NCBI GenBank assembly: GCA_017554145.1
Contig: JAFZIZ010000015.1
Span: forward strand, 186,001 to 250,000
Direction: 5' to 3'
DNA length: 64,000 bases
Source of the DNA: Prevotella sp.
GTDB taxonomy: Bacteria > Bacteroidota > Bacteroidia > Bacteroidales > Bacteroidaceae
The position numbers and the translations under genes were made by a program. Below are positions 1-64,000 of this stretch, piece after piece. The notes beneath the pieces are model-generated. The model was given only the letters and a program-made list of their open reading frames with translations. It did no database searches and was not told where the DNA came from. How positions within the stretch are numbered: the stretch's first letter is position 1; every line of letters starts with the position of its first letter.

Positions 1-1782
1 CGTGAAGGAGAAAGAACAAAGAACATCGGCGAGTTTTCCCTTCATGTTAATCTTACCCTCAGCTACGGCACCATCGCTGACGATATGAGCAGCGATATTA
101 GAGGCTGATACGAATTTGTATTTCGCCTTGTAAACGAGGGCATCGACCTTACCGATGGGAAGTTTGCCACCCTTGACACGACGCATCTGGGCAGTACGGG
201 GTTTCGAAATGTCGAAGCGGAAACCTGCACGGCAGGCAATCGTGCCAATGTCAGGATAATCCATTGCCTTACCCAATTCGAAGGCATTGGTCTGTACATT
301 ACCACTCAAGTATTTGTTATTCTCATCCAATGCGAAGAAGAAACTCATATTTCCATGTCTCGTAGAGATAGTTCCGCGGAACTGTTCCTTTTTCCAAAGG
401 ACGTTAAACGTACCCGTATAGTTAATGTAACCCAGACTACGGAGTTGCTTCATCATGAACTTCTTGACAGGAAACAGGTTGATGATACGCTCAACGGTTA
501 CGGGATTCGTGGTCATCTTACGGACATTGAAATGGACGTTGAGTTTATATTTATCCTTCAGACCATCGACACCACCATCAGCATAGACCAGTAGTTTCTT
601 GTCGGTGGTGTTCACCACAACATCCTTAAATACCAGATTACTATCCGTTCCACTCATCTTCGTACTGAGATGGATCGGTATCTTAAACTCCTTCAGCACA
701 GGGGCAAACGGGTGAGAAATATCCGTAAGCAGGGTGGTTCCCTTGATATTAGAAGTGTGGTATTGGAACGGGATGCCTTTCTTCTTGCTGGGTAGTTGGA
801 TATCACCACTGTCGAAGTGCAGGGTCGTATTCTTCATACCGACGGTAGCATCACTTACATGTACCTTCCCGTCCTGATATTTGAACTGACAAAGTACCTG
901 AGTGATGTGGAAACCCGAGGCAAGGTCGTTCGCCTCACAATGGGTCAGTTCACCACAGACACTGTCCTTGTCGGCATGGTTGACAGCGAGTTTTATATTG
1001 GCAACGACATTCAAGTGACCATCGTCAAACCAACCACGCTTCGGCTTACCTGTCCGTTTGTGAGGCAGATGATTGTCTGTCTTATAGCGCACACTGTCGA
1101 TGCTCACCAGTCGTTGACTACCTTTCTCCTCATAGTTGATGGCATCAACCACCAATTGGTTGTCGACATGTGTAGAGTCCTTCTTCTTGATATGTACCCA
1201 CGATGTCTGCAAACGTCGGACTTTTAAGGAGTGACCGCCCAACCAACCTTTATTATAATGTGCCTCGCCCAACGAGAAGCGGCTGTCATTGTAGACTATC
1301 TCAACTTCTTCTATGTTCGCTTTGCTAAAGTCGACAGCGAGTTTAGTTTTCTTTTTCTTAGGCTTGTCGCTCTTGAAGGCATCAATCACGAACTGGTAGT
1401 TAGCAGGAGCCTCGGGCGACGGCTTATATAATTGCGCCTTCAGTCCCTTGACATTCACCTCATTAATCTTCACTTCTTGGTTTAATAGTGCCAGTATCCC
1501 TATCTCTGCTGTCAGACTCTCCATCTGCAACATCTTACGATGCTCGCGGTCTTCAACTTCCAGTCCATAGAGTTTGACGTCATCTTTGAAGAATCCGATA
1601 TGGATACTGTCTATCACTACCTTCGTTTCCAACTTCTCTGCCAACAGATCAGTAGCGTATTTCAGCAGTTTGTTCTGGACAGATGGTGTGTTGAGCGACC
1701 ACACAATAACCAATATAGCAACGAGAAGGAATCCGATGATGCCTCCTGCCACCTTCAAGATAATGATGAGGGTCCTTTTCAT
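1..1782 (-). CDS. AsmA-like envelope protein, 3' end cut by the window edge
   Basis: An open frame runs on the minus strand from ATG (1780-1782) to base 1 without a stop, giving at least 594 codons. It begins MKRTLIIILKVAGG and continues into one hydrophobic segment (about residues 4-28), followed by TPSVQNKLLKYATD and then long beta-rich sequence. This is the layout of AsmA/TamB-like proteins, which are anchored in the inner membrane and span the periplasm; family members are linked to lipid transport or outer-membrane homeostasis. The assignment rests on overall architecture, not on a catalytic motif. A -7-like box (TATTTTTG, minus strand 1815-1808) lies just upstream. The several plus-strand open frames over this stretch are shadows. 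The C-terminus lies outside the window. Confidence 0.7.
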   Translation of the reverse strand, partial: MKRTLIIILKVAGGIIGFLLVAILVIVWSLNTPSVQNKLLKYATDLLAEKLETKVVIDSIHIGFFKDDVKLYGLEVEDREHRKMLQMESLTAEIGILALLNQEVKINEVNVKGLKAQLYKPSPEAPANYQFVIDAFKSDKPKKKKTKLAVDFSKANIEEVEIVYNDSRFSLGEAHYNKGWLGGHSLKVRRLQTSWVHIKKKDSTHVDNQLVVDAINYEEKGSQRLVSIDSVRYKTDNHLPHKRTGKPKRGWFDDGHLNVVANIKLAVNHADKDSVCGELTHCEANDLASGFHITQVLCQFKYQDGKVHVSDATVGMKNTTLHFDSGDIQLPSKKKGIPFQYHTSNIKGTTLLTDISHPFAPVLKEFKIPIHLSTKMSGTDSNLVFKDVVVNTTDKKLLVYADGGVDGLKDKYKLNVHFNVRKMTTNPVTVERIINLFPVKKFMMKQLRSLGYINYTGTFNVLWKKEQFRGTISTRHGNMSFFFALDENNKYLSGNVQTNAFELGKAMDYPDIGTIACRAGFRFDISKPRTAQMRRVKGGKLPIGKVDALVYKAKYKFVSASNIAAHIVSDGAVAEGKINMKGKLADVLCSFSFT

Positions 1783-1807
1783 AAGAGAGGATTTTTAATC
1801 TACCCTG

Positions 1808-1876
1808 CAAAAATAATATTTTTATTCTATATTCTCATCTTTTTGAGATAGTTTCTGAAAATATTCCGTATATTTG
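1808..1876. promoter_or_regulatory. Divergent -7 boxes for the AsmA-like gene and the first hydrolase
   Basis: TATTTTTG on the minus strand (1815-1808) and TATATTTG on the plus strand (1869-1876) match the Bacteroidetes TAnnTTTG box. For the plus promoter a TTTG at 1842-1845 is 23 bases upstream, slightly too far, so the -33 is weak. No good -33 is seen for the minus promoter. Confidence 0.45.
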
Positions 1877-1896
1877 CAGCATCACAACGACAAATC

Positions 1897-2703
1897 ATGA
1901 GAAAAGTAACACTCCTATTCATGGCTTTCTGGCTGTGCCTCACCTCAATGCAGGCACAGGAAGACTACTTGTCGGAAAAGCTTCCTGTTAATTCCAGGGG
2001 CTATCCCTTTTGGGTGTATACGCCGAAAGACTATAAAGCCTATCAGCATATCACGCCCCTCATCATCTTCCTGCATGGTGCAAGCCTGCGCGGAACGGAT
2101 TTAAATCAAGTGTTACGCTATGGTCCCCTTGATGCCGCAAAGATGGGATTAGAGATACCTGCCTTGATTGTAGCACCACAGAATCCTAAAGGACATTGGG
2201 ATGTTCAGAAACTCAACGATATCTTGGAATGGATGAAGAAACACTATACCTTCAATCCATTACGTGTTTACGTGATAGGCATGAGTCTGGGAGGCTATGG
2301 AACACTCGACTTCGCAGGTGCTTACCCCGATAAGATTGCCGCTGCCATCGCCCTCTGTGGCGGTAGTACTCTGAGAAACTATCGCGGTTTGGGTGACTTA
2401 CCTCTCTGGATTATCCACGGTACTGCTGACAAGTCGGTGAAGATTGAAGAGTCGAAGAAAGTGGTAGACGGTATGAAGTCAATAGGTGCCGACCAGCGAC
2501 TGCGCTACGAATGGATCAATGGAGCCTCCCATGGTGACCTTGCCCGTTATTTCTACCTAACGAGTACCTACGACTGGTTGTTTATGCACACTCTCAATGA
2601 GCCTTCCCGACCTGTAGATACCTCTATCCGTATCACTGCTGACGAGCGCACAAATGCCTATCGTTCCTTTACCCGGAGGAAGGGAGAACTGAAGATGGAG
2701 TGA
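1897..2703 (+). CDS. Secreted alpha/beta hydrolase (esterase-like), paralogue 1
   Basis: A 268-residue protein with a signal peptide (residues 1-20, ending SMQA). It has an alpha/beta hydrolase fold: oxyanion region FLHGAS (58-63), nucleophile elbow GMSLGG with Ser130, Asp178 in HGTADKS and His212 in GASHGD, a complete triad. The family (predicted peptidase / dienelactone-hydrolase / PHB-depolymerase-like) contains carboxylesterases acting on feruloyl, acetyl or similar esters; the substrate here cannot be told. It has its own -7 box. It is a close paralogue of the gene at 4872-5693, with the triad at identical residue numbers, which suggests a duplication around the two genes between them. 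Confidence 0.8.
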   Translation: MRKVTLLFMAFWLCLTSMQAQEDYLSEKLPVNSRGYPFWVYTPKDYKAYQHITPLIIFLHGASLRGTDLNQVLRYGPLDAAKMGLEIPALIVAPQNPKGHWDVQKLNDILEWMKKHYTFNPLRVYVIGMSLGGYGTLDFAGAYPDKIAAAIALCGGSTLRNYRGLGDLPLWIIHGTADKSVKIEESKKVVDGMKSIGADQRLRYEWINGASHGDLARYFYLTSTYDWLFMHTLNEPSRPVDTSIRITADERTNAYRSFTRRKGELKME

Positions 2704-2780
2704 ATTCTGAAAAAGTCCTAACATTTGCACTAATTTGCTAAATATCAGCCCTTTATTGTGCATATTTTCTGAATAATGCT

Positions 2781-2788
2781 TATCTTTG
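2781..2788 (+). promoter_or_regulatory. -7 box for the rlpA-like operon
   Basis: TATCTTTG lies 27 bases before the start codon at 2816. A TTG at 2756-2758, 22 bases upstream, may serve as the -33. Confidence 0.5.
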
Positions 2789-2815
2789 CAGCGTTATTCA
2801 ATCTATTAACATCAT

Positions 2816-3301
2816 ATGTACAAGCCATTATTAATCATATTTTCTGTCATTTTGATGTGGCTACCTGCTCCTGCAAGTGCCCAACAGAAAGGAAGGGCGA
2901 CATTCTATACCCGTAAGTGGGATGGAAGAAAAACCGCCAGTGGCGAACGTCTGTATAACGATAGTCTGGTGTGTGCCCATAAGACCCATAAGTTTGGAAC
3001 ACTGCTCTTGGTGAAGAATCCTGCCAACGGTAAAGAGGTAGTGGTGAAAGTCATAGACAGAGGACCCTACGTGAAAGGGCGCATTATCGACTTGTCAATC
3101 CGTGCAGCCCGTGAGTTGGGTATCCTCAACCAAGGCGTTGCGATGGTAGAAGTGTCTGTCTATAAGAAGCCTACGGAGGTTCCTTATAAACCAGAGGAAA
3201 TACCACTCCCTGAAATAGAGATGGAGGTAACACAAGGTAATTCCATCGTACCACAATGGCAGGATTCTGTCGTAACCAATCAAAAGAAGCCTCAGCCATG
3301 A
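2816..3301 (+). CDS. RlpA-like double-psi beta-barrel protein
   Basis: A 161-residue exported protein (signal peptide about 1-22, ending ASA). It carries a single double-psi beta-barrel domain (about 25-120) with the RlpA hallmarks KTASGE, AHKTHKFGT and VKVIDRGPYVKGRIIDLS. RlpA proteins are septal-ring lytic transglycosylases or peptidoglycan-binding proteins. This one lacks the C-terminal SPOR domain and ends in a short Pro/Glu-rich tail, as in many Bacteroidetes versions. Its stop overlaps the start of the next gene (ATGA), so the two are probably co-translated. The N-terminal Cys of the lipoprotein form of RlpA is not seen. Confidence 0.85.
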   Translation: MYKPLLIIFSVILMWLPAPASAQQKGRATFYTRKWDGRKTASGERLYNDSLVCAHKTHKFGTLLLVKNPANGKEVVVKVIDRGPYVKGRIIDLSIRAARELGILNQGVAMVEVSVYKKPTEVPYKPEEIPLPEIEMEVTQGNSIVPQWQDSVVTNQKKPQP

Positions 3302-4875
3302 TGAGAAAAGGAGTGTGGTATGCTTTTACGGCATTGGCCATGATACTGACAGAGTGTACGGGAGGAAAGACTCCAGCCTCTGACCTTACGGATTCGACAG
3401 TGACGGAAGACGTCCCTGTCGAACAACTTTTCTTGCCAGATACGAGTTATGCGTCTGTTGCTGTAATTACTTTTGTCATAGAGGATGAGGACTCTGTTGC
3501 GGCACCCTTGAAGGATTTAGACGATCGTTATGAGAAAGCCAATGGCATATTTGCCTTCCGTAAAAACCTCCGTCGTGATGCCAGTTATGGAGGTCGTGTG
3601 AAGGGAACCCCCAGTCAGGTAGAAATTGCCTGGGCTTTTGAGACGGCTTACGATACAACGCATACGAAATTCGGAACATGGGGCGGCGGTTCCGGTTGGA
3701 CAGGACAGCCTCTCTACGTGAACTGGACAGACGAGCAACAGGCAGCTTTCAAGAAATCCTCTCATGGACTGACGGCAGATTTCGGACCTGAAGAGATTAT
3801 TGTGGGTTCGCTCTGCGGCAAAGGTTATTTCATCAATTACCAGACAGGTAAGGCTTCCCGCCAACCATTGGACTTAGGGAATGTGGTAAAGGGAACGGTA
3901 TCGCTCGATCCCGAGTTCTATAACCTTTATGTAGGACAGGGTGTGCCCCGTCAAGCAGGACCTTTCGGTTGTCAGGTTTTCGATCTGTTGAAGCACGAAC
4001 GCACTTTCTTCTTCGGTCCCGACCCCAAGGCATGGCGAGGATGGAATGCCTTCGACTCGAATGCGATTGTGGTGGGTGGCTATCTTTTCTGGTGTGGTGA
4101 GAATAGCAGCCTGTATAAATACGAGCGCAGTCAGGGTACGTTACGTCGTGTTAGCGTACTACGCTATCGTGTGAAAGGTATCGCTCCTGGCATTGAGTCG
4201 AGCCTGTGTGTCTATCGTAACTACGGCTATTTCTCTGATAATCGGGGTAATGTCATCTGCATCAACCTGAACACGATGAAGCCCGTATGGTATTATGACA
4301 ACCACGACGATTCCGACGGTACGATGGTTTGTCGGGAAGAGGGCGGTGTTCCTTATCTTTATACGGCCTGTGAGGTGGATAAACAAGGCGATTCGGGTAT
4401 CTGTCATTTCGTAAAACTCAATGGTCTGAATGGTGAACGTGTCTGGGAACAGAATATCCCCTGTAAACGTATCAATCTGCCTGGCAAGACGCTCGACGGT
4501 GGTATGTATGCCAGTCCACTGATGGGTAGTGGTGACTGTTCGAATATTCTTTTTGCCAATGTCTGTCGCAATGGTGCTGCTAAGTCGGCAGGTGAGTTAG
4601 TGGCTTTCAACACGAAAGACGGCAAGATTCTCTATACCGTTCCCTATCATCAGTTTGCATGGTCTTCACCCGTCGGTTTTCTGAACGAGAAGAACGAACT
4701 GTTCGTCTTCACAGGTGATGCCTCTGGTATCATCCGCATCATCCGTGGCAAGACAGGTGAGGTGGTTTGTCAGAAAGTAGTAGGCTCAAATTTCGAGTCT
4801 TCCCCCGTTGTGATTGGTAATTCGGCAGTAGTAGGCTGTCGCGGTAATAAAATCTATAAATTCGTAATCCAATGA
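3298..4875 (+). CDS. PQQ-type beta-propeller lipoprotein
   Basis: The chosen start is the ATG at 3298, overlapping the preceding stop; 3301 is also possible. The frame extends upstream to 3256, but that part is inside rlpA. The 525-residue product starts MMRKGVWYAFTALAMILTEC, a hydrophobic segment ending in a Cys that could be a weak lipobox. The rest has repeats in the style of PQQ-binding-like (BamB-like) beta-propellers, for example GNVICINLNTMKPVWYYD, GERVWEQN and GELVAFNTKDGKILYTVP. No quinone-binding catalytic residues are obvious, so a scaffold or sensor role is as likely as an enzyme. It overlaps the next hydrolase gene by four bases, so rlpA-like, propeller and hydrolase 2 form one operon. 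Confidence 0.7.
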   Translation: MMRKGVWYAFTALAMILTECTGGKTPASDLTDSTVTEDVPVEQLFLPDTSYASVAVITFVIEDEDSVAAPLKDLDDRYEKANGIFAFRKNLRRDASYGGRVKGTPSQVEIAWAFETAYDTTHTKFGTWGGGSGWTGQPLYVNWTDEQQAAFKKSSHGLTADFGPEEIIVGSLCGKGYFINYQTGKASRQPLDLGNVVKGTVSLDPEFYNLYVGQGVPRQAGPFGCQVFDLLKHERTFFFGPDPKAWRGWNAFDSNAIVVGGYLFWCGENSSLYKYERSQGTLRRVSVLRYRVKGIAPGIESSLCVYRNYGYFSDNRGNVICINLNTMKPVWYYDNHDDSDGTMVCREEGGVPYLYTACEVDKQGDSGICHFVKLNGLNGERVWEQNIPCKRINLPGKTLDGGMYASPLMGSGDCSNILFANVCRNGAAKSAGELVAFNTKDGKILYTVPYHQFAWSSPVGFLNEKNELFVFTGDASGIIRIIRGKTGEVVCQKVVGSNFESSPVVIGNSAVVGCRGNKIYKFVIQ

Positions 4876-5693
4876 AAAAAAGTCTCATAGTTTGCATCCT
4901 TCTCATCTCTTCCCTCTTACATCTGAGTGCACAGTACGATCTGCTCTCTGCAAAGAAGAATGTTATCAAAGGAAATTACAATTTCTGGGTGTACACCCCA
5001 GAAGAGTATTACTATACACAAGAGAGCACCCCGTTGATTTTCTTCTTGCATGGTGCCAGTCTTTGTGGGCACGACTTGAATCGCGTGCTACGCTATGGGT
5101 CTATTGATGCCGCCAAGATGGGACTGATGATTCCTGCGTTGATTGTGGCTCCGCAAAACCCAGGCGGATCATGGAATCCCCATAAACTCAATGAGATACT
5201 GGAATGGATGAAACAGCACTACGTCTTCGATGAGACAAGAGTGTATGTATTAGGCATGAGCTTGGGCGGTTATGGGACTATCGACTTCGCAGGTACTTAT
5301 CCCGACAAGATAGCGGCAGCCATTGCCTTGTGTGGGGGTGCTACAATTAAGGACTATCGCGGATTGGGTGAACTGCCCCTATGGATTGTACATGGAACTG
5401 CCGACCGTGCGGTGTCTGTGAAGGAATCACAGAAGATCGTGACAGGCATGAAGACCTTAGGTATCACCAGCCGTCTGCGATATGACTGGTTGGCTGGTGC
5501 CTCACATGGTGCCCTTGCCCGTTTCTTCTATACCAGCAAGACCTATGAGTGGTTGTTCCAACATACCCTAAAAGACCCGTGGCGTCCTGTCAATACCACC
5601 ATTGATATTACGAAAAGTGACCTATCCAACGCCTATCGTGAGTTCCAACATCGCACCGATCAGTTGGAGAGAGAACTGGATAGTGAACGATAA
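4872..5693 (+). CDS. Secreted alpha/beta hydrolase (esterase-like), paralogue 2
   Basis: A 273-residue protein with a signal peptide (1-20, ending HLSA). The elbow GMSLGG (Ser130), Asp178 in HGTADRA and His212 in GASHGA give the same triad at the same positions as the gene at 1897-2703. The paralogues match over almost their whole length, including FLHGAS, QVLRYG/RVLRYG, PALIVAPQNP and SLGGYGT. The start codon overlaps the propeller gene stop (ATGA). The neighbours suggest a role at the cell envelope; the ester substrate is unknown. Confidence 0.8.
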   Translation: MKKSLIVCILLISSLLHLSAQYDLLSAKKNVIKGNYNFWVYTPEEYYYTQESTPLIFFLHGASLCGHDLNRVLRYGSIDAAKMGLMIPALIVAPQNPGGSWNPHKLNEILEWMKQHYVFDETRVYVLGMSLGGYGTIDFAGTYPDKIAAAIALCGGATIKDYRGLGELPLWIVHGTADRAVSVKESQKIVTGMKTLGITSRLRYDWLAGASHGALARFFYTSKTYEWLFQHTLKDPWRPVNTTIDITKSDLSNAYREFQHRTDQLERELDSER

Positions 5694-5730
5694 TTTTTCA
5701 TCTTTCATCATTTATCTGTCATTTTTTTAG

Positions 5731-5738
5731 TACCTTTG
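5731..5738 (+). promoter_or_regulatory. -7 box for the acetylation-type operon
   Basis: TACCTTTG lies 22 bases before the ATG at 5761. No convincing -33 is seen. The upstream bases (5697-5728) are a T-rich run of TTTCATC-type units. Confidence 0.5.
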
Positions 5739-5760
5739 CACCCGTTTTAAGTGTAACCTC

Positions 5761-6459
5761 ATGATGAAAAGAATCGGAATGACAATGATGTTAGTGTTGT
5801 GTGGCTTCATCGCCATACATGCACAACAGTCGCTGCATGTTGTCATGCTGGGTGATTCCAATACATTCATCGGCGGCGACGACTGTAGTAAGCCGCAGGG
5901 TTGGAACAAGTGGTTCAAGGACTTGATGAATCCTCTTTCCTGTCGCAGTTATGCCCGTAGTGGTGCCACGTGGACAGAGACACCGAATACGGTCTATGAC
6001 ATCAAGGAATATACAGAGGTGCTGAGTGACAATAATGTCATCTATAATCAAGTCAGTCGTCTATTGGCTGACGTCTTCGACGCCAAGACACAACCGATTC
6101 CCGACCTGATACTCATCATGGCAGGCACCAACGACTTGTGGTTTGCCAACAAACGTCCAGAGCCGTTTCCCAAATATATCCGTCAGAACTGTGAGATGCT
6201 GAAGGAGGCTTTCCCCAAGGCACGTATCGTACTGATTACCCCTCCCCCGTTTACGAAAGTATCAAAGGAAGTACAACATCAGGCGGCAGCGACGATTGAA
6301 CAGAGCGGAAAAGAACTGCAGGTGGATGTCATCCGATTGGATCAGACCACCATCTTTCAGGGCAACGGCAATTTCAAGGACGGTGTTCATACGACCATCA
6401 AGGGTGCTCAGGTGTTAGGAAAATATATTTATGAACAAGTAGAGGCTCTCCTCTCCTAA
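5761..6459 (+). CDS. Secreted SGNH/GDSL hydrolase
   Basis: A 232-residue exported protein (signal peptide about 1-21, ending HAQ). It shows the SGNH blocks: VMLGDSNTF (block I, Ser33), the Asn block in IMAGTNDLWF (about residue 120) and DGVHTT with the Asp/His pair near the C-terminus (about 208-211). Family members are esterases or acetyl-esterases acting on lipids, glycans or peptidoglycan. It leads an operon with an MBOAT O-acyltransferase and two AlgX/AlgJ-like proteins, so removal or transfer of O-acetyl groups on an exported glycan is the likeliest role. This is inference from context. Confidence 0.8.
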   Translation: MMKRIGMTMMLVLCGFIAIHAQQSLHVVMLGDSNTFIGGDDCSKPQGWNKWFKDLMNPLSCRSYARSGATWTETPNTVYDIKEYTEVLSDNNVIYNQVSRLLADVFDAKTQPIPDLILIMAGTNDLWFANKRPEPFPKYIRQNCEMLKEAFPKARIVLITPPPFTKVSKEVQHQAAATIEQSGKELQVDVIRLDQTTIFQGNGNFKDGVHTTIKGAQVLGKYIYEQVEALLS

Positions 6460-6471
6460 TAGATTGGTGTT

Positions 6472-7914
6472 ATGGTTTTCTCAGATTTGTTCTTTCTCTT
6501 CGTCTTCCTTCCCACTTTCCTGTTGAGTTATCTCGCAGCGATGTGGGTAGACCGTCAGTGGCTGTCGACGACGGAGAGAAAGAGTAACCAAGCCAAGAAT
6601 CTGATACTAGTATGCTTCTCCCTCATCTTTTATGCATGGGGCGAACCTGTCTATGTGTTCCTCATGCTCTTCTGCGTGTTGGTCAACTATCTGGCAGGCT
6701 TGATAATCGACCGTTCGGATCGCCATCGGAAAATGGCATTGGTGATGGGATTGGTTGCTAATATCGCCATTCTGGGTACGTTCAAATATCTGGGTTTCCT
6801 TGCCCAATGTCTGTGTGATGTGGGCGTCCCAGTATCTGTTCCTACCATTGCCCTGCCGATTGGTATCAGTTTCTATACCTTCCAGTCGATATCCTATCTG
6901 GTGGATGTTTATCGGAAGGAGTCGCCTGTACAGCGTCGCTTCCCAGACTTGCTGCTATATATCTCGATGTTCCCACAATTGATAGCTGGTCCTATTGTGC
7001 GTTATGGTACGATTGCTGAGGAGATACACAAGCGTCAGGTGACGGCAGAGGATTTTGCAGATGGCATCTATCGCTTTTTGATAGGATTGGGTAAGAAGGT
7101 TATCCTCGCCAATCAGTTGTCGGAGATTTCCGATCAATTTTTGGTGAACGGCCTCAATTCCCTGACTACAGCAGGTGCATGGATTGGTATTGTTGCTTTC
7201 ACTTTGCTGATATATTTCGATTTCTCTGGTTATTCTGATATGGCCATCGGTTTGGGACGCTGTCTCGGCTTCCATTTCAAAGAGAATTTCCGTCATCCTT
7301 ATTGTTGTAACTCCATTACCGACTTCTGGCGTCGCTGGCATATCTCGTTAGGTAGTTTTTTCCGCGATTATGTTTACATCCCATTAGGAGGCAACCGTCA
7401 ACATCAGGCAGTGAATATTCTTGTGGTATGGTTCCTAACGGGTATGTGGCATGGAGCCAGTTGGAACTTCATCATCTGGGGTGTCTACTTCGGACTGATA
7501 GTGATGATAGAGAAATATACGTTACTGAAGGTTCACGATCGTATTCCTGCGGTTTTCTTGCATATCTATAGCATGCTGCTTGTGGTGGCAGGTTGGGGAA
7601 TCTTCTACTTTGATAACTTCCAGCAGATGGTAGTATTCTTTCAGGCGTTCTTCGGTAATACGGCATCGCTCTATGACTTTGTCGACGAGAGTGCCTTGCT
7701 GAACAATTTCTGGTTATGGATTGTCGCCTTGTTCTTCTGCTTGCCCATCCGTACCACCGTTGCTGATTGGTTTGACCGTTGGTTGGGCGATTCCTCTGTG
7801 AAGACTTTCCTATTCTTCACGTCAAGGGTGGTTATCTCTTTGGGTATTTTGATACTCAGCACAGCTTTGTTGGTAGGTGCAACGAATAATGCGTTTATTT
7901 ACACAAGATTCTGA
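6472..7914 (+). CDS. MBOAT-family O-acyltransferase (AlgI/DltB-like)
   Basis: A 480-residue polytopic membrane protein starting MVFSDLFFLFVFLP, with many hydrophobic segments. It carries the MBOAT signature: SITDFWRRWHISLGSFFRDY (around His290), YIPLGGNR and FLTGMWHGASWNF with the conserved His327. AlgI-type enzymes move acetyl groups from the cytoplasm across the inner membrane to an acceptor protein in the periplasm, which then acetylates a polysaccharide. It sits 12 bases after the SGNH gene and just before two DHHW proteins that could be those acceptor proteins. The family call is secure; the polysaccharide is unknown. Confidence 0.9.
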   Translation: MVFSDLFFLFVFLPTFLLSYLAAMWVDRQWLSTTERKSNQAKNLILVCFSLIFYAWGEPVYVFLMLFCVLVNYLAGLIIDRSDRHRKMALVMGLVANIAILGTFKYLGFLAQCLCDVGVPVSVPTIALPIGISFYTFQSISYLVDVYRKESPVQRRFPDLLLYISMFPQLIAGPIVRYGTIAEEIHKRQVTAEDFADGIYRFLIGLGKKVILANQLSEISDQFLVNGLNSLTTAGAWIGIVAFTLLIYFDFSGYSDMAIGLGRCLGFHFKENFRHPYCCNSITDFWRRWHISLGSFFRDYVYIPLGGNRQHQAVNILVVWFLTGMWHGASWNFIIWGVYFGLIVMIEKYTLLKVHDRIPAVFLHIYSMLLVVAGWGIFYFDNFQQMVVFFQAFFGNTASLYDFVDESALLNNFWLWIVALFFCLPIRTTVADWFDRWLGDSSVKTFLFFTSRVVISLGILILSTALLVGATNNAFIYTRF

Positions 7915-7918
7915 CGTT

Positions 7919-8908
7919 ATGAAGAAAATACTATATTTCCTGTTAATCCTTATACCCTTACAAATGTTTGCAGAGCAGGCCCGCTTGACACGTTCAGGTA
8001 TCATCATTGTGGGGACAGGCGATAGTGTGAGGGCTTTCGAACCGTTCCGTGGTACATTGGAAGGGGGGACAGGTTATGCGGATGCCGTCAACAGATACAA
8101 ACAGACCTTTGGTGATGCTGTTAATGTCTATTGTATGATTATTCCTACGGCAGTGGCAATCTATTGTCCTGAGGAAGCGAAAGAATGGACTAAAGACCAA
8201 CGAGCAACGGTGCGTAACATCTACGCTCATCTGTCAAAATCCGTCAAGGTCATTGACTTATTCGACACGATGGATGCACATGCAAAGGAAGATATTTATT
8301 CCCGTACCGATCATCATTGGGCTCCCCTGGGTGCCTACTATGCCGCCCAGCAATTTGCACAACAGGCAGGACTACCCTTTGCTGATTTATCGAAATATGA
8401 GAAGCATGTGATTCACGACTATGTGGGAACGATGTATCGCTTTTCTCGTGACCCAGCAGTGAAGAATGCTCCTGAGGATTTCGTCTACTACATCCCCAAG
8501 GGTGTTGACTATACTACCACGTATATTCGCTATACCCTCGGTAAGAATAAGAAAGTGGTTAGCGAGAAAGAGCCTGAGGAAGGGAATTTCTTCTATACTT
8601 ATTCCGACGGGAGCAGTGCTGCCTATCTGACCTTCATGCATGGTGACACGAATACGACAAGGGTTAAGACCTCTACGCATAACGGTCGTCGCCTACTGAT
8701 ACTCAAAGACAGTTACGGCAATGCCATTCCTGCCTTTCTTTTCCACTCCTTCGAGGAGATTCATGTGGTGGACTGTCGTTATTTCACGAAAAATATCGTG
8801 CATTATGTCGAAAAGAACGACATCACCGACATTCTCTTTGCCAACAATGCTGGACATGCTTATTCCGCAACCACTCATAAAGCCTATAACTGTTATTTGG
8901 AGCAATGA
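7919..8908 (+). CDS. AlgX/AlgJ-like (DHHW) acetyltransferase, short form
   Basis: The start is placed at 7919 (MKKILYFLLILIPLQ), just after the MBOAT stop, because it opens a signal peptide; the frame extends back to 7877 inside the MBOAT gene. The 329-residue product has the Asp-x-His motif in RTDHHWAPLG (D131, H133) and a Ser in LKDSYGN (S265), the SGNH-like triad arrangement of AlgX/AlgJ. Compared with the next gene it lacks the N-terminal membrane-anchor and linker region (about 130 residues) but aligns with it over the rest. Its stop overlaps the next start (ATGA). Probable job: periplasmic O-acetylation with the MBOAT partner. Confidence 0.75.
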   Translation: MKKILYFLLILIPLQMFAEQARLTRSGIIIVGTGDSVRAFEPFRGTLEGGTGYADAVNRYKQTFGDAVNVYCMIIPTAVAIYCPEEAKEWTKDQRATVRNIYAHLSKSVKVIDLFDTMDAHAKEDIYSRTDHHWAPLGAYYAAQQFAQQAGLPFADLSKYEKHVIHDYVGTMYRFSRDPAVKNAPEDFVYYIPKGVDYTTTYIRYTLGKNKKVVSEKEPEEGNFFYTYSDGSSAAYLTFMHGDTNTTRVKTSTHNGRRLLILKDSYGNAIPAFLFHSFEEIHVVDCRYFTKNIVHYVEKNDITDILFANNAGHAYSATTHKAYNCYLEQ

Positions 8909-10398
8909 AACATTATATATACATCGCCATCGTTGCTATCGTTTTCCTCGCTTTCGCTTTGGTGTTCGATACCTTCCCTCGCAGTACGGTATCTGAGCTG
9001 GAGAAGCGTGAACTCGCCACTTTCCCTGAGTTCACATGGGAACGCTTGGCGGATGGTTCATTTACCAGTGAGGTGTCTACTTGGTTCAGTGATAGTGAAC
9101 CCTATCGTGATGTTTTCATGACGTTGAGCATGCAAATCAAAGACTTGATAGCCTTTGCTCCAGCAGAGGATAATATCAAATTCCAAGCCGGTGATATGGA
9201 ACTGGAAAAAGGAGATGGAAGCCCAGAGTCAACAGCCAAAGGCGAAGAGCCCAAAGACAGTATGACCATCGACGAATACGAGAACCATATCAATGCCGAT
9301 GAGAATGCGAAGATTGCCAATGCAGGTATCATCATCGTAGGCAAAGGTGACAAGGTGCGTGCACTGATGGCTTACGGTGGTGGTCCTAACGGTTGTGTGG
9401 GGTATGCGCAAGCAGCCAATAAATATAAGGAGGTATTTGGCGATAAGGTGAATATCTATTGCATGGTGATACCAACTGCTGTGGAATTCTATTGCCCTGA
9501 TAAAGCAAAGAGTCGTACCAATCGTCAGTTACCAACTATCCGTAACGTGGTGGCACATCTCGACTCTGGTGTGAAGCCCGTGGATGTCTATACCACGTTG
9601 GGTAAGCATGCCAACGAGGATATTTATTTGCGTACAGACCACCACTGGTCACCCTTGGGAGGCTACTATGCTGCTCAGGAGTTTGCACGTGTGGCGGGCG
9701 TACCTTTCAAGGACCTCTCCCATTATGAACGCAGGGTGACACACGGTTATGTAGGCAGTATGTATGGCTATTCGAAGGATATCTCCATAAAAAATGCTCC
9801 CGAGGATTTCGTCTACTATGTGCCAAAGGGAGTGGAGTATACTACCACCTATACCAACTACAACATCAACAAGAACTATCAGGTGACTGGTGAAGGCAAG
9901 CCTTTTACGGCTCCGTTCTTCTTTAAATTCAAAGACGGACACGGTGGTGCCTATTGTACGATGATGGGCGGTGATACCAAACTTACACAGGTACGTACCT
10001 CTACGCATAACGGTCGTCGTGTCATCATCCTCAAAGATAGTTTTGGCAACATGATCCCAGGCTATCTTTTCTTCTCCTTCGAAGAGGTACACGTCATCGA
10101 CTCGCGTTATTTTACGAAGGATATCATTGCCTATGTGGCAGAGAACAAGATTACTGATATTCTCTTTGCCAACAATATCTTCAAAGCATATAGTAGTCAT
10201 ACTTATGGCTCTTACCTTCGCTTCCTTCATCAACAGTGGTCGCGCCCAGTTGTTGAACCTGCAAAGGCTAAAGGCGACAGTGCTGTTCATAAAAAGCAGA
10301 AGAGCGAAACCCCAGAACCTACTGAGAAGCCTGCAGAACCCACTCCTGCTGCCGAGGCGCCTAAGGCCGAGCCTACAGCCACTCCTCAAACGGAGTGA
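8905..10398 (+). CDS. AlgX/AlgJ-like (DHHW) acetyltransferase, long form
   Basis: A 497-residue protein with one N-terminal membrane segment (about 4-22), then a region typical of DHHW proteins (LEKRELATFPEFTWERL, FSDSEPYRD) and a charged linker (95-135). The catalytic-type part follows: RTDHHWSPLGG (D245, H247) and ILKDSFGN (S379). The C-terminus (about 455-497) is a low-complexity Pro/Ala/Glu/Lys tail. It is a paralogue of the preceding gene, which it overlaps by four bases. The anchor suggests that it works at the periplasmic face of the inner membrane. It ends 9 bases from the convergent rnr stop, with no clear terminator between. Confidence 0.8.
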   Translation: MKHYIYIAIVAIVFLAFALVFDTFPRSTVSELEKRELATFPEFTWERLADGSFTSEVSTWFSDSEPYRDVFMTLSMQIKDLIAFAPAEDNIKFQAGDMELEKGDGSPESTAKGEEPKDSMTIDEYENHINADENAKIANAGIIIVGKGDKVRALMAYGGGPNGCVGYAQAANKYKEVFGDKVNIYCMVIPTAVEFYCPDKAKSRTNRQLPTIRNVVAHLDSGVKPVDVYTTLGKHANEDIYLRTDHHWSPLGGYYAAQEFARVAGVPFKDLSHYERRVTHGYVGSMYGYSKDISIKNAPEDFVYYVPKGVEYTTTYTNYNINKNYQVTGEGKPFTAPFFFKFKDGHGGAYCTMMGGDTKLTQVRTSTHNGRRVIILKDSFGNMIPGYLFFSFEEVHVIDSRYFTKDIIAYVAENKITDILFANNIFKAYSSHTYGSYLRFLHQQWSRPVVEPAKAKGDSAVHKKQKSETPEPTEKPAEPTPAAEAPKAEPTATPQTE

Positions 10399-10407
10399 CT
10401 GTTTCCC

Positions 10408-12576
10408 TTATTCTTCCGCTAAAGCGAAATCGAGCTGACGTTTCTCAATGTTGGCGCGTGCCACTTTGATACGGATAGAATCACCTAACTGATACTTGTG
10501 GTGATGGCGACGTCCTACGAGACAGTAGTTCTTCTCATCGAAGTCGTAGTAGTCGTCATCAAGGTCATGCATCGGCACCATACCCTCGCAGTGGTTCTCG
10601 TCAATCTCGCAATAGATACCATACGACTGGATGCCACTGATATGGGCATCGTAGGTCTCACCAACTTTATCGGCCATGAACTCTACCATCTTGTATTTGA
10701 TACTGTCGCGTTCTGCCTGCTGTGCTACTACCTCCATATCGGAACAGTGTTCGCACAACTCCTCGTACTTCTCCTGATTGGCACTCCGTGCTGCATCCTG
10801 ATATTTCGTCAACAAGCGGTGAACCATCGTATCAGGATAGCGGCGGATAGGTGATGTGAAATGGGTATAGTAGTCGAAAGCCAAACCATAGTGTCCGATA
10901 TTATGGGTAGAATACTTCGCCTTCATCATCGCACGAAGGGCAACCGTTTCGATGAGTTTCTGCTCTTTCTTACCCTGACAACCGTCCATCAGACTGTTGA
11001 GACTCTTTGAGATAGCCCCTTTGGTACCAGCGGTCTTGAGCTTATAGCCGAATTTCACCACAAATTCGCGCAACGACTCTAACTTAGTGGGGTCGGGTTG
11101 GTCGTGGATACGATAGACGAAGGTCTTGGCTTTCTTCTGAGTGCTCTGATTACTCCGATTATTGCGAGGACTCTGAACCTTTCCAATACTCTCTGCCACA
11201 AACTTATTAGCGAGCAGCATAAACTCCTCAATGAGCTGAGTAGCATCGGTCGACTTCTTAAAATAGGCACGAATAGGTTTACCGTCCTTGTCGATATCGA
11301 AGTGTAACTCTTCACGATCAAACTTCACAGCGCCACCTTTGAAACGCTTCTCACGTAGTTTCTTAGCAAGACGATCGAGCGTTTTAAGATTCTCGGAGTT
11401 CTCAGATTCTTTTCCTTCCAAGATTTCCTGTACCTCTTCATAAGCATAGCGGCGATTACTCTTTATAACGGTATGGGCAATATGTCCCCGCTTGATGTTG
11501 GCATCTTCGTCTAAAACGAAGATCACACTGTAGCAGAGTTTCTCCTCATCAGGACGCAAGGAACAGATGAAGTTACACAGACGTTCTGGCAACATAGGGA
11601 TGGTACGGTCGACGAGATAGACACTCGTGGCACGTTTTACAGCCTCTTTGTCGATGATACTTCCTTCCTTGACATAATGCGATACATCAGCGATATGGAC
11701 GCCGACTTCATAGAACTTATCCTGTTTGCGGATACTGAGAGCATCGTCGAAGTCCTTGGCATCCTTCGGGTCGATGGTACAGGTCCATACGTCACGGAAA
11801 TCCTCACGGCGACGAATCTCCTGTTCTGTGATACCTGGCTCTATCTTCTCAGCAGCATCCTCAACAGCCTTTGGATACTTATACGGCAGTCCATATTGAG
11901 CGAGGATAGCATGCATCTCCACATTATTGTCGCCTTCCTTACCCAATACGTCGATTACCTCACCCACGATGTTCTTCGAATCCTTTGAAGGCCATTGTGT
12001 AATCTTCACCACTGCCTTATCACCTGTCTTACCACCTTTTAGTTTCTTCTTCGGAATCAAGATATCGTGTACGAAGATATTTCCTTCTGTTACGAGGAAG
12101 GCATAATCTTTCTCTACCTTCAACTTACCGACAGCCTGATCCATCTTGTGCGACAGGATTTCAACTACCATCGCCTCTTTGATATGCTTCTCGCGTCGGG
12201 CCATCATCGTTACCTTCACACGGTCACCGTTGAGGGCGAACATCGAATTACGTTCAGAGACAAAGATAGGTTTGCCACCATCGTCGGGCATGAACGAGTT
12301 CTTGCCGTTCGCCTTTCGGATGAATGTACCTTCCTGTATCTGCGTCTTTGTATTCAAGCGATATGAATTGTCGGAAGCCTTTGAGAGATAGTCGTCCCAC
12401 GCCATCTCATCCATGGTGTCGATGGCTAACATCTTGGCAGGATGCGTATCGATTTTCAATGCACGGAAAATCTGCTTAAACGAGAAAGTCTCATTAGGAT
12501 GTTCCTGAAAGAATAACTGAAGCATCTCAATAATCTGCTTCTTGTTCAGTCGTTTTCCACCTTTCTTTTTACTCAT
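10408..12576 (-). CDS. rnr: Ribonuclease R
   Basis: A 722-residue protein with the RNase II/R layout: an N-terminal winged helix (about 12-75), cold-shock-like OB domains (about 80-215), the RNB catalytic domain with the acidic cluster TIDPKDAKDFDDA (Asp269, 272, 275, 277/278), and a C-terminal S1 domain (about 635-720, AHISGIQSYGIYCEI). It degrades structured RNA 3' to 5' in the cytoplasm. In the RNB domain a polar insert, around PRNNRSNQSTQKKAKT, is a local oddity. A -7 box TATCTTTG (minus 12634-12627) lies 50 bases upstream. Length and motifs are normal for the family. Confidence 0.95.
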   Translation of the reverse strand: MSKKKGGKRLNKKQIIEMLQLFFQEHPNETFSFKQIFRALKIDTHPAKMLAIDTMDEMAWDDYLSKASDNSYRLNTKTQIQEGTFIRKANGKNSFMPDDGGKPIFVSERNSMFALNGDRVKVTMMARREKHIKEAMVVEILSHKMDQAVGKLKVEKDYAFLVTEGNIFVHDILIPKKKLKGGKTGDKAVVKITQWPSKDSKNIVGEVIDVLGKEGDNNVEMHAILAQYGLPYKYPKAVEDAAEKIEPGITEQEIRRREDFRDVWTCTIDPKDAKDFDDALSIRKQDKFYEVGVHIADVSHYVKEGSIIDKEAVKRATSVYLVDRTIPMLPERLCNFICSLRPDEEKLCYSVIFVLDEDANIKRGHIAHTVIKSNRRYAYEEVQEILEGKESENSENLKTLDRLAKKLREKRFKGGAVKFDREELHFDIDKDGKPIRAYFKKSTDATQLIEEFMLLANKFVAESIGKVQSPRNNRSNQSTQKKAKTFVYRIHDQPDPTKLESLREFVVKFGYKLKTAGTKGAISKSLNSLMDGCQGKKEQKLIETVALRAMMKAKYSTHNIGHYGLAFDYYTHFTSPIRRYPDTMVHRLLTKYQDAARSANQEKYEELCEHCSDMEVVAQQAERDSIKYKMVEFMADKVGETYDAHISGIQSYGIYCEIDENHCEGMVPMHDLDDDYYDFDEKNYCLVGRRHHHKYQLGDSIRIKVARANIEKRQLDFALAEE

Positions 12577-12626
12577 AGTATATATTTTTTATAGTTTTAT
12601 ATCCACACTTGTTCGCAATTATATCG

Positions 12627-12728
12627 CAAAGATAGTAAAATTATCGGGAAAATGTTTTGACATTTAGTTAAAGTTGCTAAAACAGGGAACAAGAATGCGC
12701 ATTATTATAATAATAATGTATAACTTTG
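12627..12728. promoter_or_regulatory. Divergent -7 boxes for rnr and the DUF3857 gene
   Basis: TATCTTTG on the minus strand (12634-12627) faces rnr, and TAACTTTG on the plus strand (12721-12728) faces the gene starting at 12764. Neither has an obvious -33. Confidence 0.5.
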
Positions 12729-12763
12729 TGCACAAATCTTACCATTTATTTAATGACGTCATT

Positions 12764-14791
12764 ATGAAAAGAATAATTTTGCTATTAGTATTTTCCGCTT
12801 TTCTGTTGTCAATGAATGCCCAGCAGGAAGTGAATATGAAATTCGGTAAACCCACCAAGGAGGAGATGTCAATGACAGAATATGCTCCCGAGCCAGACGC
12901 TGATGCTGTTGTTCTTTGTAGGTTGACCAATGTGGAATATACGGTTCAAACCAACGGTTATCTGGTAGACTACCGTGAGAAATTCCGTATCAAGGTACTA
13001 AAGCCCGAAGGCACTCGTTTTGCAAAGGTAACGGTTCCTTTCCTGAAGGATGAACTTGGAAAGGGTCAGGTAAAGGGTTCCAAATTTTCTTTGCGCTCCA
13101 GTGCTATTGAGATGGGATCGTTCAACTCCAATTTCGAAGGTGTCGCCGGTTCTTTGATTGATGACGCAGTGGGTAACTATACCACAGAGGATGTAGAAGA
13201 GATAAAAGCAACCGCCTTTAATCTGGAGAATGGTAAAGTTGTAAAGACCTCCATGAAGAAGGATGCCGTTACCACCGAGAAGATTGACGACCAGCATTAT
13301 CAGGTAACGTTTACCATTCCTGAGGTACGTCAGGGAACGGTGATTGAGTATGAATACACCGTACATAGCGAATTGTTCTATCTGCTGCACGACTGGTATG
13401 CTCAGTGTGAGATCCCCGTTGTCTATGCTTGCTTGGACATGGATATCCCCAGTTATCTGATCTTCAATGTTGAGGAACATGGCATTCAGCGTCTCGTCTG
13501 CAAGTGTGAGAATGGAACGATGAGATACAAGCTTGAGAGCGATGCCATTGCTGCTCCTGTAACTATCAGCACAAATCATTATACTTGTGTCGGTCGTAAC
13601 CTGATAGGTATGCCGAAGGACTCTTTCGTTTGGAATGAGAACGACCACTATGCTGGTATCACTGCTGAGTTGAAGGGTTATAGTCTGCGTGGTACGATGT
13701 TTACAGAGTGTGCCAAGAACTGGGATCAGATAGACTCTAAGATTCTTGATGATGACGATTTGGGTAAACGTCTGAATGATCATAGTCCGTTGGCCGATGA
13801 CTTGGCGGCTGCTAAGGTGTCAGAGATTGCCGACGAGCGTGAGCGTGCTGCAAAAGTCTTCCAACTGGTAATGAGTCGTGTGAAATGGAATGGTAAGTAT
13901 GAACTATGGCCACAAAAAACAAGTGAGACATTGACTCAGGGTAGTGGTTCAAATGCAGACATCAACCTTTTGTTGATTCAGTCGCTGCACGATGCAGGAC
14001 TGGATGCCTCTCCCGTTGTGCTTCGTACCCGTGACGAAGGTTTGATGCCTTATAACTTCCCCACCATTGCCAAATTGACATCGTATGTAGTAGCTGTTAC
14101 CTTGAGCAATGGTACCAACGTATTCATGGACGCCTCTACTCCTAATGGCTATCTGAATGTGCTGGCTGAACCGCTGTTGGTAGAGCGTGCCCGTTTGGTG
14201 AAGAAAGGTAAGAAGAGCCAGTGGGTGAACCTGCAAAAGTTACAGAAGTCTCAGACCACCACGATGATTGAAGCCACACTTTCTGCTGACGGAACATACA
14301 GCGGAACACAGACCACCCTGTACAAAGGACTGGCTGCTGCTAAGTATCGTCAGAGCAAGGGCATCAATGAGTATGCCGCTGATGCTACGGAAGTTGTAGA
14401 GTTCAATAAGAAGGGTACCGTTTCGGATGGAAGGATTTCTTTCAATCCTTTCAATAATCCTCCGATGTCCAGCAATCCTTTCACTGCAACGAAGCGTCTG
14501 ATGCCAGTAGAGTTCCCCTGCACTTCCGCAGATCAGGTAATTGTCAACATCACCCTGCCCGAGGGTTATGTAATGGAGAGTGCTCCACAGCAGAAGTCGT
14601 TCTCAACTCCTGACAAGGGCCTGGAGGGACGTCTGTTCACTAGTTACGGTGACGGAAAGATACAAATACAGTATCAGTTTAATGTCAATAAGATTTCGCA
14701 CTCAGAGAAAAACTACGCTGCCTTGCGCGATATGTATGATCTCTTCACGAAGTTCAGCAACGAGCAGCTAGTCATCAAAAAGGCGAATTAA
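12764..14791 (+). CDS. DUF3857 / transglutaminase-like secreted protein
   Basis: The start at 12764 is chosen because it opens a signal peptide (MKRIILLLVFSAFLLSMNAQ) 36 bases after the -7 box; the frame runs back to 12674 through the promoter. The 675-residue product has a DUF3857 domain (about 40-250), a transglutaminase-like core (about 300-400) and a beta-rich C-terminal domain. At the usual nucleophile position the sequence is GSGSNADINLLL with no Cys, followed by LDASPVVLRTRDEG; many Bacteroidetes members share this, so an active transglutaminase is unlikely. Its stop overlaps the start of the epimerase gene (TAATG), implying co-translation. Function unknown. Confidence 0.75.
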   Translation: MKRIILLLVFSAFLLSMNAQQEVNMKFGKPTKEEMSMTEYAPEPDADAVVLCRLTNVEYTVQTNGYLVDYREKFRIKVLKPEGTRFAKVTVPFLKDELGKGQVKGSKFSLRSSAIEMGSFNSNFEGVAGSLIDDAVGNYTTEDVEEIKATAFNLENGKVVKTSMKKDAVTTEKIDDQHYQVTFTIPEVRQGTVIEYEYTVHSELFYLLHDWYAQCEIPVVYACLDMDIPSYLIFNVEEHGIQRLVCKCENGTMRYKLESDAIAAPVTISTNHYTCVGRNLIGMPKDSFVWNENDHYAGITAELKGYSLRGTMFTECAKNWDQIDSKILDDDDLGKRLNDHSPLADDLAAAKVSEIADERERAAKVFQLVMSRVKWNGKYELWPQKTSETLTQGSGSNADINLLLIQSLHDAGLDASPVVLRTRDEGLMPYNFPTIAKLTSYVVAVTLSNGTNVFMDASTPNGYLNVLAEPLLVERARLVKKGKKSQWVNLQKLQKSQTTTMIEATLSADGTYSGTQTTLYKGLAAAKYRQSKGINEYAADATEVVEFNKKGTVSDGRISFNPFNNPPMSSNPFTATKRLMPVEFPCTSADQVIVNITLPEGYVMESAPQQKSFSTPDKGLEGRLFTSYGDGKIQIQYQFNVNKISHSEKNYAALRDMYDLFTKFSNEQLVIKKAN

Positions 14792-15786
14792 TGAAGATAC
14801 TGATTACAGGTGCGAGTGGTTTTATAGGCTCATATATTGTCGAGGAGGCTCTGAAGAGAGGCTTTGAGACGTGGGCTGCCATTCGCAGATCCAGTTCGAG
14901 GGCGTTCTTACAAGATGAACGTATCCACTTCCTCGAACTAGATTTCTCTTCCCAAGAGAAGATAGAGGAACAACTGAAAGACCATCAGTTCGACTATGTC
15001 GTCCATGCAGCAGGAGCTACGAAGTGTCTGCATAAAGAGGATTTCTTTCGTATCAATCTGGAAGGGACGCAACATCTGGTTAACGCCCTGCTTACCCTAC
15101 AGATGCCTCTCAAGCGCTTTGTCTACATCAGTAGCCTTAGTATTATGGGGGCTATCCGTGAGCAACAGCCTTATGAAGAGATTCGTGAGAGTGACGAGGC
15201 GCAACCCAATACCGCATACGGTAAGAGTAAACTGGCTGCCGAAGAGTGGCTTTCTTCTCTCAACTCTCAATTCCCTTACATCATCCTTCGCCCTACAGGT
15301 GTCTATGGTCCTCGTGAACGCGATTATTTCCTGCAGGTAAAGAGTATTCGAAATCATGTCGACTTCGCTGTTGGTTTTCAGCGTCAAGATATCACCTTCG
15401 TCTATGTCACCGATGTGGTACAGGCTATCTTCTTGGCTTTAGACAAAGGAGAGGTAGGACGGAAGTACTTCCTTTCCGACGGAGAGGTTTACCAGTCTTC
15501 AGAGTTCAGCAATCTGGTGCATCAGGAGTTAGGTTGTCCTTGGTGGATTCGTATCACGGCTCCCATCTGGCTGTTACGCGTGATTACCTGGTGTGGCGAC
15601 TATCTGGGACGGATGACAGGAAAGATGTCGGCACTCAACAACGATAAGTTTAATATCCTCCGCCAGCGTAACTGGCGTTGTGATATCGAACCCGCCCGTC
15701 GTGAACTCGGTTATGAGTCAGAAGTGAAACTAGCAGAAGGCGTGCATCGTAGTATTCAATGGTATAAAGAGAATAAATGGCTATGA
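14791..15786 (+). CDS. NAD-dependent epimerase/dehydratase family protein
   Basis: A 331-residue extended short-chain dehydrogenase/reductase. The Rossmann motif GASGFIGSYI is at 7-16, and the catalytic pair YGKSK is at about 143-147 with an upstream Ser in YISSLSIMG. Members interconvert sugar nucleotides or reduce bulky substrates; the substrate is not evident. It overlaps both the DUF3857 gene (1 base) and the PAP2 gene (10 bases), so the three are one operon. The PAP2 partner hints at envelope lipid or glycolipid chemistry, but that is inference. Confidence 0.8.
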   Translation: MKILITGASGFIGSYIVEEALKRGFETWAAIRRSSSRAFLQDERIHFLELDFSSQEKIEEQLKDHQFDYVVHAAGATKCLHKEDFFRINLEGTQHLVNALLTLQMPLKRFVYISSLSIMGAIREQQPYEEIRESDEAQPNTAYGKSKLAAEEWLSSLNSQFPYIILRPTGVYGPRERDYFLQVKSIRNHVDFAVGFQRQDITFVYVTDVVQAIFLALDKGEVGRKYFLSDGEVYQSSEFSNLVHQELGCPWWIRITAPIWLLRVITWCGDYLGRMTGKMSALNNDKFNILRQRNWRCDIEPARRELGYESEVKLAEGVHRSIQWYKENKWL

Positions 15787-16733
15787 GTGCTAACAGCCAA
15801 AGAACGAAGGTTAAAAGTATTTGGACTGCCGAATGGGTGATCATCGGCTATATTGCGTTTACCCTCATCCTGATGGCGTGTTGGTGGAATCAACTCGTCC
15901 ATCCTTTTGAGATGCTATGGGGTAGACTCCGTATCCTGTGTATCATAGCTGGCTTATGGGCTCTCTATCGGTGGCGACCTTGTAAGTTGACACGCCTGAT
16001 ACGTGTGACAGGACTGATGTTGCTGTTGTCGTGGTTCTATCCAGATACCTATGAAGTCAATAGGGTATTGCCCAACCTCGACCATGTGTTTGCCAATTGG
16101 GAACAACAACTCTTTGGTTGTCAACCCTCGTTGCTCTTCTCTCAGGTATGTCCTTGGGGATGGTTCTCCGAGTTGATGTGCTTGGGCTATGTCAGTTATT
16201 TCCCTTTGATGGTCACCATCCTTCTTTATTATTTCTTCCAGCGTTATGAGGAATTCGGAACGGCATCGTTCATCCTCCTGTCTTCTTTCTTTGCCTACTA
16301 TGTGGTGTTTGTGCTTCTACCTGTTACGGGACCGCAATTCTATTATTTGGCTGTAGGTACTGATAAGATAGCCGCAGGTATCTTCCCTGACCTCGGTAAC
16401 TGGTTTTTGACGCATTCCGAACGAATGGCAGCACCAGGATGGAGCGATGGCTTCTGGTATCACATGCTCGACATCACCCATGATGCAGGTGAACGTCCAA
16501 CGGCTGCCTTCCCCAGTAGTCATGTGGGTGTGACGACCGTCATCATGCTGTTAGCCCTGCACACCCGTAGTAAGGTGCTGACGTTCTCTATGTTACCTTT
16601 CTATTTGTTGATGTGTTTTTCCACCGTATATATCTATGCCCACTATGCCATTGACGCTATTGCAGGATTGTTGACGGGTATTTTGGTATATGGAGTATTA
16701 AAGTTATGGGCAAAAAAAATGGAACTCCGCTGA
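15777..16733 (+). CDS. PAP2-superfamily membrane protein (Aur1/inositol-phosphotransferase-like)
   Basis: A 318-residue polytopic protein. Two starts are possible, 15777 and 15783 (MSANSQRTK); the N-terminus overlaps a degenerate repeat. PAP2 motifs are near the C-terminus: AAFPSSHVG (about 240-248) and the second His/Asp set in AHYAIDAIAG (about 285). The spacing resembles the PAP2_3 group, which includes inositol phosphorylceramide synthases, as well as lipid phosphatases. No inositol genes lie nearby, so I would not go beyond phosphatase/phosphotransferase. The stop codon lies inside a terminator hairpin. Confidence 0.75.
   Translation: MAMSANSQRTKVKSIWTAEWVIIGYIAFTLILMACWWNQLVHPFEMLWGRLRILCIIAGLWALYRWRPCKLTRLIRVTGLMLLLSWFYPDTYEVNRVLPNLDHVFANWEQQLFGCQPSLLFSQVCPWGWFSELMCLGYVSYFPLMVTILLYYFFQRYEEFGTASFILLSSFFAYYVVFVLLPVTGPQFYYLAVGTDKIAAGIFPDLGNWFLTHSERMAAPGWSDGFWYHMLDITHDAGERPTAAFPSSHVGVTTVIMLLALHTRSKVLTFSMLPFYLLMCFSTVYIYAHYAIDAIAGLLTGILVYGVLKLWAKKMELR
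15789..15817 (+). repeat. Degenerate AGCCAA-type repeat at a gene start
   Basis: GCTAACAGCCAAAG and the bases after it encode the first polar residues of the PAP2 protein (SANSQRTKVK). AACAGCCAA is shared with the repeats at 44199 and, inverted, 45438. Confidence 0.35.
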
Positions 16734-16749
16734 GTTCCGAATCTTTTTG
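16721..16749 (+). terminator. Terminator of the DUF3857-epimerase-PAP2 operon
   Basis: GGAACTC, CGCT, GAGTTCC (16721-16738) forms a 7-bp stem followed by a short T run. The stem includes the last codons and stop of the PAP2 gene. Confidence 0.7.
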
Positions 16750-16769
16750 TTAACCTTAAATCTAATACT

Positions 16770-16835
16770 ATGAAAAACACGCTGCAAATATACCAACTTT
16801 CTGTAACTCTGCAAGTTCTAAGGTTAGAAAATTAG
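16770..16835 (+). CDS. Possible 21-residue short ORF in the greA upstream region
   Basis: An ATG at 16770 opens 21 codons (MKNTLQIYQLSVTLQ...) to a TAG. It follows TTAACCTTAAATCTAATAC, which resembles a gene-leader sequence. The 8-base inverted pair TAACCTTA / TAAGGTTA (about 16751-16758 and 16819-16826) brackets much of it. No homologue is recognised. It lies upstream of the greA promoter and may be a leader peptide, a gene remnant or chance. Confidence 0.25.
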   Translation: MKNTLQIYQLSVTLQVLRLEN

Positions 16836-16895
16836 TGTTCTATCCACACTTTCTTGATATAAATCAAGCCTAAATCATGTTTTTCAATGAAAAAA

Positions 16896-16927
16896 TTTGG
16901 TGGGTTGCAAATAAATTCCTATCTTTG
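16896..16927 (+). promoter_or_regulatory. greA promoter
   Basis: TTTG (16896-16899), 20 bases, TATCTTTG (16920-16927): a full match to the Bacteroidetes promoter. The start of transcription is expected near 16934, giving a leader of about 110 bases before greA. Confidence 0.8.
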
Positions 16928-16959
16928 CAGGCGATAACAGGACACGATTAGCAACAGGG

Positions 16960-16998
16960 ATTCCGACATGAAGTAGCGTCGGAATTCTTTTCTTTTTT
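16960..16998 (+). terminator. Terminator-like hairpin in the greA leader
   Basis: ATTCCGAC (16960-16967), a 10-base loop, GTCGGAAT (16978-16985), then a T-rich run to 16998. It lies between the promoter and the greA start and would release an RNA of about 60 bases, so it looks like an attenuator or a small leader RNA. Confidence 0.6.
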
Positions 16999-17044
16999 GC
17001 GTCCGAAGAAAGTTTAAAGAATAAAAATATAAAATAGAAAGATT

Positions 17045-17512
17045 ATGGCTTACATGTCACAAGAGGGCTACGATAAATTGGTAGCCGAACTACATCGCTT
17101 AGAAGCGATAGAGCGTCCGAAGGCTTCTGCTGCTATTGCAGAGGCTCGTGAGAAGGGCGACTTGAGTGAGAACAGCGAGTATGATGCCGCCAAAGAGGCA
17201 CAGGCTCATCTGGAAGACAAGATCAACCAGTTGAAGGTGACCATTTCTGAGGCGAAGATTGTAGATACCTCCCGTTTGAGCACTGACTCCGTACAGATTC
17301 TCACCAAGGTGGAGATGACCAATCTCACCACTAAGGCAAAGATGTCTTATACGATTGTCAGTGAGAACGAGGCAGACCTTCGTGCTGGCAAGATTTCTAT
17401 CAAGACTCCTATCGCACAGGGACTATTGGGTAAGAAAGTAGGTGACGAGGTCGAGATTAATATTCCTCGCGGCACTATCAAACTCCGCATCGAGAATATC
17501 TCGATTGCCTAA
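17045..17512 (+). CDS. greA: Transcription elongation factor GreA
   Basis: A 155-residue protein of normal family length. It has the N-terminal coiled coil (about 5-75) with the tip motif GDLSENSEYDAAKEAQ, and a C-terminal FKBP-like domain ending GTIKLRIENISIA. The acidic tip enters the RNA polymerase secondary channel and stimulates cleavage of backtracked RNA. A strong promoter at 16896-16927 and a terminator-like leader hairpin precede it, suggesting attenuation. The HIT gene follows after 42 bases. Confidence 0.95.
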   Translation: MAYMSQEGYDKLVAELHRLEAIERPKASAAIAEAREKGDLSENSEYDAAKEAQAHLEDKINQLKVTISEAKIVDTSRLSTDSVQILTKVEMTNLTTKAKMSYTIVSENEADLRAGKISIKTPIAQGLLGKKVGDEVEINIPRGTIKLRIENISIA

Positions 17513-17550
17513 AATGCTAAAAGCTAATTGCAAACCGCTAAATGCTCAAT
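17513..17550 (+). repeat. Degenerate GCTAAA-type repeat between greA and the HIT gene
   Basis: Near-repeats of GCTAAAAGCTAA and CGCTAAATGCTC fill the spacer just after the greA stop. It belongs to the short-period degenerate repeats seen across the window. Confidence 0.35.
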
Positions 17551-17554
17551 AAAT

Positions 17555-17950
17555 ATGGATATTTTCAGTAAGATCGCAGCAGGAGAGATACCCAGTTATA
17601 AGTGTGCAGAGAATGATGAGTTCTATGCTTTCTTGGATATCAACCCCTTGGTGAAGGGTCACACATTGGTGATTCCTCGCCGTGAAGTAGATTATTTCTT
17701 TGATATGGACGATGATGAGTTGGCTCGTTATCAGAAGTTTGCCAAGCAGGTTGCCATCGCCATCAAGAAAGCGTTCCCTTGTCGTAAGGTGGCTCAGATT
17801 GTGTTAGGTTTAGAGGTGGCACATGCTCATATCCATCTCATCCCGATGCAGAGTGAGGCTGATGCCGATTTTCGTCGTGAGAAACTGAAACTCTCCGAAG
17901 AGGAATTCAAGGAAATCGCTGCTAAGATACAAAAAGAGTTTGAGGGATAA
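17555..17950 (+). CDS. HIT-family nucleotide-binding hydrolase
   Basis: The start at 17555 (MDIFSKIAAGEIPSYK) is the typical HIT N-terminus; the frame extends to a TTG at 17528 inside a repeat. The 131-residue protein has the histidine triad AHAHIHLIP (about 94-102). HIT hydrolases cleave phosphoramidate or dinucleoside polyphosphate bonds in the cytoplasm. A deviation is the upstream segment IVLGLEVAHAH, where many members have a G-x-N pattern before the triad. The last codons form one arm of the terminator. Confidence 0.9.
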   Translation: MDIFSKIAAGEIPSYKCAENDEFYAFLDINPLVKGHTLVIPRREVDYFFDMDDDELARYQKFAKQVAIAIKKAFPCRKVAQIVLGLEVAHAHIHLIPMQSEADADFRREKLKLSEEEFKEIAAKIQKEFEG

Positions 17951-17972
17951 CCTCAAACTCTTTCTCTTTTAC
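17933..17972 (+). terminator. Terminator of greA-HIT
   Basis: AAAGAGTTTGAGG (17933-17945), a short loop, CCTCAAACTCTTT (17951-17963), then TCTTTT. The upstream arm is coding sequence of the HIT gene. Confidence 0.8.
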
Positions 17973-18005
17973 ACTCCTCATTCCTCACTCCACATTCCAC
18001 ATTAT
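17971..18005. repeat. Degenerate CTCCACATTCCACA repeat between convergent genes
   Basis: Units such as ACACTCCTCA, TTCCTCA and CTCCACATTCCACA lie between the HIT terminator and the manC stop. The 16-mer CACTCCACATTCCACA (17986-18001) recurs exactly at 49084-49099 inside the pullulanase gene, and ACACTCCTCA (17971-17980) recurs at 49097-49106. Confidence 0.6.
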
Positions 18006-19093
18006 ACAAAGTCATCTCCGTACTTCATCTGTACCTCGTTCACATATTTGCGAACCAGCGCAGACGAGTCTCCTTTCTTGCAGATCAGCAGGACGTTATC
18101 CGATTCAGCAACGATATAGCCGTCCAATCCGTTGATAACACCCAGTCGACCTTTAGGCAGTTTGATGACGTTGTTGTGAGAATCTTCCAACATTACCTCT
18201 GAGTCGACCACCACGTTATCTCCTTCTCCTCGACTCATATACTCATAGATGGCATGCCAAGTACCGAGGTCAGCCCATCCGAAGTCACAACTCAACACGT
18301 ACACATTCTCGCAATGTTCCAGCACTCCTTGGTCGATAGAGAGATTCGGATAAGCGGGATAGTTCTTGTTGACGAAGGCCATTTCCTGCTCGATGGTATA
18401 ATCACTGGGCGTATTATCGAAACGTTTCAGCACCTCAGGGAACAACTGTCGGAAGCAATCATTCAGATAGCGTCCGCAGGAAAGTATCAATCCCGTATTC
18501 CAAAGGAACTCCCCGCTGTCCATAAATATCTGGGCGAAGTCGCGTTCGGGCTTCTCCGTAAAAGACTTCACACTGAACACATCAGGCAGTTCCGTAGGTT
18601 CGCCTTTTTGGATATAACCATAGCCTGGCTCTGGGCGCGTCGGTTGAACACCCATAATCAACAGGAAATCGTGATGCTCCACAAAGTCAAAGCCTTCTTG
18701 GATATTCTTGTAGAAAGCCTCCTCGTTCAGTACGAGTTGGTCACTGGGCGTGATAATCACATTCGCATTCGGGTCACGCCTACAGATACGCATATTCCCC
18801 CATGCCACACTCGGCGCCGTACCTCTGTTCACAGGTTCCACCAGCAAGTTCTCTTCCTGTAAATCAGGCAGTTGCTCTCTGATCACAGGAGCATATTCTT
18901 TATTGGTACATACCAAGATATTCTCTGCGGGCAAAATCTTGGCAAAACGGTCAAAAGTCTGTTGTAGTTGAGTGCGTCCAATCCCGAAGAAATCAATAAA
19001 CTGTTTAGGTCTTTCATCACGGCTGCAAGGCCAAAGGCGTCTTCCTCTTCCACCTGCCAAGATGACGCAGTAGTTTCTCTGGTTAATTTCCAT
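18002..19093 (-). CDS. manC: Mannose-1-phosphate guanylyltransferase (GDP-mannose pyrophosphorylase)
   Basis: A 363-residue cytoplasmic nucleotidyltransferase. The signature VILAGGRGRRLWPCSRDERPK (about 10-30) binds GTP and mannose-1-phosphate; FTEKPE (about 190) and WNTGLI (about 215) are further family marks. It makes GDP-mannose for glycans. It is the short, single-function form without the C-terminal cupin isomerase domain. The stop codon is inside a degenerate repeat. No clear TAnnTTTG box is seen upstream. Confidence 0.9.
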   Translation of the reverse strand: MEINQRNYCVILAGGRGRRLWPCSRDERPKQFIDFFGIGRTQLQQTFDRFAKILPAENILVCTNKEYAPVIREQLPDLQEENLLVEPVNRGTAPSVAWGNMRICRRDPNANVIITPSDQLVLNEEAFYKNIQEGFDFVEHHDFLLIMGVQPTRPEPGYGYIQKGEPTELPDVFSVKSFTEKPERDFAQIFMDSGEFLWNTGLILSCGRYLNDCFRQLFPEVLKRFDNTPSDYTIEQEMAFVNKNYPAYPNLSIDQGVLEHCENVYVLSCDFGWADLGTWHAIYEYMSRGEGDNVVVDSEVMLEDSHNNVIKLPKGRLGVINGLDGYIVAESDNVLLICKKGDSSALVRKYVNEVQMKYGDDFV

Positions 19094-19224
19094 ATATGAT
19101 TAGATTGTTTTACAAATTCGCGACTAAGATACAAAAAATACTTTTACAAAGCAAGAAAAAACAGGAAAAAGCATCTTTTTTAGAAAAAATTCATAATTCG
19201 TTCTTCATTCTTCATTTTTATTCG
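19094..19224. other. Spacer between manC and tRNA-Leu
   Basis: AT-rich spacer. The only notable element is a run of ATTCATAATTCGTTCTTC-type short repeats (19187-19217), similar in style to the other degenerate repeats. Confidence 0.3.
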
Positions 19225-19232
19225 TAACTTTG
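19225..19232 (+). promoter_or_regulatory. -7 box for tRNA-Leu
   Basis: TAACTTTG lies 13 bases before the mature 5' end of tRNA-Leu. Confidence 0.6.
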
Positions 19233-19245
19233 CACCCGCATTTGA

Positions 19246-19328
19246 GCCCAGATGGCGGAATTGGTAGACGCGCTGGTCTCAAACACCAGTGGGGCAACCC
19301 ATCCCGGTTCGAGCCCGGGTCTGGGTAC
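19246..19328 (+). tRNA. tRNA-Leu (anticodon CAA)
   Basis: Acceptor GCCCAGA (19246-19252) pairs with TCTGGGT (19320-19326), with one G-U pair. The anticodon stem CTGGT/ACCAG holds the loop CTCAAAC, giving anticodon CAA. A long variable arm (about GGGGCAACCC) marks a class II tRNA, and the T arm has GGTTCGAGCC. CCA is not encoded. A strong terminator follows. Confidence 0.95.
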
Positions 19329-19343
19329 ACAGGCTCAAAAAGC

Positions 19344-19375
19344 AAAAGTGCTGCAAATCTTGCAGCACTTTTTTA
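19344..19375 (+). terminator. Terminator after tRNA-Leu
   Basis: AAAAGTGCTGCAA (19344-19356), ATC, TTGCAGCACTTTTTT: a 13-bp stem with a T run. Confidence 0.9.
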
Positions 19376-19388
19376 TCTCCTAGTTTTG

Positions 19389-19752
19389 CTACTTAATCAC
19401 GACTTTCTTGCCTTTTTGGATATATACACCCTTCTTAGGATTCTCGACGCGTCGCCCCTGCAGGTCGTAATACTTCAACTCTTCAATTTTTGTTATCGTA
19501 TCTTTAGCACGCTTGGCTTGCCAAGAATTATTCAATTCTACAATTCCTGTATTCTCACTGCAGAACTGCCAGTTGTCGAAGTCAAACAACGAGGAACCGC
19601 TGCCAGTGAACGTGAAAAACAAATCCTGCACCCCTGTTATTTCTTCCGTTAGGTCGATAGACAGTTGTTTCCACTCGCCGTTTGTCGGTTCTATCTCTAT
19701 CGTACCTTTGACAGAGCTATTCCGATAAGCCTCATACAACTCGTACAGACTC
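19389..19752 (-). pseudogene. C-terminal remnant of a secreted glycosidase: half a CBM6 plus sorting-type tail
   Basis: About 120 codons remain on the minus strand, ending at 19389. They give the C-terminal half of a CBM6-like carbohydrate-binding domain (GEWKQLSIDLTEEITGVQDL, FTGSGSSLFDFDNWQF), then a linker and the tail YDLQGRRV, PKKGVYIQKGKKVVIK found on many Prevotella secreted enzymes. There is no signal peptide or catalytic domain, and the open frame upstream of about 19752 is a different sequence that reads as another gene's tail on the opposite strand. It looks like the end of a polysaccharidase left after deletion or rearrangement. Confidence 0.65.
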
Positions 19753-19840
19753 TCGCATCTACAGCCTCGTAGGCCAGCAACTCTCAAAGCCTCAGAAGGG
19801 CATCAACATCATCGATGGCAAGAAGGTAGTTATAAAGTAA
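19748..19840 (+). pseudogene. Remnant of a second secreted protein: sorting-type tail only
   Basis: Thirty codons on the plus strand read DSRIYSLVGQQL, SKPQKGINIIDGKKVVIK and a stop. This matches the same kind of C-terminal tail as at 19389 but in the opposite orientation. No start or body is present. The two remnants abut at about 19748, so this is a junction of two truncated genes. Confidence 0.55.
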
Positions 19841-19867
19841 CTCGCTGAGACTGCAGTCTCAGTGAGT

Positions 19868-21118
19868 TCATTGCAGCAGGAACTGGAAAAGGCCAATATA
19901 GCGGATGCCTTTGTCGTCAGTATATTCAGCAATATCATTTCCCACAATGACAATCTTCCTAAAGCTATCGTCAATCTTTTGAAGCGACTTTAGTTCTTGT
20001 TGCTTCTTCTCTTCCGTATCTAAGGCAAAAGCAGACTGGATATAATACTTATCCGTGCCATTGCTGGCAATGAAATCCACTTCGTATTGAATATACTCCA
20101 TTTTGCCATTACGCATCTCGCGGGCCTCAACTAGTCCTACATCTACAGCAAACCCCCGCATACGGAGTTCATTATAAATCACGTTCTCCATGATATGCGT
20201 AACCTCCTGCTGGCGGAAGTTGAGCTTGGCATTTCTCAGGCCTACATCAACTGCATAGTATTTCTTGATACTTTCGTAGTACTTGTTTCCTTTGATATTA
20301 AATCGCTTTGCACCCTCAAAGAGGAAAGCCTCCTCCAGATAACTAATATAATTGGCAACGGTGTCTGGATCGATCTTTACCTTCTGTACACTCTGTAAGA
20401 TGTTACTCACACGATTGGGGTTCGTCAATGATCCAACAGACGAACAAAGTGCATCGGCCAAGGCCGACAATGCCTCACGGTTCTTCACATGATGACGCTC
20501 TACAACATCATCCAGATAAGTCTTATTCCATAGACGCTGTAGATAGGCCACCTTCTGTTCTGGCGTACGCTGTTTCAACAGTCCTGGCATTCCACCATAG
20601 GTATAATACTCTTTCCAAAGTTCACTCACTGACTCTGTACGGTTGGTACAAAACTCCTTAAAAGAGAATGGATATACCCTCACCTCGTCACCACGCCCAC
20701 GAAAGATAGTCTTGATGTCGGAAGAAAGGAAATGTGAATTGCTGCCAGTAATATAGACATCAATATTATCCTTGGCGTTCAAACCATTCACGATTTTCTC
20801 AAAACCATCCACCTCTTGCACCTCGTCGAGTATTATATAATAAAGGGCTTGTTCTGAGGTGATACGGCTATAGAGGTAGGACTTCAAGGCCTTACGATCC
20901 GTTAAATCGTCATTCTCTTCTTCATCATCCACATCGAACGATACGATGATAATATTTTCCTCTGGTACGCCTTTCGATAACAGGTAATCCTTGAAAATCC
21001 TATTCAACAACCATGATTTACCTGATCTTCTGGGGCCAGTGACAATTTTTACTTCTCCATTATCCATCCTGTTGATGAGTTGTTGGAGATAAGTCTCTCG
21101 TTGAATGTATTGAGCCAT
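19868..21118 (-). CDS. AAA-type ATPase with DUF4143
   Basis: The start at 21118 (MAQYIQRETYLQQL) is chosen because it follows a perfect promoter; the frame continues 15 codons upstream through that promoter. The 416-residue product has a P-loop GPRRSGKSW (about 27-35), Walker B YIILDEVQEV (about 97-106), a sensor-like ITGSNSHFL, and the C-terminal DUF4143 region with a nuclease-like core (YEVDFIASNG, about 355). The family is common, often near mobile DNA, and of unknown role; toxin-like, nuclease or membrane-associated functions have been proposed. It lies in an accessory patch next to gene remnants. Confidence 0.85.
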   Translation of the reverse strand: MAQYIQRETYLQQLINRMDNGEVKIVTGPRRSGKSWLLNRIFKDYLLSKGVPEENIIIVSFDVDDEEENDDLTDRKALKSYLYSRITSEQALYYIILDEVQEVDGFEKIVNGLNAKDNIDVYITGSNSHFLSSDIKTIFRGRGDEVRVYPFSFKEFCTNRTESVSELWKEYYTYGGMPGLLKQRTPEQKVAYLQRLWNKTYLDDVVERHHVKNREALSALADALCSSVGSLTNPNRVSNILQSVQKVKIDPDTVANYISYLEEAFLFEGAKRFNIKGNKYYESIKKYYAVDVGLRNAKLNFRQQEVTHIMENVIYNELRMRGFAVDVGLVEAREMRNGKMEYIQYEVDFIASNGTDKYYIQSAFALDTEEKKQQELKSLQKIDDSFRKIVIVGNDIAEYTDDKGIRYIGLFQFLLQ

Positions 21119-21131
21119 ATTATTCCGATTT

Positions 21132-21212
21132 TTCTGCAAAATTACAATAAAATCCGAATACAACCAAACTATTATTCGGAATTTTCTGCAAAATTACAAT
21201 AAATTCCGAATA
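21132..21212. repeat. Direct repeat of about 29 bp carrying the ATPase promoter
   Basis: The segments 21132-21160 and 21184-21212 are nearly identical (TTCTGCAAAATTACAATAAA, then A/T and TCCGAATA). Each contains CAAAATTA, a TAATTTTG box on the minus strand, so the -7 element is duplicated 52 bases apart. Confidence 0.75.
21137..21168 (-). promoter_or_regulatory. Promoter of the DUF4143 ATPase
   Basis: On the minus strand: TTTG (21168-21165), 20 bases, TAATTTTG (21144-21137), then the ATG at 21118. The start would lie about 12 bases into the transcript. The upstream repeat copy has the -7 box but no -33. Confidence 0.75.
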
Positions 21213-21215
21213 GGA

Positions 21216-21390
21216 CTATAACTCTGCGCGGATTTTGCGAGTAAGGACAGGCGCGAACTCAAGGGCGATTTGGTTGCAGATGGAACGCTCGGCAGCAAGG
21301 GTGGGATTGATATATGACTGTGATGTCTGCCAGATCATGACTCCTCTTGCTTCATGAGGTATTCGTAATCGCCTTACACATTGTCTTTTA
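21216..21390 (-). pseudogene. Possible C-terminal gene fragment
   Basis: A minus-strand frame without stops ends at 21216 and includes IPHEARGVMIWQTSQSYINP and LAAERSICNQIALEFAPVL, then TRKIRAEL. The composition looks protein-like and there is no start or promoter, so it may be the tail of a lost gene. I do not recognise the family. It could also be chance. Confidence 0.3.
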
Positions 21391-21401
21391 GTACGTCCCG
21401 T

Positions 21402-21460
21402 CGGACTTTGAGTCCGCTAGGGACGGACTGAGAGTCCGAAGGCTTCGGACTCAGAGTTTG
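21402..21460. repeat. Three palindromic units with 22-bp period
   Basis: CGGACTTTGAGTCCG (21402-21416), CGGACTGAGAGTCCG (21424-21438) and CGGACTCAGAGTTTG (21446-21460). The first two are perfect GGACT/AGTCC hairpins and the third is decayed. Between the second and third, CCGAAGGCTTCGG is a further palindrome. Confidence 0.7.
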
Positions 21461-21646
21461 AAGTAGAAGAACTGGCGCCTAGTTACCCGTTTTTACAATC
21501 AAGCCCTCACGTTGGGAGTGAATGGGACCCTAAAAGGGAGGGTAACGGGGGTGAAGATTTTTCTCACTCCCATCCGTCAAACACCCTGTACATAAGGGTT
21601 TGAGCCTTATGACGGGAGGAAGGGAGGGTAAAATGGAGGTAAAAAA
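21461..21646. other. Non-coding stretch with G-rich repeats upstream of the riboswitch
   Basis: No ORF is visible. It holds repeated G-rich words (GGGAGTGA, GGGAGGGTAA, GGAGGTAA) in both orientations and an imperfect long hairpin formed by CCGTCA... and ...TGACGGG around 21569-21624. There are no recognisable transposon ends. Confidence 0.35.
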
Positions 21647-21678
21647 TTTGGTAAACTGAAAGAAAAGAATTAATTTTG
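21647..21678 (+). promoter_or_regulatory. Promoter of the thiamine uptake operon
   Basis: TTTG (21647-21650), 20 bases, TAATTTTG (21671-21678), a full promoter match. Transcription would start just before the riboswitch. Confidence 0.8.
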
Positions 21679-21686
21679 CAGGCGCT

Positions 21687-21766
21687 TATCAAGGGGTGCC
21701 GCCTAATTGACGGCTGAGATGATACCCTCTAAACCTGATGCGGGTTATACCGACGTAGGGATGATA
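21687..21766 (+). promoter_or_regulatory. TPP (THI-box) riboswitch
   Basis: P1 is formed by TATCA (21687-21691) and TGATA (21762-21766). Conserved parts in order: GGGGTGCC, GGCTGAGATGATACCC, AACCTGATGCGGGTTATACC and GACGTAGGGA, which are the family's thiamine-pyrophosphate-binding core. Downstream, CCCCCCTTT (21788-21796) can pair with AAAGGG (21831-21836) touching the start codon, so control at translation is plausible. It precedes a TonB receptor and a PnuC-type transporter. Confidence 0.95.
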
Positions 21767-21836
21767 GAGTTCTGAAATCAACACAATCCCCCCTTTATAC
21801 ATTTATAATTAAAAGAATTAAAAGATTGAAAAAGGG

Positions 21837-24233
21837 ATGAAGAAATTGTTTCTTTTGTGGCTGCTGGGTGCTGCGATGACAGCACAGGCAGAGCGTATGC
21901 AGTTTGACTCTACAAAGGTAGAGCAGTTACAGGAAGTAGTAGTGAAGGGCGTGAGGGCGCAGAAGAATGCGCCGTATGCCGTCAGCAACATCAAGAAGAA
22001 AACGCTGAACGAGTTTTCAAGAACGGGTAAGGAACTGCCGTTCCTGTTTTCACAGACACCCGGTGTGCTGGCATGGAGTGAGAATGGATTAGGAACGGGT
22101 ACTACCTATATGCGTATTCGTGGTGCAGGTGATTCACGTATCAACGTGACCCTCGACGGAGTGCCTTTGAACTCGCCTGAAGACCAGTGTGTGTTCTGGG
22201 CGAATATGAACTCCTACGGCTCGTTGTTAGGCAGTGTGCAGATACAGCGTGGTGTGGGTTCATCGACCAATGGTGACGGTGCCTTCGGAGGAACGGTAGC
22301 CCTCTCATCGGCAACTCCTTCACAGACGATGGGTGGGGAGGTGAACTTCTCATACGGTTCGTATAACACCTATAACTTCGGCGGCAAATTCTCAACGGGT
22401 TTGTTGGGAAAACACTGGATTCTGGATGGTGCTTATCATCAGACGAATACCGACGGCTTTATCGACGGAACGAGTGGCAGAAGCGGATCTTACTACGGAG
22501 GCATTAGTTATGTGTCTGACAATTTTGTTGTCAGATACAAGAACATCGGTAACTTCGAGCATACAGGACAGGCGTGGAATGGTGTGACGGCAGGTACTAA
22601 CGACCTGAGTATCATGGACGGAACCTATGGGGAGAAGACTGGTATCAAGACCTACAAGGATATGTGGAACGTAGGACTGGGTAAGTATAACTCGCTGTAT
22701 GAGGAACTGATTATCAACGAGGATGGTACCTATAATACCCAGCGTTATAAGATGTCTGACGGTAGCTATTGGGACAAGACGACGGATAACTTCTGGCAGA
22801 ACCACAATATCCTCTCGGCAGCATGGGACATCAACGACCATTGGACGACGACGGCATCGCTGCATTACACCTATGGCTATGGCTATTATGAGGAGTTCCG
22901 CCCGAACAATAAACTCTCGAAGTTCGGTCTGGTAGTCAACGACGAGGAAGGTAATTTCATCAAGCGTTCTGACTTTGTACGTAAGAAAGGACTCACACAG
23001 CATACTTATGGTTTTGTGTGGAATGCCAACTACAAGAACGAGAAATGGGACATCATCGGAGGACTGTCTATCCAAAACTTTGACGGCAACCATTTCGGCT
23101 ACCTGACCTATGCCAGCAATCCGATTGTCCGCGATTACCTGATATGGTTGGCACATCCCGAAATCAACAATGGAAACGCAACGGGATACAGTGTCGACTT
23201 CCAGTATTACGACTCTGATGCCCATAAGCTCGATGGTAACGTGTTCCTGAAAGGTGCCTATCATATCAACGACCAGTGGGACGTGTTTGCCGATATGCAG
23301 TATCGCCACGTAGGCTATAAAACCGATGGCTACAACGACAAGTTCTATCAAGAGAGCAACAGATACTACAACCAACTGCTTGACATCAATCAGAAATACG
23401 ATTTCTTCAATCCGAAGGCTGGTTTCTCTTGGAGCCTGAAAGGTCATCGTGTCTATGGCTCCGTCGCCCTTAGCCATCGTGAGCCCGAGCGTAACAACTA
23501 CACAGACAACGGAAGCTACCCTGCTCCGAAGGCAGAGCAACTGCTGGATTACGAATTGGGCTATACCTATACCGCCAAAAACTGGCACGTAGGCGTGAAC
23601 GGCTATTATATGGACTATACGGATCAGTTTGTGCAGACTGGTCTTTTGAGTGATATCGGTGAGAACCTCACGACGAATATCAAGGATTCCTATCGTATGG
23701 GCGTAGAGTTGCAGGCAGGTGTGGCTCCTACTTCTTGGTTGACTATCGAGGGTAATGCCGCCCTGAGCAAGAACAAAATCAAGGACTTCGACGAGGTAGC
23801 CGAAGACTGGGACAGTGAGACAGGTTCACGCACCATCCACTACGACAACTCGACGCTGGCTTTCTCGCCCTCTGCTATCCTGAACGGTTTCGTGACATTC
23901 CACTATAAGGGATTACAGGCTGTGTGGCATACGAACTTCGTATCGCGCCAGTATCTCGACAATACGGAGAATACCGACCGTTCGCTGCCAAGTTATAGTG
24001 TCAGCAACCTGAGTCTGAGTTACACGACTCCTCTGAAGGCACTGAAGATCAAGGAGGCGGTATTCGGTTTGAACTTCAACAACCTCTTTAATCGCCGTTA
24101 TGCTGCCAGCGGTTGGGTATATTCTGCCATCTGCGACAGTTACGGTCATCCGAACGACAACCGCTACTACCAAATCGGTTTCATCCCGATGGCTGGATTC
24201 ACGATGATGGGAAGTGTGACGGTGAGATTTTAA
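21837..24233 (+). CDS. TonB-dependent outer-membrane receptor, probable thiamine transporter
   Basis: A 798-residue protein: signal peptide (1-18, MTAQA), TonB-box-like and plug region (about 30-150, LQEVVVKGVRAQKNAPYAVS, MRIRGAGDSRINVTLDGVPL), then a 22-strand-type beta barrel ending MAGFTMMGSVTVRF. TonB receptors import scarce compounds across the outer membrane using ExbB/ExbD energy. The TPP riboswitch directly upstream points to thiamine or a derivative as the cargo, as for OMP-thi genes in Bacteroidetes. A PnuC-family transporter follows 20 bases later. Confidence 0.85.
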   Translation: MKKLFLLWLLGAAMTAQAERMQFDSTKVEQLQEVVVKGVRAQKNAPYAVSNIKKKTLNEFSRTGKELPFLFSQTPGVLAWSENGLGTGTTYMRIRGAGDSRINVTLDGVPLNSPEDQCVFWANMNSYGSLLGSVQIQRGVGSSTNGDGAFGGTVALSSATPSQTMGGEVNFSYGSYNTYNFGGKFSTGLLGKHWILDGAYHQTNTDGFIDGTSGRSGSYYGGISYVSDNFVVRYKNIGNFEHTGQAWNGVTAGTNDLSIMDGTYGEKTGIKTYKDMWNVGLGKYNSLYEELIINEDGTYNTQRYKMSDGSYWDKTTDNFWQNHNILSAAWDINDHWTTTASLHYTYGYGYYEEFRPNNKLSKFGLVVNDEEGNFIKRSDFVRKKGLTQHTYGFVWNANYKNEKWDIIGGLSIQNFDGNHFGYLTYASNPIVRDYLIWLAHPEINNGNATGYSVDFQYYDSDAHKLDGNVFLKGAYHINDQWDVFADMQYRHVGYKTDGYNDKFYQESNRYYNQLLDINQKYDFFNPKAGFSWSLKGHRVYGSVALSHREPERNNYTDNGSYPAPKAEQLLDYELGYTYTAKNWHVGVNGYYMDYTDQFVQTGLLSDIGENLTTNIKDSYRMGVELQAGVAPTSWLTIEGNAALSKNKIKDFDEVAEDWDSETGSRTIHYDNSTLAFSPSAILNGFVTFHYKGLQAVWHTNFVSRQYLDNTENTDRSLPSYSVSNLSLSYTTPLKALKIKEAVFGLNFNNLFNRRYAASGWVYSAICDSYGHPNDNRYYQIGFIPMAGFTMMGSVTVRF

Positions 24234-24253
24234 AGGTTAAAGGTTAAAGAATA

Positions 24254-24841
24254 ATGACCGATTTTATTGCTGCTCATTGGTTGGACATCGTTACCACTAT
24301 ATTGGGACTCGCTTATATCCTGTTGGAATATAAGGCAAGTATCTGGATGTGGCTGGTAGGATTTCTGATGCAGGCATTGGGCATCGTACTCTACTATCAG
24401 AAAGGACTCTATGCCGATTGCGGCATGGAGTTCTATTATCTGGCAATGACGGTATATGGCTACTGGCGATGGATAAAGCCAAAAGCTAATAGCCAAAAGC
24501 CAATCGCTATCCGCCATTTCCCCAAGAAGGCTGTTGGTTATTGGCTATTGTTTATTGGAATCATCTGGGCATTCATCTACTGGTTATTGGTGACTTTCAC
24601 CAACAGCAACGTACCATTGGCAGACAGTTTCACTACTGCCTTAAGCATTGTAGGTATCTGGGCGCTTGCCCATAAGTATCTGGAGCAGTGGTTTATCTGG
24701 ATAGCCGTCGATATCGTCACCTGCGCACTCTATTTCTATAAGGACATTCCTTTCAAGGCGAGTCTTTATGGTCTCTACGTCATCATTGCCATTGCCGGCT
24801 TCATCAAATGGCGGCAGTTGATGCGGGCGGATGCCAAATAA
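24254..24841 (+). CDS. pnuT: PnuC-family transporter, probable thiamine transporter PnuT
   Basis: A 195-residue inner-membrane protein with about seven hydrophobic segments, and with PnuC-family features LLEYKASIWMWLVG, FYYLAMTVYGYWRW (about 62-75) and a late WIAVDIVTCALYFYK. PnuC proteins carry nicotinamide riboside; PnuT relatives carry thiamine, and the riboswitch operon favours the latter. The loop after WRW and the following segment (about 76-100) are encoded by degenerate repeats. A thiamine pyrophosphokinase gene, often third in such operons, is not here: the next gene has its own promoter. Confidence 0.8.
   Translation: MTDFIAAHWLDIVTTILGLAYILLEYKASIWMWLVGFLMQALGIVLYYQKGLYADCGMEFYYLAMTVYGYWRWIKPKANSQKPIAIRHFPKKAVGYWLLFIGIIWAFIYWLLVTFTNSNVPLADSFTTALSIVGIWALAHKYLEQWFIWIAVDIVTCALYFYKDIPFKASLYGLYVIIAIAGFIKWRQLMRADAK
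24475..24550. repeat. Degenerate AGCCAA repeats in inverted pair inside pnuT
   Basis: AAAGCCAAAAGCTAATAGCC and following bases (24475-24505) are partly mirrored by GGCTGTTGGTTATTGGCTAT (24529-24548). The first copy encodes polar KPKANSQKPI and the second encodes hydrophobic AVGYWLLF. Confidence 0.5.
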
Positions 24842-24851
24842 TATTAATAAA

Positions 24852-24883
24852 TTTGGTGGTTTCCCCACTTTACACTACCTTTG
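24852..24883 (+). promoter_or_regulatory. Promoter of the OmpA/TPR lipoprotein gene
   Basis: TTTG (24852-24855), 20 bases, TACCTTTG (24876-24883). Transcription would start near 24890, leaving a very short leader before the ATG cluster at 24894, 24900 and 24906. Confidence 0.8.
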
Positions 24884-24893
24884 CGGTCAAAAT

Positions 24894-26585
24894 ATGAAGA
24901 TGAAGATGAAAAAGACCGTAATCCTGTCGGCTGTCGCTATCGCGCTGTTGACTTCGTGTGGTGGAAAGTTAGGAAACCTTTCTGCCGATAACTTTAAAGT
25001 AGTTCCTAATCCTCTGGAAGCAGAAGGCGGACAAGTTCAGGCTACCATCAACGGTATGTTTCCTGAGCAGTATATGAACCGCAATGCTGTCGTCACTGTA
25101 ACGCCTGAACTCCGCTTTATGAAGGACGGTATGCAGCATACTGTCACTGGACAGTCGGCTACCTTCCAAGGCGAGAAGGTGATGGGCAACGACCAAGTAA
25201 TCTCTTATCTCTTGGGCGGTCATTATACGATGAAGACCTCGTTCCCCTATCAAGCCGCCATGCAGCAGAGCGACCTCTACCTGACATTCGATGCGAAGTT
25301 GGGTAAGAAAGAGGTGAAAGTGCCTGCCGTGAAGATTGCCGATGGCGTGATTGCCACCAGTGAACTCTATCACCAGACGGTGAAGACAGCAGCACCTTGT
25401 GTGGCTCAGGATGCCTTCCAGCGTATCACTGAACAGAAACTGGATGCCAATGTGAAATTCCTTATCCAACAGGCAGAATTACGGCAGAGTGAGTTACAGT
25501 CGAACTCCGTACAGGACTTCGTGAAACTCCTTCAGCAGATAGCCCGTGACCAAGAGAACCTCAACCTCTCGAGTGTGGAGATTTCTGCATACGCCTCACC
25601 TGACGGTGGTGTGAAACTCAATGAGCAATTGGCTAATAAGCGTCAGCAGAACACAGAGAGTTTCGTGCGCCAACAGATGAAGGACGCTAACGTAGAAGGT
25701 GGTGTCGCCTCGGAATATACTGCTCAGGACTGGGAGGGCTTCCAAGAACTCGTGAAGGCAAGCAATATCCCCGATAAGGATGTCATCCTGCGCGTGCTCT
25801 CAATGTATCAGGATCCTCAGGAGCGTGAGCAGCAAATCAAGAATATGAGTCAGGGCTTCAAGGAACTGGCTGATGGTATCCTGCCCGAACTGCGTCGCGC
25901 CCGTATGACGATTAATTACGAGGTGATTGGTCGTGATGACGAACAGATCTTCGACCAGTATAAGAAGGATGCCTCGAAACTCAGTTTGGAGGAACTGGTA
26001 TATGCTGGTATCATCGCTCCGACAACAGCAGAGAAAGAGGATGTCCTGAAGACTACCGCACGTCTGTATCCGAAGGATGCACGCGCCTATAATAACCTTG
26101 CCGTGCTGGCTATGCAGAAAGGAAACAAAGAGGAGGCTGAGCGTTATCTGCAACAGGCAAAAGCCATCGCCGATATCCCTGAGGCGAATGCGAATCTCGG
26201 ACTGCTGGCTTTGCAGGCTGGTGACACTAAGAAAGCGGAAGACCTGATCTCCCGTTCGGCTGGTGCCTATGGCTTGGGTGAGACTTTAGGTAACCTGCAT
26301 CTCGCACAAGGCAACTATGCCCTCGCTCAACAGGACTTCGGCTATAAGGCTACCAATAGTGCTGCACTGGCACAGATTCTGAATAAGGACTATGCACGCG
26401 CTTTGACAACTCTGAAGAACGTGAAGGAGAAAGACGCGATGACCGACTATCTCTCTGCTATCGTCAACGCTCGTCAGGGCAATGAAGATGCTGCGGCTTC
26501 TTTCCTGCGTAGTGCTATCCAGAAAGACCCGTCGCTGAAGCATTATGCAGATACGGATCTGGAGCTTGTGAAGGTAAAAAAGTAA
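24894..26585 (+). CDS. Lipoprotein with OmpA-like segment and TPR repeats
   Basis: The start lies among three in-frame ATGs (24894, 24900, 24906); the frame upstream runs through the promoter and is not used. The 563-residue product (from 24894) has a lipoprotein signal (VAIALLTSCGG), a beta-rich N-terminal part, a segment resembling the OmpA C-terminal motif (SSVEISAYASPDGG, LNEQLANKRQQNTESFV, about 225-265) and C-terminal TPR repeats (DARAYNNLAVLAMQKGNKEE, PEANANLGLLALQAGDTKKA, about 380-460). A peptidoglycan- or envelope-associated scaffold is likely. It is followed closely by a thioredoxin-like lipoprotein. Confidence 0.7.
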   Translation: MKMKMKKTVILSAVAIALLTSCGGKLGNLSADNFKVVPNPLEAEGGQVQATINGMFPEQYMNRNAVVTVTPELRFMKDGMQHTVTGQSATFQGEKVMGNDQVISYLLGGHYTMKTSFPYQAAMQQSDLYLTFDAKLGKKEVKVPAVKIADGVIATSELYHQTVKTAAPCVAQDAFQRITEQKLDANVKFLIQQAELRQSELQSNSVQDFVKLLQQIARDQENLNLSSVEISAYASPDGGVKLNEQLANKRQQNTESFVRQQMKDANVEGGVASEYTAQDWEGFQELVKASNIPDKDVILRVLSMYQDPQEREQQIKNMSQGFKELADGILPELRRARMTINYEVIGRDDEQIFDQYKKDASKLSLEELVYAGIIAPTTAEKEDVLKTTARLYPKDARAYNNLAVLAMQKGNKEEAERYLQQAKAIADIPEANANLGLLALQAGDTKKAEDLISRSAGAYGLGETLGNLHLAQGNYALAQQDFGYKATNSAALAQILNKDYARALTTLKNVKEKDAMTDYLSAIVNARQGNEDAAASFLRSAIQKDPSLKHYADTDLELVKVKK

Positions 26586-26690
26586 AAAGGTAAAAGGGTA
26601 AAAAGGTAAAATGAAGATGTTGAAACGAAATAGTTTCTACAAAATGGTAATAAGGACTTTACCTTTTTACCTTTTTACTTTTTTACTCTT
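26571..26690. repeat. Inverted GGTAAAAA-type repeats spanning a gene junction
   Basis: Copy 1 (26571-26610) is made of GGTAAAAAAGTAAAAAGG-type units and covers the last codons of the TPR gene and the spacer. Copy 2 (26656-26690) is its inverse (CTTTACCTTTTTACC...) and encodes the signal-peptide core of the next protein. The transcript could fold into a long A/U hairpin around the start codon at 26611. Confidence 0.7.
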
Positions 26691-27645
26691 TAGTTGTGGC
26701 TCAGAGAACGGGAAGTTCCGTTTGTCGGGACGTTTCCGCAATCTGAATCAGGGCGAGTTTATGATATATAGTCCTGATGGCGGTTTCGTAGGCATCGACA
26801 CCATCAAGGTGCGCGACGGTCGTTTCTCTTATGAGAAAGAGGTGCGCAACGAGGTAACCTTCATGCTGGTATTCCCCAACTATAGTGAACAAGCCGTTTT
26901 TGCAGAGCCAGGTGGAGAGGTGGATATCAAAGGTGATGCCACCCACTTGAAGGAGATGACCATTAAAGGTACTGATCTCAACGACGACCTGACGAAGTTA
27001 CGCCAGCGTATCAATCGCCTCACACCACCCGAGATACCGCCCGTCATCATTGAGTATATCGAGGAACACCCTACCTCACTGGTTAGCCGTTATCTGTTGG
27101 ATAAGTACTTCATCCTGAATCCCCAACCCGATTATCCACAAGCCTACAAACTCGTTACACGGATGTTGAAGGATGACCCCGACAATGGTAAGTTGCGTAA
27201 ACTGAAAAGCCAACTCGAAGGTTTGAAAGCCAATCGGCTGCAAGGGACATTGCCGCCTTTCTCAGTGGTGGATACCAAAGGACGAAAGATCAGTAATGCT
27301 CAGTTGAACGGAAAGGTGAACATCATCTCTACGTGGGCAACATGGAATTATCCGAGTCAGGATATCCAACGCCGCTTACAGAAACTCCGTCGGAAGCATC
27401 CCGACCTTAACCTGTTAAGCATCTGTCTTGACGGTGACAAATGGGAATGCCAGCGTCGTTGCGACCGTGATACCCTTAACTGGTCAATTGTCTGTGATGG
27501 TAAGATGTTCCAGACACCTATTCTATCACAGTTGGGAATGTTGACCGTTCCTTCGATGATTGTTACGGATGCCAGAGGACGTATCATCAAAAGAGATCTC
27601 CCGCCCCAGGATATAGAGCAGGAGATCGAAAAATTCCTGAAGTAG
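26611..27645 (+). CDS. TlpA/thioredoxin-fold lipoprotein lacking the CxxC
   Basis: A 344-residue protein with a lipoprotein signal (PFYLFTFLLFSCGSEN, Cys at about 29), a DUF4369-like N-terminal domain (about 35-150, GRFRNLNQGEFMIYSPDGG) and a C-terminal TlpA-like thioredoxin domain (about 210-344). Where thiol-disulfide oxidoreductases have WCxxC, this one reads TWATWNYPSQDI, with no Cys, so redox activity through the usual pair is not expected. The later cis-Pro region LTVPSMIVTD is kept. It probably shares an operon with the TPR lipoprotein. A structural or binding role is possible. Confidence 0.75.
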   Translation: MKMLKRNSFYKMVIRTLPFYLFTFLLFSCGSENGKFRLSGRFRNLNQGEFMIYSPDGGFVGIDTIKVRDGRFSYEKEVRNEVTFMLVFPNYSEQAVFAEPGGEVDIKGDATHLKEMTIKGTDLNDDLTKLRQRINRLTPPEIPPVIIEYIEEHPTSLVSRYLLDKYFILNPQPDYPQAYKLVTRMLKDDPDNGKLRKLKSQLEGLKANRLQGTLPPFSVVDTKGRKISNAQLNGKVNIISTWATWNYPSQDIQRRLQKLRRKHPDLNLLSICLDGDKWECQRRCDRDTLNWSIVCDGKMFQTPILSQLGMLTVPSMIVTDARGRIIKRDLPPQDIEQEIEKFLK

Positions 27646-27651
27646 ATTTAT

Positions 27652-28800
27652 TTATAATGGTTTTCTGAAACAACGGTGTCTGCGGTGTTGCGTAGATTCC
27701 AGATATTGCCATTGTCCACGCATGTGCTCGTTTGATTCCATCTGCGGCATCGCCTCAGCCCACTTGAAACCATAACGCTGGAACCACTGGATGAGGTCGT
27801 CGAAGATGAGTGAATTGGCACCTTTTGCACGATATTCGGGTAATACACCAATCAGCAACAGGTCGACGACATCCGTCTTATGCCATTTCAGCACTTTCAG
27901 CATGTGCCACCAACCAAAAGGCAACAGTCTGCCATCTCGTGTTTTCCTTAATGCATGTTTAAATGACGGGAAGGTAATGCCAAAGCCCACCATCTTATGT
28001 TCTGGTGTACTCCAGTCTTCAATAGCAGTAACGAGATTCAGGTCAGCCACCTTGATATACTGGTCGACAAGTTGGTTAACCTGATTCTCGGAGAGTTGTG
28101 AATAGCCATAGAGGTTCTTATACGTCTCATTGATGATATCGAAGATTTCCTTTCCTTTACCTTCCTTGATAAGTTCCTGACGGGTGAACTTACGTACTTG
28201 CAGGTTGTAGCGATTACGGATCATCTCGGCAATCTTATGGAACTTGTCGGGCACCTTCTCGGGTACCTTTACCAAATATTCCATATAGTCGTTATCTTTC
28301 TCGAAACCGCCTATCTGCTCGATATGCTGTGGATAGTAGGGATAATTGTAGTTGATATACATCGTGGCATCCTGATCAAAGCCTTCGACGAGCATACCTT
28401 CACGATCCATATCGGTGAATCCCAAAGGACCCGCTATTTCCGTCATACCTTTCTCCTTGCCCCATGCGGCAACAGTATCAAGCAACGTACGGCTTACCTC
28501 GATATCGTCGATGAAGTCCAACCAACCGAAACGTACTTCCTTACGCTGCCACCGTTCATTGGCATGATGGTTGATAAAAGCAGCAACACGCCCTACCATC
28601 TTTCCGTTGCGGAAAGCCATGAAGTAATCAGCCTCACAGAAATCGAAAGCAGCGTTACGGTCACGGCGCAGCGTGTTCATCTCGTCGGAATACAGAAACG
28701 GTACCGCCTGCTTGCAGTCACGGTACAAATCGTAATTAAACTGAATAAACTGTTTCAGTTCTTTTAGGTTACTTACTTTTCTAATCTCTATTGCTTCCAT
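27652..28800 (-). CDS. GNAT-like N-acetyltransferase-fold protein
   Basis: A 382-residue cytoplasmic protein. The N-terminal half (about 5-130, FIQFNYDLYRD, ADYFMAFRNGKMVGRVAAFI) resembles a GNAT fold; similar motifs near the C-terminus (DLLLIGVLPEYRAKGANSLIFDDLI, about 305-330, split here by the known family variation) give the acetyl-CoA loop. The family is widespread in Bacteroidetes and its substrate is unknown. The start codon lies 3 bases beyond the 3' end of tRNA-Arg, so its message must share the tRNA transcript or be leaderless. It converges on the thioredoxin-like gene with 6 bases between the stops. Confidence 0.75.
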   Translation of the reverse strand: MEAIEIRKVSNLKELKQFIQFNYDLYRDCKQAVPFLYSDEMNTLRRDRNAAFDFCEADYFMAFRNGKMVGRVAAFINHHANERWQRKEVRFGWLDFIDDIEVSRTLLDTVAAWGKEKGMTEIAGPLGFTDMDREGMLVEGFDQDATMYINYNYPYYPQHIEQIGGFEKDNDYMEYLVKVPEKVPDKFHKIAEMIRNRYNLQVRKFTRQELIKEGKGKEIFDIINETYKNLYGYSQLSENQVNQLVDQYIKVADLNLVTAIEDWSTPEHKMVGFGITFPSFKHALRKTRDGRLLPFGWWHMLKVLKWHKTDVVDLLLIGVLPEYRAKGANSLIFDDLIQWFQRYGFKWAEAMPQMESNEHMRGQWQYLESTQHRRHRCFRKPL

Positions 28801-28803
28801 AAG

Positions 28804-28875
28804 TACCCCGACCGAGAATCGAACTCGGAACTAAGCTTTAGGAGAGCCTTGTTATATCCATTTAACTATCAGGGC
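28804..28875 (-). tRNA. tRNA-Arg (anticodon CCT)
   Basis: On the minus strand the acceptor GCCCTGA (28875-28869) pairs with TCGGGGT (28811-28805) with two G-U pairs. The D arm is GTTA...TAAC, the anticodon stem AGGCT/AGCTT holds loop CTCCTAA (anticodon CCT), and the T arm is CCGAG TTCGATT CTCGG. CCA is not encoded. The GNAT start codon follows after 3 bases. Confidence 0.95.
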
Positions 28876-28889
28876 AGTCAAATTTTGTG

Positions 28890-28948
28890 CAAAAGTACAA
28901 AATATAATTGATAAATGGTAATTGACAATTGAAAATTTCGTAACTTTG
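28890..28948. promoter_or_regulatory. Divergent -7 boxes for tRNA-Arg and the MaoC-like gene
   Basis: TACTTTTG on the minus strand (28897-28890) lies 14 bases before the tRNA. TAACTTTG on the plus strand (28941-28948) lies 26 bases before the MaoC start. Between them is an AATTGATAAATGG-type degenerate repeat and no clear -33. Confidence 0.5.
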
Positions 28949-28974
28949 CACTATAATTTAAATAATATATCTCT

Positions 28975-29439
28975 ATGGGAAAATTAGTCATTAACTCGTA
29001 TGATGAGTTTGCCGCCCATCTGGGCGAAGAACTTGGAGCCTCTGAATGGCTGCAAGTAGATCAGGATCGTATCAACCTGTTTGCTGATGCCACCCTTGAC
29101 CATCAGTGGATTCATGTCGATGTAGAACGTGCCAAGGAAGAGAGTCCTTATAAGAGCACGATAGCCCATGGCTATCTCACGCTGAGTCTGTTGCCTTATC
29201 TGTGGGATCAGATCATCGAGGTGAATAATATTAAGATGCTCGTGAACTATGGTATGAACGACATGCGTTTCGGACAGCCAGTTATTACAGGCAGTCGTGT
29301 ACGCCTCGTTACGAAGTTACACAATATCCAGAACCTCCGTGGCATTTGCAAGGCAGAAATCAAGTTCGTTATCGAAATAGAAGGGCAGCGAAAACCTGCT
29401 CTCGAGGGTATCGCTGCCTTCCTCTATTATTTTGAGTGA
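28975..29439 (+). CDS. MaoC-like (R)-enoyl-CoA hydratase family protein
   Basis: A 154-residue hot-dog-fold protein of standard length. The MaoC hydratase motif is present: DRINLFADATLDHQWIHVD (about 33-51) with the Asp and His expected for catalysis, and STIAHGYLTLSLLP (about 61-74). Such enzymes add water to enoyl-CoA or similar thioesters in the cytoplasm. Its pathway is not shown by the neighbours: tRNA-Arg and the GNAT gene run the other way, and the amylase gene converges. Confidence 0.85.
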   Translation: MGKLVINSYDEFAAHLGEELGASEWLQVDQDRINLFADATLDHQWIHVDVERAKEESPYKSTIAHGYLTLSLLPYLWDQIIEVNNIKMLVNYGMNDMRFGQPVITGSRVRLVTKLHNIQNLRGICKAEIKFVIEIEGQRKPALEGIAAFLYYFE

Positions 29440-29449
29440 TGATTCCAGA

Positions 29450-31183
29450 TTATTTCTTTAGAATCTTCTTGCCTTGATAGATGTAGATTCCCTTTTTCGT
29501 GGGCTCTCCTGAGAGACGACGACCGCTAATGTCGTACCAAACATCCTTGCCTTTGGTGAGGGTCGGGGTGATGTTTTCGATTCCTGTTACGACACCTTGC
29601 AAGGCACCAGACTGATTATAGTAACCACCATTCTCGAAATCGAGGTCGGCTGTCTGTTCACCATTATTATTGTTATTAAAGATAATCTGCGTTGGTTTTG
29701 AGGTCAGTGTTCCATTATATGACCATTTCCAAACCGTTTTACCATTATTGGTTCCTACCTTTGTACATGCTGCACCAGGCCATGAGCCGCCAGTGTAGTT
29801 GTTGTTGGCATCCCAAGCCCAGCACTTGACAGTGGTCCATGAAGTGGGAGCCTCGAAGAAAGCACATACCTCACCCTCGTTTACCTGACAGAAATCGGGA
29901 GCTGTGAAGGTATCTTCCTTGATATTGTCCAAAGCGGAGATATCCACGCCATTGCTCACGTACATCTTATAATTTGTGCCTTCCATAGCAAGCATAAAAC
30001 CATCCGTAGAAGCTGTAGCAGTTCCTAACAGCAACAGTACATCACCCTTCGTACCCTTTACTTTCAGCACATATCCGTCATTGGATGCCGTCTTGGTATC
30101 AATACTACTCTGGTTATGAATACCAGCAGCCTTGCGTACCAAAATCATTTTCTTGATAGGAACCTTGTAGGTCTGCCAATGTTTTAGCCAGACGCAAGGA
30201 GTTCCAGGCATAGTGAGGATAAAGGCATTGGCTGCCTCTACGTTGGCATAGAGAGGGCACTCGCCTTGGCGACCAGTATCGTGGTTGTCGACGAAGGTCA
30301 CGGCATAACGGGCATAATCCTCATCGTTCGACAGCGTTGCCTTGTTGAGGTCAGCCCAATTGTTACCATTATTACTGAATGCTGAGTTGATATAATACTT
30401 CAGGGGGAAGTCGAAAGCAGCACTCTGGATGACACCGTCAACCTTCGTACCTTTGATCCAGTTGGTCACCACTGTCTTGTTGCCATCCCAGCATTCTCCG
30501 ACAGAGAATTTTGGCTGGGCAGTCGTATTATATAGTCCCACATATTTGGCAGCAAAGCCTTTCACAAAGTCATAGCGGAAACCTATATACCCTAAATCGT
30601 TAAGCAGGAAGTTCTCATACGCCATTACATTTTTTTGTACGTTCTCACTAGTATGGTCAAGATCGCGGGCACCGCCCCATCCTTCACCAGTATCATTAGC
30701 ACCAGTGGGTTTATATCCCTTATCCTTTGATTCATCGTTCTTACAGATATCCGCTGCTGTCAATTGATAGGTCACGCCTTTGTAAGTCTCCGCAGGGAAG
30801 TTCAGCCAGTTACCGTCTACACTAGCACGGTGATTGATGACCACATCCTCTATGATGCCCACACCCTTGTCCTTGAACGTCTTAATCATGCTACGCAGTT
30901 GATTTTCCGTACCAAACGCACTCCTATGGTTGAACCAATAGATGGGATGATAGCCCATGTTGTTGGATGTGGTATTACAATAACCCGAATTCGGCACCCA
31001 GATCAGGTCAAAAAACTGTGACATCTCATCTGCCTGCGACTCCAAGTTTGCCCAATTGGTGTCTGTATACGAGTCCCAGAAGAAACCCTGTAACATCACA
31101 CCACTATATTTCTCTGGCCATCCCTGAGCAGCAACTGTCAGCGTGGCAATAAACAGTAAAAGGGTTGCGTAAATCTTTTTCAT
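29450..31183 (-). CDS. Secreted GH13 alpha-amylase with C-terminal starch-binding-type domain and sorting-type tail
   Basis: A 577-residue protein with a signal peptide (1-19, VAAQ) and a GH13 barrel (about 22-400). Catalytic residues are visible: nucleophile Asp in GFRYDFVKG (about 203), acid/base Glu in VGECWDG (about 229) and the HD pair in FVDNHDTG (about 299). VINHR marks region I. After the barrel comes a CBM26-like module (about 455-545, CWAWDANNNYTGGSWPG) and the tail YDISGRRL, KKGIYIYQGKKILKK. It fits the place of SusG, although SusG is a lipoprotein and this one shows no lipobox. It is a separate unit with an operator upstream. Confidence 0.88.
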   Translation of the reverse strand: MKKIYATLLLFIATLTVAAQGWPEKYSGVMLQGFFWDSYTDTNWANLESQADEMSQFFDLIWVPNSGYCNTTSNNMGYHPIYWFNHRSAFGTENQLRSMIKTFKDKGVGIIEDVVINHRASVDGNWLNFPAETYKGVTYQLTAADICKNDESKDKGYKPTGANDTGEGWGGARDLDHTSENVQKNVMAYENFLLNDLGYIGFRYDFVKGFAAKYVGLYNTTAQPKFSVGECWDGNKTVVTNWIKGTKVDGVIQSAAFDFPLKYYINSAFSNNGNNWADLNKATLSNDEDYARYAVTFVDNHDTGRQGECPLYANVEAANAFILTMPGTPCVWLKHWQTYKVPIKKMILVRKAAGIHNQSSIDTKTASNDGYVLKVKGTKGDVLLLLGTATASTDGFMLAMEGTNYKMYVSNGVDISALDNIKEDTFTAPDFCQVNEGEVCAFFEAPTSWTTVKCWAWDANNNYTGGSWPGAACTKVGTNNGKTVWKWSYNGTLTSKPTQIIFNNNNNGEQTADLDFENGGYYNQSGALQGVVTGIENITPTLTKGKDVWYDISGRRLSGEPTKKGIYIYQGKKILKK

Positions 31184-31209
31184 TTCCTTTTAGTTTTTGG
31201 TTTCTGCTG

Positions 31210-31217
31210 CGAAGTTA
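31210..31217 (-). promoter_or_regulatory. -7 box of the alpha-amylase gene
   Basis: TAACTTCG on the minus strand (31217-31210), one mismatch from TAnnTTTG. It lies 55 bases downstream of the operator at 31273-31286. A TTG with 23-base spacing (31243-31241) is the only -33 candidate, consistent with a promoter that needs help. Confidence 0.55.
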
Positions 31218-31272
31218 CGACTTTTTCGCTAACGTGCTATCAATCAAGCCCTAAATAAAACGTTATATAATG

Positions 31273-31286
31273 TGCAAACGGTTGCA
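31273..31286 (-). promoter_or_regulatory. LacI-type operator upstream of the alpha-amylase
   Basis: TGCAAACGGTTGCA, one base off the palindrome TGCAAACGTTTGCA. It extends to GTGCAAACGGTTGCAC (31272-31287). The gap to the -7 box is 55 bases. Confidence 0.75.
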
Positions 31287-31302
31287 CTATGACATCATTT
31301 TT

Positions 31303-31340
31303 ATGAAAAAAAAGACAGGCACCTTGATGGGGTGCCCGTC
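31303..31340 (-). terminator. Terminator of the starch-binding-type protein gene
   Basis: On the minus strand: GACGGGCACC (31340-31331), a 7-base loop, GGTGCCTGTC (31323-31314), then eight T residues. Confidence 0.9.
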
Positions 31341-31364
31341 TATTGAATCTATGAAGTTGAGATA

Positions 31365-32612
31365 TTATTTCATCACAACCTTGCGACCGTTCATGATAAC
31401 TACACCACGGAAGCCTTCCTGTACGCGCTGACCCTGCAGGTTGTACATAGCAGAGCTCTTAGTATTGTTCTTCACGTTCTTGATGCCAGTAGAAACCACT
31501 GCTTCAACGCTTAACTCCTTGGTTTCAGCATTGAAAGTGAAGGTAACGTCATAGGTACCTGCTGCCTCGATAGTAAGAATCTTATTACCAGAACCTTCAC
31601 CATATGACTCTGACCAATCGTGGTCGGCAACAACCTTGAACTCATAGTTACCTGCTGCCAGCTCAACGCCAGTGAGAGTTAACTTATAGAGACCATCATC
31701 ACCTTTTACCATATCGTTAGCCACGTTTGTGGGATCCCACTCTGCACCACAAAGGTCTGGTACACCTGCAATAGTCCAAGTTTTATCAACAGGTTCAGGA
31801 TCGAGCTCTTCAAGATTTGTAGCCTCGCACTTGATAGTCCAGTTCTCAGTAGCACTCTTACCACCATTCCAAGTCAATGTAAAGGTAAAGGCACTTGCCG
31901 TGTACTTGGTAAGGTCAACCTTAAAGTTACCATCACCGGTAGCCTCTAACCATTTGGGAGCCTCGCTGTTAGGAGTCTTGCCTGCTACAGGCTCTTCTTC
32001 TGCATTATAGTAAACATCCCAGTAGCCCATCCATGAAGTACCATTGGGGCGGAACTTGAATGCTACGTTCTTGGTTCCTGCAGGAAAAGTTGAGGGGTCA
32101 AAAGAGAACTTGAAGGTCTTGCCAGCCTCGATGACCTCTGCAAAGACGGTGGGATCATCCCATCCCCATGCTTCAATACTGCCGGAAATACCAAGAGTCT
32201 TGACTTCAGCATCAGGAATCTCTGTATAGTCCTCGGTGACATCCTGTAAACTTACATTGCCTTCACCGTCATCCCAAGAGAGAATGAAATAGCGATCTGA
32301 AACAACGTCTTTGACGTCGCCAGTCTGCTTAGTACCTTCGGATTCACCATTATTAAGTAGAAAGCTCACGATGGTCACCTCGTCGGGGAAGGTATACATC
32401 CAGAATTCATCACCTGTGTCTGGATGGGTATACTTCTCGGTGAACTGAATTGTGCCGGGCCAACTATAAAGTTTGTCAGAGTTCTGTAGACCTCCGTCGG
32501 CGCCCCACCACCAAATGAACGGAGCAGTTTCACACTGAACGTAAATGTTGATAGCAGCATGAGCAGCCACTGTCATAACGCTCATAAGAATTAGAGTAAA
32601 AATTTTCTTCAT
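31365..32612 (-). CDS. Secreted starch-binding-type protein with sorting-type tail
   Basis: A 415-residue exported protein (signal peptide 1-19, AAHA). It contains beta-sandwich modules with aromatic patches: an N-terminal CBM26-like part (about 20-110, FIWWWGADGG, KLYSWPG), a middle module (about 130-270, FRPNGTSWMGYWDVYY) and a third (about 275-375, TWTIAGVPDLCGAEWDP, NYEFKVVADHDWSESYG) that resembles the X25/SusE-SusF type starch-binding domain. The tail MYNLQGQRV, GVVIMNGRKVVMK closes it. No catalytic residues are seen. It has its own operator, promoter and terminator, and probably helps hold starch outside the cell. Confidence 0.75.
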   Translation of the reverse strand: MKKIFTLILMSVMTVAAHAAINIYVQCETAPFIWWWGADGGLQNSDKLYSWPGTIQFTEKYTHPDTGDEFWMYTFPDEVTIVSFLLNNGESEGTKQTGDVKDVVSDRYFILSWDDGEGNVSLQDVTEDYTEIPDAEVKTLGISGSIEAWGWDDPTVFAEVIEAGKTFKFSFDPSTFPAGTKNVAFKFRPNGTSWMGYWDVYYNAEEEPVAGKTPNSEAPKWLEATGDGNFKVDLTKYTASAFTFTLTWNGGKSATENWTIKCEATNLEELDPEPVDKTWTIAGVPDLCGAEWDPTNVANDMVKGDDGLYKLTLTGVELAAGNYEFKVVADHDWSESYGEGSGNKILTIEAAGTYDVTFTFNAETKELSVEAVVSTGIKNVKNNTKSSAMYNLQGQRVQEGFRGVVIMNGRKVVMK

Positions 32613-32695
32613 AATCGTTTTGTTTTAAAAGTTATGTAATAATGTTAGAAATATATTGTTTTGAATAATCCTTCGTTACCTCTGGATTTCGAGAG

Positions 32696-32703
32696 CAAAA
32701 TTA
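32696..32703 (-). promoter_or_regulatory. -7 box of the starch-binding-type protein gene
   Basis: TAATTTTG on the minus strand (32703-32696), 54 bases downstream of the operator at 32758-32771. A TTTG at 32730-32727 is 23 bases away, longer than the usual 20. Confidence 0.6.
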
Positions 32704-32730
32704 AATAAAATAACGTTACGTTGTTTCAAA

Positions 32731-32778
32731 TGAAAGAAGAAAAATGAAAAGGTGGCGTGCAAACGTTTACACACCACC
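32731..32778 (-). terminator. Terminator of the susC-susF-like operon, with an operator in its stem
   Basis: The 28-base near-palindrome 32751-32778 (minus strand GGTGGTGTG...CACGCCACC) folds into a stem of about 13 bp with two G-U pairs and is followed on the minus strand by TTTTCATTTTTCTTC. It starts 12 bases after the SusF-like stop. The 14-base operator 32758-32771 is the centre of this stem. Confidence 0.7.
32758..32771 (-). promoter_or_regulatory. LacI-type operator upstream of the starch-binding-type protein
   Basis: TGCAAACGTTTACA, one base off TGCAAACGTTTGCA. The gap to the -7 box is 54 bases. It is nested in the terminator of the preceding gene. Confidence 0.7.
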
Positions 32779-32789
32779 CTTATCATGCT

Positions 32790-34364
32790 TTATTTCCTCA
32801 GAATCGACCAATCACCTGTAATATCGTTCAGGTAGAAGTCGTAGGTTCCTGCAGGAACAGTGATATCACTGCTGCCTGTAGGCAAAGTATATACTGTGGG
32901 ACTGAGAGGTTGTGAACCATCGCCACCCCAGTCTTTGGTATCCCAATTGTGGTTGGCGCGGAACTTCAACTGCGTATCAGCTGTCAGTTCGAAGTCCAGC
33001 AGGCACCAGTTGTGAGGAGCCTTAGCGCACTGGACGAGGTCGAAGTCCTTGTCCCAGTTAGAACCATTGATGGTACCGATGAGACTGATGTTAGTGTAGT
33101 TCACTGTAGGTTTAGCAACGGCTGTCCACTCATAAGTGCGGATATTCTTCTCCTCGTCCATCTCAATGGTCAGCGTGTACCAACCTTCTTCGAGTGGGCC
33201 GAGCCACTGACCTGGCTGCGCGAATTTACCACTCTCCTCACGGGGAGCTGTAGCCTTGCCATCGAAGCCCCACGTCTTGGTTGTAGCACCTGCCAGCATG
33301 GCCTCGCGCTCCCAAACCTTCACATTATAGACTGACTTACCACCGGCATTGTTGGGCCAGAAGGTAGTATATGTGAATGTCGTGGGATCCGTCTTGTAGA
33401 ACATGTAGTTACGGCTGGTTTCAGGATCCTCAACCTTCATGTTGCCACCAGCATTGGTATACAAGTAGTAGCAGTAGAACTGGATGACAGCCTCAGAGAC
33501 TATCGACAGTTTCTCCATGTTCATGAGGAGATCGTATTTGACAGCACCGTCGTTAGCAGGACCTACAAAAGCAGGACCACCTTTCAGCATACCTTCTCCT
33601 TCTCCCTTTCCAAAGGCTACGCTCTTGTCACCTGCCTGAAACTTGGCAAGGTCTTCTTCAGCCACAATCATATACTCGGTATTCAAACGGACGTCAGCAT
33701 CATTTTTGAGGGCATCGATAGTAACAGAGAATTCAGGGTCATCATAGACATCTGCATCGCTATGGTTGAATTTGGTCTCTGTCCACTTACCATCAAGGCC
33801 TTTTACAACTGCATAATAACCTTTGGAGATATAGATGCCTCGCTCATTGACTGGAGTGAAAGCGACATTATAGTTACCATAATAGTTACTTCCCGGCGTT
33901 CCAATGATAGCCTCGCTGGTGTCGTCAGTAACGGTAAAGAGGTTAATACGTAGATAGAGAGTAGTCTGATTGGGATTATGAGTAAAATGATTGTAGTAGG
34001 CAGCCTGCAGGTTGCTGGGCAGCACACTAACCTCATTGGAATTAGCCATACTCTCGCAATCAAGAGTGTATGCATCACTGAAATCGGCAGCCTTGGCAAT
34101 GTCGATTCGTGCCTTCATCACTGTATTGGCAGGCATGGCACCCTCAGCCACCGACACATTACCCAGCACAATGGGAGCATCACTTTCTATGAGATTTTGT
34201 AGATTGATACTTCCTACTTCAACGCCGTTAAAGGTGATGTCACTCGACTGGAGTATACTCTCCTGCGGATTCGACTGCGGAGGAGTCGAAACCGAGTAGT
34301 CGTCGTTGCAGGCGGCAAAGACGGCGGTCAGAAGAGCCATTATATAGAAACTGATTCTTTTCAT
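32790..34364 (-). CDS. SusF-like outer-membrane starch-binding lipoprotein
   Basis: A 524-residue lipoprotein (MALLTAVFAACNDD, Cys at about 19). After an N-terminal SusE/F-type domain come two beta-rich segments and a C-terminal starch-binding-type module (about 425-520, NYTNISLIGTINGSNWDKDF, LKFRANHNWDTKDWGGDG, VPAGTYDFYLNDITGDWSI). SusE and SusF of Bacteroides hold starch at the cell surface without catalysis. It is the last gene of the susC-D-E-F-like operon, 34 bases after the SusE-like gene, and is followed by a terminator that includes an operator. Confidence 0.8.
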   Translation of the reverse strand: MKRISFYIMALLTAVFAACNDDYSVSTPPQSNPQESILQSSDITFNGVEVGSINLQNLIESDAPIVLGNVSVAEGAMPANTVMKARIDIAKAADFSDAYTLDCESMANSNEVSVLPSNLQAAYYNHFTHNPNQTTLYLRINLFTVTDDTSEAIIGTPGSNYYGNYNVAFTPVNERGIYISKGYYAVVKGLDGKWTETKFNHSDADVYDDPEFSVTIDALKNDADVRLNTEYMIVAEEDLAKFQAGDKSVAFGKGEGEGMLKGGPAFVGPANDGAVKYDLLMNMEKLSIVSEAVIQFYCYYLYTNAGGNMKVEDPETSRNYMFYKTDPTTFTYTTFWPNNAGGKSVYNVKVWEREAMLAGATTKTWGFDGKATAPREESGKFAQPGQWLGPLEEGWYTLTIEMDEEKNIRTYEWTAVAKPTVNYTNISLIGTINGSNWDKDFDLVQCAKAPHNWCLLDFELTADTQLKFRANHNWDTKDWGGDGSQPLSPTVYTLPTGSSDITVPAGTYDFYLNDITGDWSILRK

Positions 34365-34398
34365 ATCTTATCCTTTTTTGAGTTAATACACATTGTAT

Positions 34399-35352
34399 TT
34401 AATTGACTGCAAATTTCACCTTATTGGTGTTCATATCAACCGTGAAGGTGACAGAACCACCAGCAAAGCCAGCAAACTTCCATGTACCCTTACCAGGTTG
34501 CAACAAGTCGTCCGAATAGGTGTTATTGTCATCCCATTCGCAACCATCAATAGGCGCATCGGCCTTTTGAGGACCTATAGATCCTAGTGGGTCGTCGTCG
34601 CTGCCCCAATCGTCCAGATAGGTGTAGAAGCGGAATTGGAGGTCGCCGGCAGGAATGTCGAAGGTTGCCTCAAATACCTTGCTGCCAATCTCTGTCTCCA
34701 TCAGTTTCCATTCTTCGAGGGCTTCAGCATTACCTGTAGAAGGGGTCGTCCACCCATTAGGACTACCAATGAGATAGATGTAGGCAGGAGCCTTGATGGC
34801 TTCGTAAGCAGCCATATGATTAAAGAATACGGCGTTGGAGACGATTTCCGAACCTGGCACAAGGTCGGTCAAAGCCTCGAATAGGGCGGCACGGACACGG
34901 AAGGCAATCTGTCGGAACCCTTTATCGACATAGTCTTCAGGTTTTGTAATTCCATCAGCCTGATTAATGCCCTGTGCAATTTCCTCACCACTGATATCTG
35001 AACTGCAGGTATAGAGGTTCGTACTCAGGTAGTCATCCTCTTGGCCAATGACATTACCGTCATCATCTTTGACGTCCTTCTGACACCATTTTACGCTACC
35101 GTCATCCTGTACCACACCAACCTGGATGCTATAGGTTGCATAGGCATTATAGCCATAGTCAGGCTGCGACCATGTCAAATGGACAGTATTGGTGGCTGAC
35201 AGCTGAATATACTGATCTGCCATCGCTGGTGTATTGAGCGTGAAGGCGGTTGGCGTCTTGAACGTCGGATTGTCATCACGGTCATCCTTGCAAGATGTGA
35301 ATATGCTGGCGATGCATATCAGCAGGGCGCCAAGCAATAATTTGTTCTTCAT
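34399..35352 (-). CDS. SusE-like outer-membrane starch-binding lipoprotein
   Basis: A 317-residue lipoprotein (CIASIFTSCKDD, Cys at about 21). The N-terminal SusE domain (about 30-140, TAFTLNTPAMADQYIQLS, VHLTWSQPDYGYNAYATY) is clear. The C-terminal module (about 195-317, YIYLIGSPNGWTTPS, LQFRFYTYLDDWGSDD, VTFTVDMNTNKVKF) looks like a single starch-binding domain. It is shorter than the two-module SusE of Bacteroides. It lies 37 bases after the SusD gene in the same operon. Confidence 0.82.
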   Translation of the reverse strand: MKNKLLLGALLICIASIFTSCKDDRDDNPTFKTPTAFTLNTPAMADQYIQLSATNTVHLTWSQPDYGYNAYATYSIQVGVVQDDGSVKWCQKDVKDDDGNVIGQEDDYLSTNLYTCSSDISGEEIAQGINQADGITKPEDYVDKGFRQIAFRVRAALFEALTDLVPGSEIVSNAVFFNHMAAYEAIKAPAYIYLIGSPNGWTTPSTGNAEALEEWKLMETEIGSKVFEATFDIPAGDLQFRFYTYLDDWGSDDDPLGSIGPQKADAPIDGCEWDDNNTYSDDLLQPGKGTWKFAGFAGGSVTFTVDMNTNKVKFAVN

Positions 35353-35389
35353 ATTGCGTTTTAATTTGTTTCTATTTTAATGACTCCAT

Positions 35390-37129
35390 TTATTCAATCT
35401 CAGAGTAACCGTCAATCTGAATAAGATTGCTGTTGGCCATGATCTCAGAAGAAGGCAGAGGAAATAGATTACGGCTCTTGTCGAACTTAATCTTGCTAGA
35501 ACCATCCTTAATACCGTTCTTGTAAGACCAGTTGTAAGCATCCTGACCTCCAAACTTATTGAAGCGGATAAGGTCTACACGACGATAGCCCTCGAAGTAG
35601 AACTCACGAGCACGTTCATCCAGCACGTCATTCAGCGAGTAAGTGCTCTTGGCAGCAGCATGAGCACGGTTGCGAACGGCATCCATATACTGCTTAGCCT
35701 TAGAAGAAGTAGAACCGTTGAGGTGTATCTCAGCCTCAGCAGCATTCAGATAGGCTTCTGCTGTACGGAAAAGGAAGAAGTCGATGTCGACATCGGTGGG
35801 ATCGTGAGGAGTAGCACCTGTGGAATAGTTATTGTTCCATTTGGGAGTCACAATACCCTCTACGAACTCTGTGTTATTACCCAGTTCTAAGGTACGGTCT
35901 TTCTTGTCCGTTCCCTTGCCCCAGAAGATGGCACGGTCATCGTTGCTGGCAGCACGAATCTCAACAGCAGTCTTGCCGACATACGTTGAAGGAGAAGAGG
36001 TAAATACCTCCAGGAATTCAGGACGACAGCGCATGCCGCTCCAAGCACCATCGGTAGTTGCACTGCTCAGATCTATAACATTCTTCATAAAACTGTCCCA
36101 CATCGCTGCAATAAAGAAACGAGAGCCGCCCCAGCCACGCGTGGTGACACCATCTTGCTTAAGAGGAAGAATGGCTTCGCAACTTGCACCATTGGAACCA
36201 TTATCGCCCATAAACAGCAGGTCATAAGGCTTGTAGCCTTTAGCTGTGGCAACAGGAGATATCTTACTGTCATCGAACAGAGAATAGTCAGAGTTGATGA
36301 CTTTCTCGGCATATGAGAGAGCCTCTGCCCAGTATGGGTTGTTTTGACCGTCATTGTTCAGGTAGACACCTGCATTCAAGTATAGACGGCTTAGTAGCAG
36401 CCACGCAGCAGCCTTGTCGACACGTCCGTAGTTTGCATCACTATCTGTCTTAGGCTGAGCATCCAATAGGTTGGGCTCTGCAGCCTCGATTTCACTCTTT
36501 ACCCATTCGAACAGATATTCACGTCCCATCGCTAACAGTTCTGCTCGCGTATAGGACTGACCCTCGACAAATTTGGAATTATAGGCATGTGCCTGCATGG
36601 GAGGATCTGCCGAAATAGATGTTGTAAACGATGGATCTCCAAAGAAATCAAGCATCAAGTAGTTGTTATATGCACGCAGCAAGCGGACTTCTGCCTGCAT
36701 GGTGGCATCAGCGCCATTTTCTTCGGCAATTGCCAGGAAATGGTTGCAGAAACCGATGTTCGACACTAGACGATAGTAGAGGAACTTCAGTGTGGGCGTG
36801 CTTGGCATACACTGGTTATAACAGATATCCACAATACCACCGTCACTCCACCAACAGATGGCCTCGTCGGTAGGCAGCACATTGAAATTGAAGATGTTAC
36901 GTAAAAGAGTGGAGCGTCCAGCATCTTGGATGGTGAAATCGGCGGCACCGTCGTTACCCTCCATTATCAGACCAGCATAGCACTTAGAGTATAGTGCTGC
37001 AATATCCACTTCTGGGGTGACATTTGGATCAAGGTTACCCTTGTTAAGGTCATCCATGCAAGAAGTGATGCTGGTAGCAAACAGCAGTGCTGCTGCCGGA
37101 ATCATTGCTTTGATTTTATTGAGTTTCAT
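35390..37129 (-). CDS. susD: SusD-family outer-membrane glycan-binding lipoprotein
   Basis: A 579-residue lipoprotein (LLFATSITSCMDD, Cys at about 24). It has the RagB/SusD layout: TPR-like helices and the conserved VDKAAAWLLLSRLYLNAGVY (about 240-260), then YLNAAEAEIHL and ERAREFYFEGYRRVDLIRF (about 520-540, the DERAREF form is seen here). SusD forms a lid on the SusC pore and helps capture malto-oligosaccharides. It starts 25 bases after the SusC stop. The gene symbol reflects its place in a starch locus. Confidence 0.92.
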   Translation of the reverse strand: MKLNKIKAMIPAAALLFATSITSCMDDLNKGNLDPNVTPEVDIAALYSKCYAGLIMEGNDGAADFTIQDAGRSTLLRNIFNFNVLPTDEAICWWSDGGIVDICYNQCMPSTPTLKFLYYRLVSNIGFCNHFLAIAEENGADATMQAEVRLLRAYNNYLMLDFFGDPSFTTSISADPPMQAHAYNSKFVEGQSYTRAELLAMGREYLFEWVKSEIEAAEPNLLDAQPKTDSDANYGRVDKAAAWLLLSRLYLNAGVYLNNDGQNNPYWAEALSYAEKVINSDYSLFDDSKISPVATAKGYKPYDLLFMGDNGSNGASCEAILPLKQDGVTTRGWGGSRFFIAAMWDSFMKNVIDLSSATTDGAWSGMRCRPEFLEVFTSSPSTYVGKTAVEIRAASNDDRAIFWGKGTDKKDRTLELGNNTEFVEGIVTPKWNNNYSTGATPHDPTDVDIDFFLFRTAEAYLNAAEAEIHLNGSTSSKAKQYMDAVRNRAHAAAKSTYSLNDVLDERAREFYFEGYRRVDLIRFNKFGGQDAYNWSYKNGIKDGSSKIKFDKSRNLFPLPSSEIMANSNLIQIDGYSEIE

Positions 37130-37154
37130 AATAATGTACTTTATTGATTGTTGA

Positions 37155-40100
37155 TTAGAAATTCAAGTTTACACCAAGCAGGAAGGTACGACAGCGAGGA
37201 TAAACGCTACTTTCCTTACCAGAGGTCTGCTCAGGATCTAGACCCTCGTATTTTGTGAAGGTAAACACATTAGTGCAAGAAGCATATACGCGTCCTGAAA
37301 TACCATGATATTTGCCTGCCTTGAACAAATTCTCGAAATTGTAACCCAATGTAATATTGTCACATTTCAAGAAAGAAGCATTCTGTACAAAATAATCACT
37401 CAGTGGATAGTTGTAGGAACTCCATTTCAGTGCCGTAATGCTTGGAGTACTATTCTCATAGTAACCAGCGGTGTTCGCTAGCACAGAAGAGTTCATCTTA
37501 CCCTGCACGATGTCGTTATAGACATAGTTGCCAATACTGAAGCGGAAGTTAGTACCCAAATCCCAGTTTTTATAGGCAACCTTGAAGAAGAAACCACCAG
37601 TCCAGGGGGCAGTAATACTTTTATAGAAATAACGGTCGTTTTCGTCGATGACACCATCGGCATTGCGGTCAACATAGACACCCTGAATAGGACGTCCACT
37701 GGCATCATACACCTGCTGGTACACCCAGAAGGAGTTGGCGGGCTGTCCTACCTTGTGATAAGTCACTGTTTGGTCCGTACCTGCCGTCATACCTGCCTCA
37801 ATCATGTCACGACCGCCATAGAGTTCACTAATCTTGTTCTTGTTGTAGGCCATGTTGGCACCTAACTCCATGAACCAGTCCTTGGTCTGGACGGGTTTGC
37901 CACTGATAGCCAGTTCTATACCCGTATTTTTCAGAGAACCAGCATTAAGCATCATGGCATTGTCGAAGTTCATACCACCAGGAATAGTAGGAGTACAGAG
38001 CAGGTCGGTAGTTTTACGATAGTAAGCATCAAAAGCCACCGTCAAGCGCTGATTGTACATACCGAAGTCAATTCCGAAGTTCCACGTAGTAGTAGTTTCC
38101 CATGTCAGGTCATTGTTATATACCAAAGGCTGATAGAGGATACCACTTGGGTTGGCACTCATGGGGTATAGGTAGTGGCTGTTGGCAGCATCTCTGGTAA
38201 CCTTATAGATAGGAGTATAGTATTCTCTACCCGTATCCTGCTGACCAGTCTTACCCCAGCCGATACGAATCTTAGCATCGCTGATAGCATCTACATTCTT
38301 CAAGAACTTTTCATCTTTCAGACGCCAAGCAAAGGCTGCAGAGGGGAAGAAACCCCAGCGGTGACCATCAGCAAAGCGACTAGAACCGTCGTAACGAGCC
38401 GTGAAGGTGAAGAGGTAGCGATCCATCAGTGTGTAGTTCATACGTCCATACCAACTGACGAGGACAGTCTGACCTTTCCATTTATCCTCCACCTTATTAT
38501 TAATGGTATTGGCTTTAGGATTACCTTCGTCATCAAGTCCTTCATAAGTAGAGGGGAAGTAGGACGTGTAGTTGTTGGTACCCCAGTAGCGCATACGGCT
38601 GTATTCGTAACCAGCCATAATGTCTAAGTGATGATTCTCGTTGAAATCCTTGAAATACTGGGCATAAGCGGTGTAGATCAGGTTGTATTTCTTCTCTTGA
38701 TTTTCACCCGTTCCACCATAATAGAATCCATAGGTAGAATAGCGATTGTTGTTTGTATATTCGCCGCCATCGGCATACTCACCAGCAAAATTCATGTGGA
38801 GACGAATGTCCTCAAGACCATGAATCTTGTAGTCAATCTCGAAATTACCCAACAATACATTGGCTTTTTTATACCAAGTATAGTGGTCAATCTTCTCCAT
38901 GGGGTTGGCAGGAGAATTATCCAAAAGCGTATAGGGGAACGTAGGATCGAAGACGTCTGTTTCCTTGGTCCACTGCCAGTAGCCGCCCCAGTTGGCAAAC
39001 TTCTGATCACTGCTCGTTACAGGACGTGTAGGATCCATTCTTGTGGCAAGACCAATGGCTTCGGTGCCACCAGGACGTGTTTTGGAATAGGCATACTTAC
39101 CATTAATATTAAGGTTCAGATGGTCATCCAGCAATGAGGGATTCAGCGTAAAGCCTGCAGTGAAACGACTGTAGTCAGAACCCTTTAGGACACCCTGCTG
39201 ATTAGTATAGCCTACACTGGCACGATAAGGCATAGCCCACTTTGTGTTACCCACACCACCAGTAACGGTAATGTTCTGATCGTGGCTGAATGAATTGCGG
39301 TATATCTCATCCTGCCAATCTGTATCGTATGTTCCTGCTGCATAGTTAGGTGTGTTTTCATCTATGAACTCCTTCCAACCAAGTCCATTATACTGGATAG
39401 AGCCTTCACCATATTTTTCCTTCATGAAGTTGACATACTCGCTGGCATTCATGACATCGAGTTTCTTAGCAACACTACTTATAGAGAAAGTGCCGTTGTA
39501 TGAAACTTTGGGAGCCTGATTACGACGACCTTTCTTGGTAGTGATAATGATAACGCCATTAGAACCACGGCTTCCAAAGATCGCAGTAGCAGAAGCATCC
39601 TTCAGTACGGTAAATGACTCGATATCGTTAGGGTTAACCAACGACAGGGGATTGCTCATTCCCTTGGTAGCGTTATTGTCCATAGGCATTCCGTCAATAA
39701 CGATCAACGGGTCGTTACTTGCATTCAAAGAAGCACCACCACGGATACGAATCTGGGCACCGTCACCAGGAGCACCTGAGGCAGAGTTTACGTTGACACC
39801 AGCGATCTTACCCTGAATCATGTCCTGAGCACTTACCTGCAGACCATGGTTCTTTTCATCTGGTTTAATGGCAGTGACAGAACCTGTCAAATCGGTCTTC
39901 CTAGCACGACCATAACCAATGACAACGACATTTTCAAGGACTGCAGCATCCTCCTGAAGAGTAATCTCAATATTAGCGGCAGCCTTCACCGTCTGGGTTT
40001 GGTATCCCACGTATGAAACGCTAATATCAGCACCTTGGTTTGCTTGCAAGGCGAAATTACCGTCAAAATCTGATACGGTAGCAGTTTGAGTACCAACCAC

Positions 40101-40247
40101 ACGTACCGTCGCACCGATAATCGGTTCGCCCTGAGCATCCTTAACATGACCTTTGACATCAATTTGAGCAAAGGCACCCACCGAAAGAAAGAGTCCTAAC
40201 ATCAGGACCAACATCCTTAACGGAGTTTTAATGTTTACCCGCTTCAT
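37155..40247 (-). CDS. susC: SusC-family TonB-dependent outer-membrane transporter
   Basis: A 1030-residue protein: signal peptide (to about 27, GAFAQ), an N-terminal carboxypeptidase-D-like domain (about 29-105, VKGHVKDAQGEPIIGATVRV), TonB box and plug (VVIGYGRARKTDLTGSVTAI, IRIRGGASLNASNDPLIVID, about 107-230), and a long beta barrel ending FLLGVNLNF. Plug and barrel length are normal. It imports starch fragments with SusD. It is the first gene of the operon; the promoter (minus 40326-40319) lies 55 bases from the palindrome at 40382-40395, divergent from the LacI-family gene. Confidence 0.93.
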   Translation of the reverse strand: MKRVNIKTPLRMLVLMLGLFLSVGAFAQIDVKGHVKDAQGEPIIGATVRVVGTQTATVSDFDGNFALQANQGADISVSYVGYQTQTVKAAANIEITLQEDAAVLENVVVIGYGRARKTDLTGSVTAIKPDEKNHGLQVSAQDMIQGKIAGVNVNSASGAPGDGAQIRIRGGASLNASNDPLIVIDGMPMDNNATKGMSNPLSLVNPNDIESFTVLKDASATAIFGSRGSNGVIIITTKKGRRNQAPKVSYNGTFSISSVAKKLDVMNASEYVNFMKEKYGEGSIQYNGLGWKEFIDENTPNYAAGTYDTDWQDEIYRNSFSHDQNITVTGGVGNTKWAMPYRASVGYTNQQGVLKGSDYSRFTAGFTLNPSLLDDHLNLNINGKYAYSKTRPGGTEAIGLATRMDPTRPVTSSDQKFANWGGYWQWTKETDVFDPTFPYTLLDNSPANPMEKIDHYTWYKKANVLLGNFEIDYKIHGLEDIRLHMNFAGEYADGGEYTNNNRYSTYGFYYGGTGENQEKKYNLIYTAYAQYFKDFNENHHLDIMAGYEYSRMRYWGTNNYTSYFPSTYEGLDDEGNPKANTINNKVEDKWKGQTVLVSWYGRMNYTLMDRYLFTFTARYDGSSRFADGHRWGFFPSAAFAWRLKDEKFLKNVDAISDAKIRIGWGKTGQQDTGREYYTPIYKVTRDAANSHYLYPMSANPSGILYQPLVYNNDLTWETTTTWNFGIDFGMYNQRLTVAFDAYYRKTTDLLCTPTIPGGMNFDNAMMLNAGSLKNTGIELAISGKPVQTKDWFMELGANMAYNKNKISELYGGRDMIEAGMTAGTDQTVTYHKVGQPANSFWVYQQVYDASGRPIQGVYVDRNADGVIDENDRYFYKSITAPWTGGFFFKVAYKNWDLGTNFRFSIGNYVYNDIVQGKMNSSVLANTAGYYENSTPSITALKWSSYNYPLSDYFVQNASFLKCDNITLGYNFENLFKAGKYHGISGRVYASCTNVFTFTKYEGLDPEQTSGKESSVYPRCRTFLLGVNLNF

Positions 40248-40318
40248 TCATTTAATTTTTATAGTTAGTAATATGATTTAGTTCTCTATTATCAATTGCT
40301 AGTGGAGTATATCCGTTG

Positions 40319-40326
40319 CAAAGATA
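40319..40326 (-). promoter_or_regulatory. -7 box of the susC operon
   Basis: TATCTTTG on the minus strand (40326-40319). No TTTG or TTG is found at the usual 19-21 bases upstream. The operator at 40382-40395 is 55 bases away. Confidence 0.65.
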
Positions 40327-40379
40327 TGATTTGTTTTTATTCGTTATTCTTTTTTAAGAGTTAAATTCTTTATTATACC

Positions 40380-40397
40380 AATGCAAACGTTTGCATT
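40380..40397. promoter_or_regulatory. LacI-type operator between the divergent susC and regulator promoters
   Basis: AATGCAAACGTTTGCATT, a perfect 18-base palindrome with core TGCAAACGTTTGCA (40382-40395). From the core it is 55 bases to the susC -7 box and 56 bases to the regulator's -7 box, so it sits midway between the two promoters. Confidence 0.85.
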
Positions 40398-40451
40398 AAC
40401 TACACCTTATAAATAAATAGAAGAAGAGATGGTGGTTTCAAAAGATTATAC

Positions 40452-40459
40452 TACCTTTG
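40452..40459 (+). promoter_or_regulatory. -7 box of the LacI-family regulator gene
   Basis: TACCTTTG lies 24 bases before the ATG at 40484 and 56 bases after the operator core. No -33 is seen at normal spacing. Confidence 0.55.
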
Positions 40460-40483
40460 CTGAGTAAAACTAAAGGCCGACAA

Positions 40484-41509
40484 ATGAAAGAGAAGGTTTC
40501 TTTGACGATGAAAGATATTGCCCGTGAATTTGGTATCAGCGTGGCAACGGTATCCAGGGCGTTGAAAGACTCGCCCCGCATCTCGGCTGAACGACGTGCG
40601 GTTATCCAGCAATATGCCCGAGAACATAACTTCATCCCCAATGTTATTGCAGAGTCATTACGCCACTCAAGGGTGCAACCTATTAAGGTGATTGGTGTTA
40701 TTATTCCTGAATTTGCACATTATTACTTCTCTTCCATCTTGGCGGGTATAGAGGAAGAAGCCTCTGCACATGGCTATCGTATCATGGTGGCACAGAGTAA
40801 CGAACGATACGAACGGGAGGTGAAAATCTGTCAGTCTTTCTATGAGAACAAGGTTTGTGGCATCATTGTCTCACAGGCGAAGGATACCCAAAAATATGAG
40901 CATTTCCAACGACTGATTGACGCAGGTGTGCCATTAGTGTTCTATGATCGTATCTGTACTGGGGTGAATGCCAGTCGTGTAGTGGTGGACGATTATATGG
41001 GTGCTTACAATGCCGTGACACATCTGATAGAGACAGGTTGTAACCGCATTGCCTTCTATGGTTCTTCCATGACATTGGAAATTTCCAAGAACCGATATAA
41101 TGGATATAAGGATGCTTTGCTCAAGCATGGTATTCAGCCCGATCCGGAGCTGATGCGATTCTGCGATAACCGTACGGATGCGGAAACGATTACACCAGAA
41201 TTACTTTCTATGCCTATTCCTCCTAACGGCTTCTTTGCTGTGAACGACGATACTGCCATCGGAATCCTTTATACGGCAAAACGTATGGGATTCAAGGTGC
41301 CAGACGATATCTCTATTTGCGGCTTTACAAATGGACAGCGTGCTGTCGCTTGTGATCCCATGCTGACTACAGTGGAACAACGAGGCGTCAAGGTGGGTGA
41401 AGAGGCTGCCGATATTTTGATTGGGCATGTGGAAGGTACCATCCCTTTGGAAAAGGCAGAGCGTCGAGTTGTTCGTACAAGATTGATAATAAGAGGTACT
41501 ACTAGATAG
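40484..41509 (+). CDS. LacI-family transcriptional regulator of the starch locus
   Basis: The start at 40484 (MKEKVSLTMKDIAREFG) is chosen over an in-frame TTG at 40457 that overlaps the -7 box. The 341-residue protein has the LacI helix-turn-helix and hinge (MKDIAREFGISVATVSRALK, ..FIPNVIAESLRHSR, about 9-65) and a periplasmic-binding-protein-like effector domain (about 68-335; GVIIPEFAHYYFSSILAGIE, GFFAVNDDTAIGIL). It probably binds the TGCAAACGTTTGCA palindromes and senses a malto-oligosaccharide. Its own promoter carries the same site, so it is likely self-regulated. It takes the place of SusR, which is unrelated in structure. Confidence 0.88.
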   Translation: MKEKVSLTMKDIAREFGISVATVSRALKDSPRISAERRAVIQQYAREHNFIPNVIAESLRHSRVQPIKVIGVIIPEFAHYYFSSILAGIEEEASAHGYRIMVAQSNERYEREVKICQSFYENKVCGIIVSQAKDTQKYEHFQRLIDAGVPLVFYDRICTGVNASRVVVDDYMGAYNAVTHLIETGCNRIAFYGSSMTLEISKNRYNGYKDALLKHGIQPDPELMRFCDNRTDAETITPELLSMPIPPNGFFAVNDDTAIGILYTAKRMGFKVPDDISICGFTNGQRAVACDPMLTTVEQRGVKVGEEAADILIGHVEGTIPLEKAERRVVRTRLIIRGTTR

Positions 41510-41532
41510 TTGATAGTTAAGAGATATAAGAT

Positions 41533-42840
41533 ATGAAACAGAAACCGAATCTTTCTTTCTGGAAACTATGGAACCTTAGTTTCGGATTTTTCGGAGTGCA
41601 GATAGCGTATGCACTCCAGAGTGCTAACATCTCACGTATCTTCGCCACTTTGGGCGCTGATCCTCATAACTTGAGTTACTTCTGGATTCTCCCTCCGTTG
41701 ATGGGTATCCTGGTGCAACCGATTGTTGGAACGTTGAGCGACAAGACATGGACACGTTTCGGTCGACGTATACCTTATTTATTTATAGGAGCGACTGCAG
41801 CGGTTTTGGTGATGTGTCTCTTACCCAATGCAGGTTCCTTGGGGTTGACTATCAGTGCTGCCATGATGTTCGGACTCATCGCATTAATGTTCTTGGACAC
41901 CAGCATCAATATGGCGATGCAACCCTTTAAGATGTTAGTGGGCGACATGGTGAATGAAGAGCAGAAGGCGAAGGCATACAGCATCCAGTCGTTTCTCTGT
42001 AATGCAGGTAGTGTGGCAGGCTATCTGTTCCCCTTTATCTTCACTTTCATTGGTATCAGTAATGTCGCCGAGAAGGGAGTGGTGCCCGATAGTGTCATCT
42101 GGTCGTTCTATATTGGTGCTGCCATCCTGATTCTCTGTGTCATCTATACCACTTCGAAGGTCAAGGAGTGGAATCCCAAAGAGTATGCAGAGTATAATGA
42201 GAAATCTGAGGATTCAGAGGACTCAAAGGGCTCCGGCAACTGGCTTACCCTCTTGCGTAAGGCTCCCTCTACTTTCTGGAAAGTAGGACTGGTGCAGTTC
42301 TTCTGTTGGGCTGCCTTCCTCTATATGTGGAACTATTCAACAGGAGCAATTGCTGAGACGGTATGGAACACTACCGATCCCGCCAGCGAGGATTTCCAGG
42401 AAGCAGGCAACTGGGTGGGCGTACTCTTTGCCGTACAGGCTATCGGCTCTGTCATTTGGGCTGCGCTATTACCTCAGTTCAAGAACACGAAAGTGGCTTA
42501 TGCCGTCAGCCTCATCATTGGTGGTATCGGTTTTGCCCTTGTTCCCTTCATCCACGATGCATATATGCAATTCATTCCCTTCCTGTTGATAGGTTGTGCA
42601 TGGGCAGCCATGCTTGCTATGCCTTTCACCTTTGTTACCAATGCCTTACAGGGTTATGGCCATATGGGAGCCTATCTCGGATTGTTCAACGGCACCATCT
42701 GTATTCCTCAGATTGTAGCAGCCCTTTGCGGAGGTATTGTACTTTCGCTGATAGGCAGTCATCAGTCATCCATGATGATTGTTGCAGGGGTCCTTCTGAC
42801 AATTGGTGCTGTCTGCGTGGCATTTATACAGAAAAAATAA
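41533..42840 (+). CDS. MFS sugar transporter, probable maltose/malto-oligosaccharide importer
   Basis: A 435-residue inner-membrane protein with about 12 hydrophobic segments. The glycoside-pentoside-hexuronide/SLC45-like signatures are visible: PIVGTLSDKTWTRFGRRIPY (about 58-77) and YSIQSFLCNAGSVAGYLFPF (about 150-170). A charged central loop (about 215-245, YNEKSEDSEDSKGSGN) separates the halves. It starts 23 bases after the regulator and so shares its promoter. It would bring periplasmic malto-oligosaccharides to the cytoplasmic 4-alpha-glucanotransferase. Confidence 0.85.
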   Translation: MKQKPNLSFWKLWNLSFGFFGVQIAYALQSANISRIFATLGADPHNLSYFWILPPLMGILVQPIVGTLSDKTWTRFGRRIPYLFIGATAAVLVMCLLPNAGSLGLTISAAMMFGLIALMFLDTSINMAMQPFKMLVGDMVNEEQKAKAYSIQSFLCNAGSVAGYLFPFIFTFIGISNVAEKGVVPDSVIWSFYIGAAILILCVIYTTSKVKEWNPKEYAEYNEKSEDSEDSKGSGNWLTLLRKAPSTFWKVGLVQFFCWAAFLYMWNYSTGAIAETVWNTTDPASEDFQEAGNWVGVLFAVQAIGSVIWAALLPQFKNTKVAYAVSLIIGGIGFALVPFIHDAYMQFIPFLLIGCAWAAMLAMPFTFVTNALQGYGHMGAYLGLFNGTICIPQIVAALCGGIVLSLIGSHQSSMMIVAGVLLTIGAVCVAFIQKK

Positions 42841-42847
42841 CTCTGGG

Positions 42848-42861
42848 TGCAAACGTTTGCA
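42848..42861 (+). promoter_or_regulatory. LacI-type operator upstream of malQ
   Basis: TGCAAACGTTTGCA, a perfect palindrome, 7 bases after the MFS stop and 55 bases before the -7 box at 42917. Confidence 0.85.
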
Positions 42862-42882
42862 TCCTCTAACTTGAAAAACATT

Positions 42883-42915
42883 CCCCATTTGGTTCCAACC
42901 GAATGGGGATTTTTT
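42883..42915 (+). terminator. Terminator of the regulator-MFS operon
   Basis: CCCCATTTGGTT (42883-42894) pairs with AACCGAATGGGG (42897-42908), one G-U pair, followed by ATTTTTT. It lies between the operator and the -7 box of malQ. Confidence 0.85.
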
Positions 42916-42916
42916 G

Positions 42917-42924
42917 TACTTTTG
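42917..42924 (+). promoter_or_regulatory. -7 box of the malQ-GH97-pullulanase-neopullulanase operon
   Basis: TACTTTTG, 21 bases before the ATG at 42946. The nearest TTTG (42888-42891) is 25 bases away, inside the terminator stem. Confidence 0.6.
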
Positions 42925-42945
42925 ACGGCAGAAAACTATAAATAG

Positions 42946-47674
<4,729 letters not shown>

Positions 47675-47675
<1 letters not shown>

Positions 47676-49615
47676 TGAAGAAACTAATATTTATAGGCAT
47701 GGTGGCTCTGACGATGGCATGTCAACCAAACAAAGAGGCGTTTCATTTCGATGAGATGACCTATTCGCCCAGCGAGACGGTCTTCAGGTTGTTTGCACCT
47801 GCTGATGCCGAGTGCTATGTCGTGACAGACAAGGACAGCGTCCGTATGACGCTGGATGCTGACAGTATATGGACAGCAACCATCAAAGGCGACCATCAGG
47901 GCGAGACTTATCAGTTTGTGGTCAACGGACAGGCTTCACCTGGCGTCTTCGCCAAGGCGGTGACGGTCAACGGTGAGAAAGGTGTCATCATCGATATGAA
48001 GAAGACGGATCCTGACGGATGGGCAGCCGACAAACATATTGTCCGTCCTTTTCAGGACAATATCATCTACGAGATGCACCATCGCGACTTCTCCATTGCC
48101 CGAGAGGACGCCAAGAATCCTGGTAAGTTCCTAGCTCTCACAGAGCCTTGGGCTATCGACCATCTGAAAGCGCTCGGCGTGAATGCCATCCATATCCTGC
48201 CGTCGTACGACTATGGCTCGGTAGACGAGACGCGTCTTGCTGACAACAAATACAACTGGGGCTATGACCCTGTGAACTATAACGTCCCAGAGGGTGGCTA
48301 TTCCACAGACCCCTATGACCCTACCTGTCGCATCCGTGAGTTCAAACAGATGGTTCAAGCACTCCACAAGGCTGGCATCTCCATCATCCTCGATGTGGTA
48401 TATAACCATACCTACGATATCGAGCACAGCAATTTCCAGAAGACCTATCCAGACTATTATTATAGAAAAACGATTAGCCCCCAACACCCATCACCCATCA
48501 CCCAACAGCAAGAGTACTCCAACGGCTCTGGCTGTGGCAATGAGACTGCTTCCGAGAAGCCGATGATGCGGGAGTTCATGCTGGAGAGCGTGAAGTACTG
48601 GATTGACGAATACCATATCGACGGTTTCCGTTTCGACCTGATGGGCTGCCATGATATCGAGACGATGAATGCTATCCGTCAGATGGTGGATGAGATCAAC
48701 CCCGACATCTTCATCTATGGTGAGGGATGGAGCGCAGGAGCATGTGCCTTGCCTAACGAACAACTCGGCATAAAGGCGAACATTCCACAGATGCCTCGTA
48801 TCGCTGCTTTCTCGGATGATATCCGTGATGCCCTGCGTGGTCCTTTCTCCGACGATACCAAAGGGGCTTTCTTGGCTGGCATCCCTGGCGAAGAAGAGAG
48901 TCTGAAGGCTGGCATAGCAGGTATGATACAACACCCACAGGTTGACTATACGAAAGTCAACTACTCCAAAGAACCTTACGCCGTAGAGCCTACCCAGATG
49001 ATCAGTTACGTCAGTTGCCACGATGATATGTGTCTCGTGGATCGCCTGAAATCCTCCGTTCCCGGCTTAGATAAATCATTCCACACTCCACATTCCACAC
49101 TCCTCACTCAGTTGATTCGTCTCGACCTCCTGGCACAGACGGCTGTCTTCACCTCACAAGGTGTGCCCTTCATGCTCAGTGGCGAGGAACTGCTACGTGA
49201 CAAGAAGGGTGTCCATAACTCTTTCGAGTCGCCTGACTCTATCAATCGTCTCGACTGGTCGAACAAGACGAAGTATCCGCAGGTATTCGACTATTACAGA
49301 AACCTGATCACCTTACGTAAGAACCATCCTGCTTTCCGTCTCGGAAAGTCAGAACTGGTCAGGAAACATCTGGAGTTCCTTCCTGTAGAAGACTGTCTGG
49401 TGGCTTTCCGCCTGAAAGACCATGCCGGCAATGACCTTTGGAAGGATATCATCGTTATCCTCAATGCCAACCCCACCCCGAAGACCGTCAAGATACCCAA
49501 CGGGAAATATACGGTGGTTTGTCGTGATGGTGTCATCAACGAGGCTGGGTTAGGCGAGATCAACGACAAAGAAGTAAAGGTAAATCCACAATCCGCATTA
49601 ATTATCCATAACTAA
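47675..49615 (+). CDS. Type I pullulanase (GH13), lipoprotein
   Basis: A 646-residue lipoprotein (VALTMACQPN, Cys at about 16) with a CBM48-like N-terminal domain (about 25-105) and a GH13 barrel. The type I pullulanase motif YNWGYDPVNYNVPEG (about 193-207) is present. Catalytic residues: Asp in GFRFDLMGC (about 320), Glu in YGEGWS (about 350) and the HD pair in SCHDDMC (about 449). It opens alpha-1,6 branches. Two degenerate repeats lie in frame (48475-48508 and 49076-49110), at loop positions. It overlaps the GH97 stop by one base. Confidence 0.9.
48475..48508 (+). repeat. Degenerate CACCCATC repeat inside the pullulanase gene
   Basis: CCCAACACCCATCACCCATC then ACCCAACAGC, four near-units, encode SPQHPSPITQQQ, just after YPDYYYRKT and before NGSGCGNE. 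Confidence 0.5.
49076..49110 (+). repeat. CTCCACATTCCACA repeat inside the pullulanase gene
   Basis: It encodes SFHTPHSTLLTQ after the CHDD motif region. It shares the exact 16-mer CACTCCACATTCCACA and the 10-mer ACACTCCTCA with the intergenic repeat at 17971-18005, in the other order. Confidence 0.6.
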
Positions 49616-49617
49616 CA

Positions 49618-51513
49618 ATGAAAAGAATAATAACTTTGTGCCTGTTTTTAGGCGTGACAATGATGATGAAAGCAGCAAAAGTGACGGTCGACCGCATCGA
49701 CCCGACCGACTGGTATGTGGGTATGAAGAACCCACAACTCCAACTGATGGTTTATGGTAAGGATATTGCCAGCGTACAGGAGGTGACTACCGACTATCCT
49801 GGTGCCGTCGTTGACAGCATCGTTCGTCTCGACTCCCCCAACTACCTGCTCGTCTATATGAACCTGAAGGGTGCCAAAGCAGGTACGATGAAACTGAAGT
49901 TTGATGGCGGAGGTAAGAAGTCTGAAGTTAACTACACGCTGAAGGAGCGTGAGATGGCTGGCTCGAAACGGATGGGGTTCACCAATGCTGATGTGCTCTA
50001 TATGCTGATGCCCGACCGTTTTGCACAGGGTGCCCATCATCAGAAACAGGTGAAGGGGATGAATACGTACAAGGAAGACCGCACGCAACCCTCTCTCCGT
50101 CATGGTGGCGACTTAGAGGGTATCCGTGAACACCTCGACTATTTCAAGGAACTGGGTGTCACGGCGCTTTGGTTTACACCTGTCTTGGAGAACAACTCTC
50201 CTGACAACGCCAATGGTTTTAGTACCTATCATGGCTATGCCACCACCGACTACTATCGTGTAGACCCCCGTTTCGGTACCAATGAGGACTATCGTCAGTT
50301 GGCGGATGCAGCCCACCAGAAAGGTCTGAAGATCGTGATGGATATGATTTTCAACCATTGTGGCTTTGAACACCCGTGGGTGGCTGATATGCCCAGCAAG
50401 GACTGGTTTAACACCCCTGAATGGCTGAAGGAGTCGAAGGGCACCTCTACGCCCACCAAGAGTTATCTGCAGACCAGTTATAAACTCACACCCGTCAAAG
50501 ACCCCTATGCCTCGAAGATTGACCTGAAAGAGACGGTCGACGGATGGTTTGTACCTACGATGCCCGACCTCAACCAGTGTAACCCTCATGTGATGACCTA
50601 CCTCATCCAGAACTCCATCTGGTGGATTGAGACGGTAGGCATCGACGGCATCCGTATGGACACCTATCCCTATGCCGACGCCAAGGGTATGGCACGCTGG
50701 ATGAAGACACTCGACGAGGAATATCCTAACTTCAACACGGTAGGGGAGACATGGGTTACGGAACCTGCCTATACTGCTGCCTGGCAGAAAGACAGCAAAC
50801 TGTCTGCAGACAACAGTTACCTGAAGACCGTCATGGACTTCTCTTTCTTCGACAAGCTCAATCAGGCAAAGCACGAAGAGACGGACGCGTGGTGGAACGG
50901 ACTGAACCGTATCTATAACTCCTTCGTCTATGATTACCTTTATCCTAACCCCTCGTCCGTGATGGCATTCATCGACAACCATGACACCGACCGCTATCTG
51001 GGCAACGGACAAGATAGTCTTTCGCTGAAACAGGCACTCGCGCTGCTGCTCACCGTCAACCGCATCCCACAATTGTATTACGGTACAGAAATTCTGATGA
51101 ACGGTACGAAAGAAGTGACTGACGGCAACGTACGTAAAGACTTCCCAGGAGGATTCCCAGGCGACGGACATAATGCCTTCACCAAGGAGGGACGCACGAA
51201 GGCAGAGCAACAGATGTTCCAATGGACGAGTCGTTTGCTGCACTGGCGACTGGGTAATGAGGTCATCACGAAGGGCAAACAGATACAGTTCATTCCTTAC
51301 GAAGGCATCTATGTCATTGCCCGCCAGTATCAAGGACGTACCGCCCTCACCATCCTCAACGGCACCAGCAAACCTGTCGTCATGCAAGTAAAACGCTATG
51401 CCGAAGTGATTGGCGACACCCAACGGGCGAAGGATATCCTCACTGGTCGTTACTACGACCTCTCGAAGGATTTCGAGTTACGTCCTCGTCAATCCTTGAT
51501 ATTTGAGTATTAA
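49618..51513 (+). CDS. susA: Neopullulanase/cyclomaltodextrinase-type GH13 (SusA-like)
   Basis: A 631-residue exported protein (signal peptide to about 20, MMMKAA), likely periplasmic. An N-terminal beta-domain of the neopullulanase type (about 21-125) precedes the GH13 barrel. Catalytic residues: Asp in GIRMDTYPYAD (about 347), Glu in VGETWV (about 377), HD in FIDNHDTDR (about 455); MPDRFA and GGDLEGI are further marks. It cuts alpha-1,4 links in malto-oligosaccharides and pullulan. It is 3 bases after the pullulanase gene and ends the operon at a strong terminator. Confidence 0.9.
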   Translation: MKRIITLCLFLGVTMMMKAAKVTVDRIDPTDWYVGMKNPQLQLMVYGKDIASVQEVTTDYPGAVVDSIVRLDSPNYLLVYMNLKGAKAGTMKLKFDGGGKKSEVNYTLKEREMAGSKRMGFTNADVLYMLMPDRFAQGAHHQKQVKGMNTYKEDRTQPSLRHGGDLEGIREHLDYFKELGVTALWFTPVLENNSPDNANGFSTYHGYATTDYYRVDPRFGTNEDYRQLADAAHQKGLKIVMDMIFNHCGFEHPWVADMPSKDWFNTPEWLKESKGTSTPTKSYLQTSYKLTPVKDPYASKIDLKETVDGWFVPTMPDLNQCNPHVMTYLIQNSIWWIETVGIDGIRMDTYPYADAKGMARWMKTLDEEYPNFNTVGETWVTEPAYTAAWQKDSKLSADNSYLKTVMDFSFFDKLNQAKHEETDAWWNGLNRIYNSFVYDYLYPNPSSVMAFIDNHDTDRYLGNGQDSLSLKQALALLLTVNRIPQLYYGTEILMNGTKEVTDGNVRKDFPGGFPGDGHNAFTKEGRTKAEQQMFQWTSRLLHWRLGNEVITKGKQIQFIPYEGIYVIARQYQGRTALTILNGTSKPVVMQVKRYAEVIGDTQRAKDILTGRYYDLSKDFELRPRQSLIFEY

Positions 51514-51537
51514 TACACAAAACATATATTTCTAATC

Positions 51538-51566
51538 AAAAAGGAGCTACGTGGCTCCTTTTTCTA
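51538..51566 (+). terminator. Terminator of the malQ operon
   Basis: AAAAAGGAGC (51538-51547), a 6-base loop, GCTCCTTTTT (51554-51563). Confidence 0.9.
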
Positions 51567-51600
51567 TTTCTTGATTTTTCTTTTCTATTCATATAATTTT

Positions 51601-51673
51601 ATGTTCTCCGCCCGTGTACTTATGTTCTCCGCCCGTGTACTTATGTTCTCCGCCCGTGTACTTATGTTCTCCG
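51601..51673. repeat. 21-bp tandem repeat, three full copies and a partial
   Basis: Copies begin with ATGTTCTCCGCCCGTG at 51601, 51622 and 51643 and are identical; a fourth, partial copy (ATGTTCTCCG) starts at 51664. The last part forms an inverted pair TTATGTTC (51662-51669) / GAACATAA (51679-51686). No ORF or known element covers it. Confidence 0.9.
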
Positions 51674-51686
51674 ATTGCGAACATAA

Positions 51687-51797
51687 CTTTTCCCTCTACA
51701 AAAATACTTTCTTCTTTCTACTTTACCCCAAATAATATGGTAAAACAAAGAAAGTCCTAATAAATAGGCGAACCTACTCGAATTCTATCAAAACAGA
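51687..51797. other. Spacer between the tandem repeat and the HU terminator
   Basis: AT-rich with no ORF, tRNA or clear promoter; nothing further is seen in it. Confidence 0.3.
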
Positions 51798-51830
51798 AAG
51801 AGGCTTCCCGTTAGGAAAGCCTCTTCATTT
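51798..51830. terminator. Bidirectional terminator after the HU gene
   Basis: AAGAGGCTTCCC, TTAG, GGAAAGCCTCTT (51798-51825, imperfect in the centre) with T-rich runs on both sides. Confidence 0.7.
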
Positions 51831-51845
51831 TTCTTGACAAATTAA

Positions 51846-52121
51846 TTACTTGTTAACGATCTTAGCGAGTTCTGCACCAGCCTTGAACTTAGCAACCTTC
51901 TTAGCAGCAATCTTAATCTTCTGCTTTGTTGCGGGGTTGATACCCTGACGAGCTGGCTTCTTGGTTACGCCGAATGTACCGAAACCAATCAACTGAACTT
52001 TGTCACCCTTCTTCAGAGCAGCCTTGATAGCGTCGATAGTTGCGTCAAGAGCCTTCTTAGAATCTGCCTTTGTTAAACCTGCCTTCTCAGCAATCTTTGA
52101 AATTAATTCTGTCTTGTTCAT
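51846..52121 (-). CDS. HU-family DNA-binding protein
   Basis: A 91-residue nucleoid protein of normal length. N-terminal helices (MNKTELISKIAEKAGLTKAD), the conserved GFGTFGV (about 47-53) and the DNA-binding arm with KKPARQGINPATKQKIKI (about 55-72) are all present. HU dimers bend DNA. A good promoter on the minus strand (TTTG 52213-52210, 19 bases, TATATTTG 52190-52183) drives it. Confidence 0.95.
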   Translation of the reverse strand: MNKTELISKIAEKAGLTKADSKKALDATIDAIKAALKKGDKVQLIGFGTFGVTKKPARQGINPATKQKIKIAAKKVAKFKAGAELAKIVNK

Positions 52122-52182
52122 AATTGTTGTTTTTAAAGATGAAATATAAATAGTTTAAGTTGGTTGTATCCAAATTCACTCG

Positions 52183-52213
52183 CAAATATAGGGGAAAGTA
52201 TTTAGATAACAAA
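52183..52213 (-). promoter_or_regulatory. Promoter of the HU gene
   Basis: On the minus strand: TTTG (52213-52210), 19 bases, TATATTTG (52190-52183). Confidence 0.75.
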
Positions 52214-52295
52214 CAAAAAACCAAAAAAAAATGCTTTTTTATTGAAAAAAAGTGCATCAATGCCCTTTTTTGTGCCCAAAAACAGATAATTTTCG

Positions 52296-52303
52296 TAATT
52301 TTG
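52296..52303 (+). promoter_or_regulatory. -7 box of the rhomboid gene
   Basis: TAATTTTG, 53 bases before the start at 52357; a TTTG at 52269-52272 is 23 bases away, a little far. Confidence 0.5.
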
Positions 52304-52356
52304 TGCGCAAATTAATGAATAAAGGACAGTTATACACTTAACATCAAAATAGTAAG

Positions 52357-53262
52357 ATGAATAGTATTCCAACAATGACTAAGAATCTGCTCATCGTCAA
52401 TTTTCTGGCGTTTGTGGCAACATGGGTTTTTGAGATGAGGGGCATCAATCTGACTTCTCTTCTTGGACTCCATTTTTTCTTAGCAAAGGATTTTCATATC
52501 TACCAATTTATTTCTTACATGTTCCTGCATGGAAGTTTTTCCCATATATTCTTCAATATGTTCGCCCTCTGGATGTTTGGCACTGTGATTGAAAGAGTAT
52601 GGGGACCCAAGAAATTCCTTTTTTATTACATTTCTTGTGGTATCGGAGCCGGCTTGATTCAAGAAGTTGCCCAATACGGAACTTACGTGGCAGAGGGTTT
52701 GGAAACCTATGAATATGTCAGAATAGGAACTACCCAGATGGCAACAGCAGACTATTTGAACCTTTGGACAACGATTGGAGCCTCTGGTGCTGTCTATGCT
52801 ATCCTGTTGGCGTTTGGTATGATTTTCCCCAACGAACGACTGTTTATCATTCCCTTCCCCTTCCCCATCAAGGCAAAGTGGTTGGTTATTGGCTATATTG
52901 CCCTCGAAGCATTCTCACTCTTTAGTCCTACTCCCGACGGTGTGGCTCACATGGCGCACTTAGGTGGTATGCTCTTCGGTTTCATCATGATTCGCTATTG
53001 GAAAAAGCATCCTGGTTCAAGTGCCCGTTTCGGACGAAGTAAAGGGCAGGAGTTCTTCGACAATATGAAACGACGCTTTGATGAACGAAAACAGACTTCC
53101 TATCGGCAGCAACCAGAGCAGCATCAGGAAACGCCTCCTAAACCCAAACGAGAAAATCAGGAGGAGATAGATGCCATTCTGGACAAGATCCGCAAAAGTG
53201 GTTATGACAGTCTCACGAAGGAAGAGAAGAAGAAGTTGTTTGACCAAAGCAAAGGGAATTGA
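52357..53262 (+). CDS. Rhomboid-family intramembrane serine protease
   Basis: A 301-residue inner-membrane protein with about six hydrophobic segments. The catalytic Ser is in TIGASGAVYAI (GASG, about residue 147), the catalytic His in MAHLGGMLFG (about 199), and HGSFSHIFFNMFALWMFG (about 55-72) is the conserved loop region. Rhomboids cut membrane proteins inside the bilayer. The last 90 residues are a charged cytoplasmic tail (KQTSYRQQPEQHQETPPKPK). It overlaps the next gene. The ATG at 52375 is an alternative start. Confidence 0.9.
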   Translation: MNSIPTMTKNLLIVNFLAFVATWVFEMRGINLTSLLGLHFFLAKDFHIYQFISYMFLHGSFSHIFFNMFALWMFGTVIERVWGPKKFLFYYISCGIGAGLIQEVAQYGTYVAEGLETYEYVRIGTTQMATADYLNLWTTIGASGAVYAILLAFGMIFPNERLFIIPFPFPIKAKWLVIGYIALEAFSLFSPTPDGVAHMAHLGGMLFGFIMIRYWKKHPGSSARFGRSKGQEFFDNMKRRFDERKQTSYRQQPEQHQETPPKPKRENQEEIDAILDKIRKSGYDSLTKEEKKKLFDQSKGN

Positions 53263-54353
53263 TTAAGCAACTCAAAAAGATTACTGTCCAGATGGTGGCA
53301 GGTGCTAATATCGCCACCATTATCCTGATGGTACTGGTCGGCTATTCCGATAGGTTGAATCCTGCCGACCATCCCGTACTGGCATGCGTGGGGATGACCT
53401 TTCCTTTCTTCTTGCTCATCAATATGCTCTTTCTTTTCTTCTGGCTGATCTTCAAAATCAGGATGGCCTGGATACCTGTTTTGGGATATCTCCTCGCGTA
53501 TGTACCTATTAATATATACATGCCTATCCATTTGCGGACTTCAAACCTGCCAGAAGGAACCATTAAACTCATCAGTTATAACGTTTGTGAATATGGTGGG
53601 AATTTCAAATACGAACAGGGCTTTGAGAAAGTGCGTGACTATTTGTTTGAAGAGGATCCCGACATCGTCTGTCTGCAAGAGGATGTAGATACATGGCGTC
53701 GCTATTGCTTTATTCATTACCAGAAGAAATTCGCCTATAATGATACTGTCCATTTCGATAGCAAGATTAACCCCAATGCTGTGGGTATTCATACCCGTTT
53801 CCCCATCATCCGTAGAGAACGTATTCATTATCGTTCTAACACTAACGGCAGTGTCGCCTGGTATCTGCAAGTAGGCAATGATACCCTATTGGTCATCAAT
53901 AACCATTTCGAGGGAACCCATCTCTCCATCGAATCCCGTCAGACATACAAGGAGATTCTCAAGGGAGACCTGAAAGGAGATACGATACGCACGGAATCAA
54001 AAAAAATGCTTGTCACATTGGCGGAATCGGCTGCCAAACGAGCCCCAGAGGTTCAAGCCGTTCGCCGCTATGTGGAAGAGCATCGGCAATATCCTATCAT
54101 CCTTTGTGGTGATTTCAACGATAGCCCTATTTCCTATTCTCGTCATGAAATTGCAGAAGTGCTGAACGACTGTTTCAAAAACACGGGAAGAGGACTCGGT
54201 TTGTCATATAATCAGAAAGGATTTCAGTTCCGTATTGACCATATTTTCTGCTCTGATGATATCCAACCATATAACTGTCAAATAGACAATAAAATGGATG
54301 CTAGCGACCATTATCCGATGATTTGTTGGTTTAAAATAGACAGAAAACCATGA
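53259..54353 (+). CDS. Endonuclease/exonuclease/phosphatase-fold protein with membrane anchor
   Basis: The start is either a TTG at 53259, overlapping the rhomboid stop, or the ATG at 53292; the TTG keeps the basic N-terminus KQLKKITVQ. Two or three membrane segments (about 12-90) precede an EEP domain (about 100-360) with the fold's motifs: NVCEYGG, VCLQEDVD, VINNHFEGTHLS, CGDFNDSP (about 287) and ASDHYPMI (about 350). Members cut phosphodiester or phosphomonoester bonds in nucleic acids or lipids; the membrane anchor makes a lipid or periplasmic substrate more likely. Probably co-transcribed with the rhomboid gene. Confidence 0.8.
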   Translation: MIKQLKKITVQMVAGANIATIILMVLVGYSDRLNPADHPVLACVGMTFPFFLLINMLFLFFWLIFKIRMAWIPVLGYLLAYVPINIYMPIHLRTSNLPEGTIKLISYNVCEYGGNFKYEQGFEKVRDYLFEEDPDIVCLQEDVDTWRRYCFIHYQKKFAYNDTVHFDSKINPNAVGIHTRFPIIRRERIHYRSNTNGSVAWYLQVGNDTLLVINNHFEGTHLSIESRQTYKEILKGDLKGDTIRTESKKMLVTLAESAAKRAPEVQAVRRYVEEHRQYPIILCGDFNDSPISYSRHEIAEVLNDCFKNTGRGLGLSYNQKGFQFRIDHIFCSDDIQPYNCQIDNKMDASDHYPMICWFKIDRKP

Positions 54354-54402
54354 AAATAGTACGAAAATTGGCTATAAATTTCGGTAAGTGGAGAAAAATA
54401 CG

Positions 54403-54410
54403 TATATTTG
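54403..54410 (+). promoter_or_regulatory. -7 box of secDF
   Basis: TATATTTG, 46 bases before the ATG at 54457; no strong -33. Confidence 0.55.
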
Positions 54411-54456
54411 CAGGCTAAAAAGTGAAATCATAAATTAAAATAACATAACAAACAAA

Positions 54457-57400
54457 ATGCAAAACAAAGGAATTGTAAAGTTTATTGCAGTTGTTCTGAT
54501 ACTCGTATGCTGCTTCTACCTTTCCTTCTCGTTCGTGACTCGCTACCATGAGAATAAGGCAGCAGCCATGACAGAAGAGGCTGGTCAGGAGTACCTCGAC
54601 AGTATCATGAACGAGAAAGTGTACTGCGGAATCTACTCCTTCAAGCAGTGTCGTGAGATGGAGATCGGTCTTGGTCTTGACTTGAAGGGTGGTATGAATG
54701 TGATTCTTGAGGTATCCGTACCCGATGTTGTCGACGTGCTTGCCGACCACAAGAACGATGCTGCCTACAAGAAATCCATGGAAGAGGCTAAGAAAGAAGA
54801 GGAGACTAGTCAGAGCGACTTCATCTCCCTGTTTATCAAGTATTGGAAGCAGAACTCCAACGGTCGTCCTTTGGCTGCTGTCTTCGCTACCCAGCAGATG
54901 AAGGGTAAGGTCAGCACGAACAGTACCGACGCTGAAGTAGAGCGTGCTCTGCGCGACGAGGTACAGTCGGCCGTTGACAACTCTTTCAACGTTGTTCGTA
55001 ACCGTATCGATAAGTTCGGTGTCGTACAGCCTAACATTCAGAAATTGGAAGGTCAGAGCGGACGTATCATGGTAGAGATGCCTGGTATCAAGGAGCCTGA
55101 GCGTGTTCGTAAACTGTTACAGGGAAGTGCCAATCTGGAGTTCTGGGAGACCTATAACTCTCAGGAGATTGCTCCGTTGCTGTCACAACTCAATCAGAAA
55201 TATGCTGCAACAGGCGGTGAGGCAGAGGAAGTGAAGAACGACTCTGTTGCTCCTGCCGATACTACTACCGCTGCTGCTAACGACCTTGCTGCTAAACTGG
55301 CCAAGAAGAACGACAAGGTGACTGATGCCAAGGCTAAGGCTGAGGCACTGAAGCAGAACCCGCTGTTTGCTGTCTTCCAGCCACAGAGCCAGGGTCTTGC
55401 TATCGTTGGTTATGCCAATGCTCGTGATACTGCTGATGTTAACAAGGTGATTTATTCGGATATTGCCCGTCAGATTCTTCCTGCTGAGTGCAAACTCCGT
55501 TGGGGTGCCAAGGCAGAAGACTTTGGTGGCGAGAACACCAAGGGTGACATCTTCGCTCTTTATGCTTTGAAGATTACTGAGCCTAATGGACGTGCTCCGT
55601 TGGAGGGTGACGTGATTACTAATGCCAAGGATGAGTTCGACCAGATGGGTCATCCTTCTGTATCGATGCAGATGAACTCTGACGGTGCTCGTCGCTGGTC
55701 ACAGATCACCAAGCAGAACATTGGTCGTGGCGTGGCTATCGTACTGGATGATGCTGTATATAGCGCACCACGTATCCTGACCCAGATTGACGGTGGTAAC
55801 TCTTCTATCACTGGTAACTTCACCATTGAGGACACCAAGGACCTTGCCAACACACTGAATTCTGGTAAGATGCCGGCTCCAACGCGTATCGTACAGGAAG
55901 AGGTTGTTGGTCCGTCACTCGGTGCTCAGTCCATCAAGCAGGGTGTCATCTCCTTTGTAGTGGCTTTCGTACTGCTGATGATCTACATGGTGATGCTGTA
56001 CGGATTTATTCCGGGTATGCTTGCCAATATGGCGCTGCTATTCAACCTGTTCTTCACTCTTGGTATTCTGACGTCCTTCCAGGCAGCATTGACGATGCCA
56101 GGTATTGCCGGTATCGTGCTGACCTTAGGTACTGCGGTGGATGCCAACGTGCTTATCTACGAGCGTACGAAAGAGGAACTCCGCAAGGGTCATAGCGTGA
56201 AGGAATCACTGAACCTCGGTTATTCGAATGCCTTCTCGGCAATCTTCGACTCTAACTTCACGTCGTTGATTACCGGTATCATTCTGTATGTCTTCGGAAC
56301 AGGTCCTATCCGTGGTTTCGCAACGACCTTGATGATCGGTATCTGTGTATCGTTCTTCACCGCTGTCTTCATGACTCGTCTGATCTACGATGCCAAGATG
56401 AAGAAGGACAAGTGGCAGAACCTCACCTTCTCTACTGCTTATTCTCGAAACATGATGAAGGATACGAAGTTCAACTTCATGGGTATGTACAAGAAATCAT
56501 TCACCATCTGGGGTATTGCTGCTATCCTGTTCATCATCAGTTTCGCTGTTCGTGGTTTGAGCCAGAGTATCGACTTCACAGGTGGTCGCAACTATGTAGT
56601 GACCATCGACAAGGTGACACCCGTTGAGGATGTTCGCAAAGCACTGGCAGGAGCGTTTGTAAACACCATTGGTGAGAATGCCGGTAAGGAAGCCAATACG
56701 AGTGTGATTGCCCTCGGTACTGACGGTAAGACGGTTCGTATCTCTACCAACTGGGATATCGAGTCAAACAACCCACAGGTTGACGATAAGGCTGAGACCA
56801 TCCTTTATAACGCACTGAAGAAAGCAGGTCTGGTGAACCAGGCTAACGTTGACGCCTTCAAGAACCCCGATGTTCGTGAGGGAGGTTCTATCATCAGCAG
56901 TGCTAAGGTAGGTCCTTCTGTGGCTAAGGATATCACCTACGGTGCTATCATCAGTGTGATTATCGCCCTGATTGCTATCTTCATCTACATCCTCGTCCGC
57001 TTCCGCAACTTCGCTTACTCTGTAGGCGCTATCATTGCGTTGGCACTGGATGCCTTGATCGTAATCGGTTTCTATAGTGTATTGTGGGGCTGGGTTCCGA
57101 TGTCATTGGAGATTGACCAGACATTTATCGGTGCTATCCTGACGGTTATCGGTTACTCTATCAACGATAAGGTGGTAGTATTCGACCGTGTACGTGAGAA
57201 CTTCAACCTGTATGCAAAGCGCGACCGTCAGAGCCTGTTCAATGGTTCACTGAACCAGACGTTGGCTCGTACCATCAACACCTCTGTGACCACGTTGATC
57301 GTATTGCTGTGTATCTTCATCCTCGGTGGTGACAGCATCCGCAGCTTCTCGTTCGCCATGATCCTCGGTGTTATCTTCGGTACCCTGTCGTCTATCTTCA

Positions 57401-57471
57401 TCGCTGCTCCAACAGCCTTCCTCGTAATGGGTAAGACCATTCGTGAGAACGAAGTAGAAGAGAAAGCGTAA
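54457..57471 (+). CDS. secDF: Fused protein translocase subunit SecDF
   Basis: A 1004-residue inner-membrane protein joining SecD and SecF. The SecD half has MEIGLGLDLKGGMNVILEV (about 66-85), the periplasmic P1 region, and GTAVDANVLIYERTKEELRKG (about 560-580). The SecF half has QSIDFTGGRNYVV (about 700) and GYSINDKVVVFDRVREN (about 900). It uses the proton gradient to pull proteins through SecYEG. The periplasmic loop contains an Ala/Lys-rich, coiled-coil-like insert (about 250-300, AAANDLAAKLAKKNDK), common in Bacteroidetes. A bidirectional terminator follows. Confidence 0.95.
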   Translation: MQNKGIVKFIAVVLILVCCFYLSFSFVTRYHENKAAAMTEEAGQEYLDSIMNEKVYCGIYSFKQCREMEIGLGLDLKGGMNVILEVSVPDVVDVLADHKNDAAYKKSMEEAKKEEETSQSDFISLFIKYWKQNSNGRPLAAVFATQQMKGKVSTNSTDAEVERALRDEVQSAVDNSFNVVRNRIDKFGVVQPNIQKLEGQSGRIMVEMPGIKEPERVRKLLQGSANLEFWETYNSQEIAPLLSQLNQKYAATGGEAEEVKNDSVAPADTTTAAANDLAAKLAKKNDKVTDAKAKAEALKQNPLFAVFQPQSQGLAIVGYANARDTADVNKVIYSDIARQILPAECKLRWGAKAEDFGGENTKGDIFALYALKITEPNGRAPLEGDVITNAKDEFDQMGHPSVSMQMNSDGARRWSQITKQNIGRGVAIVLDDAVYSAPRILTQIDGGNSSITGNFTIEDTKDLANTLNSGKMPAPTRIVQEEVVGPSLGAQSIKQGVISFVVAFVLLMIYMVMLYGFIPGMLANMALLFNLFFTLGILTSFQAALTMPGIAGIVLTLGTAVDANVLIYERTKEELRKGHSVKESLNLGYSNAFSAIFDSNFTSLITGIILYVFGTGPIRGFATTLMIGICVSFFTAVFMTRLIYDAKMKKDKWQNLTFSTAYSRNMMKDTKFNFMGMYKKSFTIWGIAAILFIISFAVRGLSQSIDFTGGRNYVVTIDKVTPVEDVRKALAGAFVNTIGENAGKEANTSVIALGTDGKTVRISTNWDIESNNPQVDDKAETILYNALKKAGLVNQANVDAFKNPDVREGGSIISSAKVGPSVAKDITYGAIISVIIALIAIFIYILVRFRNFAYSVGAIIALALDALIVIGFYSVLWGWVPMSLEIDQTFIGAILTVIGYSINDKVVVFDRVRENFNLYAKRDRQSLFNGSLNQTLARTINTSVTTLIVLLCIFILGGDSIRSFSFAMILGVIFGTLSSIFIAAPTAFLVMGKTIRENEVEEKA

Positions 57472-57498
57472 GGTTAGAAAGATTCTATACATTAGATA

Positions 57499-57535
57499 AA
57501 GAAGCCCGCTTCCAAATAGTGGAGGCGGGCTTCTT
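57499..57535. terminator. Bidirectional terminator between secDF and the HTCS gene
   Basis: AAGAAGCCCGC (57499-57509) pairs with GCGGGCTTCTT (57525-57535); inner bases also pair. Confidence 0.85.
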
Positions 57536-57559
57536 ATGTTCTATCTGTCTTTATGTAGT

Positions 57560-60500
57560 CTATTTCTTTTTCTTCCCTTCGTTCATATATTCACGAGGTG
57601 ACATGCCGTAGAACTTCTTGAAGATAGTCGAGAAGGAGGCGGCATTATTGAAGCCACAGGCATACATCACCTCGGTGATGTTCATGTTTTGGTTCGCCAG
57701 TAGGTTAGCAGCCCGTTTCAAACGGATGTTACGAATGAAGTCATGGGGTGTCTGACCTGTGAGTTCCTTCATCTTACGATGCAGGTGTACCCGGCTGATA
57801 CCTACCTCGTCGGCAATTCCGTCGACACTGAGGTCAGAGTTACTGATATTCTTGTTGATGACGTTCATGATACGCTCCAAGAGCTTATCGTCTGGTGATT
57901 TCATGCGTACCTCGTCTACCTGCTGTTCCAATTGGTCGTTACGTCCGTATTTTAATCGTAACATGTGATGGGTATGAATGAGGTTGACAATGGTGCGGCG
58001 CAGAATCTCCATATTGAATGGTTTGACGATATAGGCATCGGCACCTGTCTCCAGACCTTCCAAGCGGTCTTCATCACGATTCTTGGCAGTGAGCAGGATG
58101 ACAGGAACATGACTCATTCCCGGATTCGACTTCACTTTCGAACAAAGGGTCTTGCCGTCCATCTCTGGCATCATGACATCGGAAATGACAAGGTCTGGGG
58201 TGCTCTTCAGCACTTCTGAGAAGGCTTCTTTACCATTCTCGCAACAAACGACCGTATAGTCTGACAATAACTCGTTATAAAGGTAATCGCGTATCTCACT
58301 ATCATCTTCCGCAATAACGATACGTTGCTGACGATTGATTTTCAGTTTCTCCGTCTTTTCTTGCTTCTCCGAATTCTCGGCACTGTCATCCAAGAGGTGA
58401 GCTTCAGGTTGGTTCTCCTCTGTCACAGGGATCATCTCCTCGGGTTTCAGATGGGCATTGCCTAACGGGATGGTCACTACAAATTCACAACCCATACCGT
58501 CGCTATTGTTGTGGGCACTGATGGTGCCGTGATGCAGTTCTACGAGTGAGCGAGTCAGGTCGAGTCCGATACCTGTTCCCACCTTGCGATCGTTGGCGCT
58601 TGACGGGGTCTGGTAGAAGCGGTCGAAGATACGGTCTAACTTATCCTCTGGTATCTTCTCACCATTATCATAGATGGCGATGGTAGCGTTTTGCTCGTCG
58701 TGAGTGATGCGGATGCGGATATTACCGCCTGTCGGTGTGAACTTGAAGGCATTAGAGAGGATGTTCACAATGACCTTATCGAAGTTATTACGGTCGATCC
58801 ATACAGGGAGCTTCTCGGCATCGTGCTCATATTCGAACTTGATATTCTTCGTCTTTGCCTGCTGTGCAAACAGCGTGTGGATGTCGCCAGTGAAACCTAT
58901 GAGGTCGGTCTCACTCATGTGCATCTGCATCTGTCCCTTGTCAATCTTACGGAGATCCATCATCTGATTGATGAGTCCTAAGATACGCTCGGCATTGCGG
59001 CGGATGGTCTCATAGACACTGCGGCGATGAGGGTCGTCGTCTTGCTTGATGAGCGACATAAGCGGAGAGACGATGAGTGTCATCGGCGTACGTATCTCAT
59101 GACTAATATTCATGAAGAAGCGTAATTTCGCTTCACCCATCTCTTCGGCATGGACGTGTTCCTGCAGATGCAGACGGTCTTGTTCTTTCCGTCTCCGATA
59201 GTACAGATACTGCCATATAAGGAGTCCCAGTATAAAGAGATAGGTAATATAGGCTAACGTGGTGCGATACCAGGGGGCACGAATATATACCGTGAAGCAA
59301 CGCTCTTCAGTCTTCGTGTCATTACGCTGGGCGACGACACAGAAGTTATACTCTCCTGGCGCCATGTGGCTGAACGTGATCTCGTTGACTCCCGGTTGCA
59401 TGCGTACCCAGTCTTCTTTGTTAATGCGATACAGGTAGGTGATATGTTCAGGATTGTCGTAGGTCAGCGTAGATAATAGAATAGAGAACGAGTTGTCGCC
59501 ATGACTAAGGGCAAAACGCTTGGCGGCGATAGTGGCGGTATCAGTAACATGGTACCAGCCTGACATTGTCTCGGGAGTCACCTCGATACCGTTGATTTTG
59601 AAGGCGGTCAAATAGATTTCTGCCTTCCATTCGCTCTGTCTGACATTTGAGGGAGTAAACCAGGTAACACCACCGACTCCACCAAAAAGCATTGTTCCCT
59701 TTGCGGAGATACAGGCGGCACCGTCGCTGAATTCATTACTCTGCAGACCATTGTCGATGAAGTAGTTTCTTATTGTTCCATTTTTGGGGTCATACCGGCA
59801 AAGACCATGGTCGGTACCTACCCAGATGATTCCTTTTTTGTCTTGCTGAAGGGAGGCAATGCCATTGTCGGCAAGTCCTCGCTCTCTATTCAGATGACGA
59901 TATTCTTTCGTAGCGAGATCGAAAATATAGAGTCCGTCATTGGTACCAATCCATACTTTCTTATCATATTCCTTGACGACACGGGTTGGTACTCCATAGT
60001 TTAGAGTATTGCCTCCAAAGACTTTCGTCCAGTTTTCTGTGGCAATATCCATGCAGCATACTCCCATCGTCGTGGCGGCATAAATGCGTTGCCCATCGGG
60101 TGACAGAGAGATTTGGGAGAGATAATTATTGATGATGTTATTGATCTTCTGGTCGTTGACAACATTTTCCTTGGTAGCATAGGTCTTGATATCTCCAGTC
60201 TCTATATTCAACCGTAACAGTCCTTCACCCATCGATGCTATCCAGATATTGCCTTGTTTATCGCATTCTAAGCCGAACACACTGACGGCTTTTCCCTGTG
60301 GAAGCGGCTGGTTGTGATAGGTATGGCTGGCAACGTCAATCCATCCGCATCCCTGACGGAAAGTACCGATCCAGATATGTCCACGTTGGTCTTCTGTCAG
60401 TCCGAGGATCGTACTGGGGAAATTCGCTTTGTAATGGAATACTGGTCGGTCATTATCATCAAAACTATAAAGTCCGTCCTTATCAGTACCTATCCATGTC

Positions 60501-61579
60501 CATCCTCTGCTGTCAATCAATACACTGGTGACACAAGCCTGCCCGATGAGGTTATTAGGTCCCAGTTTATATCCCATATAATGGAAGAAATGCTCTTCAC
60601 GTGGTTGCATGAAGATACCTTTCTGCAAGAGACCAAACCACATGTTACCTGTCTTATCTTCCGTGATAGAATAACATTTACTGAGCGACAGGTCAATCTC
60701 TCGGCTATAGTAGGGGTTATTCTTAAGGACACCTGTCTGGGGATTGAAGATACCGATACCCCTACCGTCATATCCTAATACCAGTTCCCCGCGGCTGTTA
60801 TTGAAAATCTCAACAATAGGAAGGTTTTCGGTGATGGCAACATGCTCAAATGTACCTTTCTCTCCTAATACATAAAGACCAGTCTGTGCTGTTCCGACAT
60901 AGATTTTCTTGTCTTTACCCTCACAGACAGAACGAAGTTGGGTACGAAAAGTGTCGTCAGTGAAATAGCGTGTGGTCTTATTGCCGTCAAAACAAACCAG
61001 TCCTTGTTCCTCGGTAACGAGCCACAGGCGGTTCTGACTGTCTTCTGTCATCTCGTGAATGCCAATGACATCGGCAATAGCACCTCCAATCTGACGAGCA
61101 TTTTTGGAATCAGTAATCTGTAGGAGTCCATGTCCAGACGTACCAACTACGATATCCCCATTATGTCGTTCGAGAATACTGGTTACATAAGGAGGCATGA
61201 GATTTCCTTGCAGGTCGTAAACCTGTATGTCCTGGAAACGATAGCCATTGAACGATTGTAGAGCACCGTACATACCGACATAGAAGACACCTTTGCTGTC
61301 CTGCATGACCCAGTTTACATAATTACTTGCCATACCCATATTGGCAGACACTTCTTTCTTGAAGGTACGGAACTGATAGCCATCGTATTTATTGAGGCCG
61401 TTTCGGGTGGATACCCAGATAAAGCCGTCGTTGTCAAGATACACTTGATTAACAAAACTACTTGACAATTGCATGTTGGCATCAAAAAGGATACCTTGCT
61501 GGGCTGATGTGCTCAGGGAAAGAAAGGTAGATAAGATTAGTAGTGCGTTACGAAAAACGCAAAGAACTTTACTTTTCAT
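57560..61579 (-). CDS. Hybrid two-component system regulator (HTCS)
   Basis: A 1339-residue single-protein two-component system. In order: signal peptide (to about 27), a periplasmic two-propeller sensor of Reg_prop repeats (about 30-700; GFIWVSTRNGLNKYDGY, GWTWIGTDKDGLYSFDD, KGIIWVGTDHGLCRYD), a Y_Y_Y domain (about 705-770), one membrane segment (about 775-798), the histidine kinase with NISHEIRTP (about 826) and ATPase boxes, a receiver domain with Asp in VISDVMMPEMDG (about 1137), and an AraC helix-turn-helix at the C-terminus. HTCS proteins sense oligosaccharides and switch on glycan loci. The nearby GH3 gene is a possible target. Promoter 61620-61651 (minus) is strong. Confidence 0.95.
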   Translation of the reverse strand: MKSKVLCVFRNALLILSTFLSLSTSAQQGILFDANMQLSSSFVNQVYLDNDGFIWVSTRNGLNKYDGYQFRTFKKEVSANMGMASNYVNWVMQDSKGVFYVGMYGALQSFNGYRFQDIQVYDLQGNLMPPYVTSILERHNGDIVVGTSGHGLLQITDSKNARQIGGAIADVIGIHEMTEDSQNRLWLVTEEQGLVCFDGNKTTRYFTDDTFRTQLRSVCEGKDKKIYVGTAQTGLYVLGEKGTFEHVAITENLPIVEIFNNSRGELVLGYDGRGIGIFNPQTGVLKNNPYYSREIDLSLSKCYSITEDKTGNMWFGLLQKGIFMQPREEHFFHYMGYKLGPNNLIGQACVTSVLIDSRGWTWIGTDKDGLYSFDDNDRPVFHYKANFPSTILGLTEDQRGHIWIGTFRQGCGWIDVASHTYHNQPLPQGKAVSVFGLECDKQGNIWIASMGEGLLRLNIETGDIKTYATKENVVNDQKINNIINNYLSQISLSPDGQRIYAATTMGVCCMDIATENWTKVFGGNTLNYGVPTRVVKEYDKKVWIGTNDGLYIFDLATKEYRHLNRERGLADNGIASLQQDKKGIIWVGTDHGLCRYDPKNGTIRNYFIDNGLQSNEFSDGAACISAKGTMLFGGVGGVTWFTPSNVRQSEWKAEIYLTAFKINGIEVTPETMSGWYHVTDTATIAAKRFALSHGDNSFSILLSTLTYDNPEHITYLYRINKEDWVRMQPGVNEITFSHMAPGEYNFCVVAQRNDTKTEERCFTVYIRAPWYRTTLAYITYLFILGLLIWQYLYYRRRKEQDRLHLQEHVHAEEMGEAKLRFFMNISHEIRTPMTLIVSPLMSLIKQDDDPHRRSVYETIRRNAERILGLINQMMDLRKIDKGQMQMHMSETDLIGFTGDIHTLFAQQAKTKNIKFEYEHDAEKLPVWIDRNNFDKVIVNILSNAFKFTPTGGNIRIRITHDEQNATIAIYDNGEKIPEDKLDRIFDRFYQTPSSANDRKVGTGIGLDLTRSLVELHHGTISAHNNSDGMGCEFVVTIPLGNAHLKPEEMIPVTEENQPEAHLLDDSAENSEKQEKTEKLKINRQQRIVIAEDDSEIRDYLYNELLSDYTVVCCENGKEAFSEVLKSTPDLVISDVMMPEMDGKTLCSKVKSNPGMSHVPVILLTAKNRDEDRLEGLETGADAYIVKPFNMEILRRTIVNLIHTHHMLRLKYGRNDQLEQQVDEVRMKSPDDKLLERIMNVINKNISNSDLSVDGIADEVGISRVHLHRKMKELTGQTPHDFIRNIRLKRAANLLANQNMNITEVMYACGFNNAASFSTIFKKFYGMSPREYMNEGKKKK

Positions 61580-61593
61580 TATTTGGTTTTAAT

Positions 61594-61611
61594 CTGATGA
61601 TGTTACATCAG
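61594..61611. promoter_or_regulatory. Palindrome in the HTCS 5' leader
   Basis: CTGATGATGTTACATCAG, a 6-bp inverted repeat lying between the -7 box and the start codon of the HTCS gene. It might be an operator or leader hairpin; nothing else supports it. Confidence 0.3.
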
Positions 61612-61619
61612 AACAAGTG

Positions 61620-61651
61620 CAAAGATAGTATATTTTATCAAATGTACCAAA
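61620..61651 (-). promoter_or_regulatory. Promoter of the HTCS gene
   Basis: On the minus strand: TTTG (61651-61648), 20 bases, TATCTTTG (61627-61620), a full match. Confidence 0.8.
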
Positions 61652-61669
61652 TAAATGTTACAAAAAATG

Positions 61670-61712
61670 AGTAGAAAAAGAATAAACAAGGCAGGATGAT
61701 CATCCTGCCTTG
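61670..61712 (-). terminator. Terminator of the GH3 gene
   Basis: A perfect 26-base palindrome (61687-61712, centre GATGATCATC, arms CAAGGCAG/CTGCCTTG), followed on the minus strand by TTTATTCTTTTTC. Confidence 0.85.
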
Positions 61713-61719
61713 TCGTATC

Positions 61720-64000
61720 TTAATAAGTCATCGTCATCGTTTTCAAGTCTTCTGGTCGTGAACTGTTACCATAGAACAGTTGGTAGTTGCCAGACTTGAT
61801 GCGCATCGTATTCGTCTCTGTGTCAAAGAATTCGAAGGATTTCGGAGTGAGTGTCAATGTTGCATTGACGGTTTGTGCTGCTTTTACGTCTACTCGTTGG
61901 AAGGCACGCAACGACTTGGAAGGACCTTCTTTGTCAGCCAAGTCACGGAGATAGACTTGTACGATTTCCGTTCCGTCGCGTTTGCCGGCATTGGTGACAG
62001 GAATCGTCAATGTATAGTTCTCACCTTGCTTGGTAAGTGTTCCTTCACCCATTTGGAACTGGGTGTAGTTCATACCATATCCGAAGGCATATAATGGGTC
62101 ATCGAAATAACGATAGGTACGTCCCTTCATCGAGTAGTCTTCATAGTCGGGTAACTGTGAAGAGTTTTTATAGAAAGTAATAGGGAGTTTTCCACAAGGG
62201 TTATAGTCGCCGAAAAGAACATCGGCAACGGCATATCCTCCTTCTTGTCCAGGATACCATGCCTGTACAATGGCATCACAGGACTCTGTTTCTGGAGTCA
62301 GTGCAATGGCAGAACCCGAACAATTGACATAGATAATAGTCTTACCAGCTTCCTTGAGTGCCTTTAGGAAGTTGCGCTGTACCTTCGGCAATTCGATATG
62401 TGTGCGGTCTCCGCCTTTGAAACCGTCAATATCCACGGGCATCTCCTCACCTTCAAGAGCAGGTGAGATGCCACCACAGAAGATAACCTTGTCAATGCCT
62501 TTCAATTGGGCAATAGTTTCTTGATAATTAATGGGTAGTTCCTTAGCCACATTGATCTTCAAATCAGCGTTATAGGTGTGGATGTGGGCGTAGCGCACTT
62601 CGATGTTATAACTCTTTCCGGCCTCTGCTTGAATGGGTACACGGTTAGGTGTCGTACGCCAGATATGGTGCATGAACTTGCGCTCTCCATTGATGTAGAG
62701 TTCGAAATGTCCTGTACCCTCTACGTTTACTACATATTCACCAGCTTCCTTGGGAGTGAAGACGGTCTCGTATTTGGCAGAAAAATCCTCAATTTGTATA
62801 CCAGGGGCGAAGTTGTGCATACCCGCAGTGGTTACAGCCAAAGGAGTCGTGTAATACTGTGTAGTCACGGGCTTACCCTCCATCCTGCGGTTGTTCCAGA
62901 AGGTACCCTTCATACCTTTCTTACCCTCGAAGCTGCATTGTGTAGCCAATTGGCAATCCATCACCTGATCGTAGGTCAGGTCACAACCTTTGGTATAGTA
63001 GAGATTCTTCTGCTTAGTCTTGATACCGTCGAGAATTGTAATCGTGTGGTTAGGCATACCGTTATAGTTACCCCACATCATCGGGGCATTGTCGGCATTG
63101 GGACCAATGACAGCAATCTTCTCTGCATTCTTCTTAAGGGGTAGAATATTGTTGTTGTTTTGAAGCAGAACGATGCTTTGACGTGCCATGTCAAGGGATA
63201 TCTGTGCATGTTCCTTTGACGACATGGCAGAGTAGGGAATCTTAGACCACTCTACCAATGAGGAATCGTCCATCTCACCAAGGTCGAAACGGCCTTCCAA
63301 CAGTCGGATGACATGCTTATCCACCTCTGTCTCCGTGATAAAACCACGACGCACGGCATCGGGAATGCCTTTATAGGCATAGGCAAAGCCGCATTCCACA
63401 TCAGTACCAGCCAGTGTTGCCTTGGCTGAGGCGTGTATGGAGTCGGTAGAACTCTTGTGCGAAGTATAGAAATCTGATACGGCGCCACAGTCACTGACTA
63501 CCAGATATTGGAATCCCCACTCGTCACGAAGGATGGTCTGCATCAAACGGTTACTGCCACAACAGGGGTCATCGTCCAAACGCTGATAGGCACACATCAC
63601 CTCACGGACTTTGGCATCTTGTACCAATGTCTTGAAGGCAGGCATGTAAGTCTCCCAGAAATCACGGGGCGACACATTGGTCAGATTGGCAGAATGACGT
63701 GTATATTCTGGGCCGCTATGTACGGCATAGTGTTTGGCACAAGCCCACAACTTACGGTATTTGGATGTCTCTGGTCCTTGCAATCCACGAACGACAGCAC
63801 ATCCCATCACACTTGTCAGATAGGGATCTTCGCCATACGTCTCTTGTCCGCGTCCCCAACGAGGGTCACGGAAGATATTCACATTTGGAGTCCAAACAGA
63901 GAGACTATGGAATTTCTCATCCTCGCCGGAGCCACGATACATTCGTTCATTATACTGGGCACGGAACTCTGTACTGGCAGCATCAAACACCTTATATAAT
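61720..64000 (-). CDS. GH3 beta-glucosidase-type glycosidase with PA14 domain, 5' end cut by the window edge
   Basis: At least 760 codons; the frame stays open to base 64000, so the first residues (signal peptide and part of the barrel) are missing, and the GTG at 63990 is not a real start. Visible: WTPNVNIFRDPRWGRGQETYGEDP (split over about 33-56 of the visible part), the GH3 nucleophile Asp in VSDCGAVSD (about 168), then a PA14 insert (about 375-495; GTFWNNRRMEG, FELYINGERK) and a C-terminal fibronectin-III-like domain. PA14-GH3 enzymes are typically secreted beta-glycosidases such as beta-glucosidase or xylosidase. The HTCS regulator lies just downstream on the same strand. Confidence 0.88.
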   Translation of the reverse strand, partial: LYKVFDAASTEFRAQYNERMYRGSGEDEKFHSLSVWTPNVNIFRDPRWGRGQETYGEDPYLTSVMGCAVVRGLQGPETSKYRKLWACAKHYAVHSGPEYTRHSANLTNVSPRDFWETYMPAFKTLVQDAKVREVMCAYQRLDDDPCCGSNRLMQTILRDEWGFQYLVVSDCGAVSDFYTSHKSSTDSIHASAKATLAGTDVECGFAYAYKGIPDAVRRGFITETEVDKHVIRLLEGRFDLGEMDDSSLVEWSKIPYSAMSSKEHAQISLDMARQSIVLLQNNNNILPLKKNAEKIAVIGPNADNAPMMWGNYNGMPNHTITILDGIKTKQKNLYYTKGCDLTYDQVMDCQLATQCSFEGKKGMKGTFWNNRRMEGKPVTTQYYTTPLAVTTAGMHNFAPGIQIEDFSAKYETVFTPKEAGEYVVNVEGTGHFELYINGERKFMHHIWRTTPNRVPIQAEAGKSYNIEVRYAHIHTYNADLKINVAKELPINYQETIAQLKGIDKVIFCGGISPALEGEEMPVDIDGFKGGDRTHIELPKVQRNFLKALKEAGKTIIYVNCSGSAIALTPETESCDAIVQAWYPGQEGGYAVADVLFGDYNPCGKLPITFYKNSSQLPDYEDYSMKGRTYRYFDDPLYAFGYGMNYTQFQMGEGTLTKQGENYTLTIPVTNAGKRDGTEIVQVYLRDLADKEGPSKSLRAFQRVDVKAAQTVNATLTLTPKSFEFFDTETNTMRIKSGNYQLFYGNSSRPEDLKTMTMTY

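Follow-up and report, generated by a model that had tools for sequence, protein, structure and literature searches.

The window analyzed here, a stretch of 64,000 nt from Prevotella sp. (assembly GCA_017554145.1, contig JAFZIZ010000015.1, positions 186,001–250,000), contains a starch locus composed of two divergent groups of genes; all coordinates given below are those of the window. On the plus strand, a gene encoding a LacI-family regulator of 341 aa (40484..41509) is followed by genes encoding an MFS sugar transporter (41533..42840), the 4-alpha-glucanotransferase MalQ (GH77 with CBM20; 42946..45393), an enzyme located 3' of malQ that we take to be a GH97 member (45396..47675; its best NCBIfam match, below the cut-off, is retaining alpha-galactosidase), a type I pullulanase (47675..49615), and an alpha-amylase-like enzyme (49618..51513) assigned to GH13 from reading its translation rather than from a family-library scan. 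The minus strand carries the genes encoding a SusC-type TonB-linked receptor (37155..40247), a SusD-type starch-binding lipoprotein (35390..37129), a SusE-type protein (34399..35352), an additional operon protein with no Pfam match (32790..34364), a protein with a pullulanase X25 domain, interpreted as starch-binding (31365..32612), and an alpha-amylase with CBM26 (29450..31183). The LacI-family protein combines a LacI helix-turn-helix domain (PF00356, residues 8–53, 5.5e-14) with a periplasmic-binding-protein-like sugar-binding domain (PF13377, residues 178–340, 1.8e-30), and its predicted operator, TGCAAACGTTTGCA, is a conserved palindrome with a central CG.

Four such palindromes were confirmed in the window, all at the positions given in the preliminary description, and the recomputed distances from palindrome edge to -7 box also agreed with it. 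The operator TGCAAACGTTTGCA at 40382..40395 is common to the divergent susC and lacI promoters, with the susC box TATCTTTG (40319..40326, minus strand) at a gap of 55 and the lacI box TACCTTTG (40452..40459, plus strand) at a gap of 56. A second copy of TGCAAACGTTTGCA (42848..42861) precedes the malQ box TACTTTTG (42917..42924, plus strand, gap 55), while on the minus strand the operator TGCAAACGGTTGCA of the amylase gene (31273..31286) lies 55 bases from TAACTTCG (31210..31217), and the operator TGCAAACGTTTACA of the starch-binding protein gene (32758..32771) lies 54 bases from TAATTTTG (32696..32703). Five TAnnTTTG boxes had been proposed; four are exact, and the amylase box, TAACTTCG, is a -7-like element with one mismatch. 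When the box is centered at -7 (as placed in the consulted part of PMC7366714), the palindrome center falls near -72 instead of the -76 first suggested. Within the window, the number of palindromes is unremarkable, with six matches at ≤3 mismatches, a number that 8 of 100 shuffles reach, so that the reading of the pattern as chance is rejected solely on the genome-wide and comparative counts. Genome-wide (2,797,331 bases, 84% complete), TGYAANCGNTTRCA occurs with zero mismatches only at these four places; at ≤1 mismatch it occurs 22 times, the same as the reversed-pattern control (21).

The comparative analysis was based on 150 sampled genomes of the genus, 120 of which, including that of the window, bear an ortholog of the LacI gene. 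From these, 103 regions were prepared and 100 used, leaving out sixteen genomes in which the match was cut or, by eye, near a contig end, as well as G071, G111, and G058. A palindrome was located within 300 bases of lacI in 95 of 101 genus loci, and the fixed-gap TAnnTTTG box was present toward lacI in 93/101 and toward susC in 87/101; expressed per palindrome adjoining lacI, the box was at a gap of 53–57 in 93/98 and 87/98, respectively. Of 52 downstream sites, none had TAnnTTTG at the fixed gap on the side facing away from the gene. Allowing one mismatch at most in the palindrome and one in the box, the genus counts were 70/74, 67/74, 34/36, and 40/43, versus 46 of 1480 control intervals. 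Among 79 of 80 named loci (one was left out because it started too near lacI; 15 of the 79 came from genomes already sampled), 72 had the fixed-gap box on both sides. In other genera, with LacI proteins 50–73% identical, 28 of the 31 loci had the box on the lacI side and 23 had it on the opposite side (30/31 and 25/31 with three palindrome mismatches allowed); the operator-box layout is kept down to a LacI identity of about 50%. Spacing in close relatives had been proposed as a test of the activator reading, and the fixed gap held (93/101, 87/101, 72/79, 28/31), although most sampled genomes are related and the counts are therefore non-independent events. For promoter statistics, palindromes with ≤2 mismatches were collected wherever an exact TAnnTTTG lay at a gap of 53–58, giving 339 rows and 336 distinct composite promoters (361 rows at ≤3 palindrome mismatches). 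In 323 of the 336, TGCAAACGTTTGCA is followed by C or T, and the spacers, at lacI and other promoters alike, showed near-random identities of 0.33–0.47 versus 0.27–0.32 when shuffled.

The composite sites follow the LacI gene. At gaps of 40–70, they were present in 111 of 120 genomes with the gene versus 4 of 30 without it (Fisher p 1.5e-17, genomes non-independent), and at gaps of 50–60 in 34/45 versus 2/206 (Fisher p 5e-30, genomes likewise non-independent); the exceptions are nine ortholog-bearing genomes without an exact composite match and four ortholog-free genomes with one. A phylum-wide spread of the arrangement was considered and rejected: among 296 genomes, three outside the family had one match each (gaps 63, 49, and 57), which were taken as chance. 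Of 309 ORFs called downstream of sites near the locus, 304 have matches among the genes of the window locus, 30 of the 339 promoter rows having no ORF called downstream. Away from lacI, in 20 loci chosen by hand from about 40 among the matches listed (two of them within 20 kb of lacI), 13 of 21 sites precede relatives of the amylase, MalQ, GH97, or GH13 genes, the GH13 relative being a weak match (27% over 202 aa); one site precedes a SusC-like gene, and at seven no starch gene was identified downstream. A different LacI-family protein as the chief binder of the palindromes, with the neighboring gene a bystander or co-regulator, is very improbable: many genomes do carry other LacI paralogs with operators similar to TGCAAACGTTTGCA, yet the sites track the ortholog (111/120 versus 4/30; 34/45 versus 2/206), and the single paralog examined has the operator ACGTAAACGTTTGCG and another spacing.

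Regarding the core promoter, the composite promoters carry at -7 the TAnnTTTG box of canonical Bacteroides primary-sigma promoters and depart from these promoters in lacking TTTG near -33. As the preliminary description had noted, none of the five window promoters has TTTG 19–21 bases before the box (TTTG is found at 25 in the malQ promoter and at 23 in that of the starch-binding protein gene). Of the 15 other TAnnTTTG boxes upstream of ORFs in the window, however, only 5 have TTTG at this distance, which makes the missing TTTG in five promoters weak evidence alone. The argument instead rests on the larger comparison, in which TTTG 19–21 bases before the box was present in 7 of 336 composite promoters versus 46 of 252 controls, some of which are perhaps not promoters (Fisher p 6e-12). 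An A/T tract is situated 15–17 bases from the operator, corresponding to 37–39 bases before the -7 box (40364..40366 on the susC side, minus strand; 40411..40413 on the lacI side, plus strand). It was dropped as a mark of activation because it recurs in 46 ordinary promoters that do have a -33 box, and a tract at -37 to -39 does not discriminate. Additionally, an element GnACAACG was found at -23 to -16 in the genus, its position set by the box rather than by the operator, with at least 5 of 7 positions matching in 103 of 275 genus promoters versus 1 of 61 outside the genus, the consensus having been derived from the very promoters scored. In the window, 6 of 7 positions match upstream of the susC box (40342..40349, minus strand) and of the starch-binding protein box (32719..32726, minus strand), 3/7 in the malQ promoter and 0/7 in the lacI promoter. 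A universal role for the element was rejected, as it showed no enrichment outside the genus or in the 20 gap-56 promoters (2/20, equal to shifted positions). These features might define an unrecognized Bacteroidota promoter class in which, on TAnnTTTG promoters, recognition of the -33 box would be taken over by a LacI-family protein situated near -72, a suggestion that we put forward tentatively and hold to be somewhat less than evenly probable; in such an activator-dependent class, the activator-bound polymerase of Prevotella may read GnACAACG in place of TTTG.

Taken together, the data make it quite probable that the LacI-family protein (40484–41509) is a class I-like activator of a starch/malto-oligosaccharide regulon acting from an operator near -72. 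Activation from a fixed upstream position, as originally proposed, fits the co-occurrence, the starch genes among the targets, the lack of a -33 box, and the differing, repressor-like layout of a paralog, and the fixed position of the upstream site is itself what a class I-like arrangement has. From these comparisons, we infer that a dimer of the protein would bind the palindrome TGCAAACGTTTGCA, whose center precedes the predicted start by about 72 bases, and that, from that helix face, it would recruit RNA polymerase carrying the primary sigma factor of Bacteroidota to promoters with a normal TAnnTTTG -7 box and without a TTTG -33 box. The likeliest contact would be class I-like, with the C-terminal domain of the alpha subunit on the A/T tract. 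A single operator would drive both divergent promoters, susC and lacI, and the regulator would therefore also activate itself; since the targets are catabolic, maltodextrin probably promotes activation. This role appears to be shared by Prevotella from gut and rumen and by related bacteria.

The paralog in question is a LacI protein 35–38% identical to the one studied. In four of six upstream regions (6 of 20 initially requested), its operator, ACGTAAACGTTTGCG, lies 18 bases from the box, so that the operator's own TTTG becomes the -33 box, a repressor-like layout in which operator and core promoter overlap. The contrast is not uniform, as in the other two regions L291 has a palindrome at a gap of 73 and in L286 none was found. 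LacI proteins are mostly repressors, and this family habit, together with the several operators in each locus and the CRP-like global activator of sugar genes proposed for Bacteroides (PMC3878776, consulted in part), speaks for an upstream repressor at -72 that, until released by sugar, would either loop between operators or stand in the way of an activator or of the alpha C-terminal domain. Such a repressor would have no need of the fixed 54–56 base spacing, which is nonetheless kept over hundreds of diverged promoters. Moreover, over the 90 bases that precede 93 single-sided sites, conservation is limited to the base next to the site, so that no second conserved activator site is seen within that distance, and the operator of the studied protein leaves the -7/-33 region free, whereas that of the paralog embeds the -33 box in four of six regions. 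We therefore regard the repressor as unlikely. Slightly more doubtful still is a dual regulator, an activator when sugar-bound and, when sugar-free, a repressor of a second, overlapping start. Three lacI-side sites of the genus also have a TAnnTTTG at 18 bases, where the operator TTTG would become a -33 box at a spacing of 20, and one has it at 19; L185 is a further case. The arrangement is rare, with a box at gap 17–19 in 4 of 98 lacI-side sites and 0 of 98 on the susC side.

Work on the polysaccharide loci of gut Bacteroidota began with starch use, for which textbooks give the membrane protein SusR as the regulator. If the activator reading is true, many Prevotella and relatives control the same kind of genes through a LacI-type activator organized as a compact, divergent, self-activating module, and more than 300 predicted promoters with one geometry become available for studying activators that work with the unusual Bacteroidota sigma factor. 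The comparison further suggests that sequence can reveal whether a LacI regulator activates or represses, gaps of 54–56 without a -33 box standing against a gap of mostly 18 with the operator serving as the -33 box.

When compared to known systems, the proposed regulator would share with SusR of Bacteroides the activation of starch operons, SusR answering to maltose; SusR, according to the consulted part of PMC3878776, is a membrane protein with predicted sites formed by direct repeats whose centers are 67 or 77 bp apart, in contrast to the LacI-type protein and palindrome described here, and a scan for conservation, independent of the SusR motif, brought out no site in the 90 bases upstream of our palindromic operators. 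LacI-type regulators have already been noted in sus loci without SusR in B. fragilis and B. uniformis, where, as in our locus, they accompany an MFS transporter; these loci differ in carrying maltose phosphorylase genes, and the parts of PMC11633381 consulted present a predicted annotation with no operator, spacing, or sign. In S. copri DSM18205, which is able to grow on maltose, the sus system is incomplete, and the consulted text of PMC11784079 names no LacI regulator for it; PMC12596196 contains no mention of LacI, while a figure legend on xylan and pectin PULs in PMC5306329, seen in part, names a LacI gene. The Corynebacterium regulator IpsA is likewise a LacI-type protein described as an activator, with a palindrome containing a central CG, and in vitro inositol detaches it from DNA; the sections of PMC3899939 consulted describe no fixed spacing to the promoter. 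CcpA, which is among the best solved-structure relatives of the protein at 40484..41509, also belongs to the LacI family and activates from upstream, in its case from a site 14 bp before the -35 box, as cited in the consulted part of PMC6882875 (the part of PMC4495994 consulted gives no geometry); our site lies further upstream, at promoters with no -33 box. A further parallel is offered by AraQ/MalR1 of Bifidobacterium breve, LacI-family carbohydrate regulators whose sites are also upstream of the core promoter. As reported in the same portion of PMC6882875, at three genes these sites precede the -35 box by 33–35 bp, which is near the approximately 31 bp that would apply here had a -33 box existed, and at two others by 15–16 bp; the authors there give no particular distance and base their prediction of activation on position, and no significant difference was observed at those genes in the mutant. 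As a partial precedent, AraQ/MalR1 qualifies the earlier remark that no described case with such a geometry was known; the AraQ/MalR1 promoters have a -35 box, whereas the promoters described here combine a single operator distance, the lack of a -33 TTTG, a starch regulon, and a different sigma factor.

The starch locus encodes a LacI-family regulator (lacI, 40484..41509, forward strand) with a LacI helix-turn-helix and a sugar-binding domain, neighboured by SusC, SusD, SusE, and an MFS transporter. It also encodes an amylase with CBM26, a pullulanase X25-domain protein, a CBM20-bearing GH77 glucanotransferase, and a type I pullulanase. In the public collection, almost all related loci came from records titled Prevotella or Prevotellaceae, with one titled Hoylesella oralis. 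Four near-identical palindromes had been described at 54–56 bases from five -7 boxes (TAnnTTTG) of the starch genes. When recomputed, the palindrome positions (31273, 32758, 40382, and 42848) and the gaps from palindrome edge to box stood, namely 55 for susC, 56 for the divergent lacI, 55 for malQ, 55 for the amylase, and 54 for the starch-binding protein gene, while the amylase box, TAACTTCG, proved to carry one mismatch. The exact sequence TGYAANCGNTTRCA occurred in the 2.8 Mb assembly only at the four window sites, and with up to one mismatch it was not above background there (22 matches vs. 21 for the reversed pattern). The operator centre would lie near -72, since the -7 box is taken as centred at -7, as described for B. 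thetaiotaomicron (PMC7366714).

The operator-to-box distance is conserved, and the spacer sequence mostly is not. The spacing was largely kept in close relatives: in a genus set of 101 loci (100 from the 120 genus genomes bearing an ortholog of the regulator, plus the window), a palindrome with up to two mismatches lay within 300 bases upstream of lacI in 95, and a fixed-gap box was present towards lacI in 93 loci and in the opposite direction in 87. Counted by palindrome site, TAnnTTTG stood at 53–57 bases for 93/98 sites on the lacI side (30 at 54, 47 at 55, 15 at 56) and 87/98 on the susC side (40 at 54, 47 at 55). Downstream sites had the box on the gene side in 29 of 52 cases vs. none of 52 on the opposite side, and far-upstream sites in 40 of 60 vs. 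3 of 60. With up to one mismatch in both palindrome and box, the genus proportions were 70/74, 67/74, 34/36, and 40/43, with 46/1480 in control intervals. The both-sided layout was found in 72 of 79 named loci, a set only partly independent (15 came from genomes already sampled), and the palindrome was absent in five. Among 31 loci from other genera (LacI 50–73% identical), the box lay at 52–58 bases in 28 on the lacI side and 23 on the other, rising to 30 and 25 when three palindrome mismatches were allowed; two of the 31 had separate palindromes for each side. Spacer identity was 33–34% in lacI and other promoters and 42–47% in susC promoters (shuffled, 27–32%).

Composite sites (palindrome plus box) also tracked the regulator gene, making the palindromes predicted sites of the neighbouring LacI protein. 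In 150 genus genomes, the pattern at gap 40–70 was present in 111/120 with an ortholog vs. 4/30 without; in 251 family genomes, at gap 50–60, it was present in 34/45 vs. 2/206 (Fisher p 1.5e-17 and 5e-30, respectively, with genomes that are not independent). Three of the four ortholog-less genus genomes with the pattern were 65–77% complete, and the fourth, G085, matched at gap 44. One composite site each, with no LacI ortholog detected, was seen in genomes G057, G089, and G139 (genus) and G167 and G213 (family); these assemblies are 65–81% complete, so the LacI gene may merely be absent from them. The phylum-wide scan found the pattern in 5/296 genomes, two of the five within the family, and the reversed control pattern gave zero matches in any genome of the genus, family, or phylum-wide scans. 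Regarding the predicted regulon, 304 of 309 called ORFs 3' of composite sites in the fetched loci matched a gene of the window locus (lacI, susC, malQ, or those for the amylase, the starch-binding protein, the pullulanase, and the GH13 enzyme). A further sample of twenty loci, mostly far from lacI, held 21 composite promoters, 13 preceding amylase, MalQ, GH97, or GH13 relatives, one a SusC-like gene, and seven without an identified starch gene. At locus L198 (3500–3700), one palindrome had boxes at gaps 54 and 56 on opposite sides, with malQ on one side and no starch gene identified near the other.

A -33 TTTG was scarce in the composite promoters of the fetched loci: TTTG 19–21 bases before the -7 box was found in 7 of 336 distinct composite promoters (palindrome with up to two mismatches, exact box at gap 53–58) vs. 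46 of 252 other boxes in the same loci. The operator is clear of the core promoter, yet at a fixed distance. For a paralogous LacI gene (35–38% identical), ACGTAANCGNTTGCG lay exactly 18 bases from its own TAnnTTTG in four of six upstream regions (L287–L290), so that the operator's own TTTG falls at spacing 20, exactly as the -33 box; of the other two, L291 had a comparable palindrome, with a gap of 73, and none was found in L286. This paralog layout would match a repressor design within the same bacteria. From the scarce -33 TTTG, the clear but fixed-distance operator, and the paralog contrast, we infer that the window LacI protein probably acts as an activator. The preliminary description had proposed activation from a fixed upstream position; the geometry, including the spacing, fits, and the sign is predicted from sequence.

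Other promoter elements were also identified. An A/T tract (92–100% A/T, offsets 15–16 from the operator) was common to the lacI-side, susC-side, and other promoters. Because 46 ordinary promoters with TTTG carry it equally far from the box, the tract resembles a general upstream element, one that the activator might share. In these ordinary promoters of the fetched loci (TTTG at 19–21), positions -37 to -39 and -5 to -8 relative to the box were A/T-rich and may represent such a general element. The most informative of the new details is GnACAACG at -23 to -16. ACAAC stood at -21 in 36/336 composite promoters, with only 10 occurrences elsewhere in the spacer, and in 0/46 and 0/202 controls (4 and 7 elsewhere). 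The motif was box-anchored at gaps 54 and 55, not visible in the 20 gap-56 promoters, and confined to the genus. At least 5/7 matches were scored by 103/275 genus promoters vs. 1/61 outside the genus and 3/202 controls, scores that are fitted because the consensus was drawn from the same promoters; agreement among the three promoter groups is better support. GnACAACG may stand in for the -33 element or be another factor's site. The susC promoters (40326–40381 in the window, and across the genus) showed extra conserved blocks, namely TAACG, TTTAA, an A-tract, and GTACAA, which the lacI and other promoters did not show. A putative terminator-like hairpin with a T-run (42883–42915) separates the malQ operator from the -7 box of that gene, so transporter read-through could stop inside the malQ promoter; similar inverted repeats with T-runs were seen by eye in some relatives.

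In the open-licence literature, as far as its accessible text goes, no report of this LacI starch regulon, its spacing, or its sign was found. LacI-type regulators have been predicted in sus loci that lack SusR (PMC11633381), and a Bacteroides regulon study describes four regulators of the LacI family, each assigned to uronic acids and none to starch (PMC3878776). LacI-family activators known or proposed include CcpA, AraQ/MalR1 (PMC6882875), and IpsA (PMC3899939). AraQ/MalR1 offers the nearest geometry, with sites 33–35 bp upstream of the -35 box, although its authors give no single distance, unlike the fixed gap found here (PMC6882875).
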